This document shows positions 1-64,000 of a stretch of DNA of 64,000 nucleotides, one piece after another; position 1 is the stretch's first letter, and the number at the start of each line of letters is the position of its first letter. This stretch comes from Sulfurovum sp. (GTDB taxonomy: Bacteria > Campylobacterota > Campylobacteria > Campylobacterales > Sulfurovaceae). The notes below the pieces were generated by a model that worked only from the letters and a program-made list of their open reading frames with translations, had not been told where the DNA came from and searched no databases. A program made the position numbers and the translations under genes. The stretch is from assembly GCA_027068485.1 (NCBI GenBank), contig JAMOSB010000022.1:1-64000 (forward strand), read 5' to 3'.

Positions 1-100
1 AGTTTGAATTGTAAATGGGTAGCTAAAATATTAAGTTTTGTAAATAGAGGTGAAAAATCTTTTCTTAACCTCCTATATTTAGGGTAAGTTCTTTAGTTTT

Positions 101-826
101 TTATTTTATTTGGTGCGAAAGGTGAGTATTTAATACTTTTTCTTGATTAATTTTACCTATGGCTTTATACTCAAAGTTTATGTATAACTCATCTTCTAAC
201 ACTTCACAAGGATTATCCTCTAAGATTACAAATCTTCGCTCTTTCTCACTTGTGGCTTTGTTGTTGTTTTGTTCTGTTTGAGCCTCTTTGAGTTTGAAGT
301 GTATTGTTTTGTCATCCACTTTAAAACGATAGTCTCTAAAATACTCTCCACTCTTTATGTAGTATTGGTCGCTATTTACCCAGTGGAGTTTGACCTCTTC
401 ACCCTCATAAGGTATGGCATAGGTATCTTTTTTGTATCGTCGTAGGCTTACAAAATCCCCATCTTTGTAGTATCTACTAAAAAATGTAGCCAAGTGAGAA
501 AAAACTTCATTTTCAAGGTTAGAAGATGATGAGGTAGAAGATAGTTTATCTTTTAACTCTTTTACCTTTGGAAGTGTTTCGGGGTCTGCCCCAAGAGATT
601 GTGCTTGTTGAATTGCTTCATCTAACTCTTTTTGTATAGAGTTATTATTATTTGCACTAAAGGCACTTGCTACACTTGATAGAAGCTCTTTATCTAAAAA
701 CTCATTTATCTCTTTGCTCTTCGTATTCATAATACGATAGATACCAAAGTCCAAGTCACTCTGGTCAAGTTGGAATATCTCGTTTAGTATTTTTAGTAGT
801 TTCTTTTGATTTTCAGTTTTATTCAT
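101..826 (-). pseudogene. Truncated N-terminal fragment of a DNA methyltransferase (type III/Mod-like)
   Basis: The 241-residue product has the N-terminal region typical of large site-specific adenine methyltransferases of restriction-modification systems, with the FGIYRIMN segment near residue 27, the DQYYIKSGEYFRDYRFK block around residues 153-170 and the KERRFVILE block. It ends abruptly after NTHLS, where family members (several hundred residues longer, carrying the SAM-binding and catalytic motifs) continue. No other frame between positions 1 and 100 restores the family sequence, so no catalytic domain is present. The stretch is much richer in A and T than the genes to its right. I infer a decayed, horizontally acquired gene; a programmed short protein is less likely. 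Confidence 0.7.
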
Positions 827-900
827 TTGCTAACCCTTTATAAACAAATATTTTAGCAAAACAAACCTAACCACCCCCTACTTTATTTAAAATTCTAAAT

Positions 901-1476
901 CTACAGTAGATGCCCCATCTGCTCTTTTTTGACCTGTAGGTAGTGGGCATTTTTGGGGTTTGGGGTGATCTGGATGGGGAGGCGTTCGACGATCTCTACC
1001 GCGTGGAGGCTCTCTATTTTGGCAGGGTTGTTGGTGAGGAGGCGGATGCGGGTGACTCCAAAGTGTGCGAGGATAAACTCCACCACCTCATAGGTGCGTT
1101 CATCAGCTCTAAAGCCTAGCTGATGGTTCGCTTCAACTGTGTCGAGTCCAGTATCTTGAAGGGCGTAGGCGTTGACTTTGTTTAGTAGTCCGATATTGCG
1201 TCCCTCTTGGCGGTGGTAGATGACCATTCCACCCTCTTGGGCGATCATCGCAAGGGCAAACTGTAGCTGTTCACCACAGTCACACTTGAGGGAGCCAAGG
1301 GCATCCCCTGTGAGGCATTCAGAGTGAACACGCACGATAGGGGCATCATGCTCTTGATTGAAACCATCAGTGAAGATTGCAAGATGCTCTTTTTCGCCCT
1401 CTTTGAAGGCTTGTATCTTAAAGGTACCATATTTGGTAGGGAGGGTGGCAGTTTGTGATAGTGCGATATGATTCAT
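901..1476 (-). CDS. ribA: GTP cyclohydrolase II
   Basis: This 191-residue protein opens the riboflavin pathway by converting GTP to a diaminopyrimidine ribosyl phosphate, formate and pyrophosphate. It shows the zinc-binding cysteines in the LKCDCGEQ segment (near residues 64-69), the HRQEGRNIGL catalytic motif and the LLTNNPAKI nucleotide-binding motif. The length fits a stand-alone RibA without a fused RibB domain. The start ATG has no Shine-Dalgarno sequence. A TATAAT box lies only 7 bases upstream of it, which suggests a leaderless or nearly leaderless transcript. The gene is divergent from hemB. Confidence 0.95.
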   Translation of the reverse strand: MNHIALSQTATLPTKYGTFKIQAFKEGEKEHLAIFTDGFNQEHDAPIVRVHSECLTGDALGSLKCDCGEQLQFALAMIAQEGGMVIYHRQEGRNIGLLNKVNAYALQDTGLDTVEANHQLGFRADERTYEVVEFILAHFGVTRIRLLTNNPAKIESLHAVEIVERLPIQITPNPKNAHYLQVKKEQMGHLL

Positions 1477-1483
1477 AGGTAGG

Positions 1484-1489
1484 ATTATA
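1484..1489 (-). promoter_or_regulatory. -10 promoter box of ribA
   Basis: Read on the minus strand this is TATAAT followed by CCTACCT and then the ribA ATG. Transcription would begin about at the start codon, so there is no room for a ribosome-binding site. Confidence 0.55.
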
Positions 1490-1533
1490 CTTGAAAATCA
1501 GAAATTAAAAATTAAAAATTAACATTTTTAGTG

Positions 1534-1539
1534 TAGAAT
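1534..1539 (+). promoter_or_regulatory. -10 promoter box of hemB
   Basis: TAGAAT lies 25 bases before the hemB start, preceded by an A/T-rich tract with short AAAATT direct repeats at 1502-1520, the usual look of a Campylobacterota vegetative promoter. No clear -35 box is visible, as is common in this group. Confidence 0.5.
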
Positions 1540-1564
1540 AGTCAAAAAAATTTAAGGCTATCCT

Positions 1565-2536
1565 ATGTTTTCCCGTTTTAGAAGAAGAAGAATTAACCCC
1601 GTCCTCAGAGACCTCCTCCAAGAGACCCACCTCAGTGTCAATGACCTCATCTATCCTCTCTTTGCACGCAGTGGTAGCGGGATCAAGACAGAGGTAAGCT
1701 CTATGCCTGGTGTCTTTCAGATGAGTATCGATGAGATCGTCAAGGAGTGTAGCACCCTCAAAACCCTAGGGATCTACTCAGTGATCTTGTTTGGTATCCC
1801 TGACACCAAAGACTCTGTAGGCTCCGATGCGATGTGTGAGCATGGGATTATCGCTCAGACCATTCGAGCGATCAAATCGGCACATCCAGAGATGTTTGTC
1901 GTGACCGATCTATGCTTTTGTGAATACACCGACCATGGACACTGTGGGGTACTCGACCCCGTCTTGGAGACCGTAGACAATGACATCACGCTAGACAACC
2001 TCGCCAAACAAGCCCTTATCCACGCCAAAGCAGGTGCCGATATGATCGCTCCAAGTGGGATGATGGATGGGATGATGGGAGCGATCCGTAGAGGGCTTGA
2101 TGAGGGGGGCTTTGTCAATCTACCCATTATGAGCTACTCCACCAAGTTCGCCTCGGCATACTATGGACCATTCCGTGATGTAGCAGAGAGTAGCCCAAGC
2201 TTTGGGGATAGACGCTCCTATCAGATGAACCCTGCCAACCGTGAAGAGGCGATAGCTGAGAGTGTTGCTGATGAGCGGGAGGGAGCAGATATCCTTATGG
2301 TCAAGCCCGCCCTCGCCTACCTCGATATCATCCGTGATGTCAAAAACCACACCCACCTCCCCCTCGCTGTCTACAATGTCTCAGGAGAGTATGCCATGCT
2401 CAAGGCTGCTGCCAAGGCAGGAGTCATCGACTATGAGCGGGTAATGATGGAGACCATGATCGCCTTCAAACGAGCAGGAGCCGATATCATCATCACCTAC
2501 CACGCCAAAGAGGTCGCTGAAGTGTTACAAAAGTAG
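1565..2536 (+). CDS. hemB: Porphobilinogen synthase (5-aminolevulinate dehydratase)
   Basis: HemB condenses two 5-aminolevulinate molecules to porphobilinogen, the common precursor of heme and of the corrin ring made by the cob genes at 35.8-45.6 kb. The 323-residue protein has the metal-binding cysteine cluster CFCEYTDHGHC (near residue 118), the first active-site lysine just before FASAYYGPF, and the Schiff-base lysine in LMVKPALAY near residue 247. The cysteine cluster points to the zinc-dependent form. Length is normal and the gene stands alone on the plus strand. Confidence 0.96.
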   Translation: MFSRFRRRRINPVLRDLLQETHLSVNDLIYPLFARSGSGIKTEVSSMPGVFQMSIDEIVKECSTLKTLGIYSVILFGIPDTKDSVGSDAMCEHGIIAQTIRAIKSAHPEMFVVTDLCFCEYTDHGHCGVLDPVLETVDNDITLDNLAKQALIHAKAGADMIAPSGMMDGMMGAIRRGLDEGGFVNLPIMSYSTKFASAYYGPFRDVAESSPSFGDRRSYQMNPANREEAIAESVADEREGADILMVKPALAYLDIIRDVKNHTHLPLAVYNVSGEYAMLKAAAKAGVIDYERVMMETMIAFKRAGADIIITYHAKEVAEVLQK

Positions 2537-2557
2537 CACCTCTCTAGGCTCTTTCCC

Positions 2558-2578
2558 CCTTAGAGACCCACTCTAAGG
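2558..2578 (+). terminator. Possible hairpin terminator after hemB
   Basis: CCTTAGAG and CTCTAAGG form an 8-bp stem around a 5-base loop, 22 bases after the hemB stop. A clear T tract does not follow, so it may be a weak terminator or only an mRNA 3'-end hairpin. Confidence 0.3.
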
Positions 2579-2640
2579 CTCTACGCTCCTCCTCTTATGT
2601 TAAAATTATCCTATGATCCATAGAAGAAGGAGCCTCTATC

Positions 2641-5079
2641 ATGAACACCTCACACCTCGTTGACACCCTGCCCCTTGAGAATGATGCTATCCGCCATCTC
2701 CATGATTCACAACATCTTGCAACGATGGGGAGCTGGGAGTTTGACTTTGCGACAGCGAAGTTCTGGTGGTCGGATGAGGCGTACCGTATCTTTGAGCTAG
2801 ACCCCAAGAGTGTCGGGGACTCCTATGAGGAGTTTCTCGCGGTGGTACACCCCGATGATCGCAACTTCTTAGAACGCGCCCACCTCGACTCAGTCAAGCA
2901 CCACGCATCCTACAATATCAACCACCGCTTACGCTTTGCAGATGGGCGTATCAAACATATCAATGAGCGGTGTAAACCTGTCTATGATGCCAAAGGACAC
3001 CCCACACGCTTTATTGGGAGTATCCAAGATATCACCGAACACCTAGAGATACAAGAGCAGTACCGTATCTTCTTTGAACGCACAGGGATGGGGGTCGTCA
3101 TCATTGAAAAAGATGGTACCCTCTCACTAGTCAACCAAGCCTTCGCAGACTTCGCCAAGAGTACCCCCGAAACACTGATGGGCAAATCCTTTCTCATCGG
3201 CGTTCATAATAATGACAAAGGTAGACTCTGGGAGTATCACCAACAACGCATACGAGGGGAGACAGTACCTGAGCGGTATGAGTTTGACTTTGTAGCCATC
3301 GATGGAGAACAGGGTACTGCTCTAATCAATGCCTACTTCCTCCAGCAAACCTCTCAGACCCTTATCTCCGCTATCGATATCACCGACCGTAAAGTCAAAG
3401 AGAAACAGCTTCTTCAGTCTGCCAAGGTCTTTGAGAACCTCATCGAGGGGATTATTATCACCGATAATCAGACCCATATCATCGCCGTCAACCCCGCCTT
3501 TACCAAGATCACAGGATTTGAGAGAGAGGAGGTACTAGGCAAAAGTACCAAGATCCTCCAGTCAGGAGAGCATGATAAGGCATTTTATCAGCGGATGTGG
3601 GACTCACTCGATCGTTCAGGGGAGTGGCAAGGGGAGGTCTGGAACAAGCACAAAAATGGAGAGATATACCCTGAGCTACTCTCTATCAGTACCATTGATG
3701 ATGGTGAGGGGAAGGTGGTCAACTATATCGCCGTCTTCTCCGATATCTCCAAGATCAAAAAGACCGAAGAGAAGCTCTGGTTTCTTGCCCACCACGACCC
3801 CCTCACCCACCTCCCCAACCGCCTTATGCTCCAAGAACGACTCGAACATGTCCTAGAGAAGATGGATAGAGAACAGAGCAAAGTTGCCCTGCTCTTTATC
3901 GACCTTGACCGCTTCAAAGAGATCAATGATAGCTTTGGACACCCCAGTGGAGATCTCCTTCTTCAAACCATCGCCAAACGACTCAGTATCCTGATGCGTC
4001 GAGAGGATACCATCGCCCGTATCAGTGGGGATGAGTTTGTCATCCTCATCGAAAATGTCAAACAGACCCAAAGCCTCATACAGATCACCAAAAAGATACT
4101 CCAAGAGGTGAGTCGTCCTATCCTCTTAGAGAAGCATGAGGTGACCATCACCGCAAGTATTGGGATCGCCATGGGACCTGTCAATGGACACGATGCCACC
4201 ACTCTGCTCAAAAATGCCGATACCGCCCTCTACCGAGCCAAAGCCTCAGGACGAGACAACTTTGAGTTCTTCTCCCAAGAGATGAGTGAGTCAAGCTTTG
4301 AACTCCTCCTGCTTCACAATGCCCTACGCAATGCCATCAAACGCAATGAGTTTACCCTCTACTACCAACCGCAAGTCGATATCGTGTCACAAGAGGTACT
4401 CGGTACAGAAGCCCTACTCCGTTGGGATCATCCCGATCTCGGCGCTATCTCTCCTGAGGAGTTTATCCCTATCGCAGAGGATATGGGACTCATCAATGCC
4501 ATTGGAGAGTGGGTACTCTACCAAGCGTGTACCCAGATGAAGCAGTGGGTCGATGCGGGAATTCCCCTCACCCATATCGCTGTCAACCTCTCAGGCAAAC
4601 AGCTCGAAGATCCCAAAATCCTCCCCATTGTCCAACAAGCACTCATCAAGACAGGACTCGATGCGAAGTTTTTGGAGTTAGAGATCACCGAAAGTACCCT
4701 CATCAATGAAAAAGCCTATTTGAGTGTCCTAAAGACACTCAAAGCATTAGGGATTCGTATCTCTATCGATGACTTTGGGACAGGCTACTCCTCCCTCTCC
4801 CGCCTCAAACACCTCCCTATCGATAAGCTCAAAATTGACCGCTCCTTTATCCAAAACCTTATCAATGATACCGATAACAAAGCGATCATCAAGACCATTA
4901 TCGCCCTTGCCCGTAACCTCAAGCTCGATATCATCGCAGAGGGGGTCGAGACCCAAGAGGAGGCGGACTTCCTCCTCAGCCAAGGGTGCCATAAGATCCA
5001 AGGCTTCCTCCATAGCAAACCACTCACCGCCCGAGAGCTTGAAGTGTGGCTGATAGGCTACCTCAAGCTAGAGGGGTAG
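2641..5079 (+). CDS. PAS-PAS-PAS-GGDEF-EAL cyclic-di-GMP signalling protein
   Basis: This 812-residue cytoplasmic protein has three PAS-like sensor segments (about residues 20-135, 140-255 and 262-375), a diguanylate cyclase domain (about 385-540) and an EAL phosphodiesterase domain (about 560-805). The cyclase signature reads SGDEF near residue 462, an accepted active variant. The EAL domain keeps EALLRW, the LELEITE motif, DDFGTGYSSL, the KIDRSFI lysine and IAEGVET, so it is probably active in c-di-GMP breakdown. There are no transmembrane segments, so the signal is probably intracellular, for example redox or a bound cofactor. A good ribosome-binding site, AGAAGGAG, precedes the ATG. Its last 12 bases overlap the 3' end of pabB on the other strand. 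Confidence 0.92.
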   Translation: MNTSHLVDTLPLENDAIRHLHDSQHLATMGSWEFDFATAKFWWSDEAYRIFELDPKSVGDSYEEFLAVVHPDDRNFLERAHLDSVKHHASYNINHRLRFADGRIKHINERCKPVYDAKGHPTRFIGSIQDITEHLEIQEQYRIFFERTGMGVVIIEKDGTLSLVNQAFADFAKSTPETLMGKSFLIGVHNNDKGRLWEYHQQRIRGETVPERYEFDFVAIDGEQGTALINAYFLQQTSQTLISAIDITDRKVKEKQLLQSAKVFENLIEGIIITDNQTHIIAVNPAFTKITGFEREEVLGKSTKILQSGEHDKAFYQRMWDSLDRSGEWQGEVWNKHKNGEIYPELLSISTIDDGEGKVVNYIAVFSDISKIKKTEEKLWFLAHHDPLTHLPNRLMLQERLEHVLEKMDREQSKVALLFIDLDRFKEINDSFGHPSGDLLLQTIAKRLSILMRREDTIARISGDEFVILIENVKQTQSLIQITKKILQEVSRPILLEKHEVTITASIGIAMGPVNGHDATTLLKNADTALYRAKASGRDNFEFFSQEMSESSFELLLLHNALRNAIKRNEFTLYYQPQVDIVSQEVLGTEALLRWDHPDLGAISPEEFIPIAEDMGLINAIGEWVLYQACTQMKQWVDAGIPLTHIAVNLSGKQLEDPKILPIVQQALIKTGLDAKFLELEITESTLINEKAYLSVLKTLKALGIRISIDDFGTGYSSLSRLKHLPIDKLKIDRSFIQNLINDTDNKAIIKTIIALARNLKLDIIAEGVETQEEADFLLSQGCHKIQGFLHSKPLTARELEVWLIGYLKLEG

Positions 5080-6042
5080 ATAGATCTTATCTTGAAGCTC
5101 TTGATACTCTCTGAGTGGATCAGAGTCGAGGGTGATCCCTCCGCCACTATGGTAGTAGAGTTGCTCCCCTTGCTTCTGGATAAAGCGTATCATCACACTA
5201 GAGCGTAGTGACTCCCCATCAAAGACCCCAAAGACCCCCGTATAGAACCCCCGCTTACTAGGCTCAAGCTCCTCAATGATCTCAACGGTGCGTCGTTTGG
5301 GTGTCCCCGTGATAGACCCCGCAGGTAAAATCTGAGAGAGGAGTCTTCCGATACCATCACGCCAATCATCAGGGAGTTGGGCGGTGACCTTGGAGCTTAC
5401 CTGCAACAGACGCTTACGCCCCGCTTCTATCTCCTCTACATAGCGAAACCGCTCCACACGCACCCTATGACCAACAATCCCCAAATCATTACGCATCAAA
5501 TCGACAATCATCACATGCTCTGCCATCTCTTTGCTATCAGCCAAGATGCGTGCTTTGGCATCGGGGAGTGAGGCATCAATCGTCCCCTTCATCGGATAGG
5601 TCGCAATCGTCTCCCCCTCGATCTCCACAAAGCGTTCGGGAGAGAAGCAGATAAACTGATCTTTGAAGTAGAGCTTAAACTTCGCCTTGGCATGGGTAAA
5701 GATCTCATGGAGGCTCAGTGTCGTCTCGATGGGAGTCTTAAAGGTGAGATTGAGTAGATAGGTGTTGCCTTGGCGTATCTCATGAAGTACCCGCAAGAGT
5801 CGCTTCTCATAGGAGGCAAACGCATAGGGGGTGGTGGTGAGGTGTGTGGGGGGAGTTGCTCCATTGGGGGTGTCGTTACGCCACCCCTCTAGCTTGTAGT
5901 AGATCTGCTCATCGAGTCTATCGAGTGGTTGGGCAAAGAGCTTGGATTTGTCAAACGAGATGACAAACAAAAAGGGGCGACGCGACGCACCCAAGCGATC
6001 GATCGTCTCAAACCCCTCCTCTTGTGACAACCACTCCTGCAC
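5068..6042 (-). CDS. pabB: Aminodeoxychorismate synthase component I
   Basis: This 324-residue chorismate-binding enzyme makes 4-amino-4-deoxychorismate for folate synthesis. Family landmarks are YPMKGT (with the lysine typical of PabB), the DLMRNDLG segment and PAGSITGTPK near the C-terminus. The N-terminal domain is shorter than in Escherichia coli PabB, as in other Campylobacterota. The start is a GTG 3 bases after the pyrB stop, so translation is probably coupled to pyrB. Family members include anthranilate synthase TrpE, but the motifs and the absence of trp neighbours favour PabB. Confidence 0.88.
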   Translation of the reverse strand: MQEWLSQEEGFETIDRLGASRRPFLFVISFDKSKLFAQPLDRLDEQIYYKLEGWRNDTPNGATPPTHLTTTPYAFASYEKRLLRVLHEIRQGNTYLLNLTFKTPIETTLSLHEIFTHAKAKFKLYFKDQFICFSPERFVEIEGETIATYPMKGTIDASLPDAKARILADSKEMAEHVMIVDLMRNDLGIVGHRVRVERFRYVEEIEAGRKRLLQVSSKVTAQLPDDWRDGIGRLLSQILPAGSITGTPKRRTVEIIEELEPSKRGFYTGVFGVFDGESLRSSVMIRFIQKQGEQLYYHSGGGITLDSDPLREYQELQDKIYLPL

Positions 6043-6045
6043 AGC

Positions 6046-6924
6046 TTAGGCATCCAGTAGCAGTAGCTTCAAGATCGCCATACGCATATAGACCCCATTT
6101 TTGACCTGCTCTAGTACCTTACAGCGAGGGTCTTGGAGTACCGCATCACTGATATCGATATTACGCATCACAGGACCTGGGTGGAGGATGAGAAGCTCCC
6201 GATCTCCTAGACGATCATGGTCGATACAGTAGTGCGTCGCATACGCTCCATAGTCATCAAATATCGGTGTGGCGTGGCGTTCGAGTTGGGCTCTGAGGCT
6301 CATCACCACATCAACACGATCGAGTACCTCATCGAGGCTCTCATACTGCGGAAGGTCACTTAGTGGCATAAAGGGCTTGGGTGCGACGAGTAGCACCTCC
6401 ATCCCCATGCGTCGAAGGAGCCGTATCCCTGAGCTTGCCACACGCGAGCTGATGATATCTCCGACTATGGCGATGCGTTTGCCTCGTACCTCACCCCCAA
6501 AATGCTCCACCATCGTAAAGAGATCTAGTAGGGCTTGAGTGGGGTGGGCGTAGTTGCCTGCACCTGCATTGATAACAGGGGTCATCTCCAGATCAGCAAG
6601 GATTTGTGGGGTGTCGTTTTGGGAGTGGCGGATAATCACCCCATCAGGCTCCATCGCACAGAGGTTGGCAAAGGTATCCTCCAGACTCTCCCCCTTTTTG
6701 GTAGAGGAGCGTGAGGGGTCAAGATGTACCACCGATGCCCCCAATCGCTTCGCAGCGACCTCAAAAGAGCTTCGTGTCCGTGTCGATGCCTCAAAAAAGA
6801 GGGTAATGAGCAGTTTATCTCGAAGTAGTTGTGGGGGGCGTTGTGCCTTAAAAGCTCTAGCATCAGCCAAAAGCTGTGCGATCTGAGCATCTGAGAAGTT
6901 ATCGGTATCGACAAGGTGTTGCAT
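6046..6924 (-). CDS. pyrB: Aspartate carbamoyltransferase catalytic chain
   Basis: PyrB joins carbamoyl phosphate and aspartate in pyrimidine synthesis. The protein shows the carbamoyl-phosphate motif FFEASTRTRSSFE near residue 44, the NAGAGNYAHPTQALLDL block and LHPGPVMRN near the C-terminus. The open frame extends to a TTG at 6951, but I chose the ATG at 6924 because AAAGGA lies 6 bases upstream of it and because a TATAAT box overlaps the TTG. The protein is then 292 residues. The gene lies between alr and pabB on the same strand. Confidence 0.95.
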   Translation of the reverse strand: MQHLVDTDNFSDAQIAQLLADARAFKAQRPPQLLRDKLLITLFFEASTRTRSSFEVAAKRLGASVVHLDPSRSSTKKGESLEDTFANLCAMEPDGVIIRHSQNDTPQILADLEMTPVINAGAGNYAHPTQALLDLFTMVEHFGGEVRGKRIAIVGDIISSRVASSGIRLLRRMGMEVLLVAPKPFMPLSDLPQYESLDEVLDRVDVVMSLRAQLERHATPIFDDYGAYATHYCIDHDRLGDRELLILHPGPVMRNIDISDAVLQDPRCKVLEQVKNGVYMRMAILKLLLLDA

Positions 6925-6950
6925 CACTATCCTTTGGGTTGGGTTGTGCA

Positions 6951-6956
6951 ATTATA
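6951..6956 (-). promoter_or_regulatory. -10 promoter box of pyrB
   Basis: TATAAT on the minus strand, in the short gap between alr and pyrB. It would give pyrB-pabB their own transcript with a leader of about 20 bases carrying the AAAGGA ribosome-binding site. Confidence 0.5.
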
Positions 6957-6967
6957 ACAAACTTCGC

Positions 6968-7972
6968 CTAAACCACCACCCGTGGGATCTGAGGAGAGAG
7001 GGCAGTGAGAATCTCATAGGAGATCGTCCCAAACTGCACTGCAACCGCTTGGGCATCACGCAAGATACAGACCTCTTTGCGCCTGCTAGGTAGCGTGATA
7101 AAATCCATCGAGACACGCCCCACGACCGCTAACCCCTCAGCCGTGACAAAAGGGGTCGCACTCTGCCCCCGAAACCACCCATCACCATACCCCAAATCGT
7201 AAGTCGAGACCTCCATCTCCTCAGAGGCGACAAAGTCCCCACCATACCCTACCCGCTCTCCTGCGTGAAGCCTACGGGTAGCGACACGGGTGGCATAGAG
7301 TGAGAGTACGGGCTTGAGCGGTGTAGACTCAAATGGGCTGGAGAGTTCGCTATAACCATAAGCCCCTATCCCTACACGCACCAGATCCTCTCTACAACAA
7401 GCCGTACGCAAAAGCCCCGCAGAGTTGTGTGAGTGGAACCGCGCCCCACCAAAACCCGCCTCTTTGAGACGCTGTTTGACCGCGTCAAACTGCTTAGATT
7501 GCCAAAAAAACTCTGAGCTTAGCTCATCTGCACTCCGAAAGTGTGTCATCACCCCCACAAGCTCCAAGCCTCTTGCCCGAATCTCTCCCAACGCCTCCTC
7601 TAACTCATGAGGTAAAATCCCATTACGGTGCATCCCTGTATCGACTTTTAGCTCTACTTTTGAGCCTACCTCTGCACGACCAATCGCCTCAAGACTATTG
7701 AGTGCAAAGGTATAATGTGGGTGGTTGCGGGCATCTCCCCCCAAGATCAATATCGTCTCAAAAAGCCTGCTAATACGCTCCGCTTCCGTGCTATCTTTGA
7801 CCACCGCATGCTTCACCCCAAACACTGATGCAAGGTGGGCAATCTCTTCGAGTCCATGCCCATAAGCGTTGTCTTTGAGGACGATTGCGAGATGCTCTAC
7901 ACCCCCACTCCTCTTGCTGAGATAGGTTAGGTTATGATAGAAGTTTGCTCTGTTTAGTCTGATAGTTGCCAT
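6968..7972 (-). CDS. alr: Alanine racemase
   Basis: The 334-residue PLP enzyme supplies D-alanine for peptidoglycan. The PLP lysine lies in [10 protein letters not shown] (near residue 33; most family members read KANAYGHG), and VGIGAYGYS and the catalytic-tyrosine segment VGYGGDF follow. The protein is slightly short for the family, as in relatives. TATAAT at 7978-7983 is separated from the ATG by just CGCGT, which leaves no space for a leader or ribosome-binding site, so the message is probably leaderless. Confidence 0.92.
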
Positions 7973-7977
7973 ACGCG

Positions 7978-7983
7978 ATTATA
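7978..7983 (-). promoter_or_regulatory. -10 promoter box of alr, abutting the start codon
   Basis: The minus strand reads TATAAT, CGCGT, ATG. With normal spacing between the -10 box and the transcription start, the RNA would begin at or within a base or two of the A of the start codon. Confidence 0.55.
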
Positions 7984-8038
7984 GCCAATTAAGTTAAGAT
8001 TGAGTAAGATTTTTAAAAGAGTTTCCCAAAGGAGTACT

Positions 8039-9052
8039 ATGAGAGTCCTACCCGCAGAGTGGCAGAGGCAACGCACTGTCCTGCTCTCCTTCCCCCACGA
8101 ACAGACCGATTGGCATGACCCTGAAGATCCACAGAAGCTTCAAGCCTCCCTCTCCCCCTTTGTCCGTATTGCACAAGCGATCGCCTACAATGAAGCGGTC
8201 TATATCCTCTGTCACGATCGAACCGCCATCGCATCTCTCTTCTGCTCAACACACAATATGACCTTCATCGAGATCGAGACCAACGATACATGGATACGCG
8301 ACTATGGCTATATCAGTCTCAAAGAGGAGGGGCTTCTACAGCTCTTAGACTTCACCTTTAATGGGTGGGGTGGGAAGTTTGAAGCCTCACTCGACAACCG
8401 TGCCAATGCCACCCTCCACCGTAAGGGCTATATGGGTACCACCCCCCTGACCACCCTCCCCTTCGTCCTAGAGGGGGGGTCGATCGAGAGTGATGGAGCA
8501 GGGACGATCCTCACCACCTCCGCTTGTCTGTGCAACCCCAACCGCAATGGCGGACTGAGCAAAACCATCCTAGAGCAGAGGCTTCAAGAGTACCTCGGAG
8601 CCAAGCGGGTACTCTGGCTAGACCACGGCTACCTCGCAGGAGATGACACCGATTCACACATCGACACCCTCGCACGCTTTGTGAGCCGTGACACCATCGT
8701 CTATCTCCAGTGTAGCGACCCCCAAGATGAACACTATACCGCACTCCAAGCCATGGAGCAGGAGCTTCACACCTTCCGTACCCTAGCGGGTACCCCCTAC
8801 ACCCTTATCCCTCTTCCGATGACTGCACCTATCTACAATGAGGAGGGTAGACGACTCCCCGCCACCTACGCCAACTTCCTCATCACCAACCATGCCCTAC
8901 TCTACCCCACCTATGGTGACCGTGCCGATAAGCGTGTAGGTGAACTATTCAAGCACCTCTTCCCCGATAGAGAGATCATCCCCATCAACTCTCGCAAACT
9001 CATCGAACAAGGCGGGAGCCTCCACTGCTCGACGATGCAAATAGCACAGTGA
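8039..9052 (+). CDS. aguA: Agmatine deiminase
   Basis: AguA hydrolyses agmatine to N-carbamoylputrescine and ammonia. The product belongs to the peptidyl-arginine deiminase-like amidinotransferase family. It has the WIRDYGY and EGGSIESDG segments, the DSHIDTLARF block around the catalytic histidine and the nucleophile cysteine in GGSLHCSTMQ at the C-terminus. An open frame reaches a TTG at 8000, but the ATG at 8039 has AGGAG 4 bases upstream and begins the conserved LPAEW sequence, giving 337 residues. It works with the amidase at 9726-10598. Confidence 0.93.
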   Translation: MRVLPAEWQRQRTVLLSFPHEQTDWHDPEDPQKLQASLSPFVRIAQAIAYNEAVYILCHDRTAIASLFCSTHNMTFIEIETNDTWIRDYGYISLKEEGLLQLLDFTFNGWGGKFEASLDNRANATLHRKGYMGTTPLTTLPFVLEGGSIESDGAGTILTTSACLCNPNRNGGLSKTILEQRLQEYLGAKRVLWLDHGYLAGDDTDSHIDTLARFVSRDTIVYLQCSDPQDEHYTALQAMEQELHTFRTLAGTPYTLIPLPMTAPIYNEEGRRLPATYANFLITNHALLYPTYGDRADKRVGELFKHLFPDREIIPINSRKLIEQGGSLHCSTMQIAQ

Positions 9053-9053
9053 T

Positions 9054-9656
9054 CTACTGAGGCTTGGCAAAGTTCTGTGTCCAGTAGTGGGTATACTCAC
9101 TATTAGACTCCTCTACCATTGCCATCCCAACTTCTGTAAAGTCAGGACTCATTAGGTTGGCACAGTGTCCATCACTGGCTAACCACTGGTTGATTACCTC
9201 TGGAGCGGTATCGGTATTGGTACCTGCTGCGATATTCTCCCCTAGTTTACTCCACTGATAGCCATTGTGTTCGATACGCTCTCGCATACTACTCCCATGC
9301 CCTAAGTTCTCCTCTTGGGCGGTGATATCACTCTCCTCTCCTGAGCCTTTATGCTCAAAGGTATTACTCAGAGCCATATCACGACTATGCTCAAGTGCGA
9401 CTGCATAGAGCGCATCACTCCATGCCAAAGCAGGCACGGCGGATTTGAGTCCTGCACTCCCACAATCTTGATCAACCGCTCTGGCATTGTTGATCGCATC
9501 AAGGTAGTCCCGCTTGGTCTCTGCTGTCATCGTAGGTGTAGAGATACCACTTATACCTCCAGACGAAGTCCTATCCCCCTCATTATCATCGACACTACAT
9601 CCACTTATGACCACTCCTACTACAAGGCATGCAACAATTGATTGATAGCTATTCAT
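9054..9656 (-). CDS. CAP/SCP-domain lipoprotein
   Basis: The 200-residue product has a lipoprotein signal ending in the lipobox VISGCS (cysteine near residue 20) and a CAP (cysteine-rich secretory/PR-1-like) domain from about residue 49. Landmarks are HSRDMA, NTFEHKGSG, LGENIAAG and DGHCANLMSPDFTEVGMAM. Bacterial CAP proteins are cell-envelope proteins with poorly defined roles. The gene runs against the two agmatine-pathway genes that flank it, and its stop lies 1 base past the aguA stop. It is probably an independent unit with no link to polyamines. Confidence 0.85.
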   Translation of the reverse strand: MNSYQSIVACLVVGVVISGCSVDDNEGDRTSSGGISGISTPTMTAETKRDYLDAINNARAVDQDCGSAGLKSAVPALAWSDALYAVALEHSRDMALSNTFEHKGSGEESDITAQEENLGHGSSMRERIEHNGYQWSKLGENIAAGTNTDTAPEVINQWLASDGHCANLMSPDFTEVGMAMVEESNSEYTHYWTQNFAKPQ

Positions 9657-9688
9657 ACTCTAACTCCTAATTTAAAAATCTCTTATAG

Positions 9689-9694
9689 TATAAT
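9689..9694 (+). promoter_or_regulatory. -10 promoter box of aguB
   Basis: TATAAT lies 31 bases upstream of the aguB ATG in the 69-base gap between divergent genes. Confidence 0.5.
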
Positions 9695-9725
9695 CTCTTA
9701 ACGATAAAAAAACAGAGAAAAACCG

Positions 9726-10598
9726 ATGAAAATAGCCCTAATACAACAAAAATACCATGGTGACAAAGCAGTGACCATCCAAGTAACCACAGAGCAGATC
9801 GCCCAAGCCTCGCAAAATGGTGCCAAGCTGGTCGTCCTCCAAGAGCTTCACCAGACAGCGTACTTCTGCCAGAGTGAAGATACCGCATTTTTTGCCTATG
9901 CTCAGAGCTTTGAGGAGGATATCACCTACTGGTCAGAGGTCGCCAAAGCACATGGTATTGTCCTTGTCACCTCGCTCTTTGAACAACGCACCGCAGGACT
10001 CTACCACAACACTGCCGTGGTCTTCGACTCCAATGGCTCCATCGCAGGGAAGTACCGAAAGATGCATATCCCTGATGACCCTGGGTTTTATGAGAAGTTC
10101 TACTTCACCCCTGGAGATCTAGGCTTTGAGCCGATCGATACCTCTGTGGGGAGGCTTGGTGTGTTGATCTGTTGGGATCAGTGGTACCCTGAGGCGGCAC
10201 GCATCATGACCCTCAAAGGGGCAGAGATACTCATCTACCCTACTGCCATCGGATGGTTTGAGTCTGATAGTCCAGAGGAGAAGCAACGCCAACTAGAAAG
10301 CTGGATCACTATCCAACGCGCCCACGCCATCGCCAACGCTATCCCCGTAATCAGCTGTAACCGTGTCGGCTTTGAGCCTGATAGCAGTGGCGTACTAGAG
10401 GGGATCAACTTCTGGGGCAATAGCTTTGTCTGTGGTACCCAAGGGGAGCTACTCACCCATGCCAATCACCAAGAGGAGTCCATCCTCTACGCAGAGATCT
10501 CCCATGAACGCACCAAGAGCGTACGCGACATCTGGCCCTTTTTGCGTGATCGCCGTATCGAATCGTATGCCCCCCTACTCCAACGCTATTGTGACTAA
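9726..10598 (+). CDS. aguB: N-carbamoylputrescine amidase
   Basis: This 290-residue nitrilase-superfamily enzyme hydrolyses N-carbamoylputrescine to putrescine, carbon dioxide and ammonia. The Glu-Lys-Cys triad is visible in LQELHQT (near residue 41), YRKMHIPDD (near residue 116) and LICWDQWYPEA (near residue 153). The C-terminal WPFLRDRRIE segment is typical of the plant and bacterial carbamoylputrescine amidases. Together with aguA it makes putrescine from agmatine. Arginine decarboxylase, which would supply agmatine, is not in the window. Confidence 0.94.
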   Translation: MKIALIQQKYHGDKAVTIQVTTEQIAQASQNGAKLVVLQELHQTAYFCQSEDTAFFAYAQSFEEDITYWSEVAKAHGIVLVTSLFEQRTAGLYHNTAVVFDSNGSIAGKYRKMHIPDDPGFYEKFYFTPGDLGFEPIDTSVGRLGVLICWDQWYPEAARIMTLKGAEILIYPTAIGWFESDSPEEKQRQLESWITIQRAHAIANAIPVISCNRVGFEPDSSGVLEGINFWGNSFVCGTQGELLTHANHQEESILYAEISHERTKSVRDIWPFLRDRRIESYAPLLQRYCD

Positions 10599-10624
10599 GG
10601 GTGCTTTGCTTAAGGTGGATATAT

Positions 10625-10630
10625 TATAAT
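10625..10630 (+). promoter_or_regulatory. -10 promoter box of the globin gene
   Basis: TATAAT lies 30 bases before the globin ATG, with AAAAGG as ribosome-binding site between them. Confidence 0.5.
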
Positions 10631-10660
10631 CATCAAAAATAAATATCAAAAGGTAATTCT

Positions 10661-11179
10661 ATGGCAACCAAAAGAGAGATTATGAACTTAGAACTCACCC
10701 CTGTAGAGAAGGGAGCCCCTATACACTTTCACAACCCTGTGATTGAGTTCTATGAGGCAGTAGGTGGAGAAGAGGGGATGCGTAAGCTTATGTATGACTT
10801 CTATGACAAGATCTATGAGAGTGACATCGCCCACTTCTTTCCACAAGATGAAGCGGAATTTCATGAGATTAGAGTCAAAAATACCAAGTTTTTTATCCAA
10901 ATTTGTGGGGGACCAAAAGTCTATGAAAATGAAGCCAAAGGGATGGATCTCAATGAGTTTATGATCCGTTTACACGATGACTTCTCTATCACAGAGAAGT
11001 CGCGTATCGAGTGGCTTGGGACGATGCGTGAAGCCCTTGCCGATAAAGCTCAACATGTTGATATCAAACTCATCCAAGACTTCTGGGACTACCTAGAGCA
11101 GTTCTCCAAGCTCACAGTCAATAGCTTCGCAGATGGGAGTACCTACTACGCAAGCTATACCCAAGCCAAAGAGGATTAA
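10661..11179 (+). CDS. Truncated hemoglobin-like globin, probably group II type
   Basis: The 172-residue protein is a single-domain globin with an N-terminal extension of about 30 residues. From GGEEGMRKLMYDFYDKI (helix A/B) it runs through FFIQICGGPKVYEN to FMIRLHDDFSI, whose histidine is the probable proximal heme ligand, and to RIEWLGTM, where a tryptophan is conserved in groups II and III. GGP followed by Y favours group II. Such proteins bind oxygen or nitric oxide, or pass electrons to heme ligands, which would fit an organism handling nitrogen oxides. The 3' end overlaps the convergent Nudix gene by 4 bases. Confidence 0.85.
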   Translation: MATKREIMNLELTPVEKGAPIHFHNPVIEFYEAVGGEEGMRKLMYDFYDKIYESDIAHFFPQDEAEFHEIRVKNTKFFIQICGGPKVYENEAKGMDLNEFMIRLHDDFSITEKSRIEWLGTMREALADKAQHVDIKLIQDFWDYLEQFSKLTVNSFADGSTYYASYTQAKED

Positions 11180-11751
11180 AGCTCTTTGGGTGGGTAGCCC
11201 TTCTGCTCAAACCACCACATAAACGCAAACATCAACCCTGAGGTCTTGACGATCGACTCATCAAAGAGCATCGCCTTTGCCTTGGCGATGGGAAGCGTGA
11301 CCACTTCGATCTGCTCCCCCTCAATCCCTCCACCCTCAGAGACCTGCATCGTACTATCGACCTCCGCGTAGTAGAGTGTCTGACGACTCCCCGCAAAGCC
11401 TACAGAGGCATAGAATGCAGTGATCTTCTCCACCAAAGCAAGTGGTACACGATAGCCACACTCCTCCTCGATCTCCTCTTGGGCGATCTGAGCAAGGCTC
11501 ATCTGCTTATCGACGATCCCCGCACACAGCTCCACCGTCATCCCCTCACGGTTCTGGAGATAGACCGCGGGTCTAAACTGCTTGACAAGTAGAAAGCTCT
11601 GCTTCTCTCTATGGTAGATGAGGATGGCGACACTATCGTGTGCCTCCACCACTTCCCACTCCTTGGCTACCCCATCTTGCTCATAACTCGCCCGTGCGGT
11701 AGTGATAAACTTCGCATCCACCAAAGGAGTTAACTTAAAGTTGCTAATCAT
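11176..11751 (-). CDS. Nudix hydrolase (ADP-ribose/nucleoside-diphosphate-sugar pyrophosphatase type)
   Basis: The 191-residue protein contains a Nudix box beginning AGIVDKQ near residue 97 and ending EEIEEECGY. Compared with the consensus GX5EX7REUXEEXGU, the first glutamate is methionine and the arginine is glutamate. The metal-binding EE pair and the final glycine are kept, so hydrolysis is still plausible. Upstream sequence (LVKQFRPAVY) resembles ADP-ribose or nucleotide-sugar pyrophosphatases. It overlaps the M23 peptidase gene by 4 bases (ATGA), so translation is coupled. Confidence 0.8.
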   Translation of the reverse strand: MISNFKLTPLVDAKFITTARASYEQDGVAKEWEVVEAHDSVAILIYHREKQSFLLVKQFRPAVYLQNREGMTVELCAGIVDKQMSLAQIAQEEIEEECGYRVPLALVEKITAFYASVGFAGSRQTLYYAEVDSTMQVSEGGGIEGEQIEVVTLPIAKAKAMLFDESIVKTSGLMFAFMWWFEQKGYPPKEL

Positions 11752-12935
11752 TGCTCCTCCTTAGACCAGACATGAAAGAGAGGGTTGGGTTGACGCATAA
11801 ACTGCTGGAGTCTACGCTTTTTGGCTTTGGCACCTTTGATGGTAATAGTACGGTACTTTTTGGAGAGGGACTCTCGCTTGAGAACACGCATAGGGTTGAC
11901 CCATCTGCCGTTGCGTTGGAGTCCGAAGTGTAGGTGGGGTCCCGTACTTCTACCTGTACTCCCTACATAGCCGATAATCTGCCCCTTTTTGACCCGTTGC
12001 CCTCGATGGACACGGATACGACTCTGGTGGGCATAGAGTGACTCATAGCCTCTAGGGTGGCGTATCTTGACCACCTTACCATAGCCACCCATCCACCCCG
12101 CAAAGGAGACACGCCCACTATAGACTGCAAGCAGTGGTGTCCCCCGTCTCGCCCCGAAGTCTGTCCCGTGGTGGGGACGGTAGCGGTGTAGGATAGGGTG
12201 CCATCGTCGATAGGAGAAGCTCGAAGTGATACGCACATGCCGTAGGGGCATCCCAAAGCGATCGGAGCGATCATAGATGCGTACTTTTTTGATCAGATCA
12301 CCCTTTTTGGTGTAGCTGACGCGCTTATCACTCTCACTGTAGCCCTTCCCCTCCTCATCGGTATAGACAAAATGCTCTTGCCCACGAGAGGTGATACTCA
12401 CCACCTCGATATCGGGCATCTGATAGAGTTTGCCTAGACGGGTACGCTGTTTGTAAGAGAATGCCAAGTGATCCCCTTTGCGTAGATTACGCGTATCAAC
12501 CGCCCCTTTAAGTGCGTAGCTGACCCGCTTGGCGACATTGGCTTGGTGGAGGGTGGCGAGGGTATCGCTGTAAGGGTTGGAGGTGATTGTCACATCCGCA
12601 AAATAACGCTTCTCATCATAAGCTATAGAGATGATATCAAAATGATACCCCCCCTTAGGCTCCCGAAAGAGATGTATCTGCATCTCTTGGTTGAGTGGAA
12701 TGAGTGACTGTATCAGCTCCCCTTTGGGGTTAGTCAACTCATAGTAGAGTGTCCCACTCTGAAGCTCAGTGAGAAACTTCTTGTCCTCCTCAGAGATACC
12801 ATCAAGAAGACTATAGGAGATATTATGCTCCTCAATATAGTGGGAGAAGGTCAAGCCACTCTTCCACCGCTTGGTAGAGACCTCCATCCCAAACCCCAGA
12901 CTCACAATCACTAACACTGCAATAATATATCTCAT
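11748..12935 (-). CDS. M23 metallopeptidase, Csd3/Pgp3-like peptidoglycan endopeptidase
   Basis: The 395-residue protein has an N-terminal hydrophobic export signal, two middle domains and a C-terminal LytM/M23 domain from about residue 240. Zinc ligands are seen in the H-x3-D motif of HHGTDFG and in PHLHFG. The size and architecture match Helicobacter pylori Csd3 and Campylobacter relatives, which trim peptidoglycan crosslinks and stem peptides and set cell shape. It acts in the periplasm. Assignment to the Csd3 subgroup is by architecture and lineage. Confidence 0.87.
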   Translation of the reverse strand: MRYIIAVLVIVSLGFGMEVSTKRWKSGLTFSHYIEEHNISYSLLDGISEEDKKFLTELQSGTLYYELTNPKGELIQSLIPLNQEMQIHLFREPKGGYHFDIISIAYDEKRYFADVTITSNPYSDTLATLHQANVAKRVSYALKGAVDTRNLRKGDHLAFSYKQRTRLGKLYQMPDIEVVSITSRGQEHFVYTDEEGKGYSESDKRVSYTKKGDLIKKVRIYDRSDRFGMPLRHVRITSSFSYRRWHPILHRYRPHHGTDFGARRGTPLLAVYSGRVSFAGWMGGYGKVVKIRHPRGYESLYAHQSRIRVHRGQRVKKGQIIGYVGSTGRSTGPHLHFGLQRNGRWVNPMRVLKRESLSKKYRTITIKGAKAKKRRLQQFMRQPNPLFHVWSKEEQ

Positions 12936-12970
12936 CCTACTCCATACCCAAATCTATTTTTATGGGGTAT

Positions 12971-12976
12971 ATTATA
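12971..12976 (-). promoter_or_regulatory. -10 promoter box of the M23 peptidase gene
   Basis: TATAAT on the minus strand, 35 bases upstream of the ATG at 12935, facing away from the promoter at 13046. Confidence 0.45.
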
Positions 12977-13045
12977 ACTTAATTCAAATAATACTCCATC
13001 GTACGCTATCGCTCCTCTCTAAAGCTTTTCTTACTCTTTTACTTG

Positions 13046-13051
13046 TATAAT
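13046..13051 (+). promoter_or_regulatory. -10 promoter box of the PgbA-like gene
   Basis: TATAAT 28 bases before the ATG at 13080, with AAAGGA as the ribosome-binding site. Confidence 0.5.
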
Positions 13052-13079
13052 CATCTCAATACTACACAAAAGGATCGCT

Positions 13080-13760
13080 ATGCGTAGACTCGTACTAATT
13101 GCCCTCATGGCACTGCCACTCTTTGGAGGGTTTTTCCCCTCAACAACCCATACCAAAATCACGGCTATTGAGGGAGAGATTCTCTCATTGAAGTCTGCTT
13201 TACCAGTGACGGGGATGAGTGGGATTGTGGTGCATAACTATGGCAACGGTACTCAGAGTGCCACCAGCTTCATCGAACAGACTGCTAAGGGGCATGCGAA
13301 AGTCATCGATAAGGATATTATCCACCACGATGCCCTCCCTACCATCAAGACAGCTATCGCCAAAGGGGACAAGGTCATTGGAGGCTACCTCTACAACACG
13401 GTACTGCTACTTGCTCCTGATGCACAGACCTATGCCCGTATCACCTCCGCATACCACAAAAAGTGGATACACCCTGATCACTTTGCACTCTTTTTGAACA
13501 AGCTTGGAGAGCGACAACCTACCAAAGCCAACCTCTTAGCGTTTGCCAAGAGCTACCAGATAGGACTGATTGCTATCGTTAAACAAGGGAGCCTCACACT
13601 CCTTGACCCTATCAGCCAAAAAACCATCGCGACCAAACCACTCAAAAACCTACCTAGTGAGGGAAAATCTCCCTTCTTTATGCGATTTGATAGCCTGCGT
13701 AGTGGGTGGTTCTCTACAAGCAAAACACTCCCCTACTATCAGATGATGGAGGCGATCTAA
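13080..13760 (+). CDS. Exported protein with PgbA-type (plasminogen-binding) N-terminal domain
   Basis: The 226-residue protein starts with a signal peptide (about residues 1-19) and resembles the N-terminal domain of Helicobacter PgbA. Recognisable segments are GFFPSTTHTKI, MSGIVVHNYG, and LNKLGERQPTKANLLAFAKSYQIGL in the middle. In Helicobacter the family was named for binding host plasminogen, but environmental Campylobacterota also carry it. The ancestral role is therefore unlikely to be host interaction and is unknown. The C-terminal lysine-rich tail of true PgbA is missing. The stop overlaps the start of the glcD-like gene by one base (TAATG). Confidence 0.65.
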   Translation: MRRLVLIALMALPLFGGFFPSTTHTKITAIEGEILSLKSALPVTGMSGIVVHNYGNGTQSATSFIEQTAKGHAKVIDKDIIHHDALPTIKTAIAKGDKVIGGYLYNTVLLLAPDAQTYARITSAYHKKWIHPDHFALFLNKLGERQPTKANLLAFAKSYQIGLIAIVKQGSLTLLDPISQKTIATKPLKNLPSEGKSPFFMRFDSLRSGWFSTSKTLPYYQMMEAI

Positions 13761-15148
13761 TGCTAGAGCCTAAACATATCCAGACCCTCAAAGAGATCGT
13801 TGGAGAGGAGAATGTCTACAGTGATAAAGCCCATCTCATCGCCTACTCCTATGATGCGACGCGTACACGGTTTGAGCCTGATGCGGTGGTCTTTCCTCGC
13901 CATGAAGAGGATGTGAGTCGTATCTTGGTCTACTGTAACCACCACGGGATCGTCATCACCCCTCGTGGGGCAGGCAGTGGCTTCACTGGTGGGGCATTGC
14001 CTACAGCTGGGGGGATCACTCTTGCGATGGAGAAGCATATGAACAAGATCCTTGAGATCGATATGGAGAATATGGTCGCCGTGGTACAACCTGGTGTGGT
14101 CAATATGGAGCTTCAGAAGGCTGCTGAAGCGGTCGGACTCTTCTATCCACCTGATCCTGCGAGTGAGGAGTACTCCACCCTTGGGGGCAATGTGAGTGAA
14201 AATGCGGGAGGGATGCGTGCGGCGAAGTATGGTATCACCAAAGATTATGTAATGGCACTGCGTGCGGTGCGTCCCAATGGGGATATCATCCGAGCAGGCA
14301 AACGCACCATTAAGGATGTCGCAGGGTACAATATCGCAGGAGTCTTGATCGCGAGTGAAGGGACACTTGCTGTCACCACAGAGATCACCCTCAAGCTCAT
14401 CCCTAAGCCCAAGTTTACCAAAGCCTATATGGGAGTCTTCCCCTCTGTAGATGATGCAATGAATGCGGTCTTCAAATCCCTCTCAGCAGGGGCAAACCCT
14501 GTTGCAATGGAGTTTATGGATAGTCTAGTCGTCCATGCCCTCAAGGAGAAACTCGGTATCGAACTACCAGAAGATGCAGGAGCATTACTCATTGGGGATG
14601 TCGATGGGAATGTCGCAGAGGAGGTGGCGTTTCAGCTAGAGATTTTGGAGCGATCGTTTCGAGAGAATGGGGCTCAAGACTTCACCATCGCACACAATGC
14701 CCAAGAGCGTGATACCCTCTGGGTCGCCCGACGCAACGCCTCCCCCTCTATCACCATCTTTGGGAGCAAAAAGCTCAATGAGGATATCTCCGTACCACGC
14801 AGCATGCTCCCGATCGCCCTCAAGAAGATCTATGAGATTGGGGATCGCTACGACTTCAAAGTCCCCTGCTTTGGACATGCAGGCGATGGCAATATCCATG
14901 TCAATGTGATGGTCGATGGGAGTGATGCCAAACAGCTAGAGCTTGGAGAGCAAGCGATTGAAGAGATCTTTGAGATGGTGGTCGAACTGGGTGGTACACT
15001 CAGTGGAGAGCATGGTATCGGGACGAGTAAAGCTCCCTTTATGTCTATCGCATTCAACCCTGCTGAACTAGCACTCTTTGGTGCGATCAAAGAGGCATTT
15101 GATCCCAACAATATTCTCAACCCAGGAAAGATGGGACTACCCCACTAG
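13760..15148 (+). CDS. glcD: FAD-linked oxidase, glycolate oxidase subunit GlcD type
   Basis: The protein (462 residues from the ATG at 13760) has an N-terminal FAD-binding domain with PRGAGSGFTGGA near residue 74 and the PPDPASEEYSTLGG segment. It also has a FAD-oxidase C-terminal domain with CFGHAGDGNIHVN and GEHGIGT. It oxidises a 2-hydroxy acid such as glycolate or D-lactate. GlcE and GlcF partners are not adjacent, so the substrate is uncertain. An upstream GTG at 13706 lies inside the previous gene; the ATG that overlaps its stop fits better. Confidence 0.85.
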   Translation: MLEPKHIQTLKEIVGEENVYSDKAHLIAYSYDATRTRFEPDAVVFPRHEEDVSRILVYCNHHGIVITPRGAGSGFTGGALPTAGGITLAMEKHMNKILEIDMENMVAVVQPGVVNMELQKAAEAVGLFYPPDPASEEYSTLGGNVSENAGGMRAAKYGITKDYVMALRAVRPNGDIIRAGKRTIKDVAGYNIAGVLIASEGTLAVTTEITLKLIPKPKFTKAYMGVFPSVDDAMNAVFKSLSAGANPVAMEFMDSLVVHALKEKLGIELPEDAGALLIGDVDGNVAEEVAFQLEILERSFRENGAQDFTIAHNAQERDTLWVARRNASPSITIFGSKKLNEDISVPRSMLPIALKKIYEIGDRYDFKVPCFGHAGDGNIHVNVMVDGSDAKQLELGEQAIEEIFEMVVELGGTLSGEHGIGTSKAPFMSIAFNPAELALFGAIKEAFDPNNILNPGKMGLPH

Positions 15149-15181
15149 AGGGGTCACCCCTCACACCTCAAGGAGTCCCCT

Positions 15182-16015
15182 ATCGACCCACACCTACGCC
15201 CCAACCGTATCGTCAAAAACTACTATATCTTCCTACGGGACTTCCTCAGAGAACTCTTTGACAACAAGATTGGACACTACGCTTCAAGTCTGAGCTGGAG
15301 TACCCTCTTTTCGATTATTCCCCTGCTGGTGATACTCCTCTGGGTCTTCACAAGTCTACCACTCTTTACGAGTGTCTATCATGAGGTGGAGCAGTTTGTC
15401 TTCAAAAACCTTATGCCAACCCACTCCAAAGAGGTGATGGCATACATCAACACCTTTATGGAGAACTCTCACAAACTCGGCTGGGTAGGGCTAGGCTATG
15501 TCACCTTTGCTGCGGTGATGTTTTTCAAAAACTACGACTATATCGTCAATGATATCTTTGATACCCCCAACCGTACCATTTGGGAGGCGTTTCGTACCTA
15601 TAGCCTCCTGATGCTCTCTCTGCCTTTGATGATGGGGATCTCCTTCTACCTTTCGGCTATCTTGCAAAGCTACCTCTCTCACAGTAGTATGAGTGGACTA
15701 CTTCAACTCTTCTACTTTTTGCCGTTTGTAATGGTCTGGATGGTCTTCTATATCCTCTACCGCTACTCTGCCAATACCCCCGTGACCCTCCAAGCCGCCT
15801 CTCTGAGCTCCTTTATCACCGCCCTTATCTGGTACCTCTCCAAGAGTGCCTTTATCTTCTATGTCATTCACAACAAAACCTACAGTAGTATCTACGGAAG
15901 TATCGCAACACTCCTCTTCTTCTTTTTGTGGATCTATATCTCATGGGTGATTTTTTTGCATGGATTGAAGTTTTGTGATCTGCTCAATCGAGAGGAGGAG
16001 ATCGACCATATCTAA
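15182..16015 (+). CDS. YihY/RBN-family inner-membrane protein with no canonical start codon
   Basis: This is a YihY (formerly ribonuclease BN) family protein with about six membrane segments. The conserved first segment, YASSLSWSTLFSIIPLL, is encoded at about 15278-15328, upstream of the first in-frame canonical start (GTG at 15329). Between the glcD stop at 15146-15148, in the same frame, and that GTG there is no ATG, GTG or TTG. A strong AAGGAG at 15170-15175 lies 6 bases before an ATC codon at 15182, which I take as a probable rare start. The protein would have 277 residues, normal for the family. Alternatives are a sequencing or assembly error, or start at the GTG with loss of the first helix. 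Function in the family is unsettled. Confidence 0.75.
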   Translation: MDPHLRPNRIVKNYYIFLRDFLRELFDNKIGHYASSLSWSTLFSIIPLLVILLWVFTSLPLFTSVYHEVEQFVFKNLMPTHSKEVMAYINTFMENSHKLGWVGLGYVTFAAVMFFKNYDYIVNDIFDTPNRTIWEAFRTYSLLMLSLPLMMGISFYLSAILQSYLSHSSMSGLLQLFYFLPFVMVWMVFYILYRYSANTPVTLQAASLSSFITALIWYLSKSAFIFYVIHNKTYSSIYGSIATLLFFFLWIYISWVIFLHGLKFCDLLNREEEIDHI

Positions 16016-17268
16016 GCGAGAAGATAGAGCAAAAATCCCCCTGCTACCCCTAGCGTCATCCCAAAGATTCGCTTAGAGCCTATCGCCCCTAGAGAGAGTA
16101 GCCCATAGAGTCCCCCACCCCACCACGGGATCACCACCATCTCTCCCCCTTGAGCAAGAGAGAGAAGCCACATCACACCCCCATCAAGGATACCTCCATA
16201 CCCAAGCAGATGAAGCAGTAGGCTGAGGGGGTAGAAGGGGATAAAGAGCAGGGAGAGGAGCGGAGAGAGGAGCTGAAGAGGTGTCGTTATCCCAAAGATC
16301 ATATGTACTATAGGGAGCATCAACAGAAAAATCCCCCAAGGGATTAGCAGGAGTGAGATGAGTAGCGTAGGGTAACCTTGGGTATGGTGAAGTATCACAA
16401 AGATATAGAAGACCCCTGCCACAGAGAGCCAAAATCCCAAGGAGACGAGTAGAGAGGGGAGCAGTACCAAGAGCAGTAGTACCACACTCACAAGCAGTCT
16501 TACACTCACTAGCTCCACCCCCAAGAGGAGCAGACCCCACCCCACCACAAGCATTGCATAGGCACGGATCAAGGAGGGAGGACTCCCCACAAACCAGAGG
16601 TACCCCCCAAGCACTAAAAGTGTCACCATACCCATATCTAACAGAGCATAACGATAGGGGAAGTAGTGCTGTTGGAGGGGGCGATAGAGAAGCAGTAGCC
16701 CCCCATAGATCACCCCCCACAAGATCCCAAGATGAAACCCGCTCAGTGCGACAAGATGACTCACCCCTAACTGAGCAATCACCTTACGCAGAGCATGGGG
16801 GAGTGGCGTAGCCAAGAAGATGGCACTATAGAGTCCCCCGATCGGCTCTGCTGTGTGTTGGGTGAGGAGTTGGGCGTGGAGTCTCTCACGCACCGAAGGC
16901 TCCAGAGGATACACTGCCTTGATACGGCTCTTGACATAGAAGACCCCAAGGTAGTCACCAAACCCTATCGACGCACTCGGAAAGAGCTGGAGACGAAGTC
17001 TCAGACTCCCGTTGATATCAGGACGATAGGTCGTCGTATAAAACACCAACCCCTCCTCTGAACGCAGTTTGAGGACACGGTAGGTGTGGTGATCTTTTTG
17101 CTTCTGATAGGAGGTGAGGAGGGTCGCATAGGTATAGTAAAAGGGCTTAGCGATAAATGCCCGATACTCCCCATAACTCACCCCTAGCCGTAGAGCCAAC
17201 AGAAGGATCAACCCCCCAAATATAAGGAGATAATCACGACGCGACTCGAAGAGCTGGGGTTTTTGCAT
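16012..17268 (-). CDS. comEC: ComEC/Rec2 competence-domain DNA uptake channel
   Basis: This polytopic inner-membrane protein of 418 residues corresponds to the core competence domain of ComEC. VSHLVALSGFHLGIL near residue 169 and the GSPPSLIRAYAM segment near 228 are characteristic. The N-terminal part contains an OB-like extracytoplasmic region. The C-terminal beta-lactamase-like nuclease domain of larger ComEC proteins is absent, as in Helicobacter and Campylobacter homologs. It would pass single-stranded DNA across the inner membrane during natural transformation. With the pilin-like genes at 21.7-23.4 kb it suggests competence. It starts 3 bases past the dnaB stop. Confidence 0.9.
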   Translation of the reverse strand: MQKPQLFESRRDYLLIFGGLILLLALRLGVSYGEYRAFIAKPFYYTYATLLTSYQKQKDHHTYRVLKLRSEEGLVFYTTTYRPDINGSLRLRLQLFPSASIGFGDYLGVFYVKSRIKAVYPLEPSVRERLHAQLLTQHTAEPIGGLYSAIFLATPLPHALRKVIAQLGVSHLVALSGFHLGILWGVIYGGLLLLYRPLQQHYFPYRYALLDMGMVTLLVLGGYLWFVGSPPSLIRAYAMLVVGWGLLLLGVELVSVRLLVSVVLLLLVLLPSLLVSLGFWLSVAGVFYIFVILHHTQGYPTLLISLLLIPWGIFLLMLPIVHMIFGITTPLQLLSPLLSLLFIPFYPLSLLLHLLGYGGILDGGVMWLLSLAQGGEMVVIPWWGGGLYGLLSLGAIGSKRIFGMTLGVAGGFLLYLLA

Positions 17269-17271
17269 CGA

Positions 17272-18702
17272 CTAGATAGGGGGTAGCTCGATATGCCCCT
17301 CTTGCATCGGGATATCCCCCTCCTCATAGACCACCTCAAACGCAGGGGTCACAGAGGCATCAACAAAACGGGTAAACTTCTTCTGAAAGACCAGATTAAC
17401 CGTCCCTGTTGGACCATTTCTCTGCTTACCAATGATGATCTCGGCATCCTCTTCAGACTTCTTGTTGAAAGTAGAGGTGTACTCTTTGCCCTCTGCTTTG
17501 GCTTTCATCTCTTTCTCTTTCTCCATCGCTTCACGGTAGACATCATCACGATAGACAAAGAGGATGATATCTGCATCCTGCTCAATCGCCCCCGACTCAC
17601 GCAGGTCTGAGAGCATCGGGCGTTTATTATCCCGACTCTCCACACCACGGTTGAGCTGAGAGAGTGCAATGATAGGGATCTGTAGCTCCCTTGCGAGCTG
17701 TTTGAGTCCTCGTGATATCTCAGAGACCTCCTGCTGTCGCCCCTCTTTACCCTCACCACTCATCAGCTGTAGGTAGTCGATAATCGCCACAGAGATCTCA
17801 GGGTGTTGAGCTTTGAGCTTACGGAGCTTGGAGCGGACATGGTGAATTGTCGCATACCCACCATCATCGACAAAGAGCTTCTTTTGTGATAGCTCAGAGG
17901 TGGCAGCTGAGAGCTGACTCCACTGCTCATCTCTTAGATCTCCTACCCTCAGAGCTTGCAGAGGGATAGAGGTCTTAGCGGAGAGGAGTCGAAGCATCAA
18001 CTGCTCTGCAGGCATCTCCAGAGAAAAAAACGCCACCCCCTCATTGCGTTCGACCGCTTTGAGTGCCATATTGAGGACAAGGGCAGTTTTCCCCATTGCG
18101 GGTCGTGCTGCGATGATGACCAAGTCCCCTTTACCAAATCCTGAGGTACGATCGTTAAGATTTTTAAACCCTGTATCTGTTCCGATGAGCTTGGAGTTAC
18201 CTAAGGCTTTGAGGCGTTCAATCTCATCCATCATCGCCAAGGTGATCTCTTTGGAGTCCCTAAAGTCCTCGTTGGTATTGTTTTGGGTAATCTCATAGAG
18301 CTTCTTCTCGACGAGGTTCATCACCTCCTCTGCGGGAAGGTCATCCTCAATCGTCACTTTCTTGATCTCTGTAGCCAGTGTCGCTAAGGCTCGTTTGGTA
18401 GATTTGGCTTTAATCTCTGTAAGATACGCTGCGGTATTGGAGATGGGATTGGCAGAGAGGAGATCAAGCATTGCCACCTCATCAAACTTCTCCATACTCA
18501 CCAATTTGCTACGCAAAAACTCTTCATCTAAGGGCTTCTCTTCACGACTCAACGCCTCCATCGCCAAAAAGACATGGGTATGAAAGGGGAGATAGAAGTC
18601 ATGAGGCATCAGCTTGGAGGCGATCTCCTCATAGATCTCAGGATCAAAGATAATCGCAGAGAGTACCGCTCGCTCAATATTGAGATTGTACATATGCTCC
18701 AC
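17272..18702 (-). CDS. dnaB: Replicative DNA helicase
   Basis: DnaB unwinds DNA at the replication fork. The 476-residue protein has an N-terminal DnaB domain and a RecA-like domain with Walker A AARPAMGKTAL near residue 202, Walker B VAIIDYLQLM and the LSQLNRGVESR and RESGAIEQDAD motifs. I keep the GTG at 18702 because AAGGAG lies 5 bases upstream and the codon overlaps the ispG stop (TAGTG). An ATG three codons later has poorer spacing. No intein is present. Confidence 0.96.
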   Translation of the reverse strand: MEHMYNLNIERAVLSAIIFDPEIYEEIASKLMPHDFYLPFHTHVFLAMEALSREEKPLDEEFLRSKLVSMEKFDEVAMLDLLSANPISNTAAYLTEIKAKSTKRALATLATEIKKVTIEDDLPAEEVMNLVEKKLYEITQNNTNEDFRDSKEITLAMMDEIERLKALGNSKLIGTDTGFKNLNDRTSGFGKGDLVIIAARPAMGKTALVLNMALKAVERNEGVAFFSLEMPAEQLMLRLLSAKTSIPLQALRVGDLRDEQWSQLSAATSELSQKKLFVDDGGYATIHHVRSKLRKLKAQHPEISVAIIDYLQLMSGEGKEGRQQEVSEISRGLKQLARELQIPIIALSQLNRGVESRDNKRPMLSDLRESGAIEQDADIILFVYRDDVYREAMEKEKEMKAKAEGKEYTSTFNKKSEEDAEIIIGKQRNGPTGTVNLVFQKKFTRFVDASVTPAFEVVYEEGDIPMQEGHIELPPI

Positions 18703-19760
18703 TACTGCTCCTTGGCAAAGGCTTCAACCTCTGCTACAAATCGATCCACCAACTCCGCTTCAGGGAGCTTAGCAACCACCTCTCCCTTAACCATCACTAA
18801 GCCTGAGCCTTTACCATAAGCGATCGCCACATCAGCATGCTTCGCTTCCCCAATGGCATTGACCACACATCCCATTACACTCACATCCATCGGTCTCTTG
18901 ATGTGTGCAGTGCGTCGCTCTACTTCAGCTACAGCACTCACCAAATCTGCCTCTATCCGCCCACAGGTAGGACAGGAGATGATATTAAGTCCCTCCGCTA
19001 CGCGTCCACTATCTTTGAGGATCGCTTTAGCCACAGTGATCTCCTCCTCTAACTCACCTGTAATAGAGACACGCATGGTATCACCTATCCCATCTAGTAG
19101 CAGTGTCCCCAAGCCTATTGCCGATTTAATCGTCGCATGGAAAATCGTCCCCGCCTCGGTCACACCAAGGTGGAAGGGGTAGTGGTTTTTGGGGCGAAGC
19201 ATACGGTAGGCATCGACTGTTCTCTCTACATCAGAGGCTTTGAGTGAGACTTTAATATCCGTAAAACCCAAATCCTCCAAAAACTTGATATTGTACTCCG
19301 CACTCGCAACCATCCCCTCAGCTGTTGCCCCGTAGCGTTGATCAAACTCCTTCTCAAGGCTCCCTGCATTGACTCCAATGCGTATGGGTAAGGCACGCTC
19401 TTGACACGCTTTGACAATCTCTTTGATACGGTGTTGCTCCCCGATATTACCAGGGTTGAAGCGGATACAATCGACCCACTTAGCCGCTTCGAGTGCAAGA
19501 CGATAGTTGAAGTGGATATCTGCAATCAGAGGCAGAGAGATCTGTGCTTTGATCTCTTTAAGTGCAAGTGCCGCTTGCATACTAGGGACTGCCACACGCA
19601 CCATATCGGCTCCTGCTAAGTGCAGACGGTTGATCTGCTCTACCGTTGCTTTGACATCAGAGGTCTCACTATAAGTCATCGACTGGACAGAGATAGGGGC
19701 ATCTCCGCCTACTGCTACATCACCAACATAAATCTTTTTGGTCTCTACGCGTTTTTTCAC
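18702..19760 (-). CDS. ispG: 4-hydroxy-3-methylbut-2-enyl diphosphate synthase
   Basis: IspG carries out the sixth reaction after DXP formation begins in the MEP isoprenoid pathway, converting MEcPP to HMBPP with a [4Fe-4S] cluster. The protein has 352 residues with VQSMT near the N-terminus and the cluster cysteines in ISCPTCGR and [10 protein letters not shown] in the C-terminal domain. It starts with GTG and is translationally linked to dnaB downstream. Confidence 0.95.
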
Positions 19761-19833
19761 TATCTTTTACCTTCACACTTGCTAGATTATTACCCTCTTA
19801 AAGAGGGGTATTTTATCCAAAATAGATTAACAC

Positions 19834-21681
19834 CTATGCAAACTCAACAGGATCCATATCGATCTCAATCTCACGACACGCTACACTATGCAGTGCTTTG
19901 AGTAGTGGAATACGCTCTACTGAGCGAAGCAAAATCGTAAAACGGTACTTATTGGCGATCCTCTCGATAGGGGCTTTACCATGTCCTATAATCTCAATCT
20001 GATCAAATGCTTTGAGTTTAGCAACGGTATCGAGTGTCTGTTTACTCGCTTTGGTCTCCTCTTTGTGTGCAATCAAAATACGTGCTAAAGAGGAGAAGGG
20101 GGGATAGGATCCTATCTCTAAAAAGCTTAGCTCATCGTGGATAAACTGCTCATAATCCTCTAAGTAGTGCTGAAAAAACTCCCTATTTGCTGTCTGGATC
20201 ATCACTGTTGCCTCTTTAGCTCTACCACTTCGCCCTGCAATCTGTAGCAGTAGACTCATCGCACGCTCTCGTGCACGATAGTCCGCCAACCCCAAGATAT
20301 AGTCCAATCCCATAATAATCGATAGGGTGATATTGGCATAGTCATGCCCCTTGCTGAGCATCTGTGTACCCAGTAGCATATCACTCTGCCCCACCTCAAA
20401 CCGTTTGAGGGCTTTGATGAGTTTGCTCACGGTGGTAATCGCATCTTTATCAAACTGCTCAATCCTAATCCCCTCAATCGCACTACTAATCACCTCAATC
20501 GCCTCTTGGGTTCCCATCCGTTCACTACTCAAAGGCATATGTCCACAGGCACTACAGCTCTCGCGTATCGCTTCAGTATAGTTACAATAGTGGCACTTAA
20601 GGTGCTTATGGTTGCGGTGGAGTGCCATCCCTACAGAGCAGTAGGGACAGAGGTGCGTCTTGCCACACCGTTGGCAGTAGAGGTATTTGAAGTTGCCCCG
20701 TGTAGGCAAAAAGAGCAAGGATTGCTCTTGGGTCTGATAGGTCGTTGCGATCTGCCGTAACAACACACTATCGATCCGATCACCACTACAAAACTGATAC
20801 TGCTTAGAAGCTTGGATAAAAGGGGTATCAAGCTTCACCACTCTATACTTGTGGTAGGAGGTGATACTCGGTGTCGCTGATGCCAAGAGTACCTGTGCGT
20901 CATACTTCTCCCCCATCAAAATAGCGATATCACGGGCATGATAGCGTGGTCGCGTCATCGCTTTGTAGCTATCATCATGCTCCTCATCAACGACAATAAG
21001 CCCCAGATCCTCTAGTGGTACAAAGAGTGCCGAACGAGCCCCCGCAATAATACGAATCTCCCCTACTCGTATCCCCTCCAAGATGGAGGCTTTCTTTTTT
21101 TTGGTAAGCTTGGAGTGCCAGAGGGCTACCGTGCTACCAAAGTAGCCCTTCAGACGCTTCTCCATCTGTGGGGTCAAGGAGATCTCAGGCATCAAAAAGA
21201 TCGTACCTTTCCCCTCTTGGAGCTTCTTTGCCATCAAGCAGATAAAGATCTCCGTCTTCCCCGACCCTGTTACCCCAAAGAGGAGTGCTTTAGGTCTATC
21301 AAGTAGTGCGGTATAGGCGATTTGTTGTGCAGGAGAGAGTGTTGGTAGTGTGATAGAATCTAGTAGCACTAGAGAGACTCGCTCCTCTCTAGGAAGCCTA
21401 AAGGGGACAAAGAGAGCAAGAGCCTCAGAGAGTGAAGAGAAGTAGTACCCCGCAATAAATCGAGCAATCTCCATCTGCTTAGGGGTATAGTAGTCATCCA
21501 ATACAGAGATAACCTCACTCACATCAAATGCAGGCTTAGCAACCTCGTCCATGACCACCGCCTCTTTTAGAGTACGCTTCAGTGGTACTAGCACCACAGC
21601 ACCTACGGCGATCGAGTGGGTAGCACAATAGGTCAAAAGTGGCGCACTAGAAGAGCGTAATGCTACCGTAAGATAGTGCAA
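19834..21681 (-). CDS. priA: Primosomal replication-restart helicase
   Basis: PriA reloads the replisome at collapsed forks. The 615-residue protein has a shortened N-terminal DNA-binding region, Walker [10 protein letters not shown] near residue 139, the DEEHD box and eight cysteines binding two zinc ions around residues 333-375 (CQRCGKTHLCPYC, then CHYC, then CSACG). The length matches Helicobacter PriA rather than the 732 residues of E. coli. Its start directly abuts the stop of the pilin-like gene upstream. Confidence 0.93.
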   Translation of the reverse strand: MHYLTVALRSSSAPLLTYCATHSIAVGAVVLVPLKRTLKEAVVMDEVAKPAFDVSEVISVLDDYYTPKQMEIARFIAGYYFSSLSEALALFVPFRLPREERVSLVLLDSITLPTLSPAQQIAYTALLDRPKALLFGVTGSGKTEIFICLMAKKLQEGKGTIFLMPEISLTPQMEKRLKGYFGSTVALWHSKLTKKKKASILEGIRVGEIRIIAGARSALFVPLEDLGLIVVDEEHDDSYKAMTRPRYHARDIAILMGEKYDAQVLLASATPSITSYHKYRVVKLDTPFIQASKQYQFCSGDRIDSVLLRQIATTYQTQEQSLLFLPTRGNFKYLYCQRCGKTHLCPYCSVGMALHRNHKHLKCHYCNYTEAIRESCSACGHMPLSSERMGTQEAIEVISSAIEGIRIEQFDKDAITTVSKLIKALKRFEVGQSDMLLGTQMLSKGHDYANITLSIIMGLDYILGLADYRARERAMSLLLQIAGRSGRAKEATVMIQTANREFFQHYLEDYEQFIHDELSFLEIGSYPPFSSLARILIAHKEETKASKQTLDTVAKLKAFDQIEIIGHGKAPIERIANKYRFTILLRSVERIPLLKALHSVACREIEIDMDPVEFA

Positions 21682-22149
21682 TTAGAGTGTTAACTTTTTA
21701 CAATTTTCAGAACTAGCATCTTTACAGATGAAGCGATTTTTGGTGAGGTTAAAATCAACTGCATCACCACTTACAGGCATTCTAAAGGTATAGGTGATAT
21801 TGTCTGTCGTGATCCAACACCCCTGTGCCGTACTATCTTTACATGAGGTCAGAGGGTACTCCAGTACCGCATTCCCTGTCCCATCCATATCATCAAAGAT
21901 AGGCTTCGCCTCTCCTGTATCACTAGCCAACTTCTCAATCGCATCAAAGTTCCCTCTCAAGATACGCTTCTGTCGCTCGGTAGCTACTGCACTACGCACC
22001 GCAGCTACCGTAGACTTCGCCTTGGTCACCACCGCATCTGAACTTGTCGCTGCAAATTTTGGTATCGCAATTGCAGAGATAATCCCAATAATCACAATCA
22101 CAAAAATAAGCTCTAACATACTAAATGCATTTCGTCTTTTCTGAAACAT
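21682..22149 (-). CDS. Type II/IV pilin-like (pseudopilin) protein
   Basis: The 155-residue protein has a type III (prepilin) signal: a short basic leader MFQKRRNA, cleavage before FSMLE, with the conserved glutamate at +5, and a long hydrophobic helix. An alanine rather than the common glycine stands at -1. The rest of the protein contains two cysteine pairs and a pilin-like head. It is probably a minor pseudopilin of the transformation or secretion machinery, together with the next two genes. It is placed immediately before priA. Confidence 0.82.
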   Translation of the reverse strand: MFQKRRNAFSMLELIFVIVIIGIISAIAIPKFAATSSDAVVTKAKSTVAAVRSAVATERQKRILRGNFDAIEKLASDTGEAKPIFDDMDGTGNAVLEYPLTSCKDSTAQGCWITTDNITYTFRMPVSGDAVDFNLTKNRFICKDASSENCKKLTL

Positions 22150-22231
22150 CTTAACCCCCTTACTTTCAATATCTTTCTTTTTTATACTATACTACCCAAA
22201 CTTAAAACCCAAATAGATAAGGATAATTTCT

Positions 22232-22717
22232 CTAATAGTGGAATGTCTTTGTCCCATTTGGACCATATCCATGCCGATGGCGAAGTTTCTTAGCCGCAAA
22301 AATGGCTACATGAGAACTACTAGGATCCTCATCTTTAATCACAATCAAATAGGAAGTCCCGTTTGCATCTCCACTAATTGTTGCAATCACCTCACCCCCA
22401 CAGCGGTAAGAGATACTTGACCCATCCAATATCTTATCTGGATCTTCAATAATGCCATCTTCACTATCTGAAATTCCTGTCTTGACATTAGTAATATCAC
22501 CAATCTCAGTTACTTTAAATGCCCAGTATCCATCATTGATATAACTATTGCTAATCTCATGGAGTAACTGTCCCACATCATATGCACATCGTGATGCATC
22601 CGCATCATCCCTCTTGGCTGCAAGGCGTGGAAGTGCTACAGCCATTAAGATACCCATAATAACAATAACAAAGATAATCTCCACCATGGTAAATGCTGCT
22701 CTACTGTTATGATTCAT
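22232..22717 (-). CDS. Type II/IV pilin-like (pseudopilin) protein
   Basis: The product of 161 residues has leader MNHNSRAA, cleavage before FTMVE and a hydrophobic N-terminal helix (IIFVIVIMGILMAV). Two cysteines lie in the head domain near residues 38 and 102. It resembles the protein at 22889-23371 in the segment after the helix (DAxxxRCAYDVGQLLHEIS), so the two probably arose by duplication. Confidence 0.82.
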   Translation of the reverse strand: MNHNSRAAFTMVEIIFVIVIMGILMAVALPRLAAKRDDADASRCAYDVGQLLHEISNSYINDGYWAFKVTEIGDITNVKTGISDSEDGIIEDPDKILDGSSISYRCGGEVIATISGDANGTSYLIVIKDEDPSSSHVAIFAAKKLRHRHGYGPNGTKTFHY

Positions 22718-22795
22718 AAAACACCTCTGCTATATTGTAGCATAAAAAGGTCGAAGGAGAAAGGGAAAGATAGTAGGGAGTGTAAGAAAAATAGA

Positions 22796-22836
22796 TAAAA
22801 GAAAGAAGGTAACCATCTAAATAAGATAGCTACCTT
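22796..22836 (-). terminator. Rho-independent terminator after the upstream pilin gene
   Basis: On the minus strand a 13-bp stem (AAGGTAGCTATCT paired with AGATGGTTACCTT, two G-U pairs) is followed by a T-rich tail TCTTTCTTTT. It lies 53-93 bases after the stop of the pilin gene at 22889 and would end that transcript before the next pilin gene. Confidence 0.7.
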
Positions 22837-22888
22837 GGAGGAAATAGCCACCCATAAAAGGGAGGCTAATATAAACTATAGGAGAGTT

Positions 22889-23371
22889 CTAAAGTTTATA
22901 TTGTTTTTTCGTAGCACCATTAAGCATACCTGACTTAAGAGTCTCTGCTGCTTGAACCGCTGCTGGAGAACTAAGAGTAGAAGCATCAGCTACCTCTACA
23001 GTCAAGTTATAGTCTGTACCTGCTGCTGTACCATCAAAGTTGATAATTGCTTCACCATCACAGTAGTAGTCAACATCATCATTAACTTTTCCATCTTTAA
23101 ACCCATTTTTACCAGCTGCTGGAGCCGATGTATCTGCATAGATATTTGTCATATCTGATACATCAGTAGCGATAAAGTTAGTATATCCACGCTTAGTATA
23201 CTGCGAAGAGATTTCAGAAAGTGCTTGACCTGCTTCGTGTACACATACTTGTGCTTGTGCATCTGTTCTGTTTGCTGCCAATTTAGGGATAGCAACTGCT
23301 GCCAAAATACCGATAATTACGATAACAAAGATCAATTCGATCATTGTAAAACCACGTCTCATGTTAGTCAT
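22889..23371 (-). CDS. Type IV pilin-like major pseudopilin
   Basis: The 160-residue product has leader MTNMRRG and cleavage before FTMIE, the canonical glycine at -1 and glutamate at +5. A 20-residue helix FVIVIIGILAAVAIP follows, then a head with cysteines near residues 39 and 91. It has a good ribosome-binding site (AGGAG), its own upstream region and a strong terminator, and its codon use is AT-richer than the two paralogs downstream. I infer it is the major, highly expressed pilin subunit. Confidence 0.84.
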   Translation of the reverse strand: MTNMRRGFTMIELIFVIVIIGILAAVAIPKLAANRTDAQAQVCVHEAGQALSEISSQYTKRGYTNFIATDVSDMTNIYADTSAPAAGKNGFKDGKVNDDVDYYCDGEAIINFDGTAAGTDYNLTVEVADASTLSSPAAVQAAETLKSGMLNGATKKQYKL

Positions 23372-23471
23372 GATAAACTCCTAATAATAATTTTTAGTAT
23401 CAGTTCAATAACTGATCTATTCGAATTTTACCCTTTTAAACCTTCAATAGAAATTAAATAAGGTACTTTAC

Positions 23472-23693
23472 CTAAAGGCTATCGAGTGTCTCTATGAGTA
23501 ACTCTATCTCATCTGCATAAGAGGTAGACTGTTTAGCAAGACGCAGATAGGCTTTGAGAAGCTTATCTGGTTTATTGTCTTGATGGAGATTGATCCCCGC
23601 ATCTTGAAGATCTCTCTTGACAAATTCAGCAAACTCCTCTTCTAGCTTAATCTCATAACGATTACCTGAGATAGTAAGTGCTACATTTTTCAT
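23472..23693 (-). CDS. Small conserved protein, possibly ZapA-like
   Basis: The 73-residue product begins MKNVALTISGNRYEIKL, a beta-hairpin-like start followed by alpha-helix, similar in layout to ZapA N-termini. It then has the NKPDKLLKAYLRLAK segment and an acidic end. It is paired with a coiled-coil protein 5 bases upstream. ZapA promotes FtsZ bundling, but the similarity here is only in layout, so the function is a suggestion. Confidence 0.6.
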   Translation of the reverse strand: MKNVALTISGNRYEIKLEEEFAEFVKRDLQDAGINLHQDNKPDKLLKAYLRLAKQSTSYADEIELLIETLDSL

Positions 23694-23698
23694 AGGGA

Positions 23699-23944
23699 CT
23701 ACGCTTCCTTGTCTGAAGTCTCATCTGATGTAAGCAGTGCTTCGACTTGTGCGATAATCTTCTCTATCTCTTCATCTCTCTCACGACGCTCCTCTCTGAG
23801 TGACTCTACTTGAAACTCTGACTCATCAAGTGCTGTAGCGGTATTGGCAAGCTCCTCTTTAAGGGTTGCATTTTCAGCTTTAAGTGCTTCATGATCGACT
23901 CTCCACTGCTCTATCTTCTCTTGTAGTTTTTGTAAAGCTGACAT
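23699..23944 (-). CDS. Small coiled-coil protein, ZapB-like in form
   Basis: From the ATG at 23944 (AGGAG 8 bases upstream) the product has 81 residues. Most of it is a heptad-repeat coiled coil rich in glutamate, leucine and arginine, with an acidic tail. No catalytic motif is visible. The pairing with a ZapA-like neighbour suggests a division-ring accessory pair. A GTG three codons upstream is too close to the ribosome-binding site. Confidence 0.6.
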   Translation of the reverse strand: MSALQKLQEKIEQWRVDHEALKAENATLKEELANTATALDESEFQVESLREERRERDEEIEKIIAQVEALLTSDETSDKEA

Positions 23945-23973
23945 CTCTAACACTCCTGTCTGGTTTTATTTTT

Positions 23974-23987
23974 GCTATAATAATAGC
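23974..23987. promoter_or_regulatory. Shared divergent promoter core between the coiled-coil gene and uvrB
   Basis: GCTATAATAATAGC is a near-palindrome. It reads TATAAT toward uvrB (23976-23981) and TATTAT toward the small genes, so a single 14-base core may serve both directions. Confidence 0.45.
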
Positions 23988-24043
23988 GAAACTAATACTA
24001 ATACCCCATTAATCTCTGCCTTAATTTTCACCAAAGGAGTCCC

Positions 24044-26017
24044 GTGCCACGCTTTACTGTCAGCAGTCCCTACCAACCATCAGGTGATCAGCCCACCGCC
24101 ATCGAAGCCCTCAGTCACTCAATCAATGCAGGCAATCAGTACCAGACACTTCTGGGTGTCACAGGCTCAGGCAAAACCTATACCATGGCAAAGGTGATTG
24201 AGAAGACCCAAAAGCCCACACTTATCATGACCCACAATAAGACCCTTGCTGCCCAACTCTACTCCGAATTTAAAAGCTTTTTCCCCTCACACCATGTAGA
24301 GTACTTCATCTCCTACTATGACTACTATCAACCCGAAGCCTACCTTCCACGCCAAGACCTCTTTATCGAAAAAGACTCCTCAATCAATCAAGAGCTTGAA
24401 CGCCTCAGACTGAGTACCACCGCTTCACTCCTAAGCCATGAGGATGTCATCGTCATCGCCTCTGTCTCAGCCAACTATGGGCTAGGGTCTCCAGAGGACT
24501 ACCGCTCTATCGTACAGAAGATCTCCGTAGGGGAGGAGTATGACCAAAAAGCCCTACTCCTCAAACTCGTCGATATGGGCTACAAACGCAATGATGAGTT
24601 TTTTGATCGGGGAGACTTTCGGGTGACAGGGGAGGTGGTCGATATCTATCCTGCTTATGAGGAGGAGTTTGCCATTCGTGTGGAGTTTTTTGGGGATGAA
24701 GTCGATGCACTCTATCCCTTTAACGCTCTAACAGGGGAGAAGGAGCCTGCCAAAGCATCCGTCACCATCTACGCAGCCAATCAGTTTATCGTCTCCAAAG
24801 AGAAGCTTGCCCGTGCGGTTAAGCATATCGAAGAGGAGTTAGATGAGCGACTCGCCTACTACCAAAGAGAGGGGCGAGTGGTAGAGTATGCCCGCCTCAA
24901 ACAACGCACTGAGTTTGATCTTGAGATGATTGAGGCGACAGGAATGTGTAAAGGGATTGAGAACTACTCACGCCACCTCACCAACAAACAACCAGGAGAG
25001 ACCCCCTACTCAATGATGGACTACTTTGAGACGATGCATGATGACTACCTTGTCATTGTCGATGAGTCCCATGTCTCTCTCCCTCAATTTCGGGGGATGT
25101 ATGCAGGGGATAGAAGCCGTAAAGAGGTACTAGTCGATCATGGATTTAGACTCCCCTCCGCCCTCGATAACCGCCCTTTGAAATTTGATGAGTATATCCA
25201 CAAAGCGCCCCACTTCCTCTTTGTCTCTGCCACCCCTGCCCCGTTGGAGCTAGAGCTCTCCTCGGTGATTGCTGAGCAGGTGGTACGCCCCACAGGACTG
25301 CTTGATCCTCTCATCGAGGTGATTGATAGCACCTACCAAGTAGAGAACCTTCACGACCGCATGAAGCCTGTTATCGCCCGTGGGGAGCGTATCCTCATCA
25401 CCGTCCTCACCAAGAAAATGGCAGAGGAACTCACCACCTACTACAATGATCTAGGACTACGAGCCAAATATATGCACTCCGATCTCGATGCGATCGAACG
25501 CAACCAAGTGATCCGCTCCTTGCGTCTAGGGGAGTTTGATATCTTGATTGGGATCAATCTCCTACGAGAGGGTCTCGATCTACCTGAAGTGAGCCTTGTG
25601 GCGATACTCGATGCGGACAAAGAGGGCTTCCTACGCTCTGAGACCTCACTCATCCAGACTGCAGGACGAGCCGCACGCAACGCCAATGGAGCGGTACTGA
25701 TGTATGCCAAACGCATCACTAAGTCCATGCAGACCACCATCATCACCACCCTAGAGCGACGCCAAAAACAGATCGCCTACAACCAAAAACACCACATCAC
25801 CCCCAAGACCACCCTACGAGAACTCGATACCGATCTCAAAGTCGATGAGGGTGGGGAGTGCTATCGCACCCAAAGCAAGCTAGAGAAGATGCCCAAAGCC
25901 CAACGCCAAGCCCTCGTCAAAGAGCTCAAAGCCAAAATGCTTCTAGCCGCCAAAAATCTGGAGTTTGAGGAGGCTGCACGGCTACGAGATGAGATCGCCA
26001 AGGTGAAGAAGCTCTAA
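24044..26017 (+). CDS. uvrB: Excinuclease ABC subunit B
   Basis: UvrB is the damage-verifying helicase of nucleotide excision repair. The 657-residue protein has Walker [12 protein letters not shown] near residue 39 and the beta-hairpin region [12 protein letters not shown]. It also has [10 protein letters not shown], helicase motif [11 protein letters not shown] and a C-terminal UVR domain ending [13 protein letters not shown] that contacts UvrC. It begins with GTG preceded by AAAGGAG. Confidence 0.97.
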
Positions 26018-26028
26018 TTTTAGTTGGC

Positions 26029-26034
26029 TATAAT
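26029..26034 (+). promoter_or_regulatory. -10 promoter box of ppk
   Basis: TATAAT lies 28 bases before the ppk ATG, within the 44-base gap after uvrB. Confidence 0.45.
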
Positions 26035-26061
26035 AGAGCAAAAACTACTAAGAGGATACTT

Positions 26062-28149
26062 ATGAGCAGTGATTTAAATACCTCCCAACTCTACTTTAAC
26101 CGTGAACTCTCATGGTTACAGTTTAACTCCCGTGTCTTAGCACAAGCACTCGATGAGACACTCCCCCCACTCGAACGCCTCAAGTTTCTTGCAATCTATG
26201 GTACCAATCTCGATGAGTTCTATATGATCCGCGTTGCAGGACTTAAAGCACTCTTCAAAGCACGCATCCAAGAGACAGGGGCGGATAGACTCACCCCCAC
26301 AGAGCAACTCGAACAGATCCACACCTACCTCCACAAAGAGCATGAGGTACTAGAGTCATGCTACACCTCCATCATCGCACAACTCCACACCCACGGGGTA
26401 CATATCAAGAGTTTTGATGCCCTCGATACCCAAGAGCAAGCCGAAGTCAAAGAGATCTTCTTCAATGAGATCTACCCTGTCATCATCCCCATCGCCGTGG
26501 ATGCAACCCACCCCTTCCCACACCTCAACAACCTCAGCTTTGGTCTCGCCCTCACCCTCAAAGATGACTCCAAGCAGATCAAACATGGACTCATACGCAT
26601 CCCGCGTCTGCTTCCCCGCTTTATCCAGATCGATCAGACCTTTATCCCTATCGACTCGGTTGTTGAGCATTTTGCCTCTGAACTCTTCCCCGGCTTTAAG
26701 CTTCTCGCCTCGACCCCCTTTAGGGTGACACGCAACGCCGATATCGAGATCGAAGAGGAGGAGGCAGATGACTTCTTGGAGATCCTCCAAGAGGGGCTTC
26801 GCTCACGCAACAAAGGCTCACTCATCCGACTCGAACTCAAAGGGAGTGGGGATCCTGATCTGATAGGATTTCTCCTCTCCTACCTCAATCTTGATGACAA
26901 AGATATCTACACCTACAAGTCTATCCCCCTTGACCTTGGGAGCCTCTGGCAGATTGTAGGGGATAAAGCACTCTCGCACCTCGTACTTCCGACCTACAAC
27001 CCCAAGACCATCGCCCCACTCGATAGCGAAGATATCTTTGAGGCGATAGATAAGCAAGATATCCTCCTCTACCACCCCTTTGATAGCTTTGATCCCGTGG
27101 TCAAATTCATCTCCCAAGCAGCTACAGAGCCCGATACCATTGCGATCCGTATGACCCTCTACCGTGCAGGACCAAAGTCCCCTATCGTCAAGGCACTCAT
27201 TGATGCCGTACGCGAAGGGAAGCAGGTGATGGTACTCGTCGAACTCAAAGCCCGATTTGATGAAGAGAACAACCTCCGATGGGCAAGAGCATTGGAGGAT
27301 GCAGGGGCGCATGTCGTCTATGGGATCCCCAAGCTCAAAGTCCACGCCAAGATCGCACAGGTCATCAAACGACGGGGCAAAAAACTCAAGAGCTATGTCC
27401 ACCTCGCTACGGGTAACTACAACCCCAGTACGGCGAAGATCTATACCGATATCTCCTACTTCACCTCCAAAGAGACCTTTGGCAACGATGCGACACACTT
27501 TTTTCACTTCTTGACAGGCTTCTCGACCTATACCAAGCTCGATACGCTCTTTATGTCCCCTGTGCAGATCAAGCCTAAGCTCCTTAAATTTATCGAAAAA
27601 GAGGGCAAGTTTGGCAAAGAGGGACACATCATCCTCAAAGCCAACTCCCTTGTCGATACCGATGTCATCAAAGCCCTCTACCAAGCCTCCCAAGAGGGGT
27701 GTCGTGTCGATCTCATCATCCGTGGTATCTGCTGTCTCAAGCCTGCTATCAAAGGGATCAGTGACAACATCACCGTCTCCTCTATCATCGGGAAGTACCT
27801 AGAGCATCCACGCATCTACTACTTCAAAAACAACAAAGTCAAGTGCTACATCGCCAGTGCTGATCTCATGCCACGCAACCTCGTACGACGCGTAGAGCTG
27901 ATGACCCCTATCGTCGAGGATAGCCTCACTCAGAAGATCAAACAGATCTTGATGCTTCAGCTGAGTGACAACCAACTACGCTGGGAGCTTCAAGCCGATG
28001 GAAGCTACAACAAAGTCCCCCTACTAGGCAAAGCGATCAATAGCCATACCATCTTAGAAGAGTATATCAAGAAGATCCACGACCAGACCAAAAAAGAGAC
28101 CCCAAACTATGTCAGCCGTCTTGCCAAACGGATGCTCAAAGATACCTAA
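26062..28149 (+). CDS. ppk: Polyphosphate kinase 1
   Basis: PPK1 reversibly makes polyphosphate from ATP. The 695-residue protein begins with the conserved YFNRELSWLQFN and has IRMTLYRAGPKSPIVKAL. The autophosphorylated histidine lies in VHLATGNYNPSTAKIYTD near residue 450, and a second histidine region lies near the C-terminus. Length and domain order (N, head, C1, C2) are normal. Antisense open frames of up to 291 codons inside it are codon-bias shadows. Confidence 0.96.
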   Translation: MSSDLNTSQLYFNRELSWLQFNSRVLAQALDETLPPLERLKFLAIYGTNLDEFYMIRVAGLKALFKARIQETGADRLTPTEQLEQIHTYLHKEHEVLESCYTSIIAQLHTHGVHIKSFDALDTQEQAEVKEIFFNEIYPVIIPIAVDATHPFPHLNNLSFGLALTLKDDSKQIKHGLIRIPRLLPRFIQIDQTFIPIDSVVEHFASELFPGFKLLASTPFRVTRNADIEIEEEEADDFLEILQEGLRSRNKGSLIRLELKGSGDPDLIGFLLSYLNLDDKDIYTYKSIPLDLGSLWQIVGDKALSHLVLPTYNPKTIAPLDSEDIFEAIDKQDILLYHPFDSFDPVVKFISQAATEPDTIAIRMTLYRAGPKSPIVKALIDAVREGKQVMVLVELKARFDEENNLRWARALEDAGAHVVYGIPKLKVHAKIAQVIKRRGKKLKSYVHLATGNYNPSTAKIYTDISYFTSKETFGNDATHFFHFLTGFSTYTKLDTLFMSPVQIKPKLLKFIEKEGKFGKEGHIILKANSLVDTDVIKALYQASQEGCRVDLIIRGICCLKPAIKGISDNITVSSIIGKYLEHPRIYYFKNNKVKCYIASADLMPRNLVRRVELMTPIVEDSLTQKIKQILMLQLSDNQLRWELQADGSYNKVPLLGKAINSHTILEEYIKKIHDQTKKETPNYVSRLAKRMLKDT

Positions 28150-28167
28150 AGACAAAAGGAGTAAGAG

Positions 28168-28692
28168 ATGCTTATTAGATTTAAAGAGTGGAGTCCCAAA
28201 CTCGACAAAAATGTATGGATCGCCCAAGGGGCTAGTGTCATTGGACGCGTAGAGATGGGAGAAGACTCTGCGATATGGTTTGGATGTGTGATCCGTGGAG
28301 ATGTCCACCATATCAAAATCGGAGCAAGAACCAATATCCAAGACCTCAGTATGGTACATGTCACCCACCATAAAAAGCCCGATGAGAGTGATGGCAACCC
28401 TACCATTATCGGGGATGATGTCACCGTAGGACACCGTGTCATGCTCCATGGCTGTACCATAGAAGATGCCTGCTTAATTGGGATGAGTGCGACGATCTTA
28501 GATGGTGCGGTGATTGGCAAGGAGTCGATTGTTGGAGCAGGTAGCTTGGTAACCAAAAACAAGCAGTTCCCCCCTCGTAGCCTCATTATGGGGAGTCCCG
28601 CCAAGGTCGTACGAGAACTTACCGACGCAGAAGTAGCTGAACTCTACGCCTCAGCCCAACGCTATGTGGCGTTTAAGAACGAGTATCAATAG
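28168..28692 (+). CDS. Gamma carbonic anhydrase-family protein (YrdA-like hexapeptide protein)
   Basis: The 174-residue protein is a left-handed beta-helix of hexapeptide repeats. Metal-binding histidines are seen in MVHVTHH near residue 72 and VTVGHRVMLHGC near residue 95, as in gamma carbonic anhydrases and YrdA/PaaY proteins. AAAGGAG precedes the ATG, and it follows ppk by 18 bases. Enzymatic activity is not certain in this subfamily. It overlaps the convergent metalloprotease gene by 20 bases. Confidence 0.85.
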   Translation: MLIRFKEWSPKLDKNVWIAQGASVIGRVEMGEDSAIWFGCVIRGDVHHIKIGARTNIQDLSMVHVTHHKKPDESDGNPTIIGDDVTVGHRVMLHGCTIEDACLIGMSATILDGAVIGKESIVGAGSLVTKNKQFPPRSLIMGSPAKVVRELTDAEVAELYASAQRYVAFKNEYQ

Positions 28693-29203
28693 CCCTAGCC
28701 CACGCCTCTATCTTACCCTCCTGCTCTAGGAGGGTAAGATAGAGCCTCACATCAAACTCCACTTGGTGGTAGTCTGGTTGCATCACACAGCAGAGTTGAT
28801 AAAACGCTTTGGTATGCCCCTTTTGCTTAAAGTGTGCTAGTTCATGTACCACGATCATCTCCAAAAACGCCTCAGGCACCTCCCGAAAGAGTGACGCGAT
28901 CTTAATCTCATTTTTGACTTTGAGCCGTCCCCCTTGTACCCGAGAGATAAAGTGATGCGTACCCAAAGCGTGTTCAAGTGTACGAAGCGTACTATCATAC
29001 GAAGCACGGCTCAGTGGTGCGGACTTCTTCATCTTCTGATTTTTGATCTGCATGATATACCCAAAGAGACGCTTATCACTGCTATAGGTATGGGGTGTGG
29101 GGTACTTGGTGAGGAGATAGTGGCGAAGTCTACCACGCGTGATAAGGGCTGCAACATCCTGCTGAATCTTCTCAGGATACCCCACAAGGTACTTCAACAC
29201 CAC
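28673..29203 (-). CDS. YgjP-type (DUF45) zinc metallopeptidase-like protein
   Basis: The 176-residue product carries VVHELAHFKQKGHTKAFY near residue 131, the HExxH signature with a downstream histidine that defines the YgjP/SprT-like family. The start is one of two adjacent GTG codons with no strong ribosome-binding site, 6 bases after the exonuclease stop, so translation is probably coupled. The substrate is unknown. It is the last gene of the rpe-trpF-exonuclease-ygjP unit. Confidence 0.82.
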   Translation of the reverse strand: MVLKYLVGYPEKIQQDVAALITRGRLRHYLLTKYPTPHTYSSDKRLFGYIMQIKNQKMKKSAPLSRASYDSTLRTLEHALGTHHFISRVQGGRLKVKNEIKIASLFREVPEAFLEMIVVHELAHFKQKGHTKAFYQLCCVMQPDYHQVEFDVRLYLTLLEQEGKIEAWARAIDTRS

Positions 29204-29209
29204 CCTAGA

Positions 29210-30013
29210 CTACCGTGGTGTCGCTGTAGCATTTTTATTGAGTCGTCGCTCCTTCTTGCTAGAGAGGGAGAAACGCAACAGATCATCAGTACTATGGACA
29301 TACTCAGGGAGCGTCTCAAAGCTCTTTGCCATCACCTTAGCAGCACAGACAGCGTCACTATAGGCACGGTGATGGGTTGCCGTCTCGATCCCCAATGACT
29401 CGATAAGGTACGCCAAGCCATAGCGTTCACTCTCAAATGTACGCTTGGCAAGCTCGATGGTACAGAGCTTGGGGTTACCTATCCCCCCCAACCCAAACCG
29501 CTCAAATGATGCGTTGAGAAAGGAGTAGTCGAAGTTGGCATTGTGTGCGACAAAGATCGCACTCCCCATAAAGTGGCGTAGCTGGGTGAGTGCCTCTCGG
29601 CGTGTAGGTGCACCGATGAGATCAGTAGGCTCTATCCCTGTGATCTTGGTGATATACTCAGGCAGAAAGGCACACTCCACAAAGGTCTCAAAGTGTTCAA
29701 TCACCTCGCCCCCCTCTATCATCACCGCCCCAATTTCAATCACCTGAGAGGTACCAGGCTTGCTTCCATTGGTCTCAATATCAACGACACAGTACTTCTG
29801 CTTCTCATAGGCGGTAAAGTAGCTCTCTAGCCAGTAGACCCCCGCCTCATCTCGCTCGATAGGGTAGCCTGAGGCTTGCAGTAGCAAAAAGATCGTATCA
29901 CTCTCCTCAAAGAGCGTGGTGTGCTTCATCACGATACGGCTATACTCCGCTTCTGCTAGTCGCCCCTTCTGCTTACGAAACGCGACGGTTAATTCATCAA
30001 AGACTTTTTGCAT
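29210..30013 (-). CDS. DEDDh 3'-5' exonuclease, DNA polymerase III epsilon-like
   Basis: The exonuclease domain begins CVVDIETNGSKPG with the first DxE pair. It continues with IEIGAVMIEGGEV, the AHNANFDYSFL motif and THHRAYSDA near the end, which completes the DEDDh set. A roughly 75-residue N-terminal helical part precedes it. The frame opens farther upstream, but the ATG at 30013 (start MQKVFDE) overlaps the trpF end by just 17 bases and gives 267 residues. It could be the proofreading subunit or a separate repair exonuclease. Confidence 0.85.
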   Translation of the reverse strand: MQKVFDELTVAFRKQKGRLAEAEYSRIVMKHTTLFEESDTIFLLLQASGYPIERDEAGVYWLESYFTAYEKQKYCVVDIETNGSKPGTSQVIEIGAVMIEGGEVIEHFETFVECAFLPEYITKITGIEPTDLIGAPTRREALTQLRHFMGSAIFVAHNANFDYSFLNASFERFGLGGIGNPKLCTIELAKRTFESERYGLAYLIESLGIETATHHRAYSDAVCAAKVMAKSFETLPEYVHSTDDLLRFSLSSKKERRLNKNATATPR

Positions 30014-30590
30014 GGGCGATAAACTGCTCGACTCTCTGTGGGTCTTTCTTCCCTTTGATAGACTCCACTCCAGAGCTGACATCGACACCATAGAATCCAT
30101 AGGACTTCACCTCTTGGAGGTTTTGGGGGGTGAGTCCCCCTGCCAAGATGATCTTGGAGCAGTCTACCCCCTCAAACCACGCAAGGTTGAGTCGCTTGCC
30201 ACTCCCCCCATACGCTTCACAAAAGGCATCGACCAGTCGGTAGCGATCGGAGAACTTCATCACATCCTCAGGGGATTTGGCACGCACCACAGGGAGTGTC
30301 TGTGTCGTGATCGCATCGAGTGACTCCACATCGACCTCGAAGTGTATCTGAGCTAGAGAGATATTGGCGTAGCGACACACCGTCTCAATCGTCTCTACCC
30401 CCTCATCGACAAACAGCCCTACCCGCTCGACAAACGGCGGGAGCTGATCGATGATATGTTTGGCTGCTGCTGGGGTGATATAGCGAGGGGATTTGGGATA
30501 GAAGACAAACCCCAACGCATCCGCACCACACGCCACAGCATGAAGGGCATCTCGGAGGTTGGTGATACCACAGATTTTGACGCGTAACAT
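29997..30590 (-). CDS. trpF: Phosphoribosylanthranilate isomerase
   Basis: TrpF catalyses the third tryptophan pathway reaction. The 197-residue (beta/alpha)8 protein opens with VKICGITNLRDA, where the cysteine is the catalytic base. It continues with GFVFYPKSPRYI, LAGGLTPQN (anion-binding) and GVDVSSGVES, which contains the catalytic aspartate. It follows rpe by 2 bases. Confidence 0.95.
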   Translation of the reverse strand: MLRVKICGITNLRDALHAVACGADALGFVFYPKSPRYITPAAAKHIIDQLPPFVERVGLFVDEGVETIETVCRYANISLAQIHFEVDVESLDAITTQTLPVVRAKSPEDVMKFSDRYRLVDAFCEAYGGSGKRLNLAWFEGVDCSKIILAGGLTPQNLQEVKSYGFYGVDVSSGVESIKGKKDPQRVEQFIAHAKSL

Positions 30591-30592
30591 CG

Positions 30593-31237
30593 TTAGACTT
30601 TCAAAGAGTCAATCGCCTCTTTGACTCCGTTGGGATGCTTATAGACAAAAGAGCCTGCGACTACTACATCCACTCCCGCATCCGCAAGGAGCGTGATATT
30701 CTCCCCATTGACCCCACCATCGACTTCGATTAGACACGCAGGGTTAATGGCAGTGATGAGCTGTTTGAGGCGTTGGGCTTTCGCTATGACGGAGGGGATA
30801 AACTTCTGTCCACCAAACCCAGGGTTGACCGACATCAAGAGTACCATATCGAGATCCTCTAGCAGATACTCTATCGCCTCCACAGGAGTGTGGGGGTTGA
30901 GTACGATCGCAGGGCGTATCCCCAATGCACGAATCTTCTGAATGAGACGATGGGGGTGCTTCTCCTCTTCGATATGAAACGAGATAAACTCAGGCTTTAG
31001 AGGAGCAAAGAGATCAACAAAAAAGCTGTTATTCTCTACCATAAGGTGGATATCGAGTGGTTTTGTCGTAGCTTTGGCAACCGCCTCGACGACGACAGGA
31101 CCGATAGTGAGATTGGGGACAAAGTGTCCGTCCATCACATCGACATGTACCAAATCACAACCATTATCACAAATCGCTTGGACATCAGATGCCAAGTTTC
31201 CAAAGTCTGCTGAGAGTATACTAGGGGCTACTAACAT
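30593..31237 (-). CDS. rpe: Ribulose-phosphate 3-epimerase
   Basis: Rpe interconverts ribulose 5-phosphate and xylulose 5-phosphate in the pentose phosphate and related cycles. The 214-residue barrel has APSILSADFGNL, the VHVDVMDGHFVPN metal-binding segment, HLMVENN, MSVNPGFGGQKF and EVDGGVN. It leads the rpe-trpF-exonuclease-ygjP unit. Confidence 0.96.
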   Translation of the reverse strand: MLVAPSILSADFGNLASDVQAICDNGCDLVHVDVMDGHFVPNLTIGPVVVEAVAKATTKPLDIHLMVENNSFFVDLFAPLKPEFISFHIEEEKHPHRLIQKIRALGIRPAIVLNPHTPVEAIEYLLEDLDMVLLMSVNPGFGGQKFIPSVIAKAQRLKQLITAINPACLIEVDGGVNGENITLLADAGVDVVVAGSFVYKHPNGVKEAIDSLKV

Positions 31238-31334
31238 AAAATTCCTACTCTAATATTTATTTTCACCATTATAACACAGAGGGGATTAGAGTAGTAAGTT
31301 GGAAGAGTTAAGCAATTTTTATGCTTTTTTTGTC

Positions 31335-31340
31335 TATAAT
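31335..31340 (+). promoter_or_regulatory. -10 promoter box of rpmB
   Basis: TATAAT is preceded by a T-rich stretch with runs at roughly helical spacing (31314-31331), the known form of strong promoters in Campylobacter and Helicobacter. The leader to the rpmB ATG at 31397 is about 50 bases, with AAGGAG as ribosome-binding site. Confidence 0.6.
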
Positions 31341-31396
31341 CGCACAAATTTTCACGCACTCTAAACGCGTAACATTCAAATTATCAAGGAGATACC

Positions 31397-31606
31397 ATGG
31401 CAAGAAGATGTTCAGTATCAGGAAAAGGTCCACTCGTAGGAAACAATGTTTCTCATGCAAACAACAAGACAAAAAGAAGACAACTTCCAAACTTAAGATC
31501 TGTAAAGATTACACTTGAAGATGGAACCACTAAACGCGTAAAAGTTGCGGCTTCTACACTCAGAACAATGAAGAAAAAAGCGGCTAAAGCTGCAGCAGCA
31601 AGCTAG
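31397..31606 (+). CDS. rpmB: 50S ribosomal protein L28
   Basis: The 69-residue basic protein starts [23 protein letters not shown] after the methionine, then [10 protein letters not shown], and ends in an alanine/lysine-rich tail. It is a complete L28 with a single zinc-type cysteine. A longer frame beginning at 31321 on the plus strand is a shadow. Confidence 0.96.
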
Positions 31607-31620
31607 TCTTTCTTCTCCTT

Positions 31621-31645
31621 TTATAGTAGCTTTTGGCTACTATAA
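31621..31645 (+). terminator. Hairpin terminator after rpmB
   Basis: TTATAGTAGC and GCTACTATAA form a perfect 10-bp stem around TTTTG, 14 bases after the rpmB stop. The downstream side is AATCTCC rather than a long T run, so termination may be partial, with read-through to the channel gene. Confidence 0.55.
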
Positions 31646-31667
31646 ATCTCCCTAAGCGATCAGATTG

Positions 31668-32798
31668 ATGTCCGCTTCTCACCCAATCAAAAAGTTCTTC
31701 AACTGGAGAATTGCACCCAAACCACATATCACCCTCAATGATGAGTACTATACCCATTTAGCCCCCTTTCGACTCCCCCTTATCTTAACCGTTCTGACGA
31801 TGCTTATCGGGACACTTGGCTATATGGCGATCGATGACTTCACCTTGATGAATGCGATCTACCAAACAGGGATCACCTTCACCACGGTGGGGTATGGAGA
31901 GATACAACCCATCTCCGATATGGGGCGTATCTTTACTATCACACTCATCATCTTTGGGTTTGTGGTCTTCTCTATCGCGGTGGGGATCATCGCTGAAGTA
32001 GTGAAGAAGGGGGATTTCCAAAAAACTGCCAAGGAGCGTAAAATGCTTTATGAGATTGCACGACTCAAGCACCACTTTGTCGTCTGCTACCACAATGAGT
32101 TTACCATCGAAGTGACCAAGCAACTACGAGCCAACCATATCCCGTTTGTGGTGGTCGATCCACGCGAAGATCTCGAAGAGATTGCCAAGAAGCACCGCTA
32201 CCCCTACTTTGTCACCGCAGAGGCACACACCGAAGAGGGGATACTCAAATCCCACCTCTCCTCTGCCAAAGGGGTCATCTCTCTAGCGGAGAATGTCGCA
32301 GACAATATCGCCGTCATCGCCTCCGCACGCCTCTATGAGTCGGAGATACAACGGGGACGCAAATACCTCATCATCGCCAATGCTCAAAACCATGAGGATA
32401 AGACCAAACTCCTCAAACTCGGAGCCAATAAAGTCGTCTCAGCGACCACCCTCATGGCACAACGCATCAACGCTATGGCAGCACGCCCCGATATGGAAAA
32501 CCTGCTTCAGGAGTTTCTCTACAAGAAGGATACCCCTCTGGATATGGAGGAGGCGAAGGTCTCCAAAAGCTCATGGCTCACCCTCAAGAAGATTAAAGCC
32601 GCACACCTACGCGATATTGCCAATGTCAATATCATCGGTATCCGCCAAAAAGATGGGAAGTTTATCCCGATGCCCAAAGGAGATACCATCATCATGCCCG
32701 AGTCCAAACTCCTACTTATCGGTACGAGTGAGGGGATCTATCGTGCCAAGAAGATTATCCGTAAAAAAGAGAAACCCCAAGAACTTAAATATATCTAA
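31668..32798 (+). CDS. Two-TM potassium channel with RCK/TrkA-type regulatory domains
   Basis: The protein of about 376 residues has two membrane helices around a pore loop with the selectivity filter TTVGYG, then a TrkA-N-like (RCK) domain and a TrkA-C domain near the end. The first strand of the RCK domain reads VVCYHNEFT instead of the usual glycine-rich CGYGRxG, so nucleotide binding by the classical Rossmann loop is doubtful. The function is probably potassium passage gated by another ligand. I prefer the ATG at 31668 over the TTG just before it. argJ follows after 10 bases. Confidence 0.87.
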   Translation: MSASHPIKKFFNWRIAPKPHITLNDEYYTHLAPFRLPLILTVLTMLIGTLGYMAIDDFTLMNAIYQTGITFTTVGYGEIQPISDMGRIFTITLIIFGFVVFSIAVGIIAEVVKKGDFQKTAKERKMLYEIARLKHHFVVCYHNEFTIEVTKQLRANHIPFVVVDPREDLEEIAKKHRYPYFVTAEAHTEEGILKSHLSSAKGVISLAENVADNIAVIASARLYESEIQRGRKYLIIANAQNHEDKTKLLKLGANKVVSATTLMAQRINAMAARPDMENLLQEFLYKKDTPLDMEEAKVSKSSWLTLKKIKAAHLRDIANVNIIGIRQKDGKFIPMPKGDTIIMPESKLLLIGTSEGIYRAKKIIRKKEKPQELKYI

Positions 32799-32808
32799 GG
32801 AGACAACT

Positions 32809-33999
32809 ATGTTTACCATCACCCCACTCGACTGCGGTCTTGACGCTGTAGAGGGATTCTACTCTGGTGCTACCAATGTCGGGATGCGTCCTGATGCCTC
32901 ACAAGGCGATGTAGCATTTATCCGCTCAGAGGAGCTGTGTGATATCACCGCACGCTTCACCACCAACACCTTCCAAGCCGCCCCTATCGTCCACTTCAAC
33001 CGCTACCCCCAAGGGTTTCAGACCAACTTCCTCCTCATCAATGCCAAAAATGCCAATGCGATGACAGGGAGCCAAGGGGTAAAAGATATCGAGACGATTA
33101 TGGAGGCACTCCCCTCTCACCTCAACGCACACAACCCTATTATGAGTTCGACAGGGGTGATTGGCTACCGACTCCCCATCCCAAAGATCACCTCTGCGTT
33201 CCAAACGCTCGATTTTGAGGGACATCACTCCGATGCGACAGCCCAAGCGATCATGACAACCGATAGCTTCAAAAAAGAGCTCGCCTACCGTGTCACCCTA
33301 GCAGATGGGAGCCACTTCCATCTCGGAGCCATCTGCAAAGGGGCAGGGATGATCAACCCCGCTATGGCAACCATGCTCTGCTTTGTCACCACCGATGCGG
33401 CTATCCCCAAAGCCGATATGGAGAGCCTGCTTACGGAGGCGACCGAACACTCCTTCAACCGTATCTCTGTCGATGGCGACACCTCCACCAATGATACAGT
33501 GATGCTCCTTGCCAACCGACTCAGTGGACACTACCACAAAGAGGCGTTTGCTCAAGCCCTCAACCAGATGCTCTTTGAGCTGGCGATGATGATCCTGCGT
33601 GATGGAGAGGGAGCCAACAAACTTGTCGCCTTTGAGGTCAAAGGAGCCAAGAGCCTAGCCGATGCCCAAAAAGCCTCTATGGCTCTGAGCAACTCCCTAC
33701 TCGTCAAAACCGCACTCTTTGGGGAGGATCCAAACTGGGGGCGTATCGCTTCGACGATTGGAGCTTCGGGGATTGCGTGTGATGAGACGACCCTCACCAT
33801 CCACTACGATGACCTCCTCATCTACTCCGATAGCTGTCGCGAACTCGATAGCAAACGAGAAGAGGAGGCGTACCGTATCATGAAACAACCTGAGTTTAAA
33901 GTCACCTGCGATATCGGTCTAGGGGAGTCTAGCTACACCTCTTATGGGTGTGATCTCAGCTATGAGTATGTCAAAATCAACGCAGAGTATCGTACTTAA
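32809..33999 (+). CDS. argJ: Bifunctional ornithine acetyltransferase/N-acetylglutamate synthase
   Basis: ArgJ recycles the acetyl group in arginine synthesis. The 396-residue precursor has the self-cleavage site in NPAMATML (about residue 184, threonine as nucleophile), preceded by AICKGAGMI and followed by TTDAAI. NTFQAAPI, SVDGDTSTNDT and FGEDPNWGRI are also typical. AAGGAG precedes the ATG at 32809. A much longer open frame in the same phase that begins at 32293 inside the channel gene is not used. Confidence 0.95.
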   Translation: MFTITPLDCGLDAVEGFYSGATNVGMRPDASQGDVAFIRSEELCDITARFTTNTFQAAPIVHFNRYPQGFQTNFLLINAKNANAMTGSQGVKDIETIMEALPSHLNAHNPIMSSTGVIGYRLPIPKITSAFQTLDFEGHHSDATAQAIMTTDSFKKELAYRVTLADGSHFHLGAICKGAGMINPAMATMLCFVTTDAAIPKADMESLLTEATEHSFNRISVDGDTSTNDTVMLLANRLSGHYHKEAFAQALNQMLFELAMMILRDGEGANKLVAFEVKGAKSLADAQKASMALSNSLLVKTALFGEDPNWGRIASTIGASGIACDETTLTIHYDDLLIYSDSCRELDSKREEEAYRIMKQPEFKVTCDIGLGESSYTSYGCDLSYEYVKINAEYRT

Positions 34000-34011
34000 G
34001 CCCAAAAGAGT

Positions 34012-34017
34012 TATAAT
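34012..34017 (+). promoter_or_regulatory. -10 promoter box of the DUF465 gene
   Basis: TATAAT 27 bases before the ATG at 34044, with AAGGAG between. Confidence 0.5.
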
Positions 34018-34043
34018 GAGGGATATTACTACAAGGAGCCATA

Positions 34044-34268
34044 ATGCTACACGAATATAGAGATGAGATCCACACACTCAAACAAGAGGACGCACACTTT
34101 GCTAAGATTTTTGAGAAGCATAACCTCTTGGATGAGAGAGTCAAAAAAGCAGAGAATGGGGATCTAGCCATGAGTGATATGGAGCTTGAGAGCCTCAAAA
34201 AAGAGAAGCTTCTACTCAAAGATGAAGCCTATGCGATGATTATGAACTATCGCAAAACCAAAGCCTAA
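34044..34268 (+). CDS. YdcH/DUF465-family small helical protein
   Basis: The 74-residue protein is almost entirely helical and charged. It contains the family pattern HLDERVKKAE (here NLLDERVKKAE) and MELESLKKEKLLLKDE. The family is widespread in Proteobacteria and has no firmly assigned role. It has its own promoter and ribosome-binding site. Confidence 0.85.
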   Translation: MLHEYRDEIHTLKQEDAHFAKIFEKHNLLDERVKKAENGDLAMSDMELESLKKEKLLLKDEAYAMIMNYRKTKA

Positions 34269-34350
34269 GCCCCACCGTGTGGGCTTTGGCTCACACACAC
34301 GCCCCCTTAACAGAAATTACCCTATACTTACACCAAAAAGAGTCCTTACT

Positions 34351-35712
34351 ATGGCAACATTTGATACCATCAATACCATTCCACCCGCACTACTTGATAC
34401 CCTCCAAAACCTTGGATTTGAGACAATGACCCCCATCCAGAACCAAGCGATCAACCCAATCCTCTCAGGCAGAGATATCCTCGCACAGTCCAAGACAGGC
34501 TCAGGGAAGACTTTGGCATTTGGATTGCCCGCTATTATGCGTACCGATACCGACAACTACGCCCCTCAGACCCTCATCATCACCCCCACACGAGAGCTAG
34601 CCGACCAGATCGCCGTAGAGCTACGACGCATCGCCAGCTACAAAGCCAACCTCAAGATCCTCACCCTCTATGGTGGTGTCCCCCTTCGTACACAAGCCGA
34701 CTCCCTCGCCAAAGGAGCCCATATCCTCATCGGTACCCCTGGACGCATCCAAGACCACCTCGCCAAAGAGACCCTCACCCTCAAAAGTATCCAGACCCTT
34801 ATCCTCGATGAGGCGGATCGTATGCTTGATATGGGCTTCTATGATGAGATCGTCAAGATCGGCTCCAACACCCCCAAGCACAAACAGACCCTCCTCTTCT
34901 CTGCCACCTTCCCACAAAAGATAGAGCAACTCGCCCACACCCTACTCAAAGACCCCCTCACGCTCAAAGTCGATACCCTCCAAGCCCAGACAAAGATCGA
35001 GGAGATCGTCTATGAGACAGAGGAGAAGCTCCGCACCCTCACCGCCCTCATCCAATCCTATCAACCCGACTCTCTGCTCATCTTCTGCAATACCAAAGTC
35101 ATGGTGATAGAGCTGACCCAACAGCTCAATGAACGAGGACACTCCGTCATCGATATCCATGGAGATCTTGACCAGAGAGACCGCAATGAGTCACTCATCG
35201 CCTTCTCCAACGGCTCTAAGCGTATCATGGTTGCCACCGATGTCGCCTCTCGTGGACTCGATATCAAAGATATCCAACTCGTCATCAACTACGACCTCCC
35301 CTTCGATGAGGAGGTCTATACCCACCGTATCGGACGGACAGGGCGTGCGGATGCCACAGGGCGTGCCATCTCCCTCCTCTCCCCTCACGGAAGCCAAAAG
35401 TGTGATTACATCCTCCAAAAAGCCCAAAAAGCCCACCTCAAAACCCTACGCGTCGATGCGAAGTTTCGGATGCAAAGTGACTACGATACCCTCTGCCTCA
35501 ACGGAGGCAAAAAGAGCAAACTCCGCAAAGGGGATATCCTCGGCACCCTCTGCAAAGAGATCGGTATTGACATCCAACACATCGGCAAGATAGAGATCAC
35601 CGACACCAAGTCCTACATCGCCCTACACCACACCATCATCGAAAAAGTCCTCAAAGCACTCAAAAAAGTCAAGATCAAGAAGCGGAAGTATATCGCATGG
35701 GTGTTAGGGTAA
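34351..35712 (+). CDS. dbpA: DbpA-type DEAD-box RNA helicase
   Basis: From the ATG at 34351 the protein has 453 residues. It has the Q motif, Walker A SKTGSGKT near residue 46, DEAD near residue 155, SAT, and HRIGRTGRAD. The C-terminal 75 residues match the DbpA RNA-binding domain (KGDILGTLCKEIGI, then IEITDTKSYIAL), which in E. coli targets hairpin 92 of 23S rRNA during large-subunit assembly. The frame opens upstream at 34279 but without a conserved sequence. Confidence 0.92.
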   Translation: MATFDTINTIPPALLDTLQNLGFETMTPIQNQAINPILSGRDILAQSKTGSGKTLAFGLPAIMRTDTDNYAPQTLIITPTRELADQIAVELRRIASYKANLKILTLYGGVPLRTQADSLAKGAHILIGTPGRIQDHLAKETLTLKSIQTLILDEADRMLDMGFYDEIVKIGSNTPKHKQTLLFSATFPQKIEQLAHTLLKDPLTLKVDTLQAQTKIEEIVYETEEKLRTLTALIQSYQPDSLLIFCNTKVMVIELTQQLNERGHSVIDIHGDLDQRDRNESLIAFSNGSKRIMVATDVASRGLDIKDIQLVINYDLPFDEEVYTHRIGRTGRADATGRAISLLSPHGSQKCDYILQKAQKAHLKTLRVDAKFRMQSDYDTLCLNGGKKSKLRKGDILGTLCKEIGIDIQHIGKIEITDTKSYIALHHTIIEKVLKALKKVKIKKRKYIAWVLG

Positions 35713-35725
35713 AGAGAAGTTATAG

Positions 35726-35866
35726 GCAGTCACAAAAACTGAAATTGGTAATATTAAATTCGAAATAGGAAGTTTATTAAGTGGTTATCAAACAATAGCT
35801 CAAATACCAAATGATATTGATATAAAGGAAAAAAATGATCTATTTCATAGGGGCAGGTTCGGGTGA
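35726..35866 (+). other. AT-rich open stretch of unknown origin between dbpA and cobM
   Basis: This 47-codon frame has no start codon. It begins after a TAG and runs into the first codons of cobM in another phase. Its translation (TKTEIGNIKFEIGSLL and onwards) looks like a soluble protein fragment, and its AT-rich composition contrasts with dbpA and cobM. I do not recognise it. It may be a remnant left by the event that joined the cob operon to dbpA, or simply a leader for cobM. Confidence 0.3.
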
Positions 35867-36578
35867 TCCTGACCTCATTACTATTAAAGCTCAAAAGATA
35901 CTACAGCAAGCCGATGTGGTGCTTTATACGGGGTCGTTGGTGCCTCGTGAGGTGTTGGGGTGGTGTCGGGAGGATACTCTGATCGTGGACTCTCAGGGGA
36001 TGAAGTATCCTGAGATCTTTGCGTTTTTGTTGTCGCATCGTGATCAGTGTGTTGCGAGAGTCCATACGGGGGATCCGTCACTCTACTCTACCATCGCCAA
36101 GCAGATCGACTTCTTGACCCAACAGGGGATAGCCTATGAGGTGATACCTGGGATCACGGCGGCGTTTGGGGCGGCGGCGGCGTTGGGGATAGAGTATACC
36201 ATCCCTGGGGTGTCGCAGACGATTATCCTCACGCGTGTGGAGGGGAAGACCCCCAACCCTGAGAGCCTAGAGCATATCTTGGCATGTCGCAACTCCTCGT
36301 TGGTCTTCTATCTCTCTATCTTGCTCCTCAAAAAGCTCAAAGCCCAAGCCCTTGAGATGGGTTATACCCCTGATACACCGTGCTGGGTGGTGGAGAAGGC
36401 GACTTGGGAGGAGGAGGCGATCTACAAAGGTACGCTTGTCACCATCGAGGAGCAGGTGGGGCATATCCGTGGGGTAGCACTCATTTTGCTTGGGGAGTTT
36501 CTCCATCAAGAGGAGCGTACCGAGTCACACCTCTACGCCAAACCCCTCCTCAAACAGTGTGATGCAAAGGATCGCTAG
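35835..36578 (+). CDS. cobM: Precorrin-4/cobalt-precorrin-4 C11-methyltransferase
   Basis: CobM/CbiF adds the C11 methyl group of the corrin ring from S-adenosylmethionine. The 247-residue protein begins IYFIGAGSGDPDLIT, then YTGSLVP, VHTGDPSLYSTI and GITAAFGAAAALG, a close match to the CbiF group of tetrapyrrole methylases. It is the first gene of the plus-strand half of the cobalamin locus, and its TAG overlaps the GTG of cbiG by one base. Confidence 0.93.
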   Translation: MIYFIGAGSGDPDLITIKAQKILQQADVVLYTGSLVPREVLGWCREDTLIVDSQGMKYPEIFAFLLSHRDQCVARVHTGDPSLYSTIAKQIDFLTQQGIAYEVIPGITAAFGAAAALGIEYTIPGVSQTIILTRVEGKTPNPESLEHILACRNSSLVFYLSILLLKKLKAQALEMGYTPDTPCWVVEKATWEEEAIYKGTLVTIEEQVGHIRGVALILLGEFLHQEERTESHLYAKPLLKQCDAKDR

Positions 36579-37591
36579 TGAAGATAGCTATTGTAACCAT
36601 CAACCAACCTAGTCTCAACAGTGCGTGTCGGCTCTCTGCCTACCTGAGTGACCACAAGGTCAATATCTACGGCAAGGAAGGACTCACCCACACCCTACCA
36701 CACCTCCACATCTATGCCAAGCTCGATGATATCCTCCCCTCTGCGTGGAGGCATTATGACGCGATCCTCTGTATCTTGGCGATGGGGGCGGTGGTGCGTA
36801 AAATCGCACCGCTCTTGGAGGATAAGTCTACCGACCCTGCGGTACTGGTCATCAACCTCGCCCTAGACAAGGTCGTACCGCTACTGAGTGGGCATCTAGG
36901 GGGTGCCAATGCCCTAGCTGATACCCTTGCATCACGACTACCCAACTGTCTCAACTTCATCTCCACCGCGACCGATCAGACCCAGAGTCTCGCCTTTGAG
37001 ATGCTCGCCCAACACAACGGCTGGCGTATCACCAACCTCAAAGCCCTCGCCCGTATCTCCAACCGCCTTATCAACCAACAGCCCGTCAAGGTCGCCACCA
37101 CTGAGCGGGTCTTTGAGGCGATCCCCAACCGTGCCAATCTCACCCGTGTGGGATTTGAGCATATCGATGAGGATACGGTGGTCATCGCTCCCCATATCCC
37201 AAGCCCCTCCCTCACCCTCAAGCCCAAGCTCACCCTCGGGATAGGGTGCAACCGTGGCACCTCATTTGAGGTGATGAGAGAGGCGTTTGAGGCGTTCTTG
37301 ACCACCTATCATCTGGAGTACGCAGATATTCAAAACATCACCTCCTTTGAAGCCAAACAAGATGAAGAGGGGCTACTGGCATTGGCATCACACTACGATC
37401 TGCCCATTACCTTTTATGACACAGAGGCGATCAATACCCTAGAGCAGGAGTTTAGCCCCTCTGCCTCTACGAAGTTCTTCGGACTCAAAGGGGTCGCCGA
37501 ACCCTCCGCGGTGCTAGGCTCACACTACAAGGAGCTTGTTATCAAAAAAGCGGTATATAACAAGGCAATAACTATCGCAGGAGCAATCTAA
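36578..37591 (+). CDS. cbiG: Cobalt-precorrin-5A hydrolase
   Basis: CbiG opens the delta-lactone of cobalt-precorrin-5A, releasing the C20 fragment as acetaldehyde, a reaction specific to the anaerobic (early cobalt) route. The 337-residue protein has LCILAMGAVVRKIAPLL near residue 65, LSGHLGGANALA, and a C-terminal domain beginning LGIGCNRGTSFE. It starts with GTG overlapping the cobM stop and ends in TAATG with cobJ. Confidence 0.93.
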   Translation: MKIAIVTINQPSLNSACRLSAYLSDHKVNIYGKEGLTHTLPHLHIYAKLDDILPSAWRHYDAILCILAMGAVVRKIAPLLEDKSTDPAVLVINLALDKVVPLLSGHLGGANALADTLASRLPNCLNFISTATDQTQSLAFEMLAQHNGWRITNLKALARISNRLINQQPVKVATTERVFEAIPNRANLTRVGFEHIDEDTVVIAPHIPSPSLTLKPKLTLGIGCNRGTSFEVMREAFEAFLTTYHLEYADIQNITSFEAKQDEEGLLALASHYDLPITFYDTEAINTLEQEFSPSASTKFFGLKGVAEPSAVLGSHYKELVIKKAVYNKAITIAGAI

Positions 37592-38373
37592 TGGCACATA
37601 AACTCTATATCCTCAGCAGTGGTGCGGGGGGTACCAAATATATGACAACCGAAGCACTCGATGCCCTAGAGGCGTGTGAAGTAGTCGTGGGCTACCGCAA
37701 CTATGTCAAGGAGCTTAAACCGCTCATCGGGGATAAGCCCATCTTTATGTCGGGAATGACCAAGGAGATACAGCGGTGTCAAGAGGCGATCAACTACGCC
37801 AAAGAGGGCAAAACCACCTGTATCATCTCCAATGGAGATGTCAATGTCTTTGGGATGGCAACACTGGTTACGGAGCTGATGGATGAGCAGGGGTTGTGGG
37901 ACAGGATAGAGGTGGAGTCTATCGCAGGGGTGACCTCCTTTTTGGCGACGGCAAGCCGTATAGGGGCTCCCATTAGCCAAGACTTTGCCGTAATCTCCCT
38001 CTCTGACAAGCTCACCGATATCGACATCATCGACAAGCGGGTACGCAACTGCTTTGAGGCGGATATGATTTTGGGAATCTACAACCCCAAGTCCAAAAAG
38101 CGTATCCTCCCCTATCAGAACTTCCTCCAAGCGATGCGTGAGGGGGAGGAGCGTATCGCGATCATCGCCTCTCATGTAGGGCGTGACAATGAGAAGATCA
38201 GCGTGACAACCACGACGGACTTGATCGCACAAGATATCGAACACCCTGAGATCACCATGTCGACGCTAATCATTGTCGGGAACTCTCAAACACGCCACAC
38301 CACAAACGGACAGGTACTCACCCCACGAGGCTACCTCAACAAGTATGAGATGAGTGGAACACTCAAAGCCTAG
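37591..38373 (+). CDS. cobJ: Precorrin-3B/cobalt-factor III C17-methyltransferase
   Basis: CobJ/CbiH performs ring contraction with C17 methylation. The 260-residue protein starts KLYILSSGAGG, with VVVGYRNYV and LGIYNPKSKKR as family landmarks. The usual GDPGVYGMA motif reads GDVNVFGMA here, and the N-terminal glycine loop has serines, so the SAM pocket departs somewhat from the best-known members. Start and stop overlap the neighbours (TAATG and TAGTG). Confidence 0.9.
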   Translation: MAHKLYILSSGAGGTKYMTTEALDALEACEVVVGYRNYVKELKPLIGDKPIFMSGMTKEIQRCQEAINYAKEGKTTCIISNGDVNVFGMATLVTELMDEQGLWDRIEVESIAGVTSFLATASRIGAPISQDFAVISLSDKLTDIDIIDKRVRNCFEADMILGIYNPKSKKRILPYQNFLQAMREGEERIAIIASHVGRDNEKISVTTTTDLIAQDIEHPEITMSTLIIVGNSQTRHTTNGQVLTPRGYLNKYEMSGTLKA

Positions 38374-39665
38374 TGCAAGCCTTCTGTATCTCTGCTGTTG
38401 CCTCCAACCAAGGCAAGACTATCCTCACCACCGCCTTGCTGTGGCATTTTCGCGACTCGGTGCGTCCCTTCAAGATAGGACCTGACTTCATCGACCCGCA
38501 GTTTCACACACAGGTATGTGGTACCCCCTCGGTCAATCTCGATAGCTTTATCATGAGTGAGGAGCAGATGGGGTGGGTGTTTGCCCACTATGCAGATAAG
38601 AGAGTCGCCATACTCGAAGGAGTCATGGGCTTCTACGATGGAGAGAACAAAGGGTGTTCGGCATATAGCGTGAGCCGATACCTAGCCATCCCCACTATCG
38701 TGGTACTCGATGGGAGTGGGAGCTACATCACCATCTCCGCAGTACTCCAAGGGCTACTAGGCTACAAAGAGGGCAACACCATACAAGCCATCGTCCTCAA
38801 CAAACTCTCCTCACCCATGCACTACGCACTCATCAAGAGCCAAATCGAACACGACCACCCCCACATCATCGTGCTAGGGTGGATAGCCAAAAATCTCCCC
38901 TCACTCAGCGATACTCACCTAGGCTTGGATCTCGATGACCTAGACAAGATCGCCCAGATCAGCCAAGAGGTACTAGAGCATATTGAGTTAGCGTCACTCG
39001 AAACCCTCACACCACCCCTCTCACGCCCCACTCCCTCCCACTACCCCTTTGCCCCTACCCCCAAGCTAGAAAAAACCCTAGCCATTGTAAATGATGTCAA
39101 CTTCTCCTTTCTCTACCATGACAATCTCAAGTTTTTGGAAGCGGTGTTTGAGGAGGTCATCCGCATCGATGCCACCCAAGACCACCCCATCCCTAACCAC
39201 TGTGATGTGGTCTATATCGTCGGGGGGTATGTCGAGAGTCACGAAGCCTATGCACGCATCGCCCACGCGACACGCTTTAGAGAGAGCCTCATCGCCCATG
39301 CCCAGACCAAGCCCATCTACGCAGAGTGTGCGGGGCTACTCTACCTCGCCAAGAGCGTAGATGACAAGACCATGAGCGGTATCCTACCCCTACACTTCAC
39401 CCTAGAGCCACGCTTCACCCGTCTAGGCTACTACCAAAATGAAGCAGGTATCAAAGGTCACGCCTTTCACTACACCAAGCCCACCCCAGAGAGCCTAGAG
39501 CGGGGCTTTGATATCCTCAGCAAAACCCCCAACGGCAGAGGAGAGGTAGGGAGCTGGAGAGAGGGCAAAGTATTTGGCACCTATCTCCATACGATGTTTC
39601 GAGTCTATCCTCAGCTATGGTGTGATAGTGTCAAAGGGGTGAGATCCTTCTCCACCCGTATCTGA
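38373..39665 (+). CDS. cbiA: Cobyrinate a,c-diamide synthase
   Basis: CbiA amidates the a and c side chains of cobyrinate using glutamine and ATP. The 430-residue protein has a P-loop-like start ISAVASNQGKTILTTAL and FKIGPDFIDPQFH. The C-terminal glutamine amidotransferase domain has its nucleophile in YAECAGLLYL near residue 316 and the histidine region GHAFHYTK. The start is GTG overlapping the cobJ stop. The last 55 bases overlap, tail to tail, with cobL. Confidence 0.94.
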   Translation: MQAFCISAVASNQGKTILTTALLWHFRDSVRPFKIGPDFIDPQFHTQVCGTPSVNLDSFIMSEEQMGWVFAHYADKRVAILEGVMGFYDGENKGCSAYSVSRYLAIPTIVVLDGSGSYITISAVLQGLLGYKEGNTIQAIVLNKLSSPMHYALIKSQIEHDHPHIIVLGWIAKNLPSLSDTHLGLDLDDLDKIAQISQEVLEHIELASLETLTPPLSRPTPSHYPFAPTPKLEKTLAIVNDVNFSFLYHDNLKFLEAVFEEVIRIDATQDHPIPNHCDVVYIVGGYVESHEAYARIAHATRFRESLIAHAQTKPIYAECAGLLYLAKSVDDKTMSGILPLHFTLEPRFTRLGYYQNEAGIKGHAFHYTKPTPESLERGFDILSKTPNGRGEVGSWREGKVFGTYLHTMFRVYPQLWCDSVKGVRSFSTRI

Positions 39666-40804
39666 AACAGCTGTCTCTCAGGCTCTATCAAGTCCAAGGC
39701 TCCTTTGTAGGTGGTGAGTGAGAGGGAGATTACCTTGTAGGCTATCTTGGCTTCATTTAATACGCTGATCATCTGGGTGAGGTTTTTGAGGGTGATAGCG
39801 TTGATGAGGAGTATACCCTCTGCCTTGAGACGCTCGTAGAGGTAGGGGAGTCGGGCGATGACTTGGGTGCCTCCACCCCCTACAAAGATACGATCAGGAT
39901 CCTCCTCCAAGCTCTCAAAAAGCTCCTCCGCACTCCCCTCTAGCAGGGTGGTATCACAGACGAAGTGGCTCGTGAGATTTTGGCGGATGTAGTCACAGCG
40001 TTGGGACTGTTTCTCTAGGAGGATAGTGCGGACACTGTAGCGTTTGTAGGCCTCTATCGCACAGCTTCCACTCCCTGCTCCCACATCCCAAAGTAGTTGA
40101 TTGGGGGCGAGGTCGAGGTGTTGGAGGGAGAGATGGCGTTTATACTGCTTGGTGATCATCCCCCGCTCCGTAGCAAACGCACTATCCTCACTCACCGCAG
40201 AGGGTGGGGTGAAGCGTCGCTCAATGAGTAGGACATAGGGTTGGGTGAGGTCAAATGCTCGCCACGAATAGTCAAAAAGATTGATCTGCTCAATCACCTC
40301 ATCAGGGTAGCCTAGCTTGTAACCTATCGTGACAGCAATATCCTCTGCCTTGAGATAGCGTGTCGCCTCTTTGAGCTTGAAAATACTCTCTTTGTCACAG
40401 AGTACAAAGGTGTAGCGATTGGTTAAAAAACGCTCCAGATCAAGATGCGTTCTACCATGTAAGGAGAGTGTCTCTACTTCTGTATCACCAATGAGTAGTT
40501 TGGTCAAGAGATAGGCCTTGGAGGAGGTATTGTCAATGAGTGTCACCTCATCCTGAGGTAGTTGCTTCGCGATGAGTATCCCCGCCGAGTAAAAAAGTGG
40601 ACTCCCCGTCACCACATAGAGGATATCCTCCCGCTGATACTGCTCTATGATATAGGATTTTGCCTCTTTGTAACTTAGTTTGAGGAGGTTTACCCCCTCC
40701 TCTTTGAAGTTCGTATCACAAATCACACGATCAAATCGCTCTATCTCAATGGTCAGATTATCAAAAGTATAATCCCCCATTCCGTTGCCTGTTATGGTTA
40801 ACAT
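39611..40804 (-). CDS. cobL: Precorrin-6B C5,15-methyltransferase (decarboxylating), CbiE-CbiT fusion
   Basis: The 397-residue protein joins a CbiE tetrapyrrole methylase domain (about residues 1-205) to a CbiT methyltransferase domain (about 210-390). Landmarks are LTITGNGMGD, VVTGSPLFYSAG, and in the CbiT half LLWDVGAGSGSCAIEA and FVGGGGTQ. It methylates C5 and C15 and decarboxylates the C12 acetate. It is the last gene of the minus-strand half and converges on cbiA with a 55-base overlap. Confidence 0.92.
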   Translation of the reverse strand: MLTITGNGMGDYTFDNLTIEIERFDRVICDTNFKEEGVNLLKLSYKEAKSYIIEQYQREDILYVVTGSPLFYSAGILIAKQLPQDEVTLIDNTSSKAYLLTKLLIGDTEVETLSLHGRTHLDLERFLTNRYTFVLCDKESIFKLKEATRYLKAEDIAVTIGYKLGYPDEVIEQINLFDYSWRAFDLTQPYVLLIERRFTPPSAVSEDSAFATERGMITKQYKRHLSLQHLDLAPNQLLWDVGAGSGSCAIEAYKRYSVRTILLEKQSQRCDYIRQNLTSHFVCDTTLLEGSAEELFESLEEDPDRIFVGGGGTQVIARLPYLYERLKAEGILLINAITLKNLTQMISVLNEAKIAYKVISLSLTTYKGALDLIEPERQLFQIRVEKDLTPLTLSHHS

Positions 40805-40811
40805 ACTGTCC

Positions 40812-41783
40812 TCACTGTACGATATGGGTGGTGACCTGAAGCGTCGGGTACCACTGTTGGATCTGTTGGGTGCTTTGGTGAGTGATAAGCGTATAAAAAT
40901 CCCCTACCCGCTCACCTAACTGTACCGTAATCCCCTTGACCGTTTTGGTCATCTCTGTGTCTACTTCGATGCCTAGATGCGTGGCGATGTCGTGTTTGAG
41001 TCGTGCAAAGTCGATACTCCCAAAGCGGTTGTGGGTATTTTGGTACCCTTGGGCGACTTTGACCGCTTTACCTATCCCACAGATGAAGACCACCTCAGCT
41101 ATCCCCTGCTTCTGTGCGATGGAGAGAGCATCATAGACAAAGTTGCCTATCTCTACGATCTGCTCCTTTGCATAGTGGCTCTGACCCTCTGCCAAAGAGC
41201 GGTTGCCAAGGGTGAGGATAATCTTCGTGTAGCCGTTTGCCTTGGCAAAGGCGATCTCTGTGGCGATGGAGTCGAGGTAGGCAGTGCTTGAGATGGGTTT
41301 GACCCAGCCTGTCGTCCCGAGGATAGAGAGTCCACCCATCACCCCCACCTTGGCATTGGCAGTCTGCTTGGCGAGTGCTTCCCCTTCTGTGATGGCGATC
41401 GTCGCGTAGAGTCGTCGCTGGCTGACTCCCCACCGTCTATAGCACGCTTCGATGGCCGTCAGGGGGGTGGGGTTGATGGCGGGATAGCCCTTGGGGGGTT
41501 TAAGTCCTGCTTTGGTCACCACACCGACCCCCTCCCCTGCATAGAGCATAAGAGTGCCTAGGGTGTAGGGGGTGTGTGAGAGAGGGTTGAGGGTGAGGTC
41601 GGAGCGGTGGTAGGAGAGGGTCACGACGATCTCACACCCTTTGGTGACATCGAGATCATCATTGGGCATCTTGTGGGTGGTGACGCGACAGCACAACCCC
41701 GTAGCCATCACCCCTTCGAGTGCCTTCTCAAATGCCACGACCGCATGGACTCCTGTGGTGTAGCCTCGACGGAGTTTAGCCAT
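40812..41783 (-). CDS. cbiD: Cobalt-precorrin-5B C1-methyltransferase
   Basis: CbiD adds the C1 methyl group in the anaerobic route. From the ATG at 41783 the protein has 323 residues and begins with the family motif LRRGYTTGVHAV. It continues with GEGVGVVTKAGL, PAINPTPL and LGTTGWVKPIS. The longer frame to 41813 lies inside the upstream gene, so the internal ATG, which overlaps that gene by 8 bases, is preferred. Confidence 0.93.
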   Translation of the reverse strand: MAKLRRGYTTGVHAVVAFEKALEGVMATGLCCRVTTHKMPNDDLDVTKGCEIVVTLSYHRSDLTLNPLSHTPYTLGTLMLYAGEGVGVVTKAGLKPPKGYPAINPTPLTAIEACYRRWGVSQRRLYATIAITEGEALAKQTANAKVGVMGGLSILGTTGWVKPISSTAYLDSIATEIAFAKANGYTKIILTLGNRSLAEGQSHYAKEQIVEIGNFVYDALSIAQKQGIAEVVFICGIGKAVKVAQGYQNTHNRFGSIDFARLKHDIATHLGIEVDTEMTKTVKGITVQLGERVGDFYTLITHQSTQQIQQWYPTLQVTTHIVQ

Positions 41784-42432
41784 AGACCCGCATCGGGATA
41801 TACGCCTCTTCATCTACCACTTCACTCAGAGGAGTATCGTCTCGAAGTGCCTCAAAGAGCCTCTCCCACTGAGCCTCACTCCACTGGTGTGTCTGGCGAA
41901 ACCACAAGGCGTTGTTGGCAACATTGCCATTGGCTTGGGTGTTAGCGACACACTGTGCCACCTGCCGAAAGCGACACGCCCCAAAACAGCCCGTACGGGA
42001 GATCTTGATACGGTGTTGCCCTTGGTTGAGTCCCATACGCTTGAGGATCGCCCTAAGCTGGGCAGACTTATCGACCTTGCCCGCTTTGGCACACCGCTCC
42101 CCCTCACAGATATAGAGCTGATACTTGAAGTGCATAATGGGACGGGTAGCATCAAAATCCTTGGGCTTGCACGCATACCCCTCCACGACCTCCTGCCCCA
42201 TCTCATTGATCTTGGGTGGGGTCGGCTTACGCGATACCAAATCCATCGCCCCTATCACTGTCTTGTACGGCACCTCTAGCGTGATCTCTCGCTCATTGGC
42301 GAGATAGACGATACGCATCCTCTTACTTGACTTGATATGCTTGGCTTCTAGGATAGTTATCTCTCGTGTGAGATAGCGTGCCGTATCCCCCTGCTTGATC
42401 TTCTCTGTTCCATTCTCATAGTATGCACACAC
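41776..42432 (-). CDS. Protein with NuoE-type thioredoxin-like [2Fe-2S] ferredoxin domain, in the cobalamin operon
   Basis: The 218-residue protein has an N-terminal region of about 100 residues that I do not recognise. A thioredoxin-like ferredoxin domain follows, with cysteines at 109, 114, 149 and 153 (C-x4-C-x34-C-x3-C, almost the NuoE spacing). It starts with GTG after AAGGAG. Its position between cbiC and cbiD, in a locus lacking a recognisable CbiJ, makes it a candidate electron donor or stand-in for precorrin-6A reduction. That role is inference. Confidence 0.75.
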   Translation of the reverse strand: MCAYYENGTEKIKQGDTARYLTREITILEAKHIKSSKRMRIVYLANEREITLEVPYKTVIGAMDLVSRKPTPPKINEMGQEVVEGYACKPKDFDATRPIMHFKYQLYICEGERCAKAGKVDKSAQLRAILKRMGLNQGQHRIKISRTGCFGACRFRQVAQCVANTQANGNVANNALWFRQTHQWSEAQWERLFEALRDDTPLSEVVDEEAYIPMRVYG

Positions 42433-42442
42433 TGTCGACTCC

Positions 42443-42757
42443 TTATGCTACTGAGGCTTTGAGTGCCTCTATCATCTGAAAATACCCTATCAGCATCTCA
42501 AAACAGACTCTCCAGACGATCTCCATCGCCACAAATACCCCCAGAAGCAGGAGGAGTATCCCCCCTTTTTGCGTGAGGGTAAGCTCCCGCCACATCAACC
42601 CTAGAGGCTCACTAAGCCTACGCATCCACGGTACCCTGCGTCGCAACACCCCACGAGCCAACCAGATCACAAGCGGTATCAGTACCGCCCCAAAGTAGTA
42701 GCCTATCAGCAGTACCTCGATGGCGATAAAGCGTCTAAAGGTTAAAAACTCTATCAT
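42443..42757 (-). CDS. Small two-TM membrane protein in the cobalamin operon (DUF4282-like appearance)
   Basis: The 104-residue product begins FLTFRRFIAIEVLLIGYYFGA and has two strong hydrophobic helices (about residues 11-34 and 63-90) separated by a basic cytoplasmic loop. The layout recalls DUF4282 proteins. Its ATG overlaps the cbiC stop (ATGA) and the ferredoxin gene follows after 10 bases, so all three are translated as a unit. A role with the ferredoxin protein is possible but unproven. Confidence 0.6.
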   Translation of the reverse strand: MIEFLTFRRFIAIEVLLIGYYFGAVLIPLVIWLARGVLRRRVPWMRRLSEPLGLMWRELTLTQKGGILLLLLGVFVAMEIVWRVCFEMLIGYFQMIEALKASVA

Positions 42758-43464
42758 TTGCCATTATAGTGTGTCGTCCCATCATAATCTTTGATGAGTT
42801 TGTAGGTGGCGTGGAGGGTGGCGACTCCCATGGTGGAGCTACCAAACCGCCCCTCCATAATGACTGCGGGGAGATCAAAGTGTTCGCTGAAGCGTCTGCC
42901 GTACTCCTTGGACTCTAGGACATTGACAAATCCCACAGGGAAGAGGAGCAGTGCGACTTGGCTGAGGTCTACCCCCTCATCGAGCAGGGTATTAATCGCT
43001 GCATAGATAAAGGTGGGGGCGTTTCCACACACCAGTACCATCGGCTCTCCTTTGTGGCGTTTGATCGCCTCAACCACCGCGGCGTAGCTTCGGGTTGTCT
43101 GATGTGCTTTGGCGTGTTCGTAGGTGAAGGGTTCATTGATATAGCAGACCACCTCATTGCCGTAGGTATCGAGATAGAACTGGCTCAACCCCACCTTAAT
43201 CATATTGACATCGACGATAATCTTAGCGTGGTTAAGCAAGAGGTCTTTGATACGGTGTAGGGCATTGGGGGAGAAGTAGATGTTGTCAAGTATCTGCTCA
43301 AAGCAGGTGGTGGTGTGAATCAGCCGTGCAATCACCGCACGCTCTTCGGTGTTGAACTGGACGACTTGTGGATAGCGTTCCAACTCCTCCTCTATCATCT
43401 CAAAGGACTTCACAGAGATATCTGCTCCAATATTGATGGGAGGTTGTTCTTGGGTAAATGCCAT
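42754..43464 (-). CDS. cbiC: Precorrin-8X/cobalt-precorrin-8 methylmutase
   Basis: CbiC/CobH moves the methyl group from C11 to C12. The 236-residue protein has the catalytic histidine in IARLIHTTTC near residue 46, VDVNMIKVGL, GNAPTFIYAA and PVGFVNVLESKE. The start ATG overlaps the cbiL stop (TAATG). Confidence 0.92.
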   Translation of the reverse strand: MAFTQEQPPINIGADISVKSFEMIEEELERYPQVVQFNTEERAVIARLIHTTTCFEQILDNIYFSPNALHRIKDLLLNHAKIIVDVNMIKVGLSQFYLDTYGNEVVCYINEPFTYEHAKAHQTTRSYAAVVEAIKRHKGEPMVLVCGNAPTFIYAAINTLLDEGVDLSQVALLLFPVGFVNVLESKEYGRRFSEHFDLPAVIMEGRFGSSTMGVATLHATYKLIKDYDGTTHYNGK

Positions 43465-44141
43465 TAGGTATCCTTCTGAAAAAAGTCGATAAAGAGTGTC
43501 ATATACTTGGTGACTTTAGGTATCTTGTGTGGGGTGATCTGCTCCCCTTGATAGTTCATATTCTCAAAGCTATAGAGGCTTCCAGAGTGGGTAATCTTAT
43601 CGGTATCCATCCCAATCTTTGGACGCATATAGATGGTCGTAGTCGGCACAGCTTTATCGAGTAGTGGGATGATCTCAAAGCGACTATCCCCCACACACAG
43701 AGGCTTCTTGACCTTTGCGGAAGCTTGTGAGAAGGAGGTGACCCCTGCGATCACTTCGGTGTTGGCATAGAGGGAGGGGCGTTGGGCTTGGATCAGATCA
43801 AGGAGGTAGTAGACGGTACTATAGACCGCACTATCACCCAGCGTCACAAAACTCAGGCTCTCATACTGCTCAAACCCTTGGTAGAGTCGATCGACTTGAT
43901 ACTGCCAATCCTCCACTTTGAAGTGCATCGGGGTGTAGATGGGAAGCAGTGGCTTGGTGAAGCCATGCTCTTCCATTAGGCGTGTGACGATTGTGTGTGT
44001 GAGGGATTTGGTGAAGCTCTTGTCGGGGCTTTTGGTCGGGATACAGATCGCATCACACTGCTGTAGGGCTTTGAGGGCTTTGAGGGTGACAAGTTCGCTA
44101 TCGCCTGGCCCCAAGGAGACCATATAGAGTTGCTTATCCAA
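43464..44141 (-). CDS. cbiL: Precorrin-2/cobalt-factor II C20-methyltransferase
   Basis: CbiL/CobI methylates C20. The conserved N-terminus MVSLGPGDSELVTLKAL is followed by IPTKSPDKSF, LGDSAVYSTVYYL and VIAGVTSFSQAS. I chose the TTG at 44141, six codons before that sequence, because GAGGAG lies upstream. It overlaps the cbiK end by 8 bases and gives 225 residues. The frame runs farther upstream, but that part is inside cbiK. Confidence 0.9.
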   Translation of the reverse strand: MDKQLYMVSLGPGDSELVTLKALKALQQCDAICIPTKSPDKSFTKSLTHTIVTRLMEEHGFTKPLLPIYTPMHFKVEDWQYQVDRLYQGFEQYESLSFVTLGDSAVYSTVYYLLDLIQAQRPSLYANTEVIAGVTSFSQASAKVKKPLCVGDSRFEIIPLLDKAVPTTTIYMRPKIGMDTDKITHSGSLYSFENMNYQGEQITPHKIPKVTKYMTLFIDFFQKDT

Positions 44142-44949
44142 GCTTGACAATCTCCTCGGTGATGTTTTGCATAATAATCGCACGGATACGCTCAAGCTCG
44201 ATGAGGTTAAACCGCTCCGATTGTGTCTGGGTCGGGACGATCTGCGTCTCAAACTCCTCACCAAGCTCCTGCGTGATCTCGATCATATCTTTGCGGTAGT
44301 GGTTGCCACTGACAAGGAGGAGTGGGACGATCTGTAGCCTCTTAACCCCCTCTCGTTTCATCTGCTCGATGAGTCGCTCTTTGATCGCATAGTAGGGGAA
44401 TGCCCCCTCTAGTGAACAGGTGTAGTTTTGCACACCCACACGCGACAAGAAGGCTTCGGTATACTCCACCGCACTCAACCCTGCCAAATCCAATACAGGC
44501 ACCCCATGAATGACATAGAGATTGGCTACGCCCTCTTGAGTAACCGCATCATCGAGGGCTTTGAGAGCGAGAGAGGACTCTTTGGTCTTGTGGAGGATCG
44601 CCTTAGTTGCACGGATATTGGCAAGGGAGAAGTGGCTAAAGCCTGAGACGATACGCCCCAACACCATATGCTCATCGGTAGGGAAGAGGTTGATAGAGGC
44701 AACAACGATATTGCGGTATCCCAACATATCGACATCCGCAAGAACCTGAGGGAGGTTCTTGTAGGGGAGTCCTCGCTGTTGGAGGTTTTTGAGTACCATC
44801 CGTGAGGAGAAGGAGAGGAAGACATCTACCCCCTCAAACTTCGCCTCCACCTCTGCTTTGAGGTCAAGGTACATCTGCTGTTCGATCACAGAACCAAAAC
44901 ACGCAAGGACAATCGCCTTATCTCTAGTGTGGTGTCGGTAGCGTTTCAT
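44134..44949 (-). CDS. cbiK: Anaerobic sirohydrochlorin cobaltochelatase, CbiK type
   Basis: CbiK inserts cobalt into sirohydrochlorin, the committing reaction of the early-cobalt route. The 271-residue chelatase has AIVLACFGS near the N-terminus, the metal-site histidine in VIHGVPVLD near residue 145 and the second in LLVSGNHYRKDM near residue 207. The size is that of CbiK rather than short CbiX. It lies 5 bases downstream of cbiM, directly linking cobalt import to insertion. Confidence 0.9.
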   Translation of the reverse strand: MKRYRHHTRDKAIVLACFGSVIEQQMYLDLKAEVEAKFEGVDVFLSFSSRMVLKNLQQRGLPYKNLPQVLADVDMLGYRNIVVASINLFPTDEHMVLGRIVSGFSHFSLANIRATKAILHKTKESSLALKALDDAVTQEGVANLYVIHGVPVLDLAGLSAVEYTEAFLSRVGVQNYTCSLEGAFPYYAIKERLIEQMKREGVKRLQIVPLLLVSGNHYRKDMIEITQELGEEFETQIVPTQTQSERFNLIELERIRAIIMQNITEEIVKLG

Positions 44950-44954
44950 AACGA

Positions 44955-45638
44955 CTAGGCTCTACAGTTTGTGAGACGCTTATCAAATAGCATCGAACAC
45001 TTATCACTCTTGTAGAAGGCTTTGACCCCTGCTAGGACGGCCATATCAATAAAGGGTTCCAAGAGGACTACGAGCATATAGGCACTTCCAAAGCTTGCTA
45101 TCTCAGAGAGGTTCTCCACGCCAAACCCTTGACCATACAACGCCCAAAACGCAACCCAACTCACAATCGCACCCTCCCAGACAAGTGACATCTTGAGCAT
45201 CTGCGTATAGCTGATATCTTTGTAGGCAATACCTGAGGGGATGATCTTCTGTGTGGCATAGTGGAGGATGAGCATACTTGCCAATAGTGTGGTGACATTG
45301 ATCCCATACTGTGGAAGGTCAAACTGTGCTACGGTAACCCCTTGGAGCAGTAGCCCCAATGAGAGTCCCACCATCGTCGGTGCTACCCCAAAGACCAGTA
45401 GCAGAGTCGTCCCCAAAATCAGGTGGACTTCACTCACCCCCACAGGGTAGTGAGGCAACACCTCAAAGCACATAAAGACCACGAGGATACTCACCATACT
45501 TTTGAGAAGAAGGGAGACAACCCCACTCTCTTGGATACTCTCATACGCCAACTTCACCCCTACACCCACAACACTTACGGCTGTAGCATAACTCAATACC
45601 ATCTTGGCACCCTGTACTACTCCTGCTTCTATATGCAT
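44955..45638 (-). CDS. cbiM: CbiM-family cobalt transport substrate-specific membrane component
   Basis: The 227-residue protein begins MHIEAG, so Met1 and His2 are in place for the metal site. It keeps the histidine of VSEVHLILG (residue 72), with about six membrane helices. CbiM is the S-component of the energy-coupling-factor cobalt importer. No CbiN, CbiQ or CbiO gene is adjacent, so it either works alone, as some CbiM(N) proteins do at low rate, or uses a module encoded elsewhere. The C-terminus has an unusual cysteine pair (DKCSML and TNCRA). Confidence 0.87.
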   Translation of the reverse strand: MHIEAGVVQGAKMVLSYATAVSVVGVGVKLAYESIQESGVVSLLLKSMVSILVVFMCFEVLPHYPVGVSEVHLILGTTLLLVFGVAPTMVGLSLGLLLQGVTVAQFDLPQYGINVTTLLASMLILHYATQKIIPSGIAYKDISYTQMLKMSLVWEGAIVSWVAFWALYGQGFGVENLSEIASFGSAYMLVVLLEPFIDMAVLAGVKAFYKSDKCSMLFDKRLTNCRA

Positions 45639-45652
45639 CTTCTATCCTTTGA

Positions 45653-46714
45653 TTAAAAACTGTAGTTGGCGAAAAATCGCACCATGTTGCCATCATCGTA
45701 CATCTCTGAGTAGATTATATCTAATGTATGATTTTTATTGACTGCGTAGTGGAGGAGATAGTCGGTCTCATCCTCTCCCTTATCGAGAGCCAGATGAGCA
45801 ACCCCCACCTCAAACGACCCCAACGCATACGCTGCACGGTAGCGGAGTGCCTCTTGGTCACGCACCGCTGCGATGGTGTGATCCTCTGAGGAGGTGAAGA
45901 ACGCCCCACCACCAAAGCCGTTGGAGACGATACCCTCAGCTTTGTTGTAGGCGACCCCTAAGGTAAAGTCGGAGATCTCTGCCTCTACCAAGGCACCATA
46001 GGCGGTGTTGTCATGATCTTGGTCGGCATACTGTACGCCCACGGTCACTCCCGCCATCTCATAGCTCCCCTCTGCATAGAGGATATCTCCCGCATCTATA
46101 CCGTAGTACCACAGAGCCAAGTTGGTATGGGCAATCCCCTCATACTCAACCCCTGCGACTACGACAGGATCTGCGGAGGGCTGTAGCTTGCTAAAGCGTT
46201 GAGCGATAGGAGCATCGACCCCTGCCATCTGTGTGAGGAGTGCGAGAGAGAGCGTAGTATCAGGAAGCTCCTTGCTTACCACACTGAGTGCCTCAAAGGT
46301 GTTGGGGATCATCGCGATATCATCACTATCAGCAAAGGGGGTATCGATGAGCTGTCGCCCTACTTTGAGCGTCGTAGCCGACCAGAGGGCTTTGAGATAG
46401 GACTCCCCTACAATTGCATAGCCTCGGTTGGTGCTATCGAGGAAAAGCCCCTCCTCATCCTCCCCAAAGAGTGGGGTCGTGGTGAAAAATGTCCCTACCA
46501 GACTCACCCCATTGAGAGGCTTAGTCTCCAAGGAGAGTCGCCCCCCTAGTGAGAGTGTCGTAGCCGTTGTGCCTAAGGCATCCTCTGTCCCAATCGCCCC
46601 AAAGCGAAGCTCCCCTTGGTGGGTGATACCCGCCATCGCCTCCTCTAGTGGACTCTGTGCCAATAGTGGTGTCGCACTTAACAGTAATATAGTTAGTGGT
46701 ATTGTGTAGTTCAT
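45653..46714 (-). CDS. Outer-membrane porin-like beta-barrel heading the cobalamin operon
   Basis: The 353-residue product has a signal peptide cleaved after about residue 19, and alternating amphipathic strands ending in an aromatic C-terminal residue (FANYSF), as in outer-membrane porins of OprD-like form. It precedes cbiM by 14 bases, so both probably share one transcript. That suggests it brings cobalt or a cobalt chelate across the outer membrane. AAGGAG precedes the ATG, and a palindromic metal-regulator-like site lies just upstream. Confidence 0.78.
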   Translation of the reverse strand: MNYTIPLTILLLSATPLLAQSPLEEAMAGITHQGELRFGAIGTEDALGTTATTLSLGGRLSLETKPLNGVSLVGTFFTTTPLFGEDEEGLFLDSTNRGYAIVGESYLKALWSATTLKVGRQLIDTPFADSDDIAMIPNTFEALSVVSKELPDTTLSLALLTQMAGVDAPIAQRFSKLQPSADPVVVAGVEYEGIAHTNLALWYYGIDAGDILYAEGSYEMAGVTVGVQYADQDHDNTAYGALVEAEISDFTLGVAYNKAEGIVSNGFGGGAFFTSSEDHTIAAVRDQEALRYRAAYALGSFEVGVAHLALDKGEDETDYLLHYAVNKNHTLDIIYSEMYDDGNMVRFFANYSF

Positions 46715-46737
46715 ATAATAACTCCTTTTTTATTTTT

Positions 46738-46755
46738 ATAATGATACTAATCATC
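46738..46755. promoter_or_regulatory. Fur/NikR-like palindromic operator upstream of the porin-cbiM operon
   Basis: ATAATGATACTAATCATC contains the inverted repeat ATGAT-ACTA-ATCAT and resembles half-sites of Fur boxes (GATAATGATAATCATTATC). A further AATGATAAC half-site lies at 46768-46776. The position, 24 to 41 bases upstream of the porin ATG, suits repression. Which regulator binds, and which metal it senses, cannot be read from the site. Confidence 0.5.
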
Positions 46756-46781
46756 AACTTAAATGGTAATGATAACAGTTC

Positions 46782-46946
46782 TTAAAATAAAAAAGATGGG
46801 GGAGAGGTCTTATACTCTTGGTAGGCAAATGCCATCTTATGGTACTGATAGTTGCTATCAATCCATGTGAGTTTGTGTAGTGTCGAGTACATCGCGATCG
46901 TTGCCAATGAGAAGTACTGCTTACTATGACCTTTTAAGTATTTCAT
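46782..46946 (-). CDS. Possible small protein (54 residues), unknown
   Basis: A frame of 54 codons starts MKYLKGHSKQYF and is rich in tyrosine, lysine and histidine, with no signal or membrane helix. It lies upstream of the porin operon in a 385-base interval between the porin and trmO. No good ribosome-binding site precedes it. It could be a real small gene, a decayed one, or chance. Confidence 0.3.
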   Translation of the reverse strand: MKYLKGHSKQYFSLATIAMYSTLHKLTWIDSNYQYHKMAFAYQEYKTSPPSFLF

Positions 46947-47006
46947 AGCGGGATTCTATCCAATTAGCGTTTAGATGCTACTTTACCTAAAAATTAGGCA
47001 AAAAGA

Positions 47007-47123
47007 ATGCTACAATCCTCCCCTATCACACTAGAGAGTTTTATCGACCAGAAAGCTCAGACAGGGATACCGTGTAGGAACTACACCATTGATATCTCCC
47101 TACTCAACGAAGCGATCATCTGA
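47007..47123 (+). other. Short open frame (38 residues) convergent with trmO, doubtful
   Basis: The frame reads MLQSSPITLESFIDQKAQ and so on and overlaps the trmO end by 24 bases. It may be the remnant of a gene. The rest of the interval 46947-47006 shows only AT-rich sequence with the near-palindrome CCTAAAAATTAGG at 46986-46998. Confidence 0.2.
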
Positions 47124-47594
47124 ACGCTTCTGAGAGACCTCCGCCTCAGAGGATCGCATCCACCCTGAGCGACTCTCCCCCTCGACCTTGTCAAAGTTGG
47201 CGATATAGGGCTTGATATCGATTAGTGGTGTCCCATCAAGGATATCGACCCCCCGTATCGTTACCACACTCCCCTCTACCTTGACTAGCTCCACCACCGA
47301 AAGCCCCAAACCATTGGGGTGCATCGGTGTCCGTGTCGCAAAGACCCCACGAGGGGTGTTGGTCTTGTCATTGAAGGGGACAACTTGGAGCTTGGATTGG
47401 GTGACTTTGTGGAAGTGGTAGATCAAGTAGAGGTGACTAAACCCCTCTAGATCCTTCAACCCCTCCACATACTCAGGCAAAAACTCAATCCTCGCACAGA
47501 CCTCTCTCGCCCCTTTGGGCTGTACAGGCATATCGACAAGCTCACAAAATGGTGAACGGATAGTAGCGACTGGGTGTAGGGTTATCTCTTGCAT
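47100..47594 (-). CDS. trmO: tRNA methyltransferase TrmO-type (TsaA/YaeB family)
   Basis: From the ATG at 47594 (GAGGAG upstream) the product has 164 residues and matches the TsaA-like fold: VATIRSPFCE, PKGAREVCARIEFLPEY, GFSHLYLIYHFH, FATRTPMHPNGLGLSVVEL and DILDGTPLIDIKPY. E. coli TrmO N6-methylates t6A in tRNA-Thr. The C-terminal extension of E. coli TrmO is absent. An upstream GTG at 47633 is a less likely start. Confidence 0.88.
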   Translation of the reverse strand: MQEITLHPVATIRSPFCELVDMPVQPKGAREVCARIEFLPEYVEGLKDLEGFSHLYLIYHFHKVTQSKLQVVPFNDKTNTPRGVFATRTPMHPNGLGLSVVELVKVEGSVVTIRGVDILDGTPLIDIKPYIANFDKVEGESRSGWMRSSEAEVSQKRSDDRFVE

Positions 47595-47740
47595 AGGCTT
47601 CTCCTCATCTAAGTAGGAGAATACTACCGCCACTTCTCTATCAAATCCCTTATACTATAAGCAAATCGTATGGTTTTTATTTTGTTTGGTTATTTTTGGA
47701 GTGAGGGTTGCACTGCTACGCCCCTCAACCCTTCTCTGTG

Positions 47741-48577
47741 TTAAAACTTATACCCTACTTGCATTATGAGGTTTTGTACCGTTACCCCTTCATTATGGAT
47801 AGGGACCTCGGTTGCTTCTTGATAGACATACTTTAGATGGACTCCCCCCCACTTAAACACTTTTCCTATGCCACACATATAGGTTTTGTCAAACTCCATA
47901 GCATGGTGTTGTACTTTAAACCCATTGTTCATCACAGCAAAGATACGCTTACCCAAAAAAGTACCTACACCCAACTGATAGCCTTGGTGGTGTGCGTGGA
48001 GTTTGATCCCTGTCGTAAAGTAATCTGTTTTGGCATTTTTACTAAAGTTATTACTCTCTTTATCTTCTAGGTGGATATACTTCTCTACCAATGTGAGGCT
48101 TGTTTTGAACTCTTGGTACTGTTTTTTGATGGTGTATCCCGCTTCACTCTGATAGACATCAAAGTGTTTGTAGTCACTAAAGTACTGCTTGAAGGCAAAC
48201 GCTTTGTATCGATACCCAAGCCCATAGATATCTCCACCATCGGTCTGCTCCATGAGGTTATCATCAATTGTGGCATAACTTAGGGAGAGGGATTGGTCAC
48301 TATCGAACTCTCGGGTATAGTTAACATAGTATTTGTCGACCTTTAAATCTCTATCGAGTGGAGGCTGAAAAGTATCCGTATGGGTATGTTCATACGCTAC
48401 TTGATAGAAGTTTTGCTCCTGTTTCAACTGGAAGCCTACCCCCTCTCTAACTCCGTTATCTTTTTTTCGTGAGTGGTCAAAATCTAAGATTTCATAGCTC
48501 ACTTGGAGTGTAGGGGTCGTAGCATCGCTCAAGGTAGAGAGGAGTAGTGTACTCCAGAGTATGGTTTTTTTGTGCAT
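47741..48577 (-). CDS. Outer-membrane beta-barrel protein of unknown function
   Basis: The 278-residue product has a signal peptide (about residues 1-19) and many alternating strands with aromatic girdles, ending in the outer-membrane sorting residue (QVGYKF). I do not recognise a family. It is rich in tyrosine, histidine and lysine. It follows the small His/Cys protein gene by 64 bases in the same direction and may be co-expressed. Confidence 0.65.
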   Translation of the reverse strand: MHKKTILWSTLLLSTLSDATTPTLQVSYEILDFDHSRKKDNGVREGVGFQLKQEQNFYQVAYEHTHTDTFQPPLDRDLKVDKYYVNYTREFDSDQSLSLSYATIDDNLMEQTDGGDIYGLGYRYKAFAFKQYFSDYKHFDVYQSEAGYTIKKQYQEFKTSLTLVEKYIHLEDKESNNFSKNAKTDYFTTGIKLHAHHQGYQLGVGTFLGKRIFAVMNNGFKVQHHAMEFDKTYMCGIGKVFKWGGVHLKYVYQEATEVPIHNEGVTVQNLIMQVGYKF

Positions 48578-48641
48578 AAGATATCCTTTATGTTTCTATC
48601 GGTATTTTTTGTAATTGTATGATTTTTTCTCTAAAGGGGTA

Positions 48642-48920
48642 TTATACGGGAGGTGCATGGGCATCAAAGCCTTTATAGAGGGGGGTGCTTACTCGTATCT
48701 CATAGCGTGTCATCACAGCATAGGAGACTACTATATTGGTTAGGTGTGGGGTAGCGGGTAAGATATCGTTACCATGAAGGTTTTTTGATACCACACAGAC
48801 TTTACAGTCACTAGGCTCCATCAAAGGATCATGGTGGATATGGGTCGCCCCCATATAGGTAGAGAAGAGGTAGAAGAAGAGTATAAGAGAGAGACGACGA
48901 CAAGAGTGTACCATCTTCAT
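48642..48920 (-). CDS. Small exported His/Cys-containing protein, DUF2946-like
   Basis: The 92-residue protein has an N-terminal hydrophobic segment (residues 11-24). A metal-binding-looking stretch follows, with THIHHDP and SDCKVC, the pattern seen in short periplasmic proteins next to metal-efflux genes. A TATAAT at 48945-48950 on the minus strand gives it its own promoter. Metal sensing or delivery is inference. Confidence 0.6.
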   Translation of the reverse strand: MKMVHSCRRLSLILFFYLFSTYMGATHIHHDPLMEPSDCKVCVVSKNLHGNDILPATPHLTNIVVSYAVMTRYEIRVSTPLYKGFDAHAPPV

Positions 48921-48944
48921 ACTCTCTCCTATTTTTTAACTCAA

Positions 48945-48950
48945 ATTATA
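48945..48950 (-). promoter_or_regulatory. -10 promoter box of the small His/Cys protein gene
   Basis: TATAAT on the minus strand, 24 bases upstream of the ATG at 48920. Confidence 0.45.
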
Positions 48951-49020
48951 GCCTATTTTTTAGACTCATTTTGAGTTTATGTTAAATACTCAGCTATCAA
49001 AAGAGCCGTTCCCCCTACTC

Positions 49021-51843
49021 TCAATAGACAACCTCTCCTAGCTCTATCACCTCTTTCTCCTCCTCTACCCTAAAGAGTATCTCCTCTCGTTTTTCAGCCT
49101 TTGAGGCGTATTTGGTATAGACCTCTGCTCGGATGACGGTGGGGCCTGTGAGTTTTTGTTGGGAGGAGGCGTAGTATTTGACTTTGATGGTGTAGGTACC
49201 TCGGGGGGCTTTTTTGAGCATAAACTCCTCAGGACCGTACCCTTGGGTCATATCGTTGGAGATTTTGCCTCCGATGTGGGAGATGCGATTTCCATAGTAG
49301 GTCTTCTCCCCTTTGGGGTCAACCACCCAGAGATCCATATCGGTGTTGTCTGTACTCCAGTTGATGACGATACGCATATCCACAGGCATCGGGTAGATGA
49401 GTCGGCGGTCTATCTTAGCAGTGTTGAGCTTGTGGGTGGCGATGAGACGGTTAAGTTCGTTGAGGGAGACGATTTTGGCTCCGCTAAAGCGACTATCCCA
49501 TGGTGTGGTAAGAATCTTGTAGTGGAGGTTGAGGGCTTTTTGGTACTGGTGTGTCCGCTCATATGCCAGTGCTAGATCCCGACTCGCTTGTAGCTCAAAG
49601 GGGCGGAGTCGTTTGACTTTTTGGAAGAAGAAGCGTGCCTTACGGTACTGCTTATGCTCTTGGAGCTTAAAGGCAAAGACCCGTATCAACTCACTATTAT
49701 CATAGTCAAGCTCCAAGAGATTGGAGAGGATAAGCAGTGCCTCTTTGGTGCGTCCTTTGGTATAGAAGTACTCTGCCATATCGACATAGAATGAGGCTTC
49801 ATCCCGATGGGAGGCTTGAAGCGTAAGGTAGTGTCCCATCAGTCGCTTAGGCGCGATAGCGTCCAGAGCTTTGAGATAGGGAGCATCCGACTGCCACGCC
49901 TTGAGCTTGATCTTCATCGAGGAGGCGGTAAGCCGTTTGGATTTGCGTGCTTTGGAGGGTATGCGACGCGAGGGGGCGGCGGCTACCTCCATCACAGGCT
50001 CTACAGGAGCGATATCTCCCCCCTCTTCGCTCATAGACTCCTCTTGGGGTTTTGGCTCTTTGCGTGGGTAGCGGGTGTGGTACCAGCTCTTCTGCTCTCT
50101 GAGTAGAGCGATCGCCTCATTGATGGCATTGCGTCGTGCCTCTCGCTTGGCTCTCTTTTGCTTTTTGATGCCTTGGTAGTACGCCTTTTGCATCGCTTTG
50201 GGTGGGCGTACGGCGTAGCGGATATAGTCCTCAAGCCTATCGAGTACGATGAGTGAAGTCTCTTGGGTGACAATTTTGTAGTGTTTGGCAAGAGCAAGGA
50301 TTTTGGAGCGGTTGAGTCGATAGCGTTGGGAGAGTTTCTCTATCTTTGCAGTTGCCCAGACCCGTGCGATGAGATCACTCCGCACCCCCTCACTGATCTC
50401 TAGGGTATGATCCCACCCACCAAGGGTGTAGGAGAGTCTGCCCCGACTACCACGGATACGACCAAGCAGGAGGAGTTGCTCCCCTTGCTCTTGGACAAGC
50501 AGATCACTGATACCCCGACTCACACGCGACAGAGCAAATACCTTGCCCCGAGAGAGCCTCTCATACGCCTCTTGGCTACTCATCCCCAGTAGGTCGAGAT
50601 AGACACCCCCTGAGACCTCTGCGATATAGCGTAGGGTTGGGACATCTGCCCCGATGCTACTGTTGAGCGTCACGATAGGCACCCCCTGCTTGACACGGAC
50701 ACGGTCACTAAAGCTATTGATACCATTGCTAAAGAGTAGTACCCGTGAGACGCGTCTATCTATGCGTAAGACAGAGAGATCCTTCGCCCCGTGATACTTC
50801 AAGCTCTCAATCTTGGCTCTCAGACGCTTCCACTCACCCTTGACGACGCTGTAGCTCCCTTGGTCGTGGAGTGCGATATCAAGACTCTTGAGCTTGACAC
50901 GGTAACGCGTATTTATCTCAGAGGCAAAAAGCGTAGAGAGAAAGGCAAAGGATTTGGCTCGATCACTCTGCTTGGCTCCAAGTGAGGTGTCCCAGATGAT
51001 CTCAATCGTCTCCTCTTGAGCCTTGGGGGCTTTGGGTGTGGTGGGAGTCCACGGCTTGGGGAGTAGCACCATAAACCAGTTTTTGGATCCATAGCGATTT
51101 TTTTGGAAAAAAATGCTCTCAGTTGAGGGGGCTTTAAGTGCTACGACGATGGGGTGTTTAAGTCGGATATTGGATCGTTTGATATCGAAGTAGTAGCCTG
51201 ATTGCGATTGCTCAAAATTAGGCACAGGGGCAAGCCCAAAGAGCTTGGCGACCACAGGAGTCGGCGTAGTAATCTCCAGATGAAATGCAAATTTTGAGAG
51301 CTTCTGCTTAGAAACAAATGGGATGGTGTAGCGGTAGTTACCACGATGGGTCGTCAACAACTCCTCGATGGTCACCTTGACCCGTTTGACCCCGTGAGAA
51401 GGGATAGGATAGAGACGCAGGGTGTAGTGATTGCCTAGACGCTTCTCTACGATCGCAGGATCGACGGCTTGGCGGATAGTATGCTCAAACGCTTGTTTGG
51501 CTTTGACTTTCTCCACTACAGAGCTTTCACGATACTTTCCCCCTATCTGAAGCGCATACCCCACAATATGTTGTCCTCCAAGAAGAGGAAGCTTCAACTC
51601 CCCCTCCAAGAGACGCCGATTTGGGTTATAAAACACCATCTCATAGGTCGTCTGAGCGATATTAGCAACGATCTTAGTATCAACGAAAAGACTCTGAAGC
51701 TCAATAGGCTTCAACCCTTTAGCCAGTGTCACCTGCGGGAGAGGCTCCCGCAAGACCCCATCAGTGATCCCCTCAAAGTGTGTAGTCGCATAAGTATACT
51801 GTAGCAACAATAGCACCATTACATAGCGTAAAATCCTCTTCAT
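49021..51843 (-). CDS. Large exported VIT-domain protein with degenerate VWA, TPR-like helices and DUF2135
   Basis: The 940-residue protein has a signal peptide (residues 1-20), a VIT domain (about 30-160) and a von Willebrand A-like region (about 283-430). The VWA metal site DTSLGAKQSD departs from DxSxS. A basic helical linker with proline/glutamate stretches follows. TPR-like repeats come next (about 690-790), then a C-terminal DUF2135 domain starting VINWSTDNTDMDLWVVDP. The family occurs in many bacteria with unknown role. The domain set suggests periplasmic or surface protein-protein contacts. Confidence 0.85.
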   Translation of the reverse strand: MKRILRYVMVLLLLQYTYATTHFEGITDGVLREPLPQVTLAKGLKPIELQSLFVDTKIVANIAQTTYEMVFYNPNRRLLEGELKLPLLGGQHIVGYALQIGGKYRESSVVEKVKAKQAFEHTIRQAVDPAIVEKRLGNHYTLRLYPIPSHGVKRVKVTIEELLTTHRGNYRYTIPFVSKQKLSKFAFHLEITTPTPVVAKLFGLAPVPNFEQSQSGYYFDIKRSNIRLKHPIVVALKAPSTESIFFQKNRYGSKNWFMVLLPKPWTPTTPKAPKAQEETIEIIWDTSLGAKQSDRAKSFAFLSTLFASEINTRYRVKLKSLDIALHDQGSYSVVKGEWKRLRAKIESLKYHGAKDLSVLRIDRRVSRVLLFSNGINSFSDRVRVKQGVPIVTLNSSIGADVPTLRYIAEVSGGVYLDLLGMSSQEAYERLSRGKVFALSRVSRGISDLLVQEQGEQLLLLGRIRGSRGRLSYTLGGWDHTLEISEGVRSDLIARVWATAKIEKLSQRYRLNRSKILALAKHYKIVTQETSLIVLDRLEDYIRYAVRPPKAMQKAYYQGIKKQKRAKREARRNAINEAIALLREQKSWYHTRYPRKEPKPQEESMSEEGGDIAPVEPVMEVAAAPSRRIPSKARKSKRLTASSMKIKLKAWQSDAPYLKALDAIAPKRLMGHYLTLQASHRDEASFYVDMAEYFYTKGRTKEALLILSNLLELDYDNSELIRVFAFKLQEHKQYRKARFFFQKVKRLRPFELQASRDLALAYERTHQYQKALNLHYKILTTPWDSRFSGAKIVSLNELNRLIATHKLNTAKIDRRLIYPMPVDMRIVINWSTDNTDMDLWVVDPKGEKTYYGNRISHIGGKISNDMTQGYGPEEFMLKKAPRGTYTIKVKYYASSQQKLTGPTVIRAEVYTKYASKAEKREEILFRVEEEKEVIELGEVVY

Positions 51844-51919
51844 ACAATCCCCTTTGTATTGGTATCCTTAAGTATAGCACGAAGTGTGTGTTAAAAGTGT
51901 GTCAGAGTCATGATGATCT

Positions 51920-52516
51920 CTAACGACGCTTCTGATAGTAGAGATAGAGAAGTGTACTCCCTGCGACAAAGAGAAGTGCGATGAGGGTTGCCTCTTGGAG
52001 GTAGGTGGCGATACGCTCCTCTTGAGAGCCAAGGAGGTAGCCTAGTGCGACTAAGACCACCACCCAGATACCTGCACCTAGAGCCGTATAGAGAGCGAAG
52101 CGTCCTATAGGCATACGGGCAAGCCCTGCGGGGAGGGAGATGAGCTGACGGATACCAGGGATCAACCGACCGTTGAAGGTGGAGAGTTCACCATGCTTGG
52201 TAAAAAACTGCTCTAGCTTCTCTAGGGTTTGGGATGAGATAAAGAGGTATCGCCCATAGCGTAACAGAAAGCTACGCCCAACTGAGCGGGCAAGATAGTA
52301 GTTGAAGAGAGCCCCTGCTACAGAGCCTAGTATCCCGATGAGTATCACACCACCAAGGTTCATCTCGCCTTGAAAGGCAAGATACCCCGCAGGTACCATA
52401 ATAATCTCACTAGGAAAGGGGAAGAAAGTACTCTCAAGAAACATGAGAAGGAAGATACCCCAATAGCCCAAATCACCAATGGCGATAAGAAGGGATTGGA
52501 CGATGTCATGAATCAT
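51920..52516 (-). CDS. DedA-family inner-membrane protein
   Basis: The 198-residue polytopic protein has ESTFFPFPSEIIMVPAGYLA near residue 28, the GRLIPGIRQLISLPAGLARM block near residue 116 and four to five membrane helices. DedA proteins are undecaprenyl-phosphate or phospholipid translocases or related carriers. It lies 14 bases downstream of accA, so it is probably in the fatty-acid operon. Confidence 0.9.
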   Translation of the reverse strand: MIHDIVQSLLIAIGDLGYWGIFLLMFLESTFFPFPSEIIMVPAGYLAFQGEMNLGGVILIGILGSVAGALFNYYLARSVGRSFLLRYGRYLFISSQTLEKLEQFFTKHGELSTFNGRLIPGIRQLISLPAGLARMPIGRFALYTALGAGIWVVVLVALGYLLGSQEERIATYLQEATLIALLFVAGSTLLYLYYQKRR

Positions 52517-52530
52517 TCGTCTAACGCAAC

Positions 52531-53466
52531 CTACTCGCTATAGGCACCAACGGCGGTTAGGCGTTTGTAGCGTTGATCGAGGAGTTCATCTACTGAGAGT
52601 GCCTGAAGCGTCTTGAGGTTCTCAAGGAAGTAGCTTTTGAGTACAGTCGCAGCAGTGGCTTTATCACGGTGAGCTCCGATGAGTGGCTCATCGAGAATAT
52701 CATCGATAAGCTTATGCTCCAAGAGGTCTGTAGGGGTGACTTTGAGTGCTTTGGTCGCTGTCTCGACTTTGGAGGGGTCATTCCACAAGATCGCAGAGCA
52801 TCCCTCAGGAGAGATAACTGCAAAGACAGAGTAACGCATCATCACAAGCTTATCGGCTACCCCAATCGCCAAGGCACCACCAGAACCACCCTCACCAATC
52901 ACTACAGAGATCAGTGGAACTTTAACCGCAGCAAACTCAAAGAGGTTTTTGGCGATCGCTTCACTCTGTCCACGCTCCTCTGCTCCAAGTCCAGGGTAGG
53001 CACCTGGGGTGTCTATGAGCATCAAGACAGGGATATCAAACTTCTCTGCCATGCGTACAGCACGCAGGGCTTTACGGTACCCCTCAGGGTTTGGCATACC
53101 GAAGTTTCGTTTGATTTTGTTCTTCTGTCCACGCCCCTTCTGCTCTCCGATGACCATGGTCTTCTGCCCATCAATCCATCCAAGATAGCAGAGGATCGCA
53201 GGATCATCACGGAAGGCACGATCCCCATGGATCTCATAGGCATTCTCCATAATGAGCTTGATATAATCAAGGGCATAAGGTCTATCAGGATGACGCGCAA
53301 GCTGAAGCTTCTGATAGTCACTCAGTGAACCAAAAGTCTTCTCAACCTCTTTCTCAAGCTCTGCTTGGTGTTTCTCTACCGCATCTAGGTTGGCGATGGC
53401 ATGTGCTGATATAATCTCCTCCTGTATCGATTCGATCTTCTTCTCAAAATCTAAGTAAGTTGCCAT
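52531..53466 (-). CDS. accA: Acetyl-CoA carboxylase carboxyltransferase subunit alpha
   Basis: AccA with AccD transfers the carboxyl group from biotin to acetyl-CoA. The 311-residue protein begins [15 protein letters not shown] and shows [47 protein letters not shown] and [10 protein letters not shown]. It follows fabF by 9 bases. Confidence 0.96.
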
Positions 53467-53475
53467 CTTCTATCC

Positions 53476-54693
53476 TTATACTTTTTTGAAAATTACGACA
53501 CCATTGGTACCGCCAAATCCAAAGGAGTTGCTCATCACAACATTAAGTTGGGCTTTGCGTGCCTCATTGGCAACATAGTCAAGATCACAGTTTTCATCAG
53601 GATTGGTATAGTTGATGGTGGGAGGAAGAACCCCATCACGCATCGCCATCAACGACACAACCGCTTCAATCGCACCCGCAGCACCAAGACAGTGTCCTAT
53701 CTGACCCTTTGTTGAGCTGACAGGAGGACAGTTTGCTTTACCACCAAAGAGTTCTTTAAGGGCTGCGGTTTCGTTTTTGTCATTGACAGGTGTGGAGGTA
53801 CCATGTGCATTGACATAATCAATCTTAGGCTCACCTGCCATCTTGTAGGCACTCTTCATCGCACGGAGAGGCCCATCCATCGTAGGGGTTGTGATATGGT
53901 TGGCATCACCACTCTCACCAAATCCAATCAACTCACCATAGATAGTCGCACCTCTCGCCACGGCATCGTCATAGGACTCAAGTACCAAAGCACCTGCCCC
54001 CTCACCCATTACAAAGCCATCACGCTCTGCATCAAAAGGTCGTGAGGCTGTTTTGGGATCATCGTTGCGTGTAGAGAGTGCTTTCATCGCAGCAAATCCA
54101 CCGATACCTACAGGACAGATCGCAGACTCTGCACCCACGACCAACATCTTCTGAGCGGTGCCTACCATGATACATTTTGCCGCTTCACCAATCGCATGGG
54201 TACCTGCTGCACACGCGGTGACTGAGGAGAGATTGGGACCTTTGAGATCTTGGTAGATAGAGATAAATCCACCTAGCATATTGACCAGTGACGAGGGGAT
54301 AAAGAATGGAGAGATTCTTCGAGGTCCTCTATTTTCACAGACAACAGAGTTTTTCTCGATATTGGGGAGTCCGCCAATACCTGAAGCAGAGACCACACCA
54401 AAAGAGTCTCTATCAACATCCTCTGGGAGCTTAGCATCTGCCATCGCCTCTGCAGCTGCTTTCAATCCAAGCTGGATAAAACGGTCGGCTTTTTTGGTCT
54501 CTTTGGCATCCATTACACTCAAAGGGTCAAAGTCCATAATCTCACCCGCAATCTTGGCAGACTGCTTCTCAATATCGAAAGACTCAACGACTTTAATCCC
54601 ACATTTACCCGCTACAATCGCACTAAATGCACTCTCTTTCTCAAGCCCTAAAGAATTTATCATTCCTAAACCTGTCACTACTACTCTTTTCAC
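53476..54693 (-). CDS. fabF: Beta-ketoacyl-ACP synthase II
   Basis: FabF elongates acyl-ACP. The 405-residue condensing enzyme has the catalytic cysteine in SVTACAAGTHAIG near residue 161, and histidines in NAHGTSTPVND and GQIGHCLGAAGA, with a C-terminal NSFGFGGTNG. It is the second gene of acpP-fabF-accA-dedA. Confidence 0.97.
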   Translation of the reverse strand: MKRVVVTGLGMINSLGLEKESAFSAIVAGKCGIKVVESFDIEKQSAKIAGEIMDFDPLSVMDAKETKKADRFIQLGLKAAAEAMADAKLPEDVDRDSFGVVSASGIGGLPNIEKNSVVCENRGPRRISPFFIPSSLVNMLGGFISIYQDLKGPNLSSVTACAAGTHAIGEAAKCIMVGTAQKMLVVGAESAICPVGIGGFAAMKALSTRNDDPKTASRPFDAERDGFVMGEGAGALVLESYDDAVARGATIYGELIGFGESGDANHITTPTMDGPLRAMKSAYKMAGEPKIDYVNAHGTSTPVNDKNETAALKELFGGKANCPPVSSTKGQIGHCLGAAGAIEAVVSLMAMRDGVLPPTINYTNPDENCDLDYVANEARKAQLNVVMSNSFGFGGTNGVVIFKKV

Positions 54694-54720
54694 TGGCTCT
54701 CCTATCTATACTTTATAAAA

Positions 54721-54783
54721 TATATATCAACACTTCCATAAAAGTACTGATATATACTCTAGCCGTAGCCCCAAGGGGCTACG
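54721..54783 (-). promoter_or_regulatory. Two hairpins in the acpP-fabF intergenic region
   Basis: CGTAGCCCC-AA-GGGGCTACG (54764-54783) is a perfect 9-bp GC-rich stem immediately after acpP. A longer AT-rich stem pairs 54721-54734 with 54743-54756. Neither has a T tail. They could attenuate transcription or protect the acpP message so that ACP is made in excess over FabF. Confidence 0.5.
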
Positions 54784-54791
54784 ATTCAAAA

Positions 54792-55019
54792 CTATACAGC
54801 TTCGATAAATTTAATTGCATCCGCTACTGTTGCGATTGCTTCTGCTTGATCATCAGGAATTTCGATATCGAACTTCTCTTCAAGAGCCATGACCAACTCA
54901 ACAACATCAAGACTATCCGCACCTAAATCTTCTACAAACTTAGACTCTTCTTTCACCTCATCTGGGCTCACATTTAGTTGCTCAACTACTACTTCTTTTA
55001 CATCATCAAATAATGCCAT
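54792..55019 (-). CDS. acpP: Acyl carrier protein
   Basis: The 75-residue acidic protein carries the phosphopantetheine serine in [14 protein letters not shown] (residue 36). It starts the fatty-acid unit and has AAGGAG and its own promoter. The absence of other acp genes in the window suggests it is the main ACP. Confidence 0.97.
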
Positions 55020-55054
55020 TGATTACTCCTTAATTGTGTTTAAAATACAGGCTA

Positions 55055-55060
55055 AGTATA
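55055..55060 (-). promoter_or_regulatory. -10 promoter box of acpP
   Basis: TATACT on the minus strand, preceded by a T-rich run (TTTTTTTGC), 35 bases before the acpP ATG. Confidence 0.5.
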
Positions 55061-55087
55061 GCAAAAAAATATTAAAGCGGCTCTATA

Positions 55088-55591
55088 TTACTCTGAGAGT
55101 AGTTGCTTTTTTATAAATGGGTCATGGAGATGTTTCCCTTGTAGCATCAGCAGTCGCATCTCTTCATAAGGGATATCTCCTGCTCGTGGATGCTCCAATG
55201 CCCCAAATCCATACCCCATAGGAGAGGGAGCCGTACGGGAGTAGTAGGCTTTATTGACTGCTATCCAGTGATGGGTATCGAGGGTTTGTGTGACAAAGCG
55301 TGCGATTTTGGGCTGGTGTGTTTTGAGCCAAAGTACCGCACACCCTATCTCATCAAAGAAGTAGGTATCCCCCTCTTGGGTGATTAGCTCTACACTATAC
55401 GCCATCGCCTCGATTGGCATATTACACTCCGAACACTGATAGGTGTTGGGAGTGAGCGGGATAATCTTATGCTCAGTGTTGCCTTTGTAGACATAACGCG
55501 CCCCCTCTTCGGTACCAAAGGTGAGCAGGAGAACGACGATAATGGCGATCACCACACCAAAGGTCAAGAGATTTAGCAGTAATTTTTTCAT
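55088..55591 (-). CDS. NosL-family protein with N-terminal membrane anchor
   Basis: The 167-residue protein has an N-terminal membrane helix (about residues 4-25) instead of a lipobox. A NosL domain follows, with metal-site cysteines C53 and C56 in YQCSECNMPI, FFDEIGCAVLWL with a further cysteine, and a C-terminal SPMGYGFGA segment like the one in the lipoprotein at 61998-62459. NosL proteins bind Cu(I) and support nitrous oxide reductase maturation. It is the last gene of the operon and overlaps the preceding membrane-protein gene by 4 bases. Confidence 0.8.
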   Translation of the reverse strand: MKKLLLNLLTFGVVIAIIVVLLLTFGTEEGARYVYKGNTEHKIIPLTPNTYQCSECNMPIEAMAYSVELITQEGDTYFFDEIGCAVLWLKTHQPKIARFVTQTLDTHHWIAVNKAYYSRTAPSPMGYGFGALEHPRAGDIPYEEMRLLMLQGKHLHDPFIKKQLLSE

Positions 55592-56556
55592 AACAAAACT
55601 CCATTTTTGAGATAGTAGAGTGCCACAAAAGCACTACAGAGCAGAGTAAAGAGTCCTAGTAGCAGGGTCGAGAGGTGTGTCAACCTCGAAGATGAATGCC
55701 CCATCAAGTAGCCCAGTAGTGTACTATTGAGCCTCAAAAACACCCCTACCAAGAGTAGCCCCCAGACTAGATACCCCACATAGAAGTAGTGATCTTGAAG
55801 CATACAGAACGGACACTGGTGGGTGGGTAGCTCATAGATGTATGTCCCAAAGAAGTAGACCACCGCGTAGTAGGCAACCGTCGCAAAGAGGAGTGTCGAG
55901 ACCACGCCAAGCAGAAGCGACTCCATCACCCCACTCAAAACCACCAACGCAAAGAGCAGATAGAAGAGCCACAACACCTTAGGGATATCCAACCCCAACG
56001 GCAGACCACTCCCCCCACCCAAAGAGCCAAAGATCACCGAACAACAGCTCACAGGCTGGGTCGTCTCGATATGGGTAAAGTAGAGGATATCGAGTCCAAA
56101 CTCCAGACTCAACAACCCAAAGAGTCCTACAAAAAACCATGACTTAGCCCGTAGATAGGGGTAGTGTTTGGAGTGAAGATCTAGCCAGTTGAGCGTCAAC
56201 CATAGCCCACTAAGCAGAAGGATAATGAGTTTGAGAGTCAAGAGTGGATTGCCGTAGCGATTGGCTTTGATCACCCCTGCACCACACATCGCACCAGGGA
56301 TCAACGAGGCGAGGCTATCGATAGTGTAGACAAAGTAGGGAAGGAGTAGTACCTTGAGCATCATCACAAAGAAGATGATCGTCATCACCAGATAGGAGCG
56401 GTTCTCCAACGCAAACTGCTTGGGGGTAAACGCCTCAAAGTCCCATCCACGCAAGAGACTACCTGTCGCAACCACCGCAACAAGAAGCAATGCATAGAGA
56501 ATCCCCTCACTTAGAAGATAGATAATCACCTCATGGCTTAGTAGTATCTCAGACAT
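55588..56556 (-). CDS. Polytopic membrane protein with paired cysteines, unknown
   Basis: The 322-residue product has about eight membrane helices. Cysteines lie at 91 (GAMCGAG), 171-172 (PVSCCSVIF) and 248/251 (HQCPFCMLQ), the last a CxxC near the membrane face with methionine behind it. These would suit copper or thiol-disulfide chemistry, as in DsbB/VKOR-like proteins, but I see no homology strong enough to name it. It overlaps its neighbours by 1 and 4 bases, between the ABC ATPase and the NosL-family gene. Confidence 0.65.
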   Translation of the reverse strand: MSEILLSHEVIIYLLSEGILYALLLVAVVATGSLLRGWDFEAFTPKQFALENRSYLVMTIIFFVMMLKVLLLPYFVYTIDSLASLIPGAMCGAGVIKANRYGNPLLTLKLIILLLSGLWLTLNWLDLHSKHYPYLRAKSWFFVGLFGLLSLEFGLDILYFTHIETTQPVSCCSVIFGSLGGGSGLPLGLDIPKVLWLFYLLFALVVLSGVMESLLLGVVSTLLFATVAYYAVVYFFGTYIYELPTHQCPFCMLQDHYFYVGYLVWGLLLVGVFLRLNSTLLGYLMGHSSSRLTHLSTLLLGLFTLLCSAFVALYYLKNGVLL

Positions 56557-57230
56557 TAGACAATCTTCCCATCCTCCATCCCAATGACACGATCTACAAA
56601 GTCGAGGGACTCAAAGAGTGGATCATGGGTCGCTACAATAATCGTCTTGCCTTGGGCGTGTAGAGTTTCAAGCATCGCAATAAACTTCAAGGAGTTGGCT
56701 CTATCGAGGTTGGCGGTGGGTTCATCACAGAGGATGAGCTTGGGGTCATGTACCAATGCCCGTGCGATGGCACAGCGTTGTTTCTCTCCCCCTGAGAGGG
56801 CTTTGACCTGCTGAGTCGCCTTGTGTTCGATCGATGCCATCTGCATACTCTTGGATGCCATCTGTTTGAGTGTAGGGTAGGCAACCCCACTAGGGATAAG
56901 TGGGACGATGACATTCTCCTCTACACTCAACGCATCGAGTAGATTGAAGTGCTGAAATATCACCCCTATCGCTTTGGCACGGTAGGCTGAGGCGTGGAGG
57001 TCTGGGAGCTTAGAGATCGGCTCTCCTCCAACAACAATCTTGCCAGAGCTTGGCTTGTCAAGGGCTGCGATGAGGGAGAGCAGGGTTGATTTGCCACTTC
57101 CACTCACGCCACTCAAGACGACCATCTCCCCTGCCCCAACCTCCAGATCAATCGCACGCAACGCCTCAAACGCTTGGGGTCGCCCCTCATCAAAAATCTT
57201 GCTTACCTGCTCTATCTTTACCACTCTCAA
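56556..57230 (-). CDS. ABC transporter ATP-binding protein, LolD/MacB type
   Basis: The 224-residue ATPase has Walker A SGVSGSGKSTLL near residue 39, signature LSGGEKQRCAIARAL, Walker B LILCDEPTANLD and the switch histidine in VATHDP. The type pairs with FtsX-like permeases that work by mechanotransmission rather than import. The permease is the gene just upstream. Confidence 0.9.
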   Translation of the reverse strand: MRVVKIEQVSKIFDEGRPQAFEALRAIDLEVGAGEMVVLSGVSGSGKSTLLSLIAALDKPSSGKIVVGGEPISKLPDLHASAYRAKAIGVIFQHFNLLDALSVEENVIVPLIPSGVAYPTLKQMASKSMQMASIEHKATQQVKALSGGEKQRCAIARALVHDPKLILCDEPTANLDRANSLKFIAMLETLHAQGKTIIVATHDPLFESLDFVDRVIGMEDGKIV

Positions 57231-57240
57231 CTCCTCATCA

Positions 57241-58419
57241 CTACAACATCGCCTCTTTGGGAGGTGTCACGGCTATCTGCCACGCAGGGATCAAGACCGC
57301 CCCCAAAAAAGGGATCGCATAGAGCAGAAAGATCGACCCTAATAATCCAAACTCTATTGTGGGGACTAAGACAACATGGTTAGGCAGATTGGCTCCCCCT
57401 AAAAATATCTCTATCAGTAGGGGAGCATCCAGCACAAACACATACCCATATGCCACAACCACCCCTAGTATAAAGCTCACCACCACCACGCTCAGTGTCT
57501 CATAGAACTTCAGTTTGAGAATATCTTGGATACTCCACCCCACCGCACGCAAGATACCAATCTCGCGTCTCTCGGTTGAGTAGACCATCGCATACCGCTG
57601 ATAGAGTATCAACATAAAAGTCGCAAGGGTGATAAGGTAGAGTACCAAGAAGAGTCCCCCTTTGTAGTTGTAGAGTCTCTCATAGGATTTAATCACCTCT
57701 CGCTTCTCCACCACCCGTACATCATAGAAGAGTAGATGGAGCTTGGAGATGATGGTATCCCACTCCGCATCATTGGGGACATTGAAGGTGATATCTGTCA
57801 CCTCCTCCTCACCTAATCCAAAGATCTCACGAGCCAGTTCAAGAGGGAGTATCACCATATCATTGGCGATTAAGTTGGTCGTAGATGGGAGTGTCTGAGC
57901 GATCTTCACACGCTTAAATGTACCTTTGGGGGTCTTAAAAGAGAAACTATCGTTGTAGTAGTGATCCTCTAAAAACGCCTTGACCCCCTCCCCTACGACC
58001 ATACTAGGTGTCGCAAAGAATGCCTTGAGATCAATCCCTTCAATCAGCTTCTGTAGCATCACACTACTCTGTGTATCGAAGAAGTCCACCCCCACAACGA
58101 GAAAGGACTCCTGTCGTGGACTAAAGAAGTAGCGTCCATAGATACGCGGTGCGACATCTTGTACCCCACTCATCTGAGAGACGGCATCGACCCATGCCAG
58201 AGGGGTCGTGGTAGGCTCACCCGCCTGCATGCGTGTGACACTGAAGTCTGACTCTGCCTGTACACTATTTAGAAGGGTGGTCTGTAGAGACGCAGAGAGA
58301 AACAGTACCGAACTTAGCAGTGCGATAATCATCACGGAGATCAAGACCGCTCCGATATGTTTACTCTTTTGCTTGAAGAGTAGGAGGGTAACGAAGTAGA
58401 GAAAGGGGTTAGTGTGCAT
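57241..58419 (-). CDS. FtsX-like ABC permease (LolC/MacB type)
   Basis: From the ATG at 58419 the protein has 392 residues. One N-terminal membrane helix is followed by a large periplasmic domain (about residues 45-255) and three helices in the C-terminal FtsX-like part containing STERREIGILRAVGWS. It begins inside the end of the small upstream gene. Together with the ATPase it could extract or deliver a periplasmic lipoprotein such as NosL, or move a metal complex. The substrate is unknown. Confidence 0.85.
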   Translation of the reverse strand: MHTNPFLYFVTLLLFKQKSKHIGAVLISVMIIALLSSVLFLSASLQTTLLNSVQAESDFSVTRMQAGEPTTTPLAWVDAVSQMSGVQDVAPRIYGRYFFSPRQESFLVVGVDFFDTQSSVMLQKLIEGIDLKAFFATPSMVVGEGVKAFLEDHYYNDSFSFKTPKGTFKRVKIAQTLPSTTNLIANDMVILPLELAREIFGLGEEEVTDITFNVPNDAEWDTIISKLHLLFYDVRVVEKREVIKSYERLYNYKGGLFLVLYLITLATFMLILYQRYAMVYSTERREIGILRAVGWSIQDILKLKFYETLSVVVVSFILGVVVAYGYVFVLDAPLLIEIFLGGANLPNHVVLVPTIEFGLLGSIFLLYAIPFLGAVLIPAWQIAVTPPKEAML

Positions 58420-58672
58420 AGATAAATCCAACTCTACTAAGAGATTGAAGTTGTGGGTAGGCAGGGTTATTGGGGTTGAGAGCTACGCCTAAACGAGGAG
58501 TGCGGGACTCATAGTAGGCGACACTTAACGCCAGAGAAGAGAAGCCAGTGAGTGCGACGACTGAGTCGATCTGCTCTTGGGTAGTGGGGCGATCATACCC
58601 TAGATAGTCTCCCACTACACACCCCACTGCCACCAAAACTACTACACCCAAGAGGATAAATGACTTCACCAT
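58409..58672 (-). CDS. Small exported or anchored protein of unknown function in the NosL operon
   Basis: The 87-residue product has an N-terminal hydrophobic helix ending VAVGCVVGD, possibly a lipobox-like cysteine at residue 18, and a soluble remainder with no recognised motif. It is 3 bases downstream of a NosL-family gene and overlaps the permease gene, so it is surely part of the operon. Confidence 0.6.
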   Translation of the reverse strand: MVKSFILLGVVVLVAVGCVVGDYLGYDRPTTQEQIDSVVALTGFSSLALSVAYYESRTPRLGVALNPNNPAYPQLQSLSRVGFIYAH

Positions 58673-58675
58673 AGG

Positions 58676-59359
58676 CTACTGCTCTATCCCATCAAGTCGC
58701 ATCACCATCGTCGCATCAATCTGATCAAACGATACAATACGCTTACCGTGATGCTCCGCCATAAAGGATTTGGCCTCTTTGGCACGCTTAAAGGCGATAA
58801 GTTCGCGTCCCATTGGTCCATAGACATCTGCATCTAGTACATAGAACGCCTCTTTGGCAGGGATCTTCTCAAGGGTGTAGTAGTCACTCACCATCATCTC
58901 TGTAATCGCAGTACGGTTGTAGGGGAAATCTCCATCAAAAATATAGTACTTCATCATATCTTTGACCCCATCAAAGTAGTAGTGTTTGTCACCCACGACC
59001 AACATCGCTGCCCACTTGGGATACTGCCCAACAAACATCCCACAGACAGGACACTTCGCATCAGCAGGGACATCAAGTGGGGTGCCTGTTCGCTTCGTCG
59101 TCCCATGCTGAAGATAGAGGGCGATCGCTTGACGCTTGGATCGGGAGAGTGGAGGACACGCACCCGAGTGGCTAATCTCCTCCATCAATGAGATCGTAGA
59201 GCCAGAGGCATGAGGAAGCTTGCTCTTATCACAAAGCATGGTGACGATCCGCTCCCCTTTGGTCGCAAGCTTAGCTAGCTGATCTGCACGCATCTCTCCT
59301 GCACTCAGTAGACCTAGTGCTAACACCACACCCCAAATCACTCTCTTCATCCTCTGCAC
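58676..59359 (-). CDS. NosL-family protein with N-terminal two-cysteine module
   Basis: The 227-residue exported protein has a signal peptide (about residues 1-25). A module of about 50 residues with cysteines 43 and 68, ending LxxxxxQAIALYL, resembles the end of a small cytochrome c but lacks CxxCH. A NosL domain then has C103 and C106 in KCPVCGMFVG, HYYFDGVKDMMKYY, and AKSFMAEHHGKRIVSFDQI. Copper binding is expected from the family. The module recurs at the other end of the next protein (59372-60067). Confidence 0.82.
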   Translation of the reverse strand: MQRMKRVIWGVVLALGLLSAGEMRADQLAKLATKGERIVTMLCDKSKLPHASGSTISLMEEISHSGACPPLSRSKRQAIALYLQHGTTKRTGTPLDVPADAKCPVCGMFVGQYPKWAAMLVVGDKHYYFDGVKDMMKYYIFDGDFPYNRTAITEMMVSDYYTLEKIPAKEAFYVLDADVYGPMGRELIAFKRAKEAKSFMAEHHGKRIVSFDQIDATMVMRLDGIEQ

Positions 59360-59371
59360 CTCTTTGGCTAA

Positions 59372-60067
59372 CTATCGGCGAGAGAGATAGAGTCCAACCG
59401 CTTGCATCTGCTTAGGGTTGAGTCCGCTACAGAGCTTATGGCTCATTACAAAGGCTTTGGCATCGGCCGTCGTCTCAAACTTCTCTTGAGTCGCTTGACA
59501 CTTCTTAGCGTAGAGCATCGCACCCTTTTTTGCCATCATCGCTTGTTTTTTAGCGATCATCTTAGACTCTTTGGCAAAGCCCTGCTTGGCTACTCCATAT
59601 GCCCCCTCAAATCGCATCACATCACCACCATACTGTGTTGCAAAGGCTTTGGCATCGACCTCTTTACCAAAAGCGTACTTACTCACCATACTCATCGTAC
59701 CCTTCTTGCTACTTCCTACAACATAGTACGCCTCTTCTACGGGGATAAACTTCAGCGTAGTGACATCAACCACACGCTTATGCGTTAGCGTTGCACCATG
59801 CTCCAAGTCTGCTACCATACAGTGGAGTGAACAGTATTGCTTCTCTTTGCCATCAAGGGTTGCGACATGATTGGTCTTGTAGAACATCGGAAGCATCATC
59901 CCACACTCAGGACAGAAGGGTTTGGCTTTGCCCTCTTGGAGAAGCGTCGCTTGTGTCATGGGGACACTCTGAAAAAGCTTCATCATCTTTTTGGGGTGAG
60001 CCTCTTGGGCAGTAGTAGAGAGGGTCATCATAGCCAGAGCTATGAGCGTGAGTAGCAATCTTTTCAT
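59372..60067 (-). CDS. NosL-family protein with C-terminal two-cysteine module
   Basis: The 231-residue exported protein has a signal peptide (residues 1-20). A NosL domain follows, with C52 and C55 in FCPECGMMLP and C79/C83 in QYCSLHC, next to methionines that could add copper ligands. A methionine/lysine-rich linker comes next. The C-terminal module (C190, C213) ends QMQAVGLYL and matches the N-terminal module of the 58676-59359 product. AAGGAA lies upstream of the ATG. Confidence 0.82.
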   Translation of the reverse strand: MKRLLLTLIALAMMTLSTTAQEAHPKKMMKLFQSVPMTQATLLQEGKAKPFCPECGMMLPMFYKTNHVATLDGKEKQYCSLHCMVADLEHGATLTHKRVVDVTTLKFIPVEEAYYVVGSSKKGTMSMVSKYAFGKEVDAKAFATQYGGDVMRFEGAYGVAKQGFAKESKMIAKKQAMMAKKGAMLYAKKCQATQEKFETTADAKAFVMSHKLCSGLNPKQMQAVGLYLSRR

Positions 60068-60128
60068 TCTGTTTCCTTATTATTCTGATAATGTATCATA
60101 ATCTACTAGTGTTAAATTACTGTTAAAC

Positions 60129-60653
60129 CTAGTAGAAACGGTGAATCTCTTCCATAATAGTCGCAAACTCTATATCTTCACCCTTCTCTTTGAGAAAAGC
60201 AACCAGATAGGCTTGAGATGCCTCTACAGACTCTCTCTGCTCTATCTCCAAAAGTGTCGCATAGAGATCAGCGATGATCTCGATGACATGGGTTGAGATC
60301 TTTTTGCGTGCGGCGTGGTAGCCGATGATCTTCCCTGTATCATTATCCCTGCGTGACTCAAACTCTGTAAAGATCCAGTAGTAGCGTCCATCTTTGGCAA
60401 GGTTTTTTACCACGGCATTGATATTTTTACCCTGTGCAATCGTCTCCCAGAGCAACTTAAAGACCACCTTGGGCATATCGGGGTGGCGTACGATACTATG
60501 GGGTTTGCCTATCAGCTCCTCTTGGGTGTAGCCACTCACCTCTAAAAAGTAGTCATTACAAAAGGTGATACGCCCCTTCTCATCAGTCTCACTGACGATA
60601 TAGCGTTTGGGGTCGAGGTGTATCTCTTCATCTTTGGGGGTTGGTTTGGTCAT
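60129..60653 (-). CDS. Single-PAS signalling protein, Aer/CetB-like
   Basis: From the ATG at 60653 (AAGGA 7 bases upstream) the protein has 174 residues and one PAS domain with RITFCNDYFLEVSGY, EELIGKPHSIVRHPDMP and WxTFxxSRRDxDTG-like sequence, the pattern of FAD-binding energy-taxis sensors such as Aer and CetB. A short helical C-terminus follows, with no kinase or methyl-accepting domain. It starts 1 base after the stop of a NosL-like gene, so it may sense redox state for the respiratory operon. Confidence 0.82.
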   Translation of the reverse strand: MTKPTPKDEEIHLDPKRYIVSETDEKGRITFCNDYFLEVSGYTQEELIGKPHSIVRHPDMPKVVFKLLWETIAQGKNINAVVKNLAKDGRYYWIFTEFESRRDNDTGKIIGYHAARKKISTHVIEIIADLYATLLEIEQRESVEASQAYLVAFLKEKGEDIEFATIMEEIHRFY

Positions 60654-60654
60654 C

Positions 60655-61164
60655 TTATATCCTTCCATTTAAAAGTCGTATGAGGGCATCAGACACCTCA
60701 TCAAAGGTGAGTATCCGTTTGCCGTTGTAGTGGGTCATAAAGGCTTGTGCATCTGCGTGTGTCGCAAAGGGGACGAGATCATCTCCCGCAGGTGAGATAG
60801 CACGACTACCATAGACAAAAAAAGCACGCTCTGCATCGATCGCTTTGAGACTCTTATAGTCGGTGACAACAATCTTAGAGAAATCTCTCTCACTCTTCAC
60901 CCCCACATCAAACCACTTCCCTGGACGATGGTAGAACTCAAAGAGTGACTTAGGTGAGGAGAAGTAGACCGTTTTGCCACCACGCACCTCTATCTTGGCG
61001 ACCCATTTGGGATCTTTGTAGAGAGGGATATGACGCACAAGGCAGGTGGTGTTTTTGTCATAAGTAATCAGATACTTGACACTAGGGCTAAAGGGCTTGG
61101 CGACGGGAGTGGACGCAACAGCCCAAAGGCTCAAGAGGGTAAGTGTAACGAGTAGTTTGTTCAT
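60655..61164 (-). CDS. NosL-like exported protein lacking the CxxC motif
   Basis: The 169-residue protein has a signal peptide and the body of a NosL domain: KWVAKIEVRGGKTVYFSSPKSLFEFY, a VTDYKSLKAIDAERAFFVYGS segment and AQAFMTHYNGKRILTFDEV, as in the 58676-59359 product. At the usual metal site only one cysteine remains (C41, in TTCLVRH). It may be a structural partner or bind copper by another set. It follows nosY by 9 bases. Confidence 0.75.
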   Translation of the reverse strand: MNKLLVTLTLLSLWAVASTPVAKPFSPSVKYLITYDKNTTCLVRHIPLYKDPKWVAKIEVRGGKTVYFSSPKSLFEFYHRPGKWFDVGVKSERDFSKIVVTDYKSLKAIDAERAFFVYGSRAISPAGDDLVPFATHADAQAFMTHYNGKRILTFDEVSDALIRLLNGRI

Positions 61165-61173
61165 AGAGTTCCT

Positions 61174-62001
61174 TTAGACTAGATCTTTTTTGGTGAAGAC
61201 ACGATACCCTAAAAAGGCAAACAACACCCCAACTATCACAGGGTAGAGTATCGAAAGCAAGACAAAAACCCCTTGGCTCATCGTGTCGAGTATCGTAAAT
61301 GCCACAGGTCCCATCACCGTAAGCTCAGGATCAAAGAGGCTAATGGCTGCCACACGGAATATCTCCATGGGGTTGAGCATAGCGATAGAGAGGATCAACT
61401 CCTCACTCATACGGTTTTGAAGCATCAAGGAGATGAGCGCAATATCGATAAAAGCCAGAAGAAAGATCCAGACAAAAAAGGAGAGTCCCAATGCCATCTC
61501 AGAGGACTTCACACTCGAAGAGATAAAAAAGGCTATCCCCAAAAATGCGGAACTCATCGCAAAGAGAAGCCCTGTATAGAGGAAAAAGATATTCCACGGG
61601 ATAGATGCTCCCTTAAAGGCTCCATACCCAATCGCAAACACCATCGCCATAAAAACGGGTAAAAATACTGTGATAAAGCGTCCAAAGACCTTACCCCAGT
61701 AGTACTGTTTGAGTGAGATAGGAAAGGAGAGCATATACTCCAAGATATGGCTATCTCTATCCCCCGAAATCGAACGCACCGTTGTCACCAAGATAAAGAT
61801 AGGCAAGATGATAATCGTCACTTGAATATACATCAAAAGCAACCGACTCAATCCCGAAAATCCCATCACCTGCGACTCTGTAATCCCCGCAATAAAAAAG
61901 AGGGCGATTAGCCCACCAAAGACGACCGAGTAGATCAAAAACCAGTTGGCACGAATCGACTCTTTGAGGTCGAGATAGGCGATTAAAAGTAGATTTTTCA
62001 A
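61174..62001 (-). CDS. nosY: NosY-type ABC-2 permease
   Basis: The 275-residue protein has six membrane helices and typical segments GDRDSHILEYMLSFPISLKQYYWGKVFGRF and ILDTMSQGVFVLLSI, a match for the ABC-2 permease of the Nos assembly system. It works with NosF and the periplasmic NosD (not in the window) to deliver sulfur or copper to nitrous oxide reductase. The TTG start overlaps the stop of the lipoprotein gene (TTGA). Confidence 0.85.
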   Translation of the reverse strand: MKNLLLIAYLDLKESIRANWFLIYSVVFGGLIALFFIAGITESQVMGFSGLSRLLLMYIQVTIIILPIFILVTTVRSISGDRDSHILEYMLSFPISLKQYYWGKVFGRFITVFLPVFMAMVFAIGYGAFKGASIPWNIFFLYTGLLFAMSSAFLGIAFFISSSVKSSEMALGLSFFVWIFLLAFIDIALISLMLQNRMSEELILSIAMLNPMEIFRVAAISLFDPELTVMGPVAFTILDTMSQGVFVLLSILYPVIVGVLFAFLGYRVFTKKDLV

Positions 62002-62459
62002 TAGGCTCTCCTGTTGTTTTTTTCTTCAATGATAAAGATCTGTTGGCTCATCTCTTGAAAACTTACCGTATGAGGAAGCTTCTGCTTATGTGCGGAGAAG
62101 CCATACGCCATAGGGGTGAGTGTCCCGCTACTATAGTATGCGTTGCGTGCATCGATCCACTCTCCCGTCTGCACATCCGTGATCCAGATCTTGGCACGAG
62201 ACGCCCACGGTGTCTTCTCATCATCAAACCACAAGATCACACAACCAATATCATCAAACATATAGCTACGCCCTGTATCGATATTGATCACTTGGACGGC
62301 GTGGTGGCGTTCGCTTACGACCATCTTACACCGCATACACATATCTCTATCCCAATGTACCTCTTGAAGGGCTTGGGGGTCACGCTCTTGACACCCACTC
62401 CCCCCAAATATCAAGCCAAGAAGTATCAAAAGATAGCTTACACTAACACGCTTCATCAC
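61998..62459 (-). CDS. nosL: NosL copper-binding lipoprotein
   Basis: The 153-residue protein has a lipobox with cysteine 23 (GGSGCQE), then the copper motif MCMRCKMVV (C41, C44), FDDIGCVILWFDD and NAYYSSGTLTPMAYGFSA, all as in classical NosL. It is the only one of the five here with a standard lipoprotein signal. It overlaps nosF by 17 bases and nosY by 3-4 bases. Confidence 0.9.
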   Translation of the reverse strand: MMKRVSVSYLLILLGLIFGGSGCQERDPQALQEVHWDRDMCMRCKMVVSERHHAVQVINIDTGRSYMFDDIGCVILWFDDEKTPWASRAKIWITDVQTGEWIDARNAYYSSGTLTPMAYGFSAHKQKLPHTVSFQEMSQQIFIIEEKNNRRAY

Positions 62460-63084
62460 TGGTAATCTCCCCTAGATCCATATAGATTTGACGATTGACA
62501 ATCCCTTTAACCTCCTCTATACGGTGGGTAACAAAGAGAGAGAGTTTCTCCTGCTCTTTGGATTGAATCAGTCGGTAGAAGTCATCGCGTGCTTTGGGGT
62601 CGAGATTGGCAGTGGGTTCATCATAGATCATGATCTCACTCTCTTTCGCCAAAGAGACCGCTATTAGAAACTTCTGCTTCATCCCTCCAGAGAGTGTGAA
62701 AAAAGACTTATGTAAGTTGGGCTTGATATCGAGCTTCATCTCATGTGCATAGTGAAAGATAAGCTCTTTATCCACCCCAGAACTCTTACAGATATAGGCG
62801 ATAAGCTCTGAGAGACTGAGCTTGATCGGAGGGGGGAGCTGTGGCACAAAACTCACCGAATGCAAAATCTCAACACGCTCTGTGATCGGATCTGCTCCCT
62901 TGATACGCACCTGCCCCTCAGTCGGATGATAATAGCCCATAATTAATCGAATCAGTGTCGTCTTTCCTGCACCATTGGCACCCATCAATGCGATCGCATC
63001 ACCCTTGTTAAAAGTCACAGAAACACGCTGTAGTGATACGGTTTTACCAAATTTCTTCGTCAGATTTGTCGTCTCTATCATCAT
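62443..63084 (-). CDS. nosF: NosF-type ABC ATPase
   Basis: The 213-residue ATPase has Walker A MGANGAGKTTLIRL near residue 33, signature LSGGMKQKF, Walker B IMIYDEPTANLD and a switch histidine in VTHRIEE. It is shorter than most importer ATPases and matches the NosF group. It leads the nosF-nosL-nosY series. Confidence 0.88.
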   Translation of the reverse strand: MMIETTNLTKKFGKTVSLQRVSVTFNKGDAIALMGANGAGKTTLIRLIMGYYHPTEGQVRIKGADPITERVEILHSVSFVPQLPPPIKLSLSELIAYICKSSGVDKELIFHYAHEMKLDIKPNLHKSFFTLSGGMKQKFLIAVSLAKESEIMIYDEPTANLDPKARDDFYRLIQSKEQEKLSLFVTHRIEEVKGIVNRQIYMDLGEITSDEAC

Positions 63085-63158
63085 TACTCCAAGGTCTCAT
63101 ATTTCATAGTTATTGTACTCAAACTTTATCCTCTATTTGATGATTTGTATCAAGCAAC

Positions 63159-63980
63159 CTAATCACTTGAAACTTTTGAGATAGAAAACAGTAGATCGAA
63201 TAGTTTATAGACCACGAGAATAACCCCAAAAGAGCCAATAACGACAACTATTTCTGAAAAATGGGGACTATAAAATATAAACTCTTTGATCTGCTCATAC
63301 TCTCCATACTTCTCAAATCCCGTACCAAATCGGTCGCTCAACGGGTACGCATTACCACCATAGACGAAGATATATCTCCCTAGATAGGTACCCATAATAG
63401 TCGATATCGCTCCTATCTGAATCCATTTTGAATTAAGATGTCTTTTGAACTTCAGCACAAAAGGAAATCCTACCGCCAAGAAGAGGTAGAAGTAGAAATA
63501 GAATTTAAACTCTCCAAATAGAATAATCGCACCCCAGTTTCTATCAATAAAGAGATAGGCTATTGCCTCATAGGAGCCAAGCATCGCAATGACATATAAG
63601 GCACTCACTCGTAAGAGGTTGATGAGGGTATCAAACTCCGCTTTCAGTGTCTCTTTATAGGTGATAAATGCGTAGAGAATCATAATTGCAATACCTGCGA
63701 CAAACGCAGAAATAATAAAATAGAGGGTCAAGAATGGATAGGTTGTCCAGAGGTGTCGTGCGGTATTCATATCGAAAAGTTTTGCTTGAATATAGTACTC
63801 TATGAGGTCGATGACGATACTTAAGATCAAGATAGGAACTGCGACCTTTCTGACCCATTTTTTATTTTTGGTGATGAGTAGATAGATCTCAAGTATCACA
63901 AATGGTATATAGATACTATAGAGGGGTAGCATCAACCACATTCCCGCACCCCAATTGGGGGTTAGAAACATCCAGTGCAT
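63159..63980 (-). CDS. NrfD/PsrC-like polytopic membrane subunit (5' end possibly beyond the window)
   Basis: The 273-residue translation has eight likely membrane helices and the look of NrfD/PsrC quinone-interacting subunits, with WGAGMWLMLPLYSI near the start and few charges. The frame stays open to the right edge (six codons without stop), so the true start may be outside. Codon use is AT-richer than in most of the window. It could feed electrons from the quinone pool to a reductase encoded outside. The 74 bases between it and nosF leave it unclear whether they share a transcript. Confidence 0.65.
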   Translation of the reverse strand: MHWMFLTPNWGAGMWLMLPLYSIYIPFVILEIYLLITKNKKWVRKVAVPILILSIVIDLIEYYIQAKLFDMNTARHLWTTYPFLTLYFIISAFVAGIAIMILYAFITYKETLKAEFDTLINLLRVSALYVIAMLGSYEAIAYLFIDRNWGAIILFGEFKFYFYFYLFLAVGFPFVLKFKRHLNSKWIQIGAISTIMGTYLGRYIFVYGGNAYPLSDRFGTGFEKYGEYEQIKEFIFYSPHFSEIVVVIGSFGVILVVYKLFDLLFSISKVSSD

Positions 63981-64000
63981 ATGGAGGATATTTAAATCCA

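Follow-up and report, generated by a model that had tools for sequence, protein, structure and literature searches.

The maturation of nitrous oxide reductase depends on copper supply, and we know of no other major biological sink of N2O. The closest described system is the NosL/NosDFY machinery of Paracoccus, Pseudomonas and Shewanella and, among clade II organisms, Wolinella. In clade II NosL, the copper motif is CxxCxM, of which the CxM part and one further methionine are invariant (PMC6530538), whereas the outer-membrane receptor OprC has a copper site of the form CxxxM-HxM (PMC8610252). Two other systems are relevant for comparison: a "five-gene insertion" that includes an ABC transporter and separates nosL from nosY in Sulfurospirillum cavolei, reported without interpretation (PMC4794192), and FetABCDEF of Campylobacter jejuni iron uptake, for which a thiol-redox role has been proposed (PMC10783030).

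The run of genes described here lies in a window of 64,000 nucleotides from Sulfurovum sp. It shares with the NosL/NosDFY systems nosF, nosY and a NosL (L1) in the nos order, the NosL fold and CxxCxM, but differs in having five NosL paralogues instead of one, in the lack of copper ligands in one of these (L2), and in the location of nosZ-B-D-G-C1-C2-H on another contig. We consider it reasonably probable that the run combines two modules: module A, a kit for CuZ assembly, and module B, a copper supply for periplasmic copper enzymes.

The gene run and its NosL-type proteins

The run consists of 12 consecutive genes, all on the minus strand, from 63084, where nosF forms the upstream end, to 55088, with intergenic gaps of -23 to +61 bp:

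62443-63084, minus strand: nosF, ABC ATPase of the nos system (module A); ABC_tran 93.9 bits, orthologues between nosH and L1 in relatives
61998-62459, minus strand: L1, lipoprotein NosL with CMRCKM (module A); PF05573 21.1 bits, E 4e-4; clade 100/99
61174-62001, minus strand: nosY, ABC-2 permease of the nos system (module A); PF12679 67 bits, 358-456 bits against nos-cluster orthologues
60655-61164, minus strand: L2, NosL fold without CxxCxM or the second methionine (module A); PF05573 71.9 bits; clade 98/92
60129-60668, minus strand: PAS protein; PAS_3 56 bits, conserved place
59372-60067, minus strand: L3, NosL domain (CPECGM, QYCSLHC) with a C-terminal di-cysteine domain (module B); PF05573 50.0 bits
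58676-59359, minus strand: L4, N-terminal di-cysteine domain with a NosL domain (CPVCGM) (module B); PF05573 101.9 bits
58409-58672, minus strand: P5, small protein with a single hydrophobic segment at its N-terminal end (module B); present in 53 of 89 Mem loci
57241-58431, minus strand: FtsX/MacB-type ABC permease (module B); PF02687 40 bits, PF12704 27.8 bits
56556-57230, minus strand: ABC ATPase, LolD/FtsE-like (module B); PF00005 116.7 bits
55588-56556, minus strand: Mem, 8-TM protein (module B); no match in Pfam or NCBIfam; invariant C91, C171, C172, H246, C248, C251
55088-55591, minus strand: L5, membrane-anchored NosL-type protein with CSECNM (module B); 33% identity to L1, E 6e-17 (BLAST); in 65 of 89 Mem loci

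Judging from spacing and strand, the 12 genes are likely to form one transcript; promoter and terminator scans gave results at chance level. The PAS gene is found between L2 and L3 in many, though not all, relatives. All five NosL-like reading frames of the original prediction are present at the positions it gave, and it read their motifs correctly, including the member without CxxC. Its two ABC systems are both there but are of unlike kinds, namely NosFY, whose NosD gene is located on contig C13, and a MacB/FtsX-type transporter that comprises an FtsX permease with a MacB_PCD domain and a LolD-like ATPase.

In the proposed profile search of all five proteins, L4, L2 and L3 pass the Pfam NosL cut-off (PF05573, 24 bits), L1 falls just under it, and L5 has no match to this profile. 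Thus, the outcome that the prediction had named as fatal, a match of the product at 61998-62459 alone, did not occur, and three of the other proteins score higher than that one. Despite the Pfam miss, L5 appears to be a genuine NosL relative, given its BLAST similarity to L1, the pairwise hhalign values of the family alignments (E 2e-38 with L1, 3.5e-9 with L4) and its position in the tree. Hence all five proteins can be assigned to the NosL superfamily, L2, L3 and L4 by the profile and L1 and L5 through hhalign and the tree. In addition, L1 is 33% identical to an annotated NosL that adjoins nosZ in Thermomicrobium, and the model of L4 (pLDDT 93) matches the NosL structures 7og7/7osf in Foldseek (E 4.5e-8).

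The Cu(I) motif CxxCxM is kept in L1, L3, L4 and L5, although some L5 members lack its first cysteine. L2 has CLVRHI at this site, and its SPAGDDL corresponds to GPMGxEL in L4. CxxCxM is missing in 14 of 14 aligned L2 orthologues, although these conserve GDDL and other fold residues; L2 is thus a maintained paralogue that has lost the copper site and is a NosL by its fold. Having lost the ligands, L2 is an unlikely copper carrier of the NosL type, and the ordered relay originally envisaged is not supported.

The extra modules ascribed to the two large forms exist but come down to one small, duplicated domain with two conserved cysteines that is common to L3 and L4 (hhalign 97%, E 4e-11). In fused double-NosL proteins, this domain is found once, in the middle of the protein, and in the split L3/L4 pair, twice; the two forms could be connected by fission of the gene and duplication of the domain or, conversely, by fusion and loss of the domain. 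An origin of this domain from cytochrome c, which seemed likely by eye, was rejected: there is no CxxCH, and the hhalign probability against the nos cytochromes is 1-3%.

In a tree of 118 NosL domains (141 columns) with long outgroup branches, whose two deep sides are more reliable than its finer branching, one side unites L1 and L5 with NosL proteins of Thermomicrobium and Paenibacillus (100/97), and the other includes L2, L3 and L4 together with NosL proteins of Haloarcula, Cupriavidus and Sinorhizobium. Each of L1 and L2 makes up one side of a starred branch, as does L5 with support of 90/86. L3 clusters with the N-terminal halves of the fused double-NosL proteins (clade 100/99) and L4 with the C-terminal halves. 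Given this placement, the split of the five NosL types probably predates Campylobacterota, and the array does not appear to be a recent tandem expansion. The possibility that these are old paralogues, which a phylogeny was to check, is accordingly well supported, with five distinct old lineages recovered.

Two separable modules and their distribution

The neighbourhood survey in related Campylobacterota drew on genomes of the order together with 80 named loci, many from Sulfurovum, and splits the array in two. In relatives, module A is one conserved string, nosZ-B-D-G-C1-C2-H-F-L1-Y-L2, a clade II nos cluster of which nosF-L1-nosY-L2 in the window is the downstream half. Module B is a separate string, L3-L4 (or the fused form)-P5-FtsX-ATPase-Mem-L5. 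In two genomes assigned to the same genus (G141 and G130), modules A and B adjoin each other, and an OprC-like receptor is encoded ahead of them, directly upstream of nosZ, with tonB before the receptor in G141. L1 and L2 track nosZ clusters, whereas L3, L4 and L5 are part of another, separable module, present in 27 genomes without nosZ, and a dedicated relay among the five proteins is thus not supported. In one genome (G016; L074, 5426-7061), L1 lies apart from the nos string, on the opposite strand, and adjoins a second nosD-like gene.

The genome that contains the window encodes nosD, nosF, nosY and nosL along with nosZ, split over two contigs: nosZ-B-D-G-C1-C2-H is on C13 (G000:C13:9056-16707, L006), and the part that starts with nosF is on C22, where a psrABC-like molybdoenzyme set precedes it. 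In none of the relatives examined is nosH separated from nosF in this way. The same psrABC set occurs in two relatives whose sequence can be read beyond it, and neither has nosF or other nos genes there; in a third, the sequence ends at the contig edge. The psrABC set was therefore rejected as a natural partner of the run, and its adjacency to nosF looks specific to this assembly. Given the two psr-containing relatives, the nos split would be either a rearrangement particular to this genome or a chimeric assembly error.

The marker of module B is Mem, a protein of 322 residues predicted to form eight long helices (AF2 pLDDT 88.6). In 57 homologues, M90 is invariant along with C91, C171, C172, H246, C248 and C251, in the motifs GAMC, CC and HxCPFC. 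In the predicted structure, all of these residues are in loops after even-numbered helices and thus appear to be on one face of the membrane, probably the periplasmic one. A search of the PDB with Foldseek produced no significant match for Mem, and assignment to a known fold was rejected, the VIA matches being generic helical bundles with Z in the range of unrelated bundles.

Mem is present in 64 of 200 genomes of a phylum sample and in 69 of 150 Campylobacterales genomes (78 copies). Among the latter 150, Mem and nosZ occur together in 42, Mem without nosZ in 27 and nosZ without Mem in 16 (Fisher odds 6.3, p 3e-7, with genomes counted as independent and kinship ignored). As 27 of the 69 genomes with module B lack nosZ, NosL genes are no marker of N2O reduction. 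With contigs being fragmented, linkage counts are lower bounds: a NosL match is within 6 kb of at least 56 of the 78 Mem copies, nosZ within 25 kb of at least 15 of the 78 (in each case less than 19 kb away), and at least eight have mccA within 12 kb. A random place in a 2 Mb genome has a chance of only about 2-3% of falling within 25 kb of a given gene, which argues that the linkage is not accidental.

A NosL-type protein, MccL, is known from the mcc operon in the Wolinella literature. In the present data, the haem-copper sulfite reductase MccA was identified via PDB 4rkm (1276 bits). Read directly, the order in G010 is mccA-B-C-D-ccsA-Sel1-doubleNosL-FtsX-ATPase-Mem-L5, and another seven genomes also show linkage of Mem to mccA. 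All nine genomes with canonical mccA encode Mem. The fused double NosL-FtsX-ATPase-Mem-L5 string behind mccABCD-ccsA in G010 thus resembles module B of the window, in which, however, two separate genes, L3 and L4, stand in place of the double NosL and come after nosFLY. The second copper enzyme surmised for the run has a candidate in the octahaem haem c-copper MccA, which is encoded within 12 kb of module B in eight copies of relatives, but no match to MccA was found in the genome of the window itself. In an mcc-type operon of G020 (C1; L228, 5137-7607), mccA was not found, IS21-like genes directly precede a shortened mccC-like gene, and the downstream double-NosL module is intact.

An OprC-like receptor is encoded beside module B in five loci (L101, L103, L115, L118 and L153). 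In the genome of the window, the receptor (C1:14875-16893) carries CPNRM and HPM, in agreement with the CxxxM-HxM site of OprC/NosA, and OprC is the top PDB match (E 9e-25) for a relative with 63% identity to this receptor. It is on a different contig from the run and thus outside the operon itself. In a Helicobacteraceae MAG (L118, 5834-14167), two double-NosL genes flank module B and the OprC-like receptor beside nosHFLYL2.

Probable copper supply and rival readings of module B

Because module B is shared by the surroundings of NosZ and MccA and is found near a receptor with the OprC copper site, the best reading appears to be that it supplies copper, as suggested by this context, to periplasmic respiratory copper enzymes. 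The receptor, NosZ and MccA also bear out the copper context assumed for the five-NosL run. The homology, motifs, gene order and linkage to nosZ, mccA and the receptor are directly observed; from these, we infer copper as the cargo, the direction and order of transfer and a redox role of Mem.

Under the copper-supply reading, copper would enter via the OprC/NosA-like receptor, the paired NosL domains of L3 and L4 would hold Cu(I) at CxxCxM, and the five-cysteine Mem together with the anchored L5 would pass copper on or keep it reduced. The MacB-like FtsX/ATPase pair would tie ATP hydrolysis to periplasmic loading or release. L1 would deliver Cu(I) to NosDFY, the machine for CuZ assembly in NosZ, as in the studied denitrifiers, whereas L2, with the fold kept and the ligands lost, would most likely be a docking or regulatory partner of that machine. 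Several observations count against copper supply: 20 genomes with Mem have neither nosZ nor canonical mccA, some Arcobacteraceae keep FtsX-ATPase-Mem with no NosL nearby, the motif cysteine is lost in part of the L5 family, and, in the genome of the window, the receptor is off the contig and MccA is absent.

The main rival, which we regard as possible but unlikely, is a thiol-redox module in which Mem and FtsX/ATPase supply reductant or thiol that keeps the NosL cysteines and enzyme sites reduced. The CPFC, CC and MC motifs on the Mem loops would suit such a role, and so would the DsbD_2-family membrane protein that is found in 38 of 89 Mem loci and follows many Mem copies; CxxC pairs, however, are common copper sites too. 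The precedent is FetABCDEF, an ABC transporter with thiol oxidoreductases that is thought to relay reducing power (PMC10783030). FetMP-FetABCDEF of C. jejuni resembles module B in its FtsX-type permeases, LolD-like ATPase, 8-TM protein and thiol motifs around a metal, but module B has NosL in place of P19/FTR1 and a single permease that is similar to FetB/FetC at the superfamily level only. FetA combines 8 TM with DUF2318 and YHS; Mem was rejected as a FetA relative, with no relationship detected at the profile level (hhalign probability 0.8%).

Copper export or detoxification, with a MacB-like efflux device fed by NosL-type carriers, is improbable: MacB-type systems are typically exporters, and the permease combines FtsX and MacB_PCD domains, but the linkage is to copper-using enzymes and to an outer-membrane receptor of the import type. 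A LolCDE-like lipoprotein sorting or envelope system made of FtsX-ATPase-P5-L5, with the NosL genes as passengers, is very improbable, for even though the ATPase scores well with LolD and FtsE models, FtsX matches lolCE (E 1e-6) and NosL is missing from some Arcobacteraceae loci, most Mem copies have a NosL gene close by, and the linkage to nosZ and mccA would not be expected of a lipoprotein sorter.

Module B appears to have hardly been described before. The possibility, raised with the original prediction, that the arrangement is common and already described holds for the first half only, the sole description found being the passing mention in S. cavolei (PMC4794192), in a search that covered little of the Wolinella nos/mcc literature. 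That insertion, likened here by its description, is reported within a nos cluster and likewise includes an ABC permease and an ATPase, but the paper discusses neither its function nor its NosL content. The same search found nothing relevant on MccL or multi-NosL arrays, and the Shewanella SirA paper mentions neither copper nor NosL. We tentatively propose, with a little less than even confidence, that module B is an unrecognised copper supply of Campylobacterota reused for NosZ or MccA and that L2 is a copper-blind structural part of the CuZ machine. If so, anaerobic respiration in Campylobacterota would have a general route of copper supply in this module, which accompanies NosZ as well as MccA, and a testable role would fall to the Mem family, so far uncharacterised, and to many "extra" NosL genes.

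Contigs that carry the labels of an unplaced bacterium and of a candidate Krumholzibacteriia (L158 and L159) also contain module B, either through horizontal transfer or because they are misbinned Campylobacterota contigs. A long cobalamin biosynthesis cluster is located at 35835-44949 of the window, and similar genes adjoin a module B copy in another genome (G132, L227).

Follow-up and report, generated by a model that had tools for sequence, protein, structure and literature searches.

The window analyzed here is a stretch of 64,000 nucleotides (positions 1 to 64,000 of contig JAMOSB010000022.1) from Sulfurovum sp., and it carries two adjacent genes for NosL proteins, here named A and B (Table 1). 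Both open reading frames were found at the positions given by an earlier sequence-only reading of this DNA, and both lie on the minus strand, which that reading did not mention; gene B is upstream of gene A, with a gap of 12 bases. The start listed for gene A is a GTG, and for this reason the ATG at 59350, three codons in, appears to be the likelier start. Signal peptides were recognized by eye in both proteins. Their NosL domains belong to PF05573 according to the Pfam profile (cut-off 24), with 101.9 bits over residues 95-219 of A and 50.0 bits over residues 50-154 of B, and that of A also matches solved NosL structures in the PDB. The lipobox anchor is a trait of known NosL proteins, not part of the profile that defines PF05573; as judged by eye, neither A nor B has a Cys in its signal region that could serve as lipobox cysteine, and such a cysteine is present in the single NosL encoded at 61998-62459. 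Both proteins have the copper motif CXXCXM (CPVCGM in A and CPECGM in B), a feature of clade II NosL (PMC6530538).

Outside the NosL domains, the two proteins share a two-cysteine module whose motif, first noticed in the sequence-only reading, is exact in both. In A it consists of G35-x7-C43, followed 25 residues on by C68 and C-x2-L-x5-QAIALYL, and in B of G182-x7-C190, followed 23 residues on by C213 and C-x2-L-x5-QAVGLYL. The distance between the cysteines is thus the sole difference in spacing, and CxxCH is missing from both sequences, as had been stated.

Table 1. Features of the NosL gene pair and of the genes that follow it in the window.
Feature	Position	Strand	Remarks
Gene B: signal peptide, N-type NosL, module	59372..60067	-	231 aa
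Gene B NosL domain, CPECGM and CSLHC motifs	59606..59920	-	
Gene B module, residues 182-228	59384..59524	-	
Cys190 codon, first invariant cysteine of module B	59498..59500	-	
Cys213 codon, second invariant cysteine of module B	59429..59431	-	
Gene A: Sec-type signal peptide, module, C-type NosL	58676..59359	-	227 aa from GTG
Gene A module, residues 35-83	59111..59257	-	
Cys43 codon, first invariant cysteine of module A	59231..59233	-	probable position of cytochrome c heme cysteine 1
Cys68 codon, second invariant cysteine of module A	59156..59158	-	
Gene A NosL domain, CPVCGM motif	58703..59077	-	Pfam; PDB NosL 7osf, E 3.5e-6
Small conserved protein, 87 aa, no known family	58409..58672	-	37/58 loci
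FtsX/MacB-type ABC permease	57241..58431	-	53/58 loci
LolD/FtsE-type ABC ATPase	56556..57230	-	53/58 loci
Membrane protein, 322 aa, invariant C91, C171-C172, C248-P-F-C251	55588..56556	-	52/58 loci
Membrane-anchored NosL-like protein, CSECNM	55088..55591	-	50/58 loci; weak NosL kinship

Occurrence and arrangement of the module

Profiles of 47 A-type and 34 B-type modules were compared with hhalign and aligned over 59 columns with a probability of 97.5 (E 8.4e-12), a likeness far above chance, from which the two are judged to be one homologous module. The alignments of the module (A1 to A4, with 47, 34, 77 and 61 rows) are hand-picked subsets. The contig scan covered the best 80 loci of 449 matches, so that the sample leans to close relatives; window copies (L001-L003, L092) and a chance match (L175) were dropped, and some loci are duplicated (e.g., L009/L087). 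The sequence-only reading had proposed a profile search for other occurrences, and this gave 198 proteins over all loci: 77 with the module ahead of a C-type NosL, 71 with the module after an N-type NosL, 48 with the fused order NosL(N)-module-NosL(C), one with two modules in the same chain (NosL-module-module-NosL, locus L160) and the chance match, whose exclusion leaves 197 proteins. All 197 contain NosL, none of them shows a free-standing or otherwise fused module, and the position of the module is fixed, i.e., after the N-type NosL and/or ahead of the C-type NosL. A complete C-type NosL without the module was found only in L078, in the edge-cut L067 and in the module-less paralog (60655-61164 and its kin); the second gene of L078 has in fact a shortened module with both cysteines, which was missed by the HMM.

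Both cysteines are kept in 198 of 198 module copies, and the glycine in 197. Exactly two cysteines are present in 187 of the 189 distinct copies. The third residue after the first cysteine is never a Cys (0/189), and therefore no module has a CxxCH, which rules out plain heme cytochromes as the identity of the pair. A Met lies within about three columns of the second cysteine in only one distinct module, any His is found in 88, and no His or Met tied to the cysteine pair is conserved among the 189. Searching NCBIfam for the module returned stray matches only. The sequence-only reading knew of no description of such a module, and searches of the open-access literature found none either; the accessible portions of PMC7558416, PMC4999995, PMC6242987, PMC4794192 and PMC6530538 do not describe it, and the one in PMC6242987 that names a "NosL family protein" (SMUL_3232) gives no domain detail.

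The module does stand at opposite ends of the two window proteins, as reported in the sequence-only reading, but the domain shuffling deduced from this was not upheld. In Sulfurimonadaceae, Helicobacteraceae-named MAGs, Arcobacteraceae and others, NosL(N)-module-NosL(C) is a single chain of ~340-400 residues; Sulfurovum and Nitratifractor, with few exceptions, show the split arrangement of the window. Since these relatives have the module in the middle of the chain, the opposite ends are those of two halves of one arrangement. Trees of the module with C-type NosL (120 rows) and of N-type NosL with the module (114 rows), from which the cut B gene of L017 was excluded, strongly cluster the fused and split forms. 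In a C-type NosL tree rooted with the 18-row paralog, and with the split rows thinned to 38, fused forms are basal, with the main split clade nested inside; 34 of the 38 split rows, together with two fused ones, form a 99* clade within a 96* clade of otherwise fused forms, and the starred branches force two changes. At least two splits are therefore favored by the trees but were not retained as a firm claim, because a single split clade is still compatible with the 120-row tree in the AU test (p 0.113). Shuffling, in which a free-standing domain would have joined the opposite ends of two NosL genes, explains the two window genes taken by themselves, yet it is very improbable given that the 197 proteins (chance match L175 excluded) include no free-standing or otherwise fused module, that the module always follows an N-type and/or precedes a C-type NosL, and that NosL-module-NosL is widespread, with split forms nested among fused ones in the rooted tree. 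The opposite direction of change, in which adjacent B and A genes were joined into the fused form through recombination or read-through, would agree with the two modules kept at L160 and with an AU test that leaves the number of changes open; however, fused forms are basal in the rooted C-type NosL tree and occur in more family groups than split forms, and this direction is considered improbable.

Another example of division involves six fused genes in which the metal motifs of the N-terminal NosL have been lost. In five of the six (L079, L083, L107/L177, L111 and L114) the gene adjoins an intact gene for N-type NosL plus module; no such neighbor was found for the remaining one (L170), whose genome gave one match. 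In genome G395, which has no nosZ match, a B gene, a fused gene of this degenerate kind and the genes for FtsX, the ATPase and the membrane protein are found together. These degenerate genes were rejected as ancestors of the window genes, since in the N-domain tree a 99* branch separates them from all B genes; they are better read as parallel cases of the same division of labor.

Neighboring genes and relation to nosZ

The cassette following the pair was counted in those loci whose downstream sequence extends for at least 4.5 kb, 58 in all; the other 22 of the 80 were too short. The frequencies of its four larger components (53, 53, 52 and 50 of 58; Table 1) indicate that this transporter is the usual partner of the NosL pair, and the cassette is lacking in L044, L077, L080, L081 and L085. 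At L077 (6963-8582), from Poseidonibacter, the fused gene is on its own and follows a gene that, by eye, resembles one for a superoxide reductase. The NosL-like protein of the cassette has no Pfam match over the cut-off. In the 322-aa membrane protein, C91 is conserved in 63 of 63 sequences and C171-C172 and C248-P-F-C251 in 61 of 61; no family was found for it in Pfam (31 members), NCBIfam or the PDB, and the idea that CPFC marks a DsbB/VKOR-like thiol oxidase was dropped, no such family having been matched in these databases.

Genes for nitrous oxide reduction are also present in this genome. The window holds, with the cassette, the genes that we take to be nosF-nosL-nosY from gene order and kin. 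A NosL paralog at 60655-61164 (minus strand) has CPVCGM replaced (CLVRH), yet it is conserved beside nosY in nosZ-linked loci. The nosZ of this genome lies on another contig, in a group of genes (L176: 9056-16707) with what look like two cytochrome genes and with others that are presumably nosB-, D-, G- and H-like; all but nosZ are named from the gene order. Beyond the end of the window (64000), a cytochrome with two near-identical CxxCH repeats of ~125 residues (L004:3702-4457, minus strand) adjoins a molybdopterin oxidoreductase gene. At another locus, cut by the contig end (L036:2-1792, minus strand), a polyferredoxin-like membrane protein (Fer4_5) has a C-terminal N-type NosL, and the sequence of this fusion suggests an electron supply to NosL.

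In a survey of 397 Campylobacterota genomes, a module match was obtained in 125, from 34 of 68 genera (one of them, G390, being a chance match), and a nosZ match in 127. With the chance match counted, 70 genomes have both, 55 the module alone, 57 nosZ alone and 215 neither, an association with an odds ratio of 4.8 (p 1.4e-11), with genomes as the unit and no correction for kinship. A part for N2O reductase only was therefore rejected as the role of the module: a nosZ match is lacking in 55 of the 125 genomes with the module, which is thus not dedicated to this enzyme, and 57 of the 127 nosZ genomes have no module match. Contigs of MAGs labelled Candidatus Krumholzibacteriia (L074, L076) also carry the fused gene with those for FtsX, the ATPase and the membrane protein, owing to either a binning error or transfer.

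Fold of the module and its cysteine pair

The sequence-only reading had compared the end of the module with the last helix of a class I cytochrome c and proposed structure prediction and superposition as a check. Three helices were predicted in an A-led model (pLDDT 84) from the 77-row alignment, which combines A, B and fused rows, and the same three in a B model (pLDDT 93) from B-type rows only. In VIA-align, rows 1-10 were cytochromes c or cytochrome c subunits for both models, with Z from 5.3 to 4.2 for A and from 5.7 to 4.5 for B, all of them below 8; for the B model, the rmsd was 2.2-3.0 over 53-58 of 60 residues. The ranking points to a cytochrome c-like fold, but the best Z values, only 5.3 and 5.7, are suggestive and no proof: ribosomal S17e gave 3.6 and 4.5 with the A and B models, respectively, Z below 13 is common for helical bundles, and Foldseek returned no match with E < 1 for either model. 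Aligned with a profile of 46 Campylobacterota cytochrome c domains, the module scored 19.3, the maximum after shuffling being 14.3, and none of 200 column shuffles reached the module-cytochrome score with A3, A1 or the B-only A4. In the register of this alignment, the G-x7-C of the module falls on the first heme cysteine and the last helices of the two domains coincide, and one profile alignment places the second cysteine on the Met of the cytochrome MP motif. By absolute measures the relation to cytochromes c is not significant: the raw scores of unrelated decoys are near those of the module with cytochromes (18.6 vs 19.7 and 17.3 vs 17.8), the hhalign probability is at most 20%, and the B-only profile aligned over 15 columns. 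In Pfam there is no cytochrome family among the matches listed (25 of the 33 families matched by 77 modules), and no match of the module to a cytochrome was obtained in a PDB profile search.

The resemblance to a heme-less class I cytochrome c holds in the model rankings and in the profile register, and we consider it probable that the module descends from a class I cytochrome c and has degenerated, with loss of the heme. Alternatively, it might be an unrelated three-helix domain with a structural disulfide, similar to cytochromes by convergence on a common helical arrangement. The structural scores are within the range of such arrangements and the module has no sequence-family match, but convergence would have to explain why cytochromes c occupy the first ten rows for two models, one of them from B-type rows alone, and why both the G-x7-C register and the last-helix pattern coincide with those of cytochromes c, with a score that 0 of 200 shuffles reach for each of three profiles; it is a serious but unlikely explanation. 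As for the cysteines, the only bridge residues given by DSSP in the B model are 19 and 42, i.e., the two cysteines, and in the A model there is no bridge at them. The B-model bridge, the constant number of two cysteines and the lack of other conserved ligands favor, with somewhat better than even chances, two cysteines side by side forming a structural disulfide. They might instead be a working site, with disulfide/dithiol cycling or Cu(I) held between the thiolates, that relays copper or electrons between the NosL domains. Such a site would suit the invariance of both cysteines in a module where nearly everything else varies save one glycine, the five invariant cysteines of the cassette membrane protein, and a CKCSPCKCNPCKC linker, similar to a copper-thiolate tail, between module and C-type NosL in the fused protein of L148 (985-2175, minus strand); moreover, NosL itself binds Cu(I) by thiolate (Bennett 2019, PMC6530538). 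However, no conserved His or Met accompanies the pair, the B-model bridge suits a structural disulfide, and the fused genes at L077, L080, L081 and L085 have no cassette, all of which makes a working site rather doubtful. In its broadest form this proposal is a heme-stripped cytochrome c whose heme-gripping positions are now a thiol/disulfide or Cu(I) relay between copper chaperones, in use throughout the phylum Campylobacterota and serving copper enzymes other than N2O reductase as well; it is tentative and unlikely, and if true an electron carrier would have turned into a metal- or redox-gating joint.

Proposed role and comparison with known systems

The reading that we prefer, with a probability of about 55%, is that of a heme-free degenerate cytochrome c domain, pinned by its cysteines, that joins two NosL domains into one copper-handling unit. 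The module would be a periplasmic domain of ~50-60 residues and three helices, derived from a cytochrome c, with its first cysteine at the first heme-attachment position, the second near that of the axial methionine, and a disulfide between these adjoining cysteines holding the heme-less domain together. It would connect two copper(I)-binding NosL domains in the order NosL(N)-module-NosL(C), a unit made in the lineage of the window as two proteins with a copy of the module in each. Since each split protein keeps the module, it probably also lets the halves pair or dock on the same partner; N-type NosL genes without the module are found in five complete split loci, and hence a pairing role cannot require both copies. 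The unit would usually work with the LolD/FtsX-type ABC transporter, the cysteine-bearing membrane protein and further NosL-like proteins, and would supply copper to more than nitrous oxide reductase. The tether or docking role and the copper traffic are both conjectural; the two-headed NosL of this phylum often occurs without nosZ, and copper (or another metal) may thus go elsewhere. Known NosL proteins are single small lipoproteins that serve one enzyme, and here NosL would be two-headed, with its own joint domain. This joint is a candidate heme protein with the fold kept and the cofactor replaced by a cysteine pair, which, if true, would offer a clear example of cofactor loss, in a unit that some lineages have split into two genes and of which degenerate copies seem to be caught in the act elsewhere.

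Compared with known systems, the proteins resemble NosL (PF05573; Pseudomonas NosL in NosDFYL, PDB 7osf/7og7) in the NosL domain, the clade II-type CXXCXM and export, and in the window the gene lies behind nosF-nosL-nosY. In contrast to the single lipoprotein, two NosL types here flank a new domain and have no lipobox, and they mostly accompany another ABC cassette, with nosZ often absent. In the models and alignments, the module resembles class I cytochromes c (c6, SorU) in the order of three helices, a G-x7-C ending helix 1 and a last-helix pattern ending in YL; unlike them, it lacks CxxCH and the axial Met, is ~30 residues shorter, and has two invariant cysteines where they have heme. Finally, a cytochrome c domain on a copper protein is found in the same genomes, at the C-terminus of Campylobacterota NosZ (L005). 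That domain, unlike the module, is longer, is of the heme type and keeps the heme motif GCSGCH.
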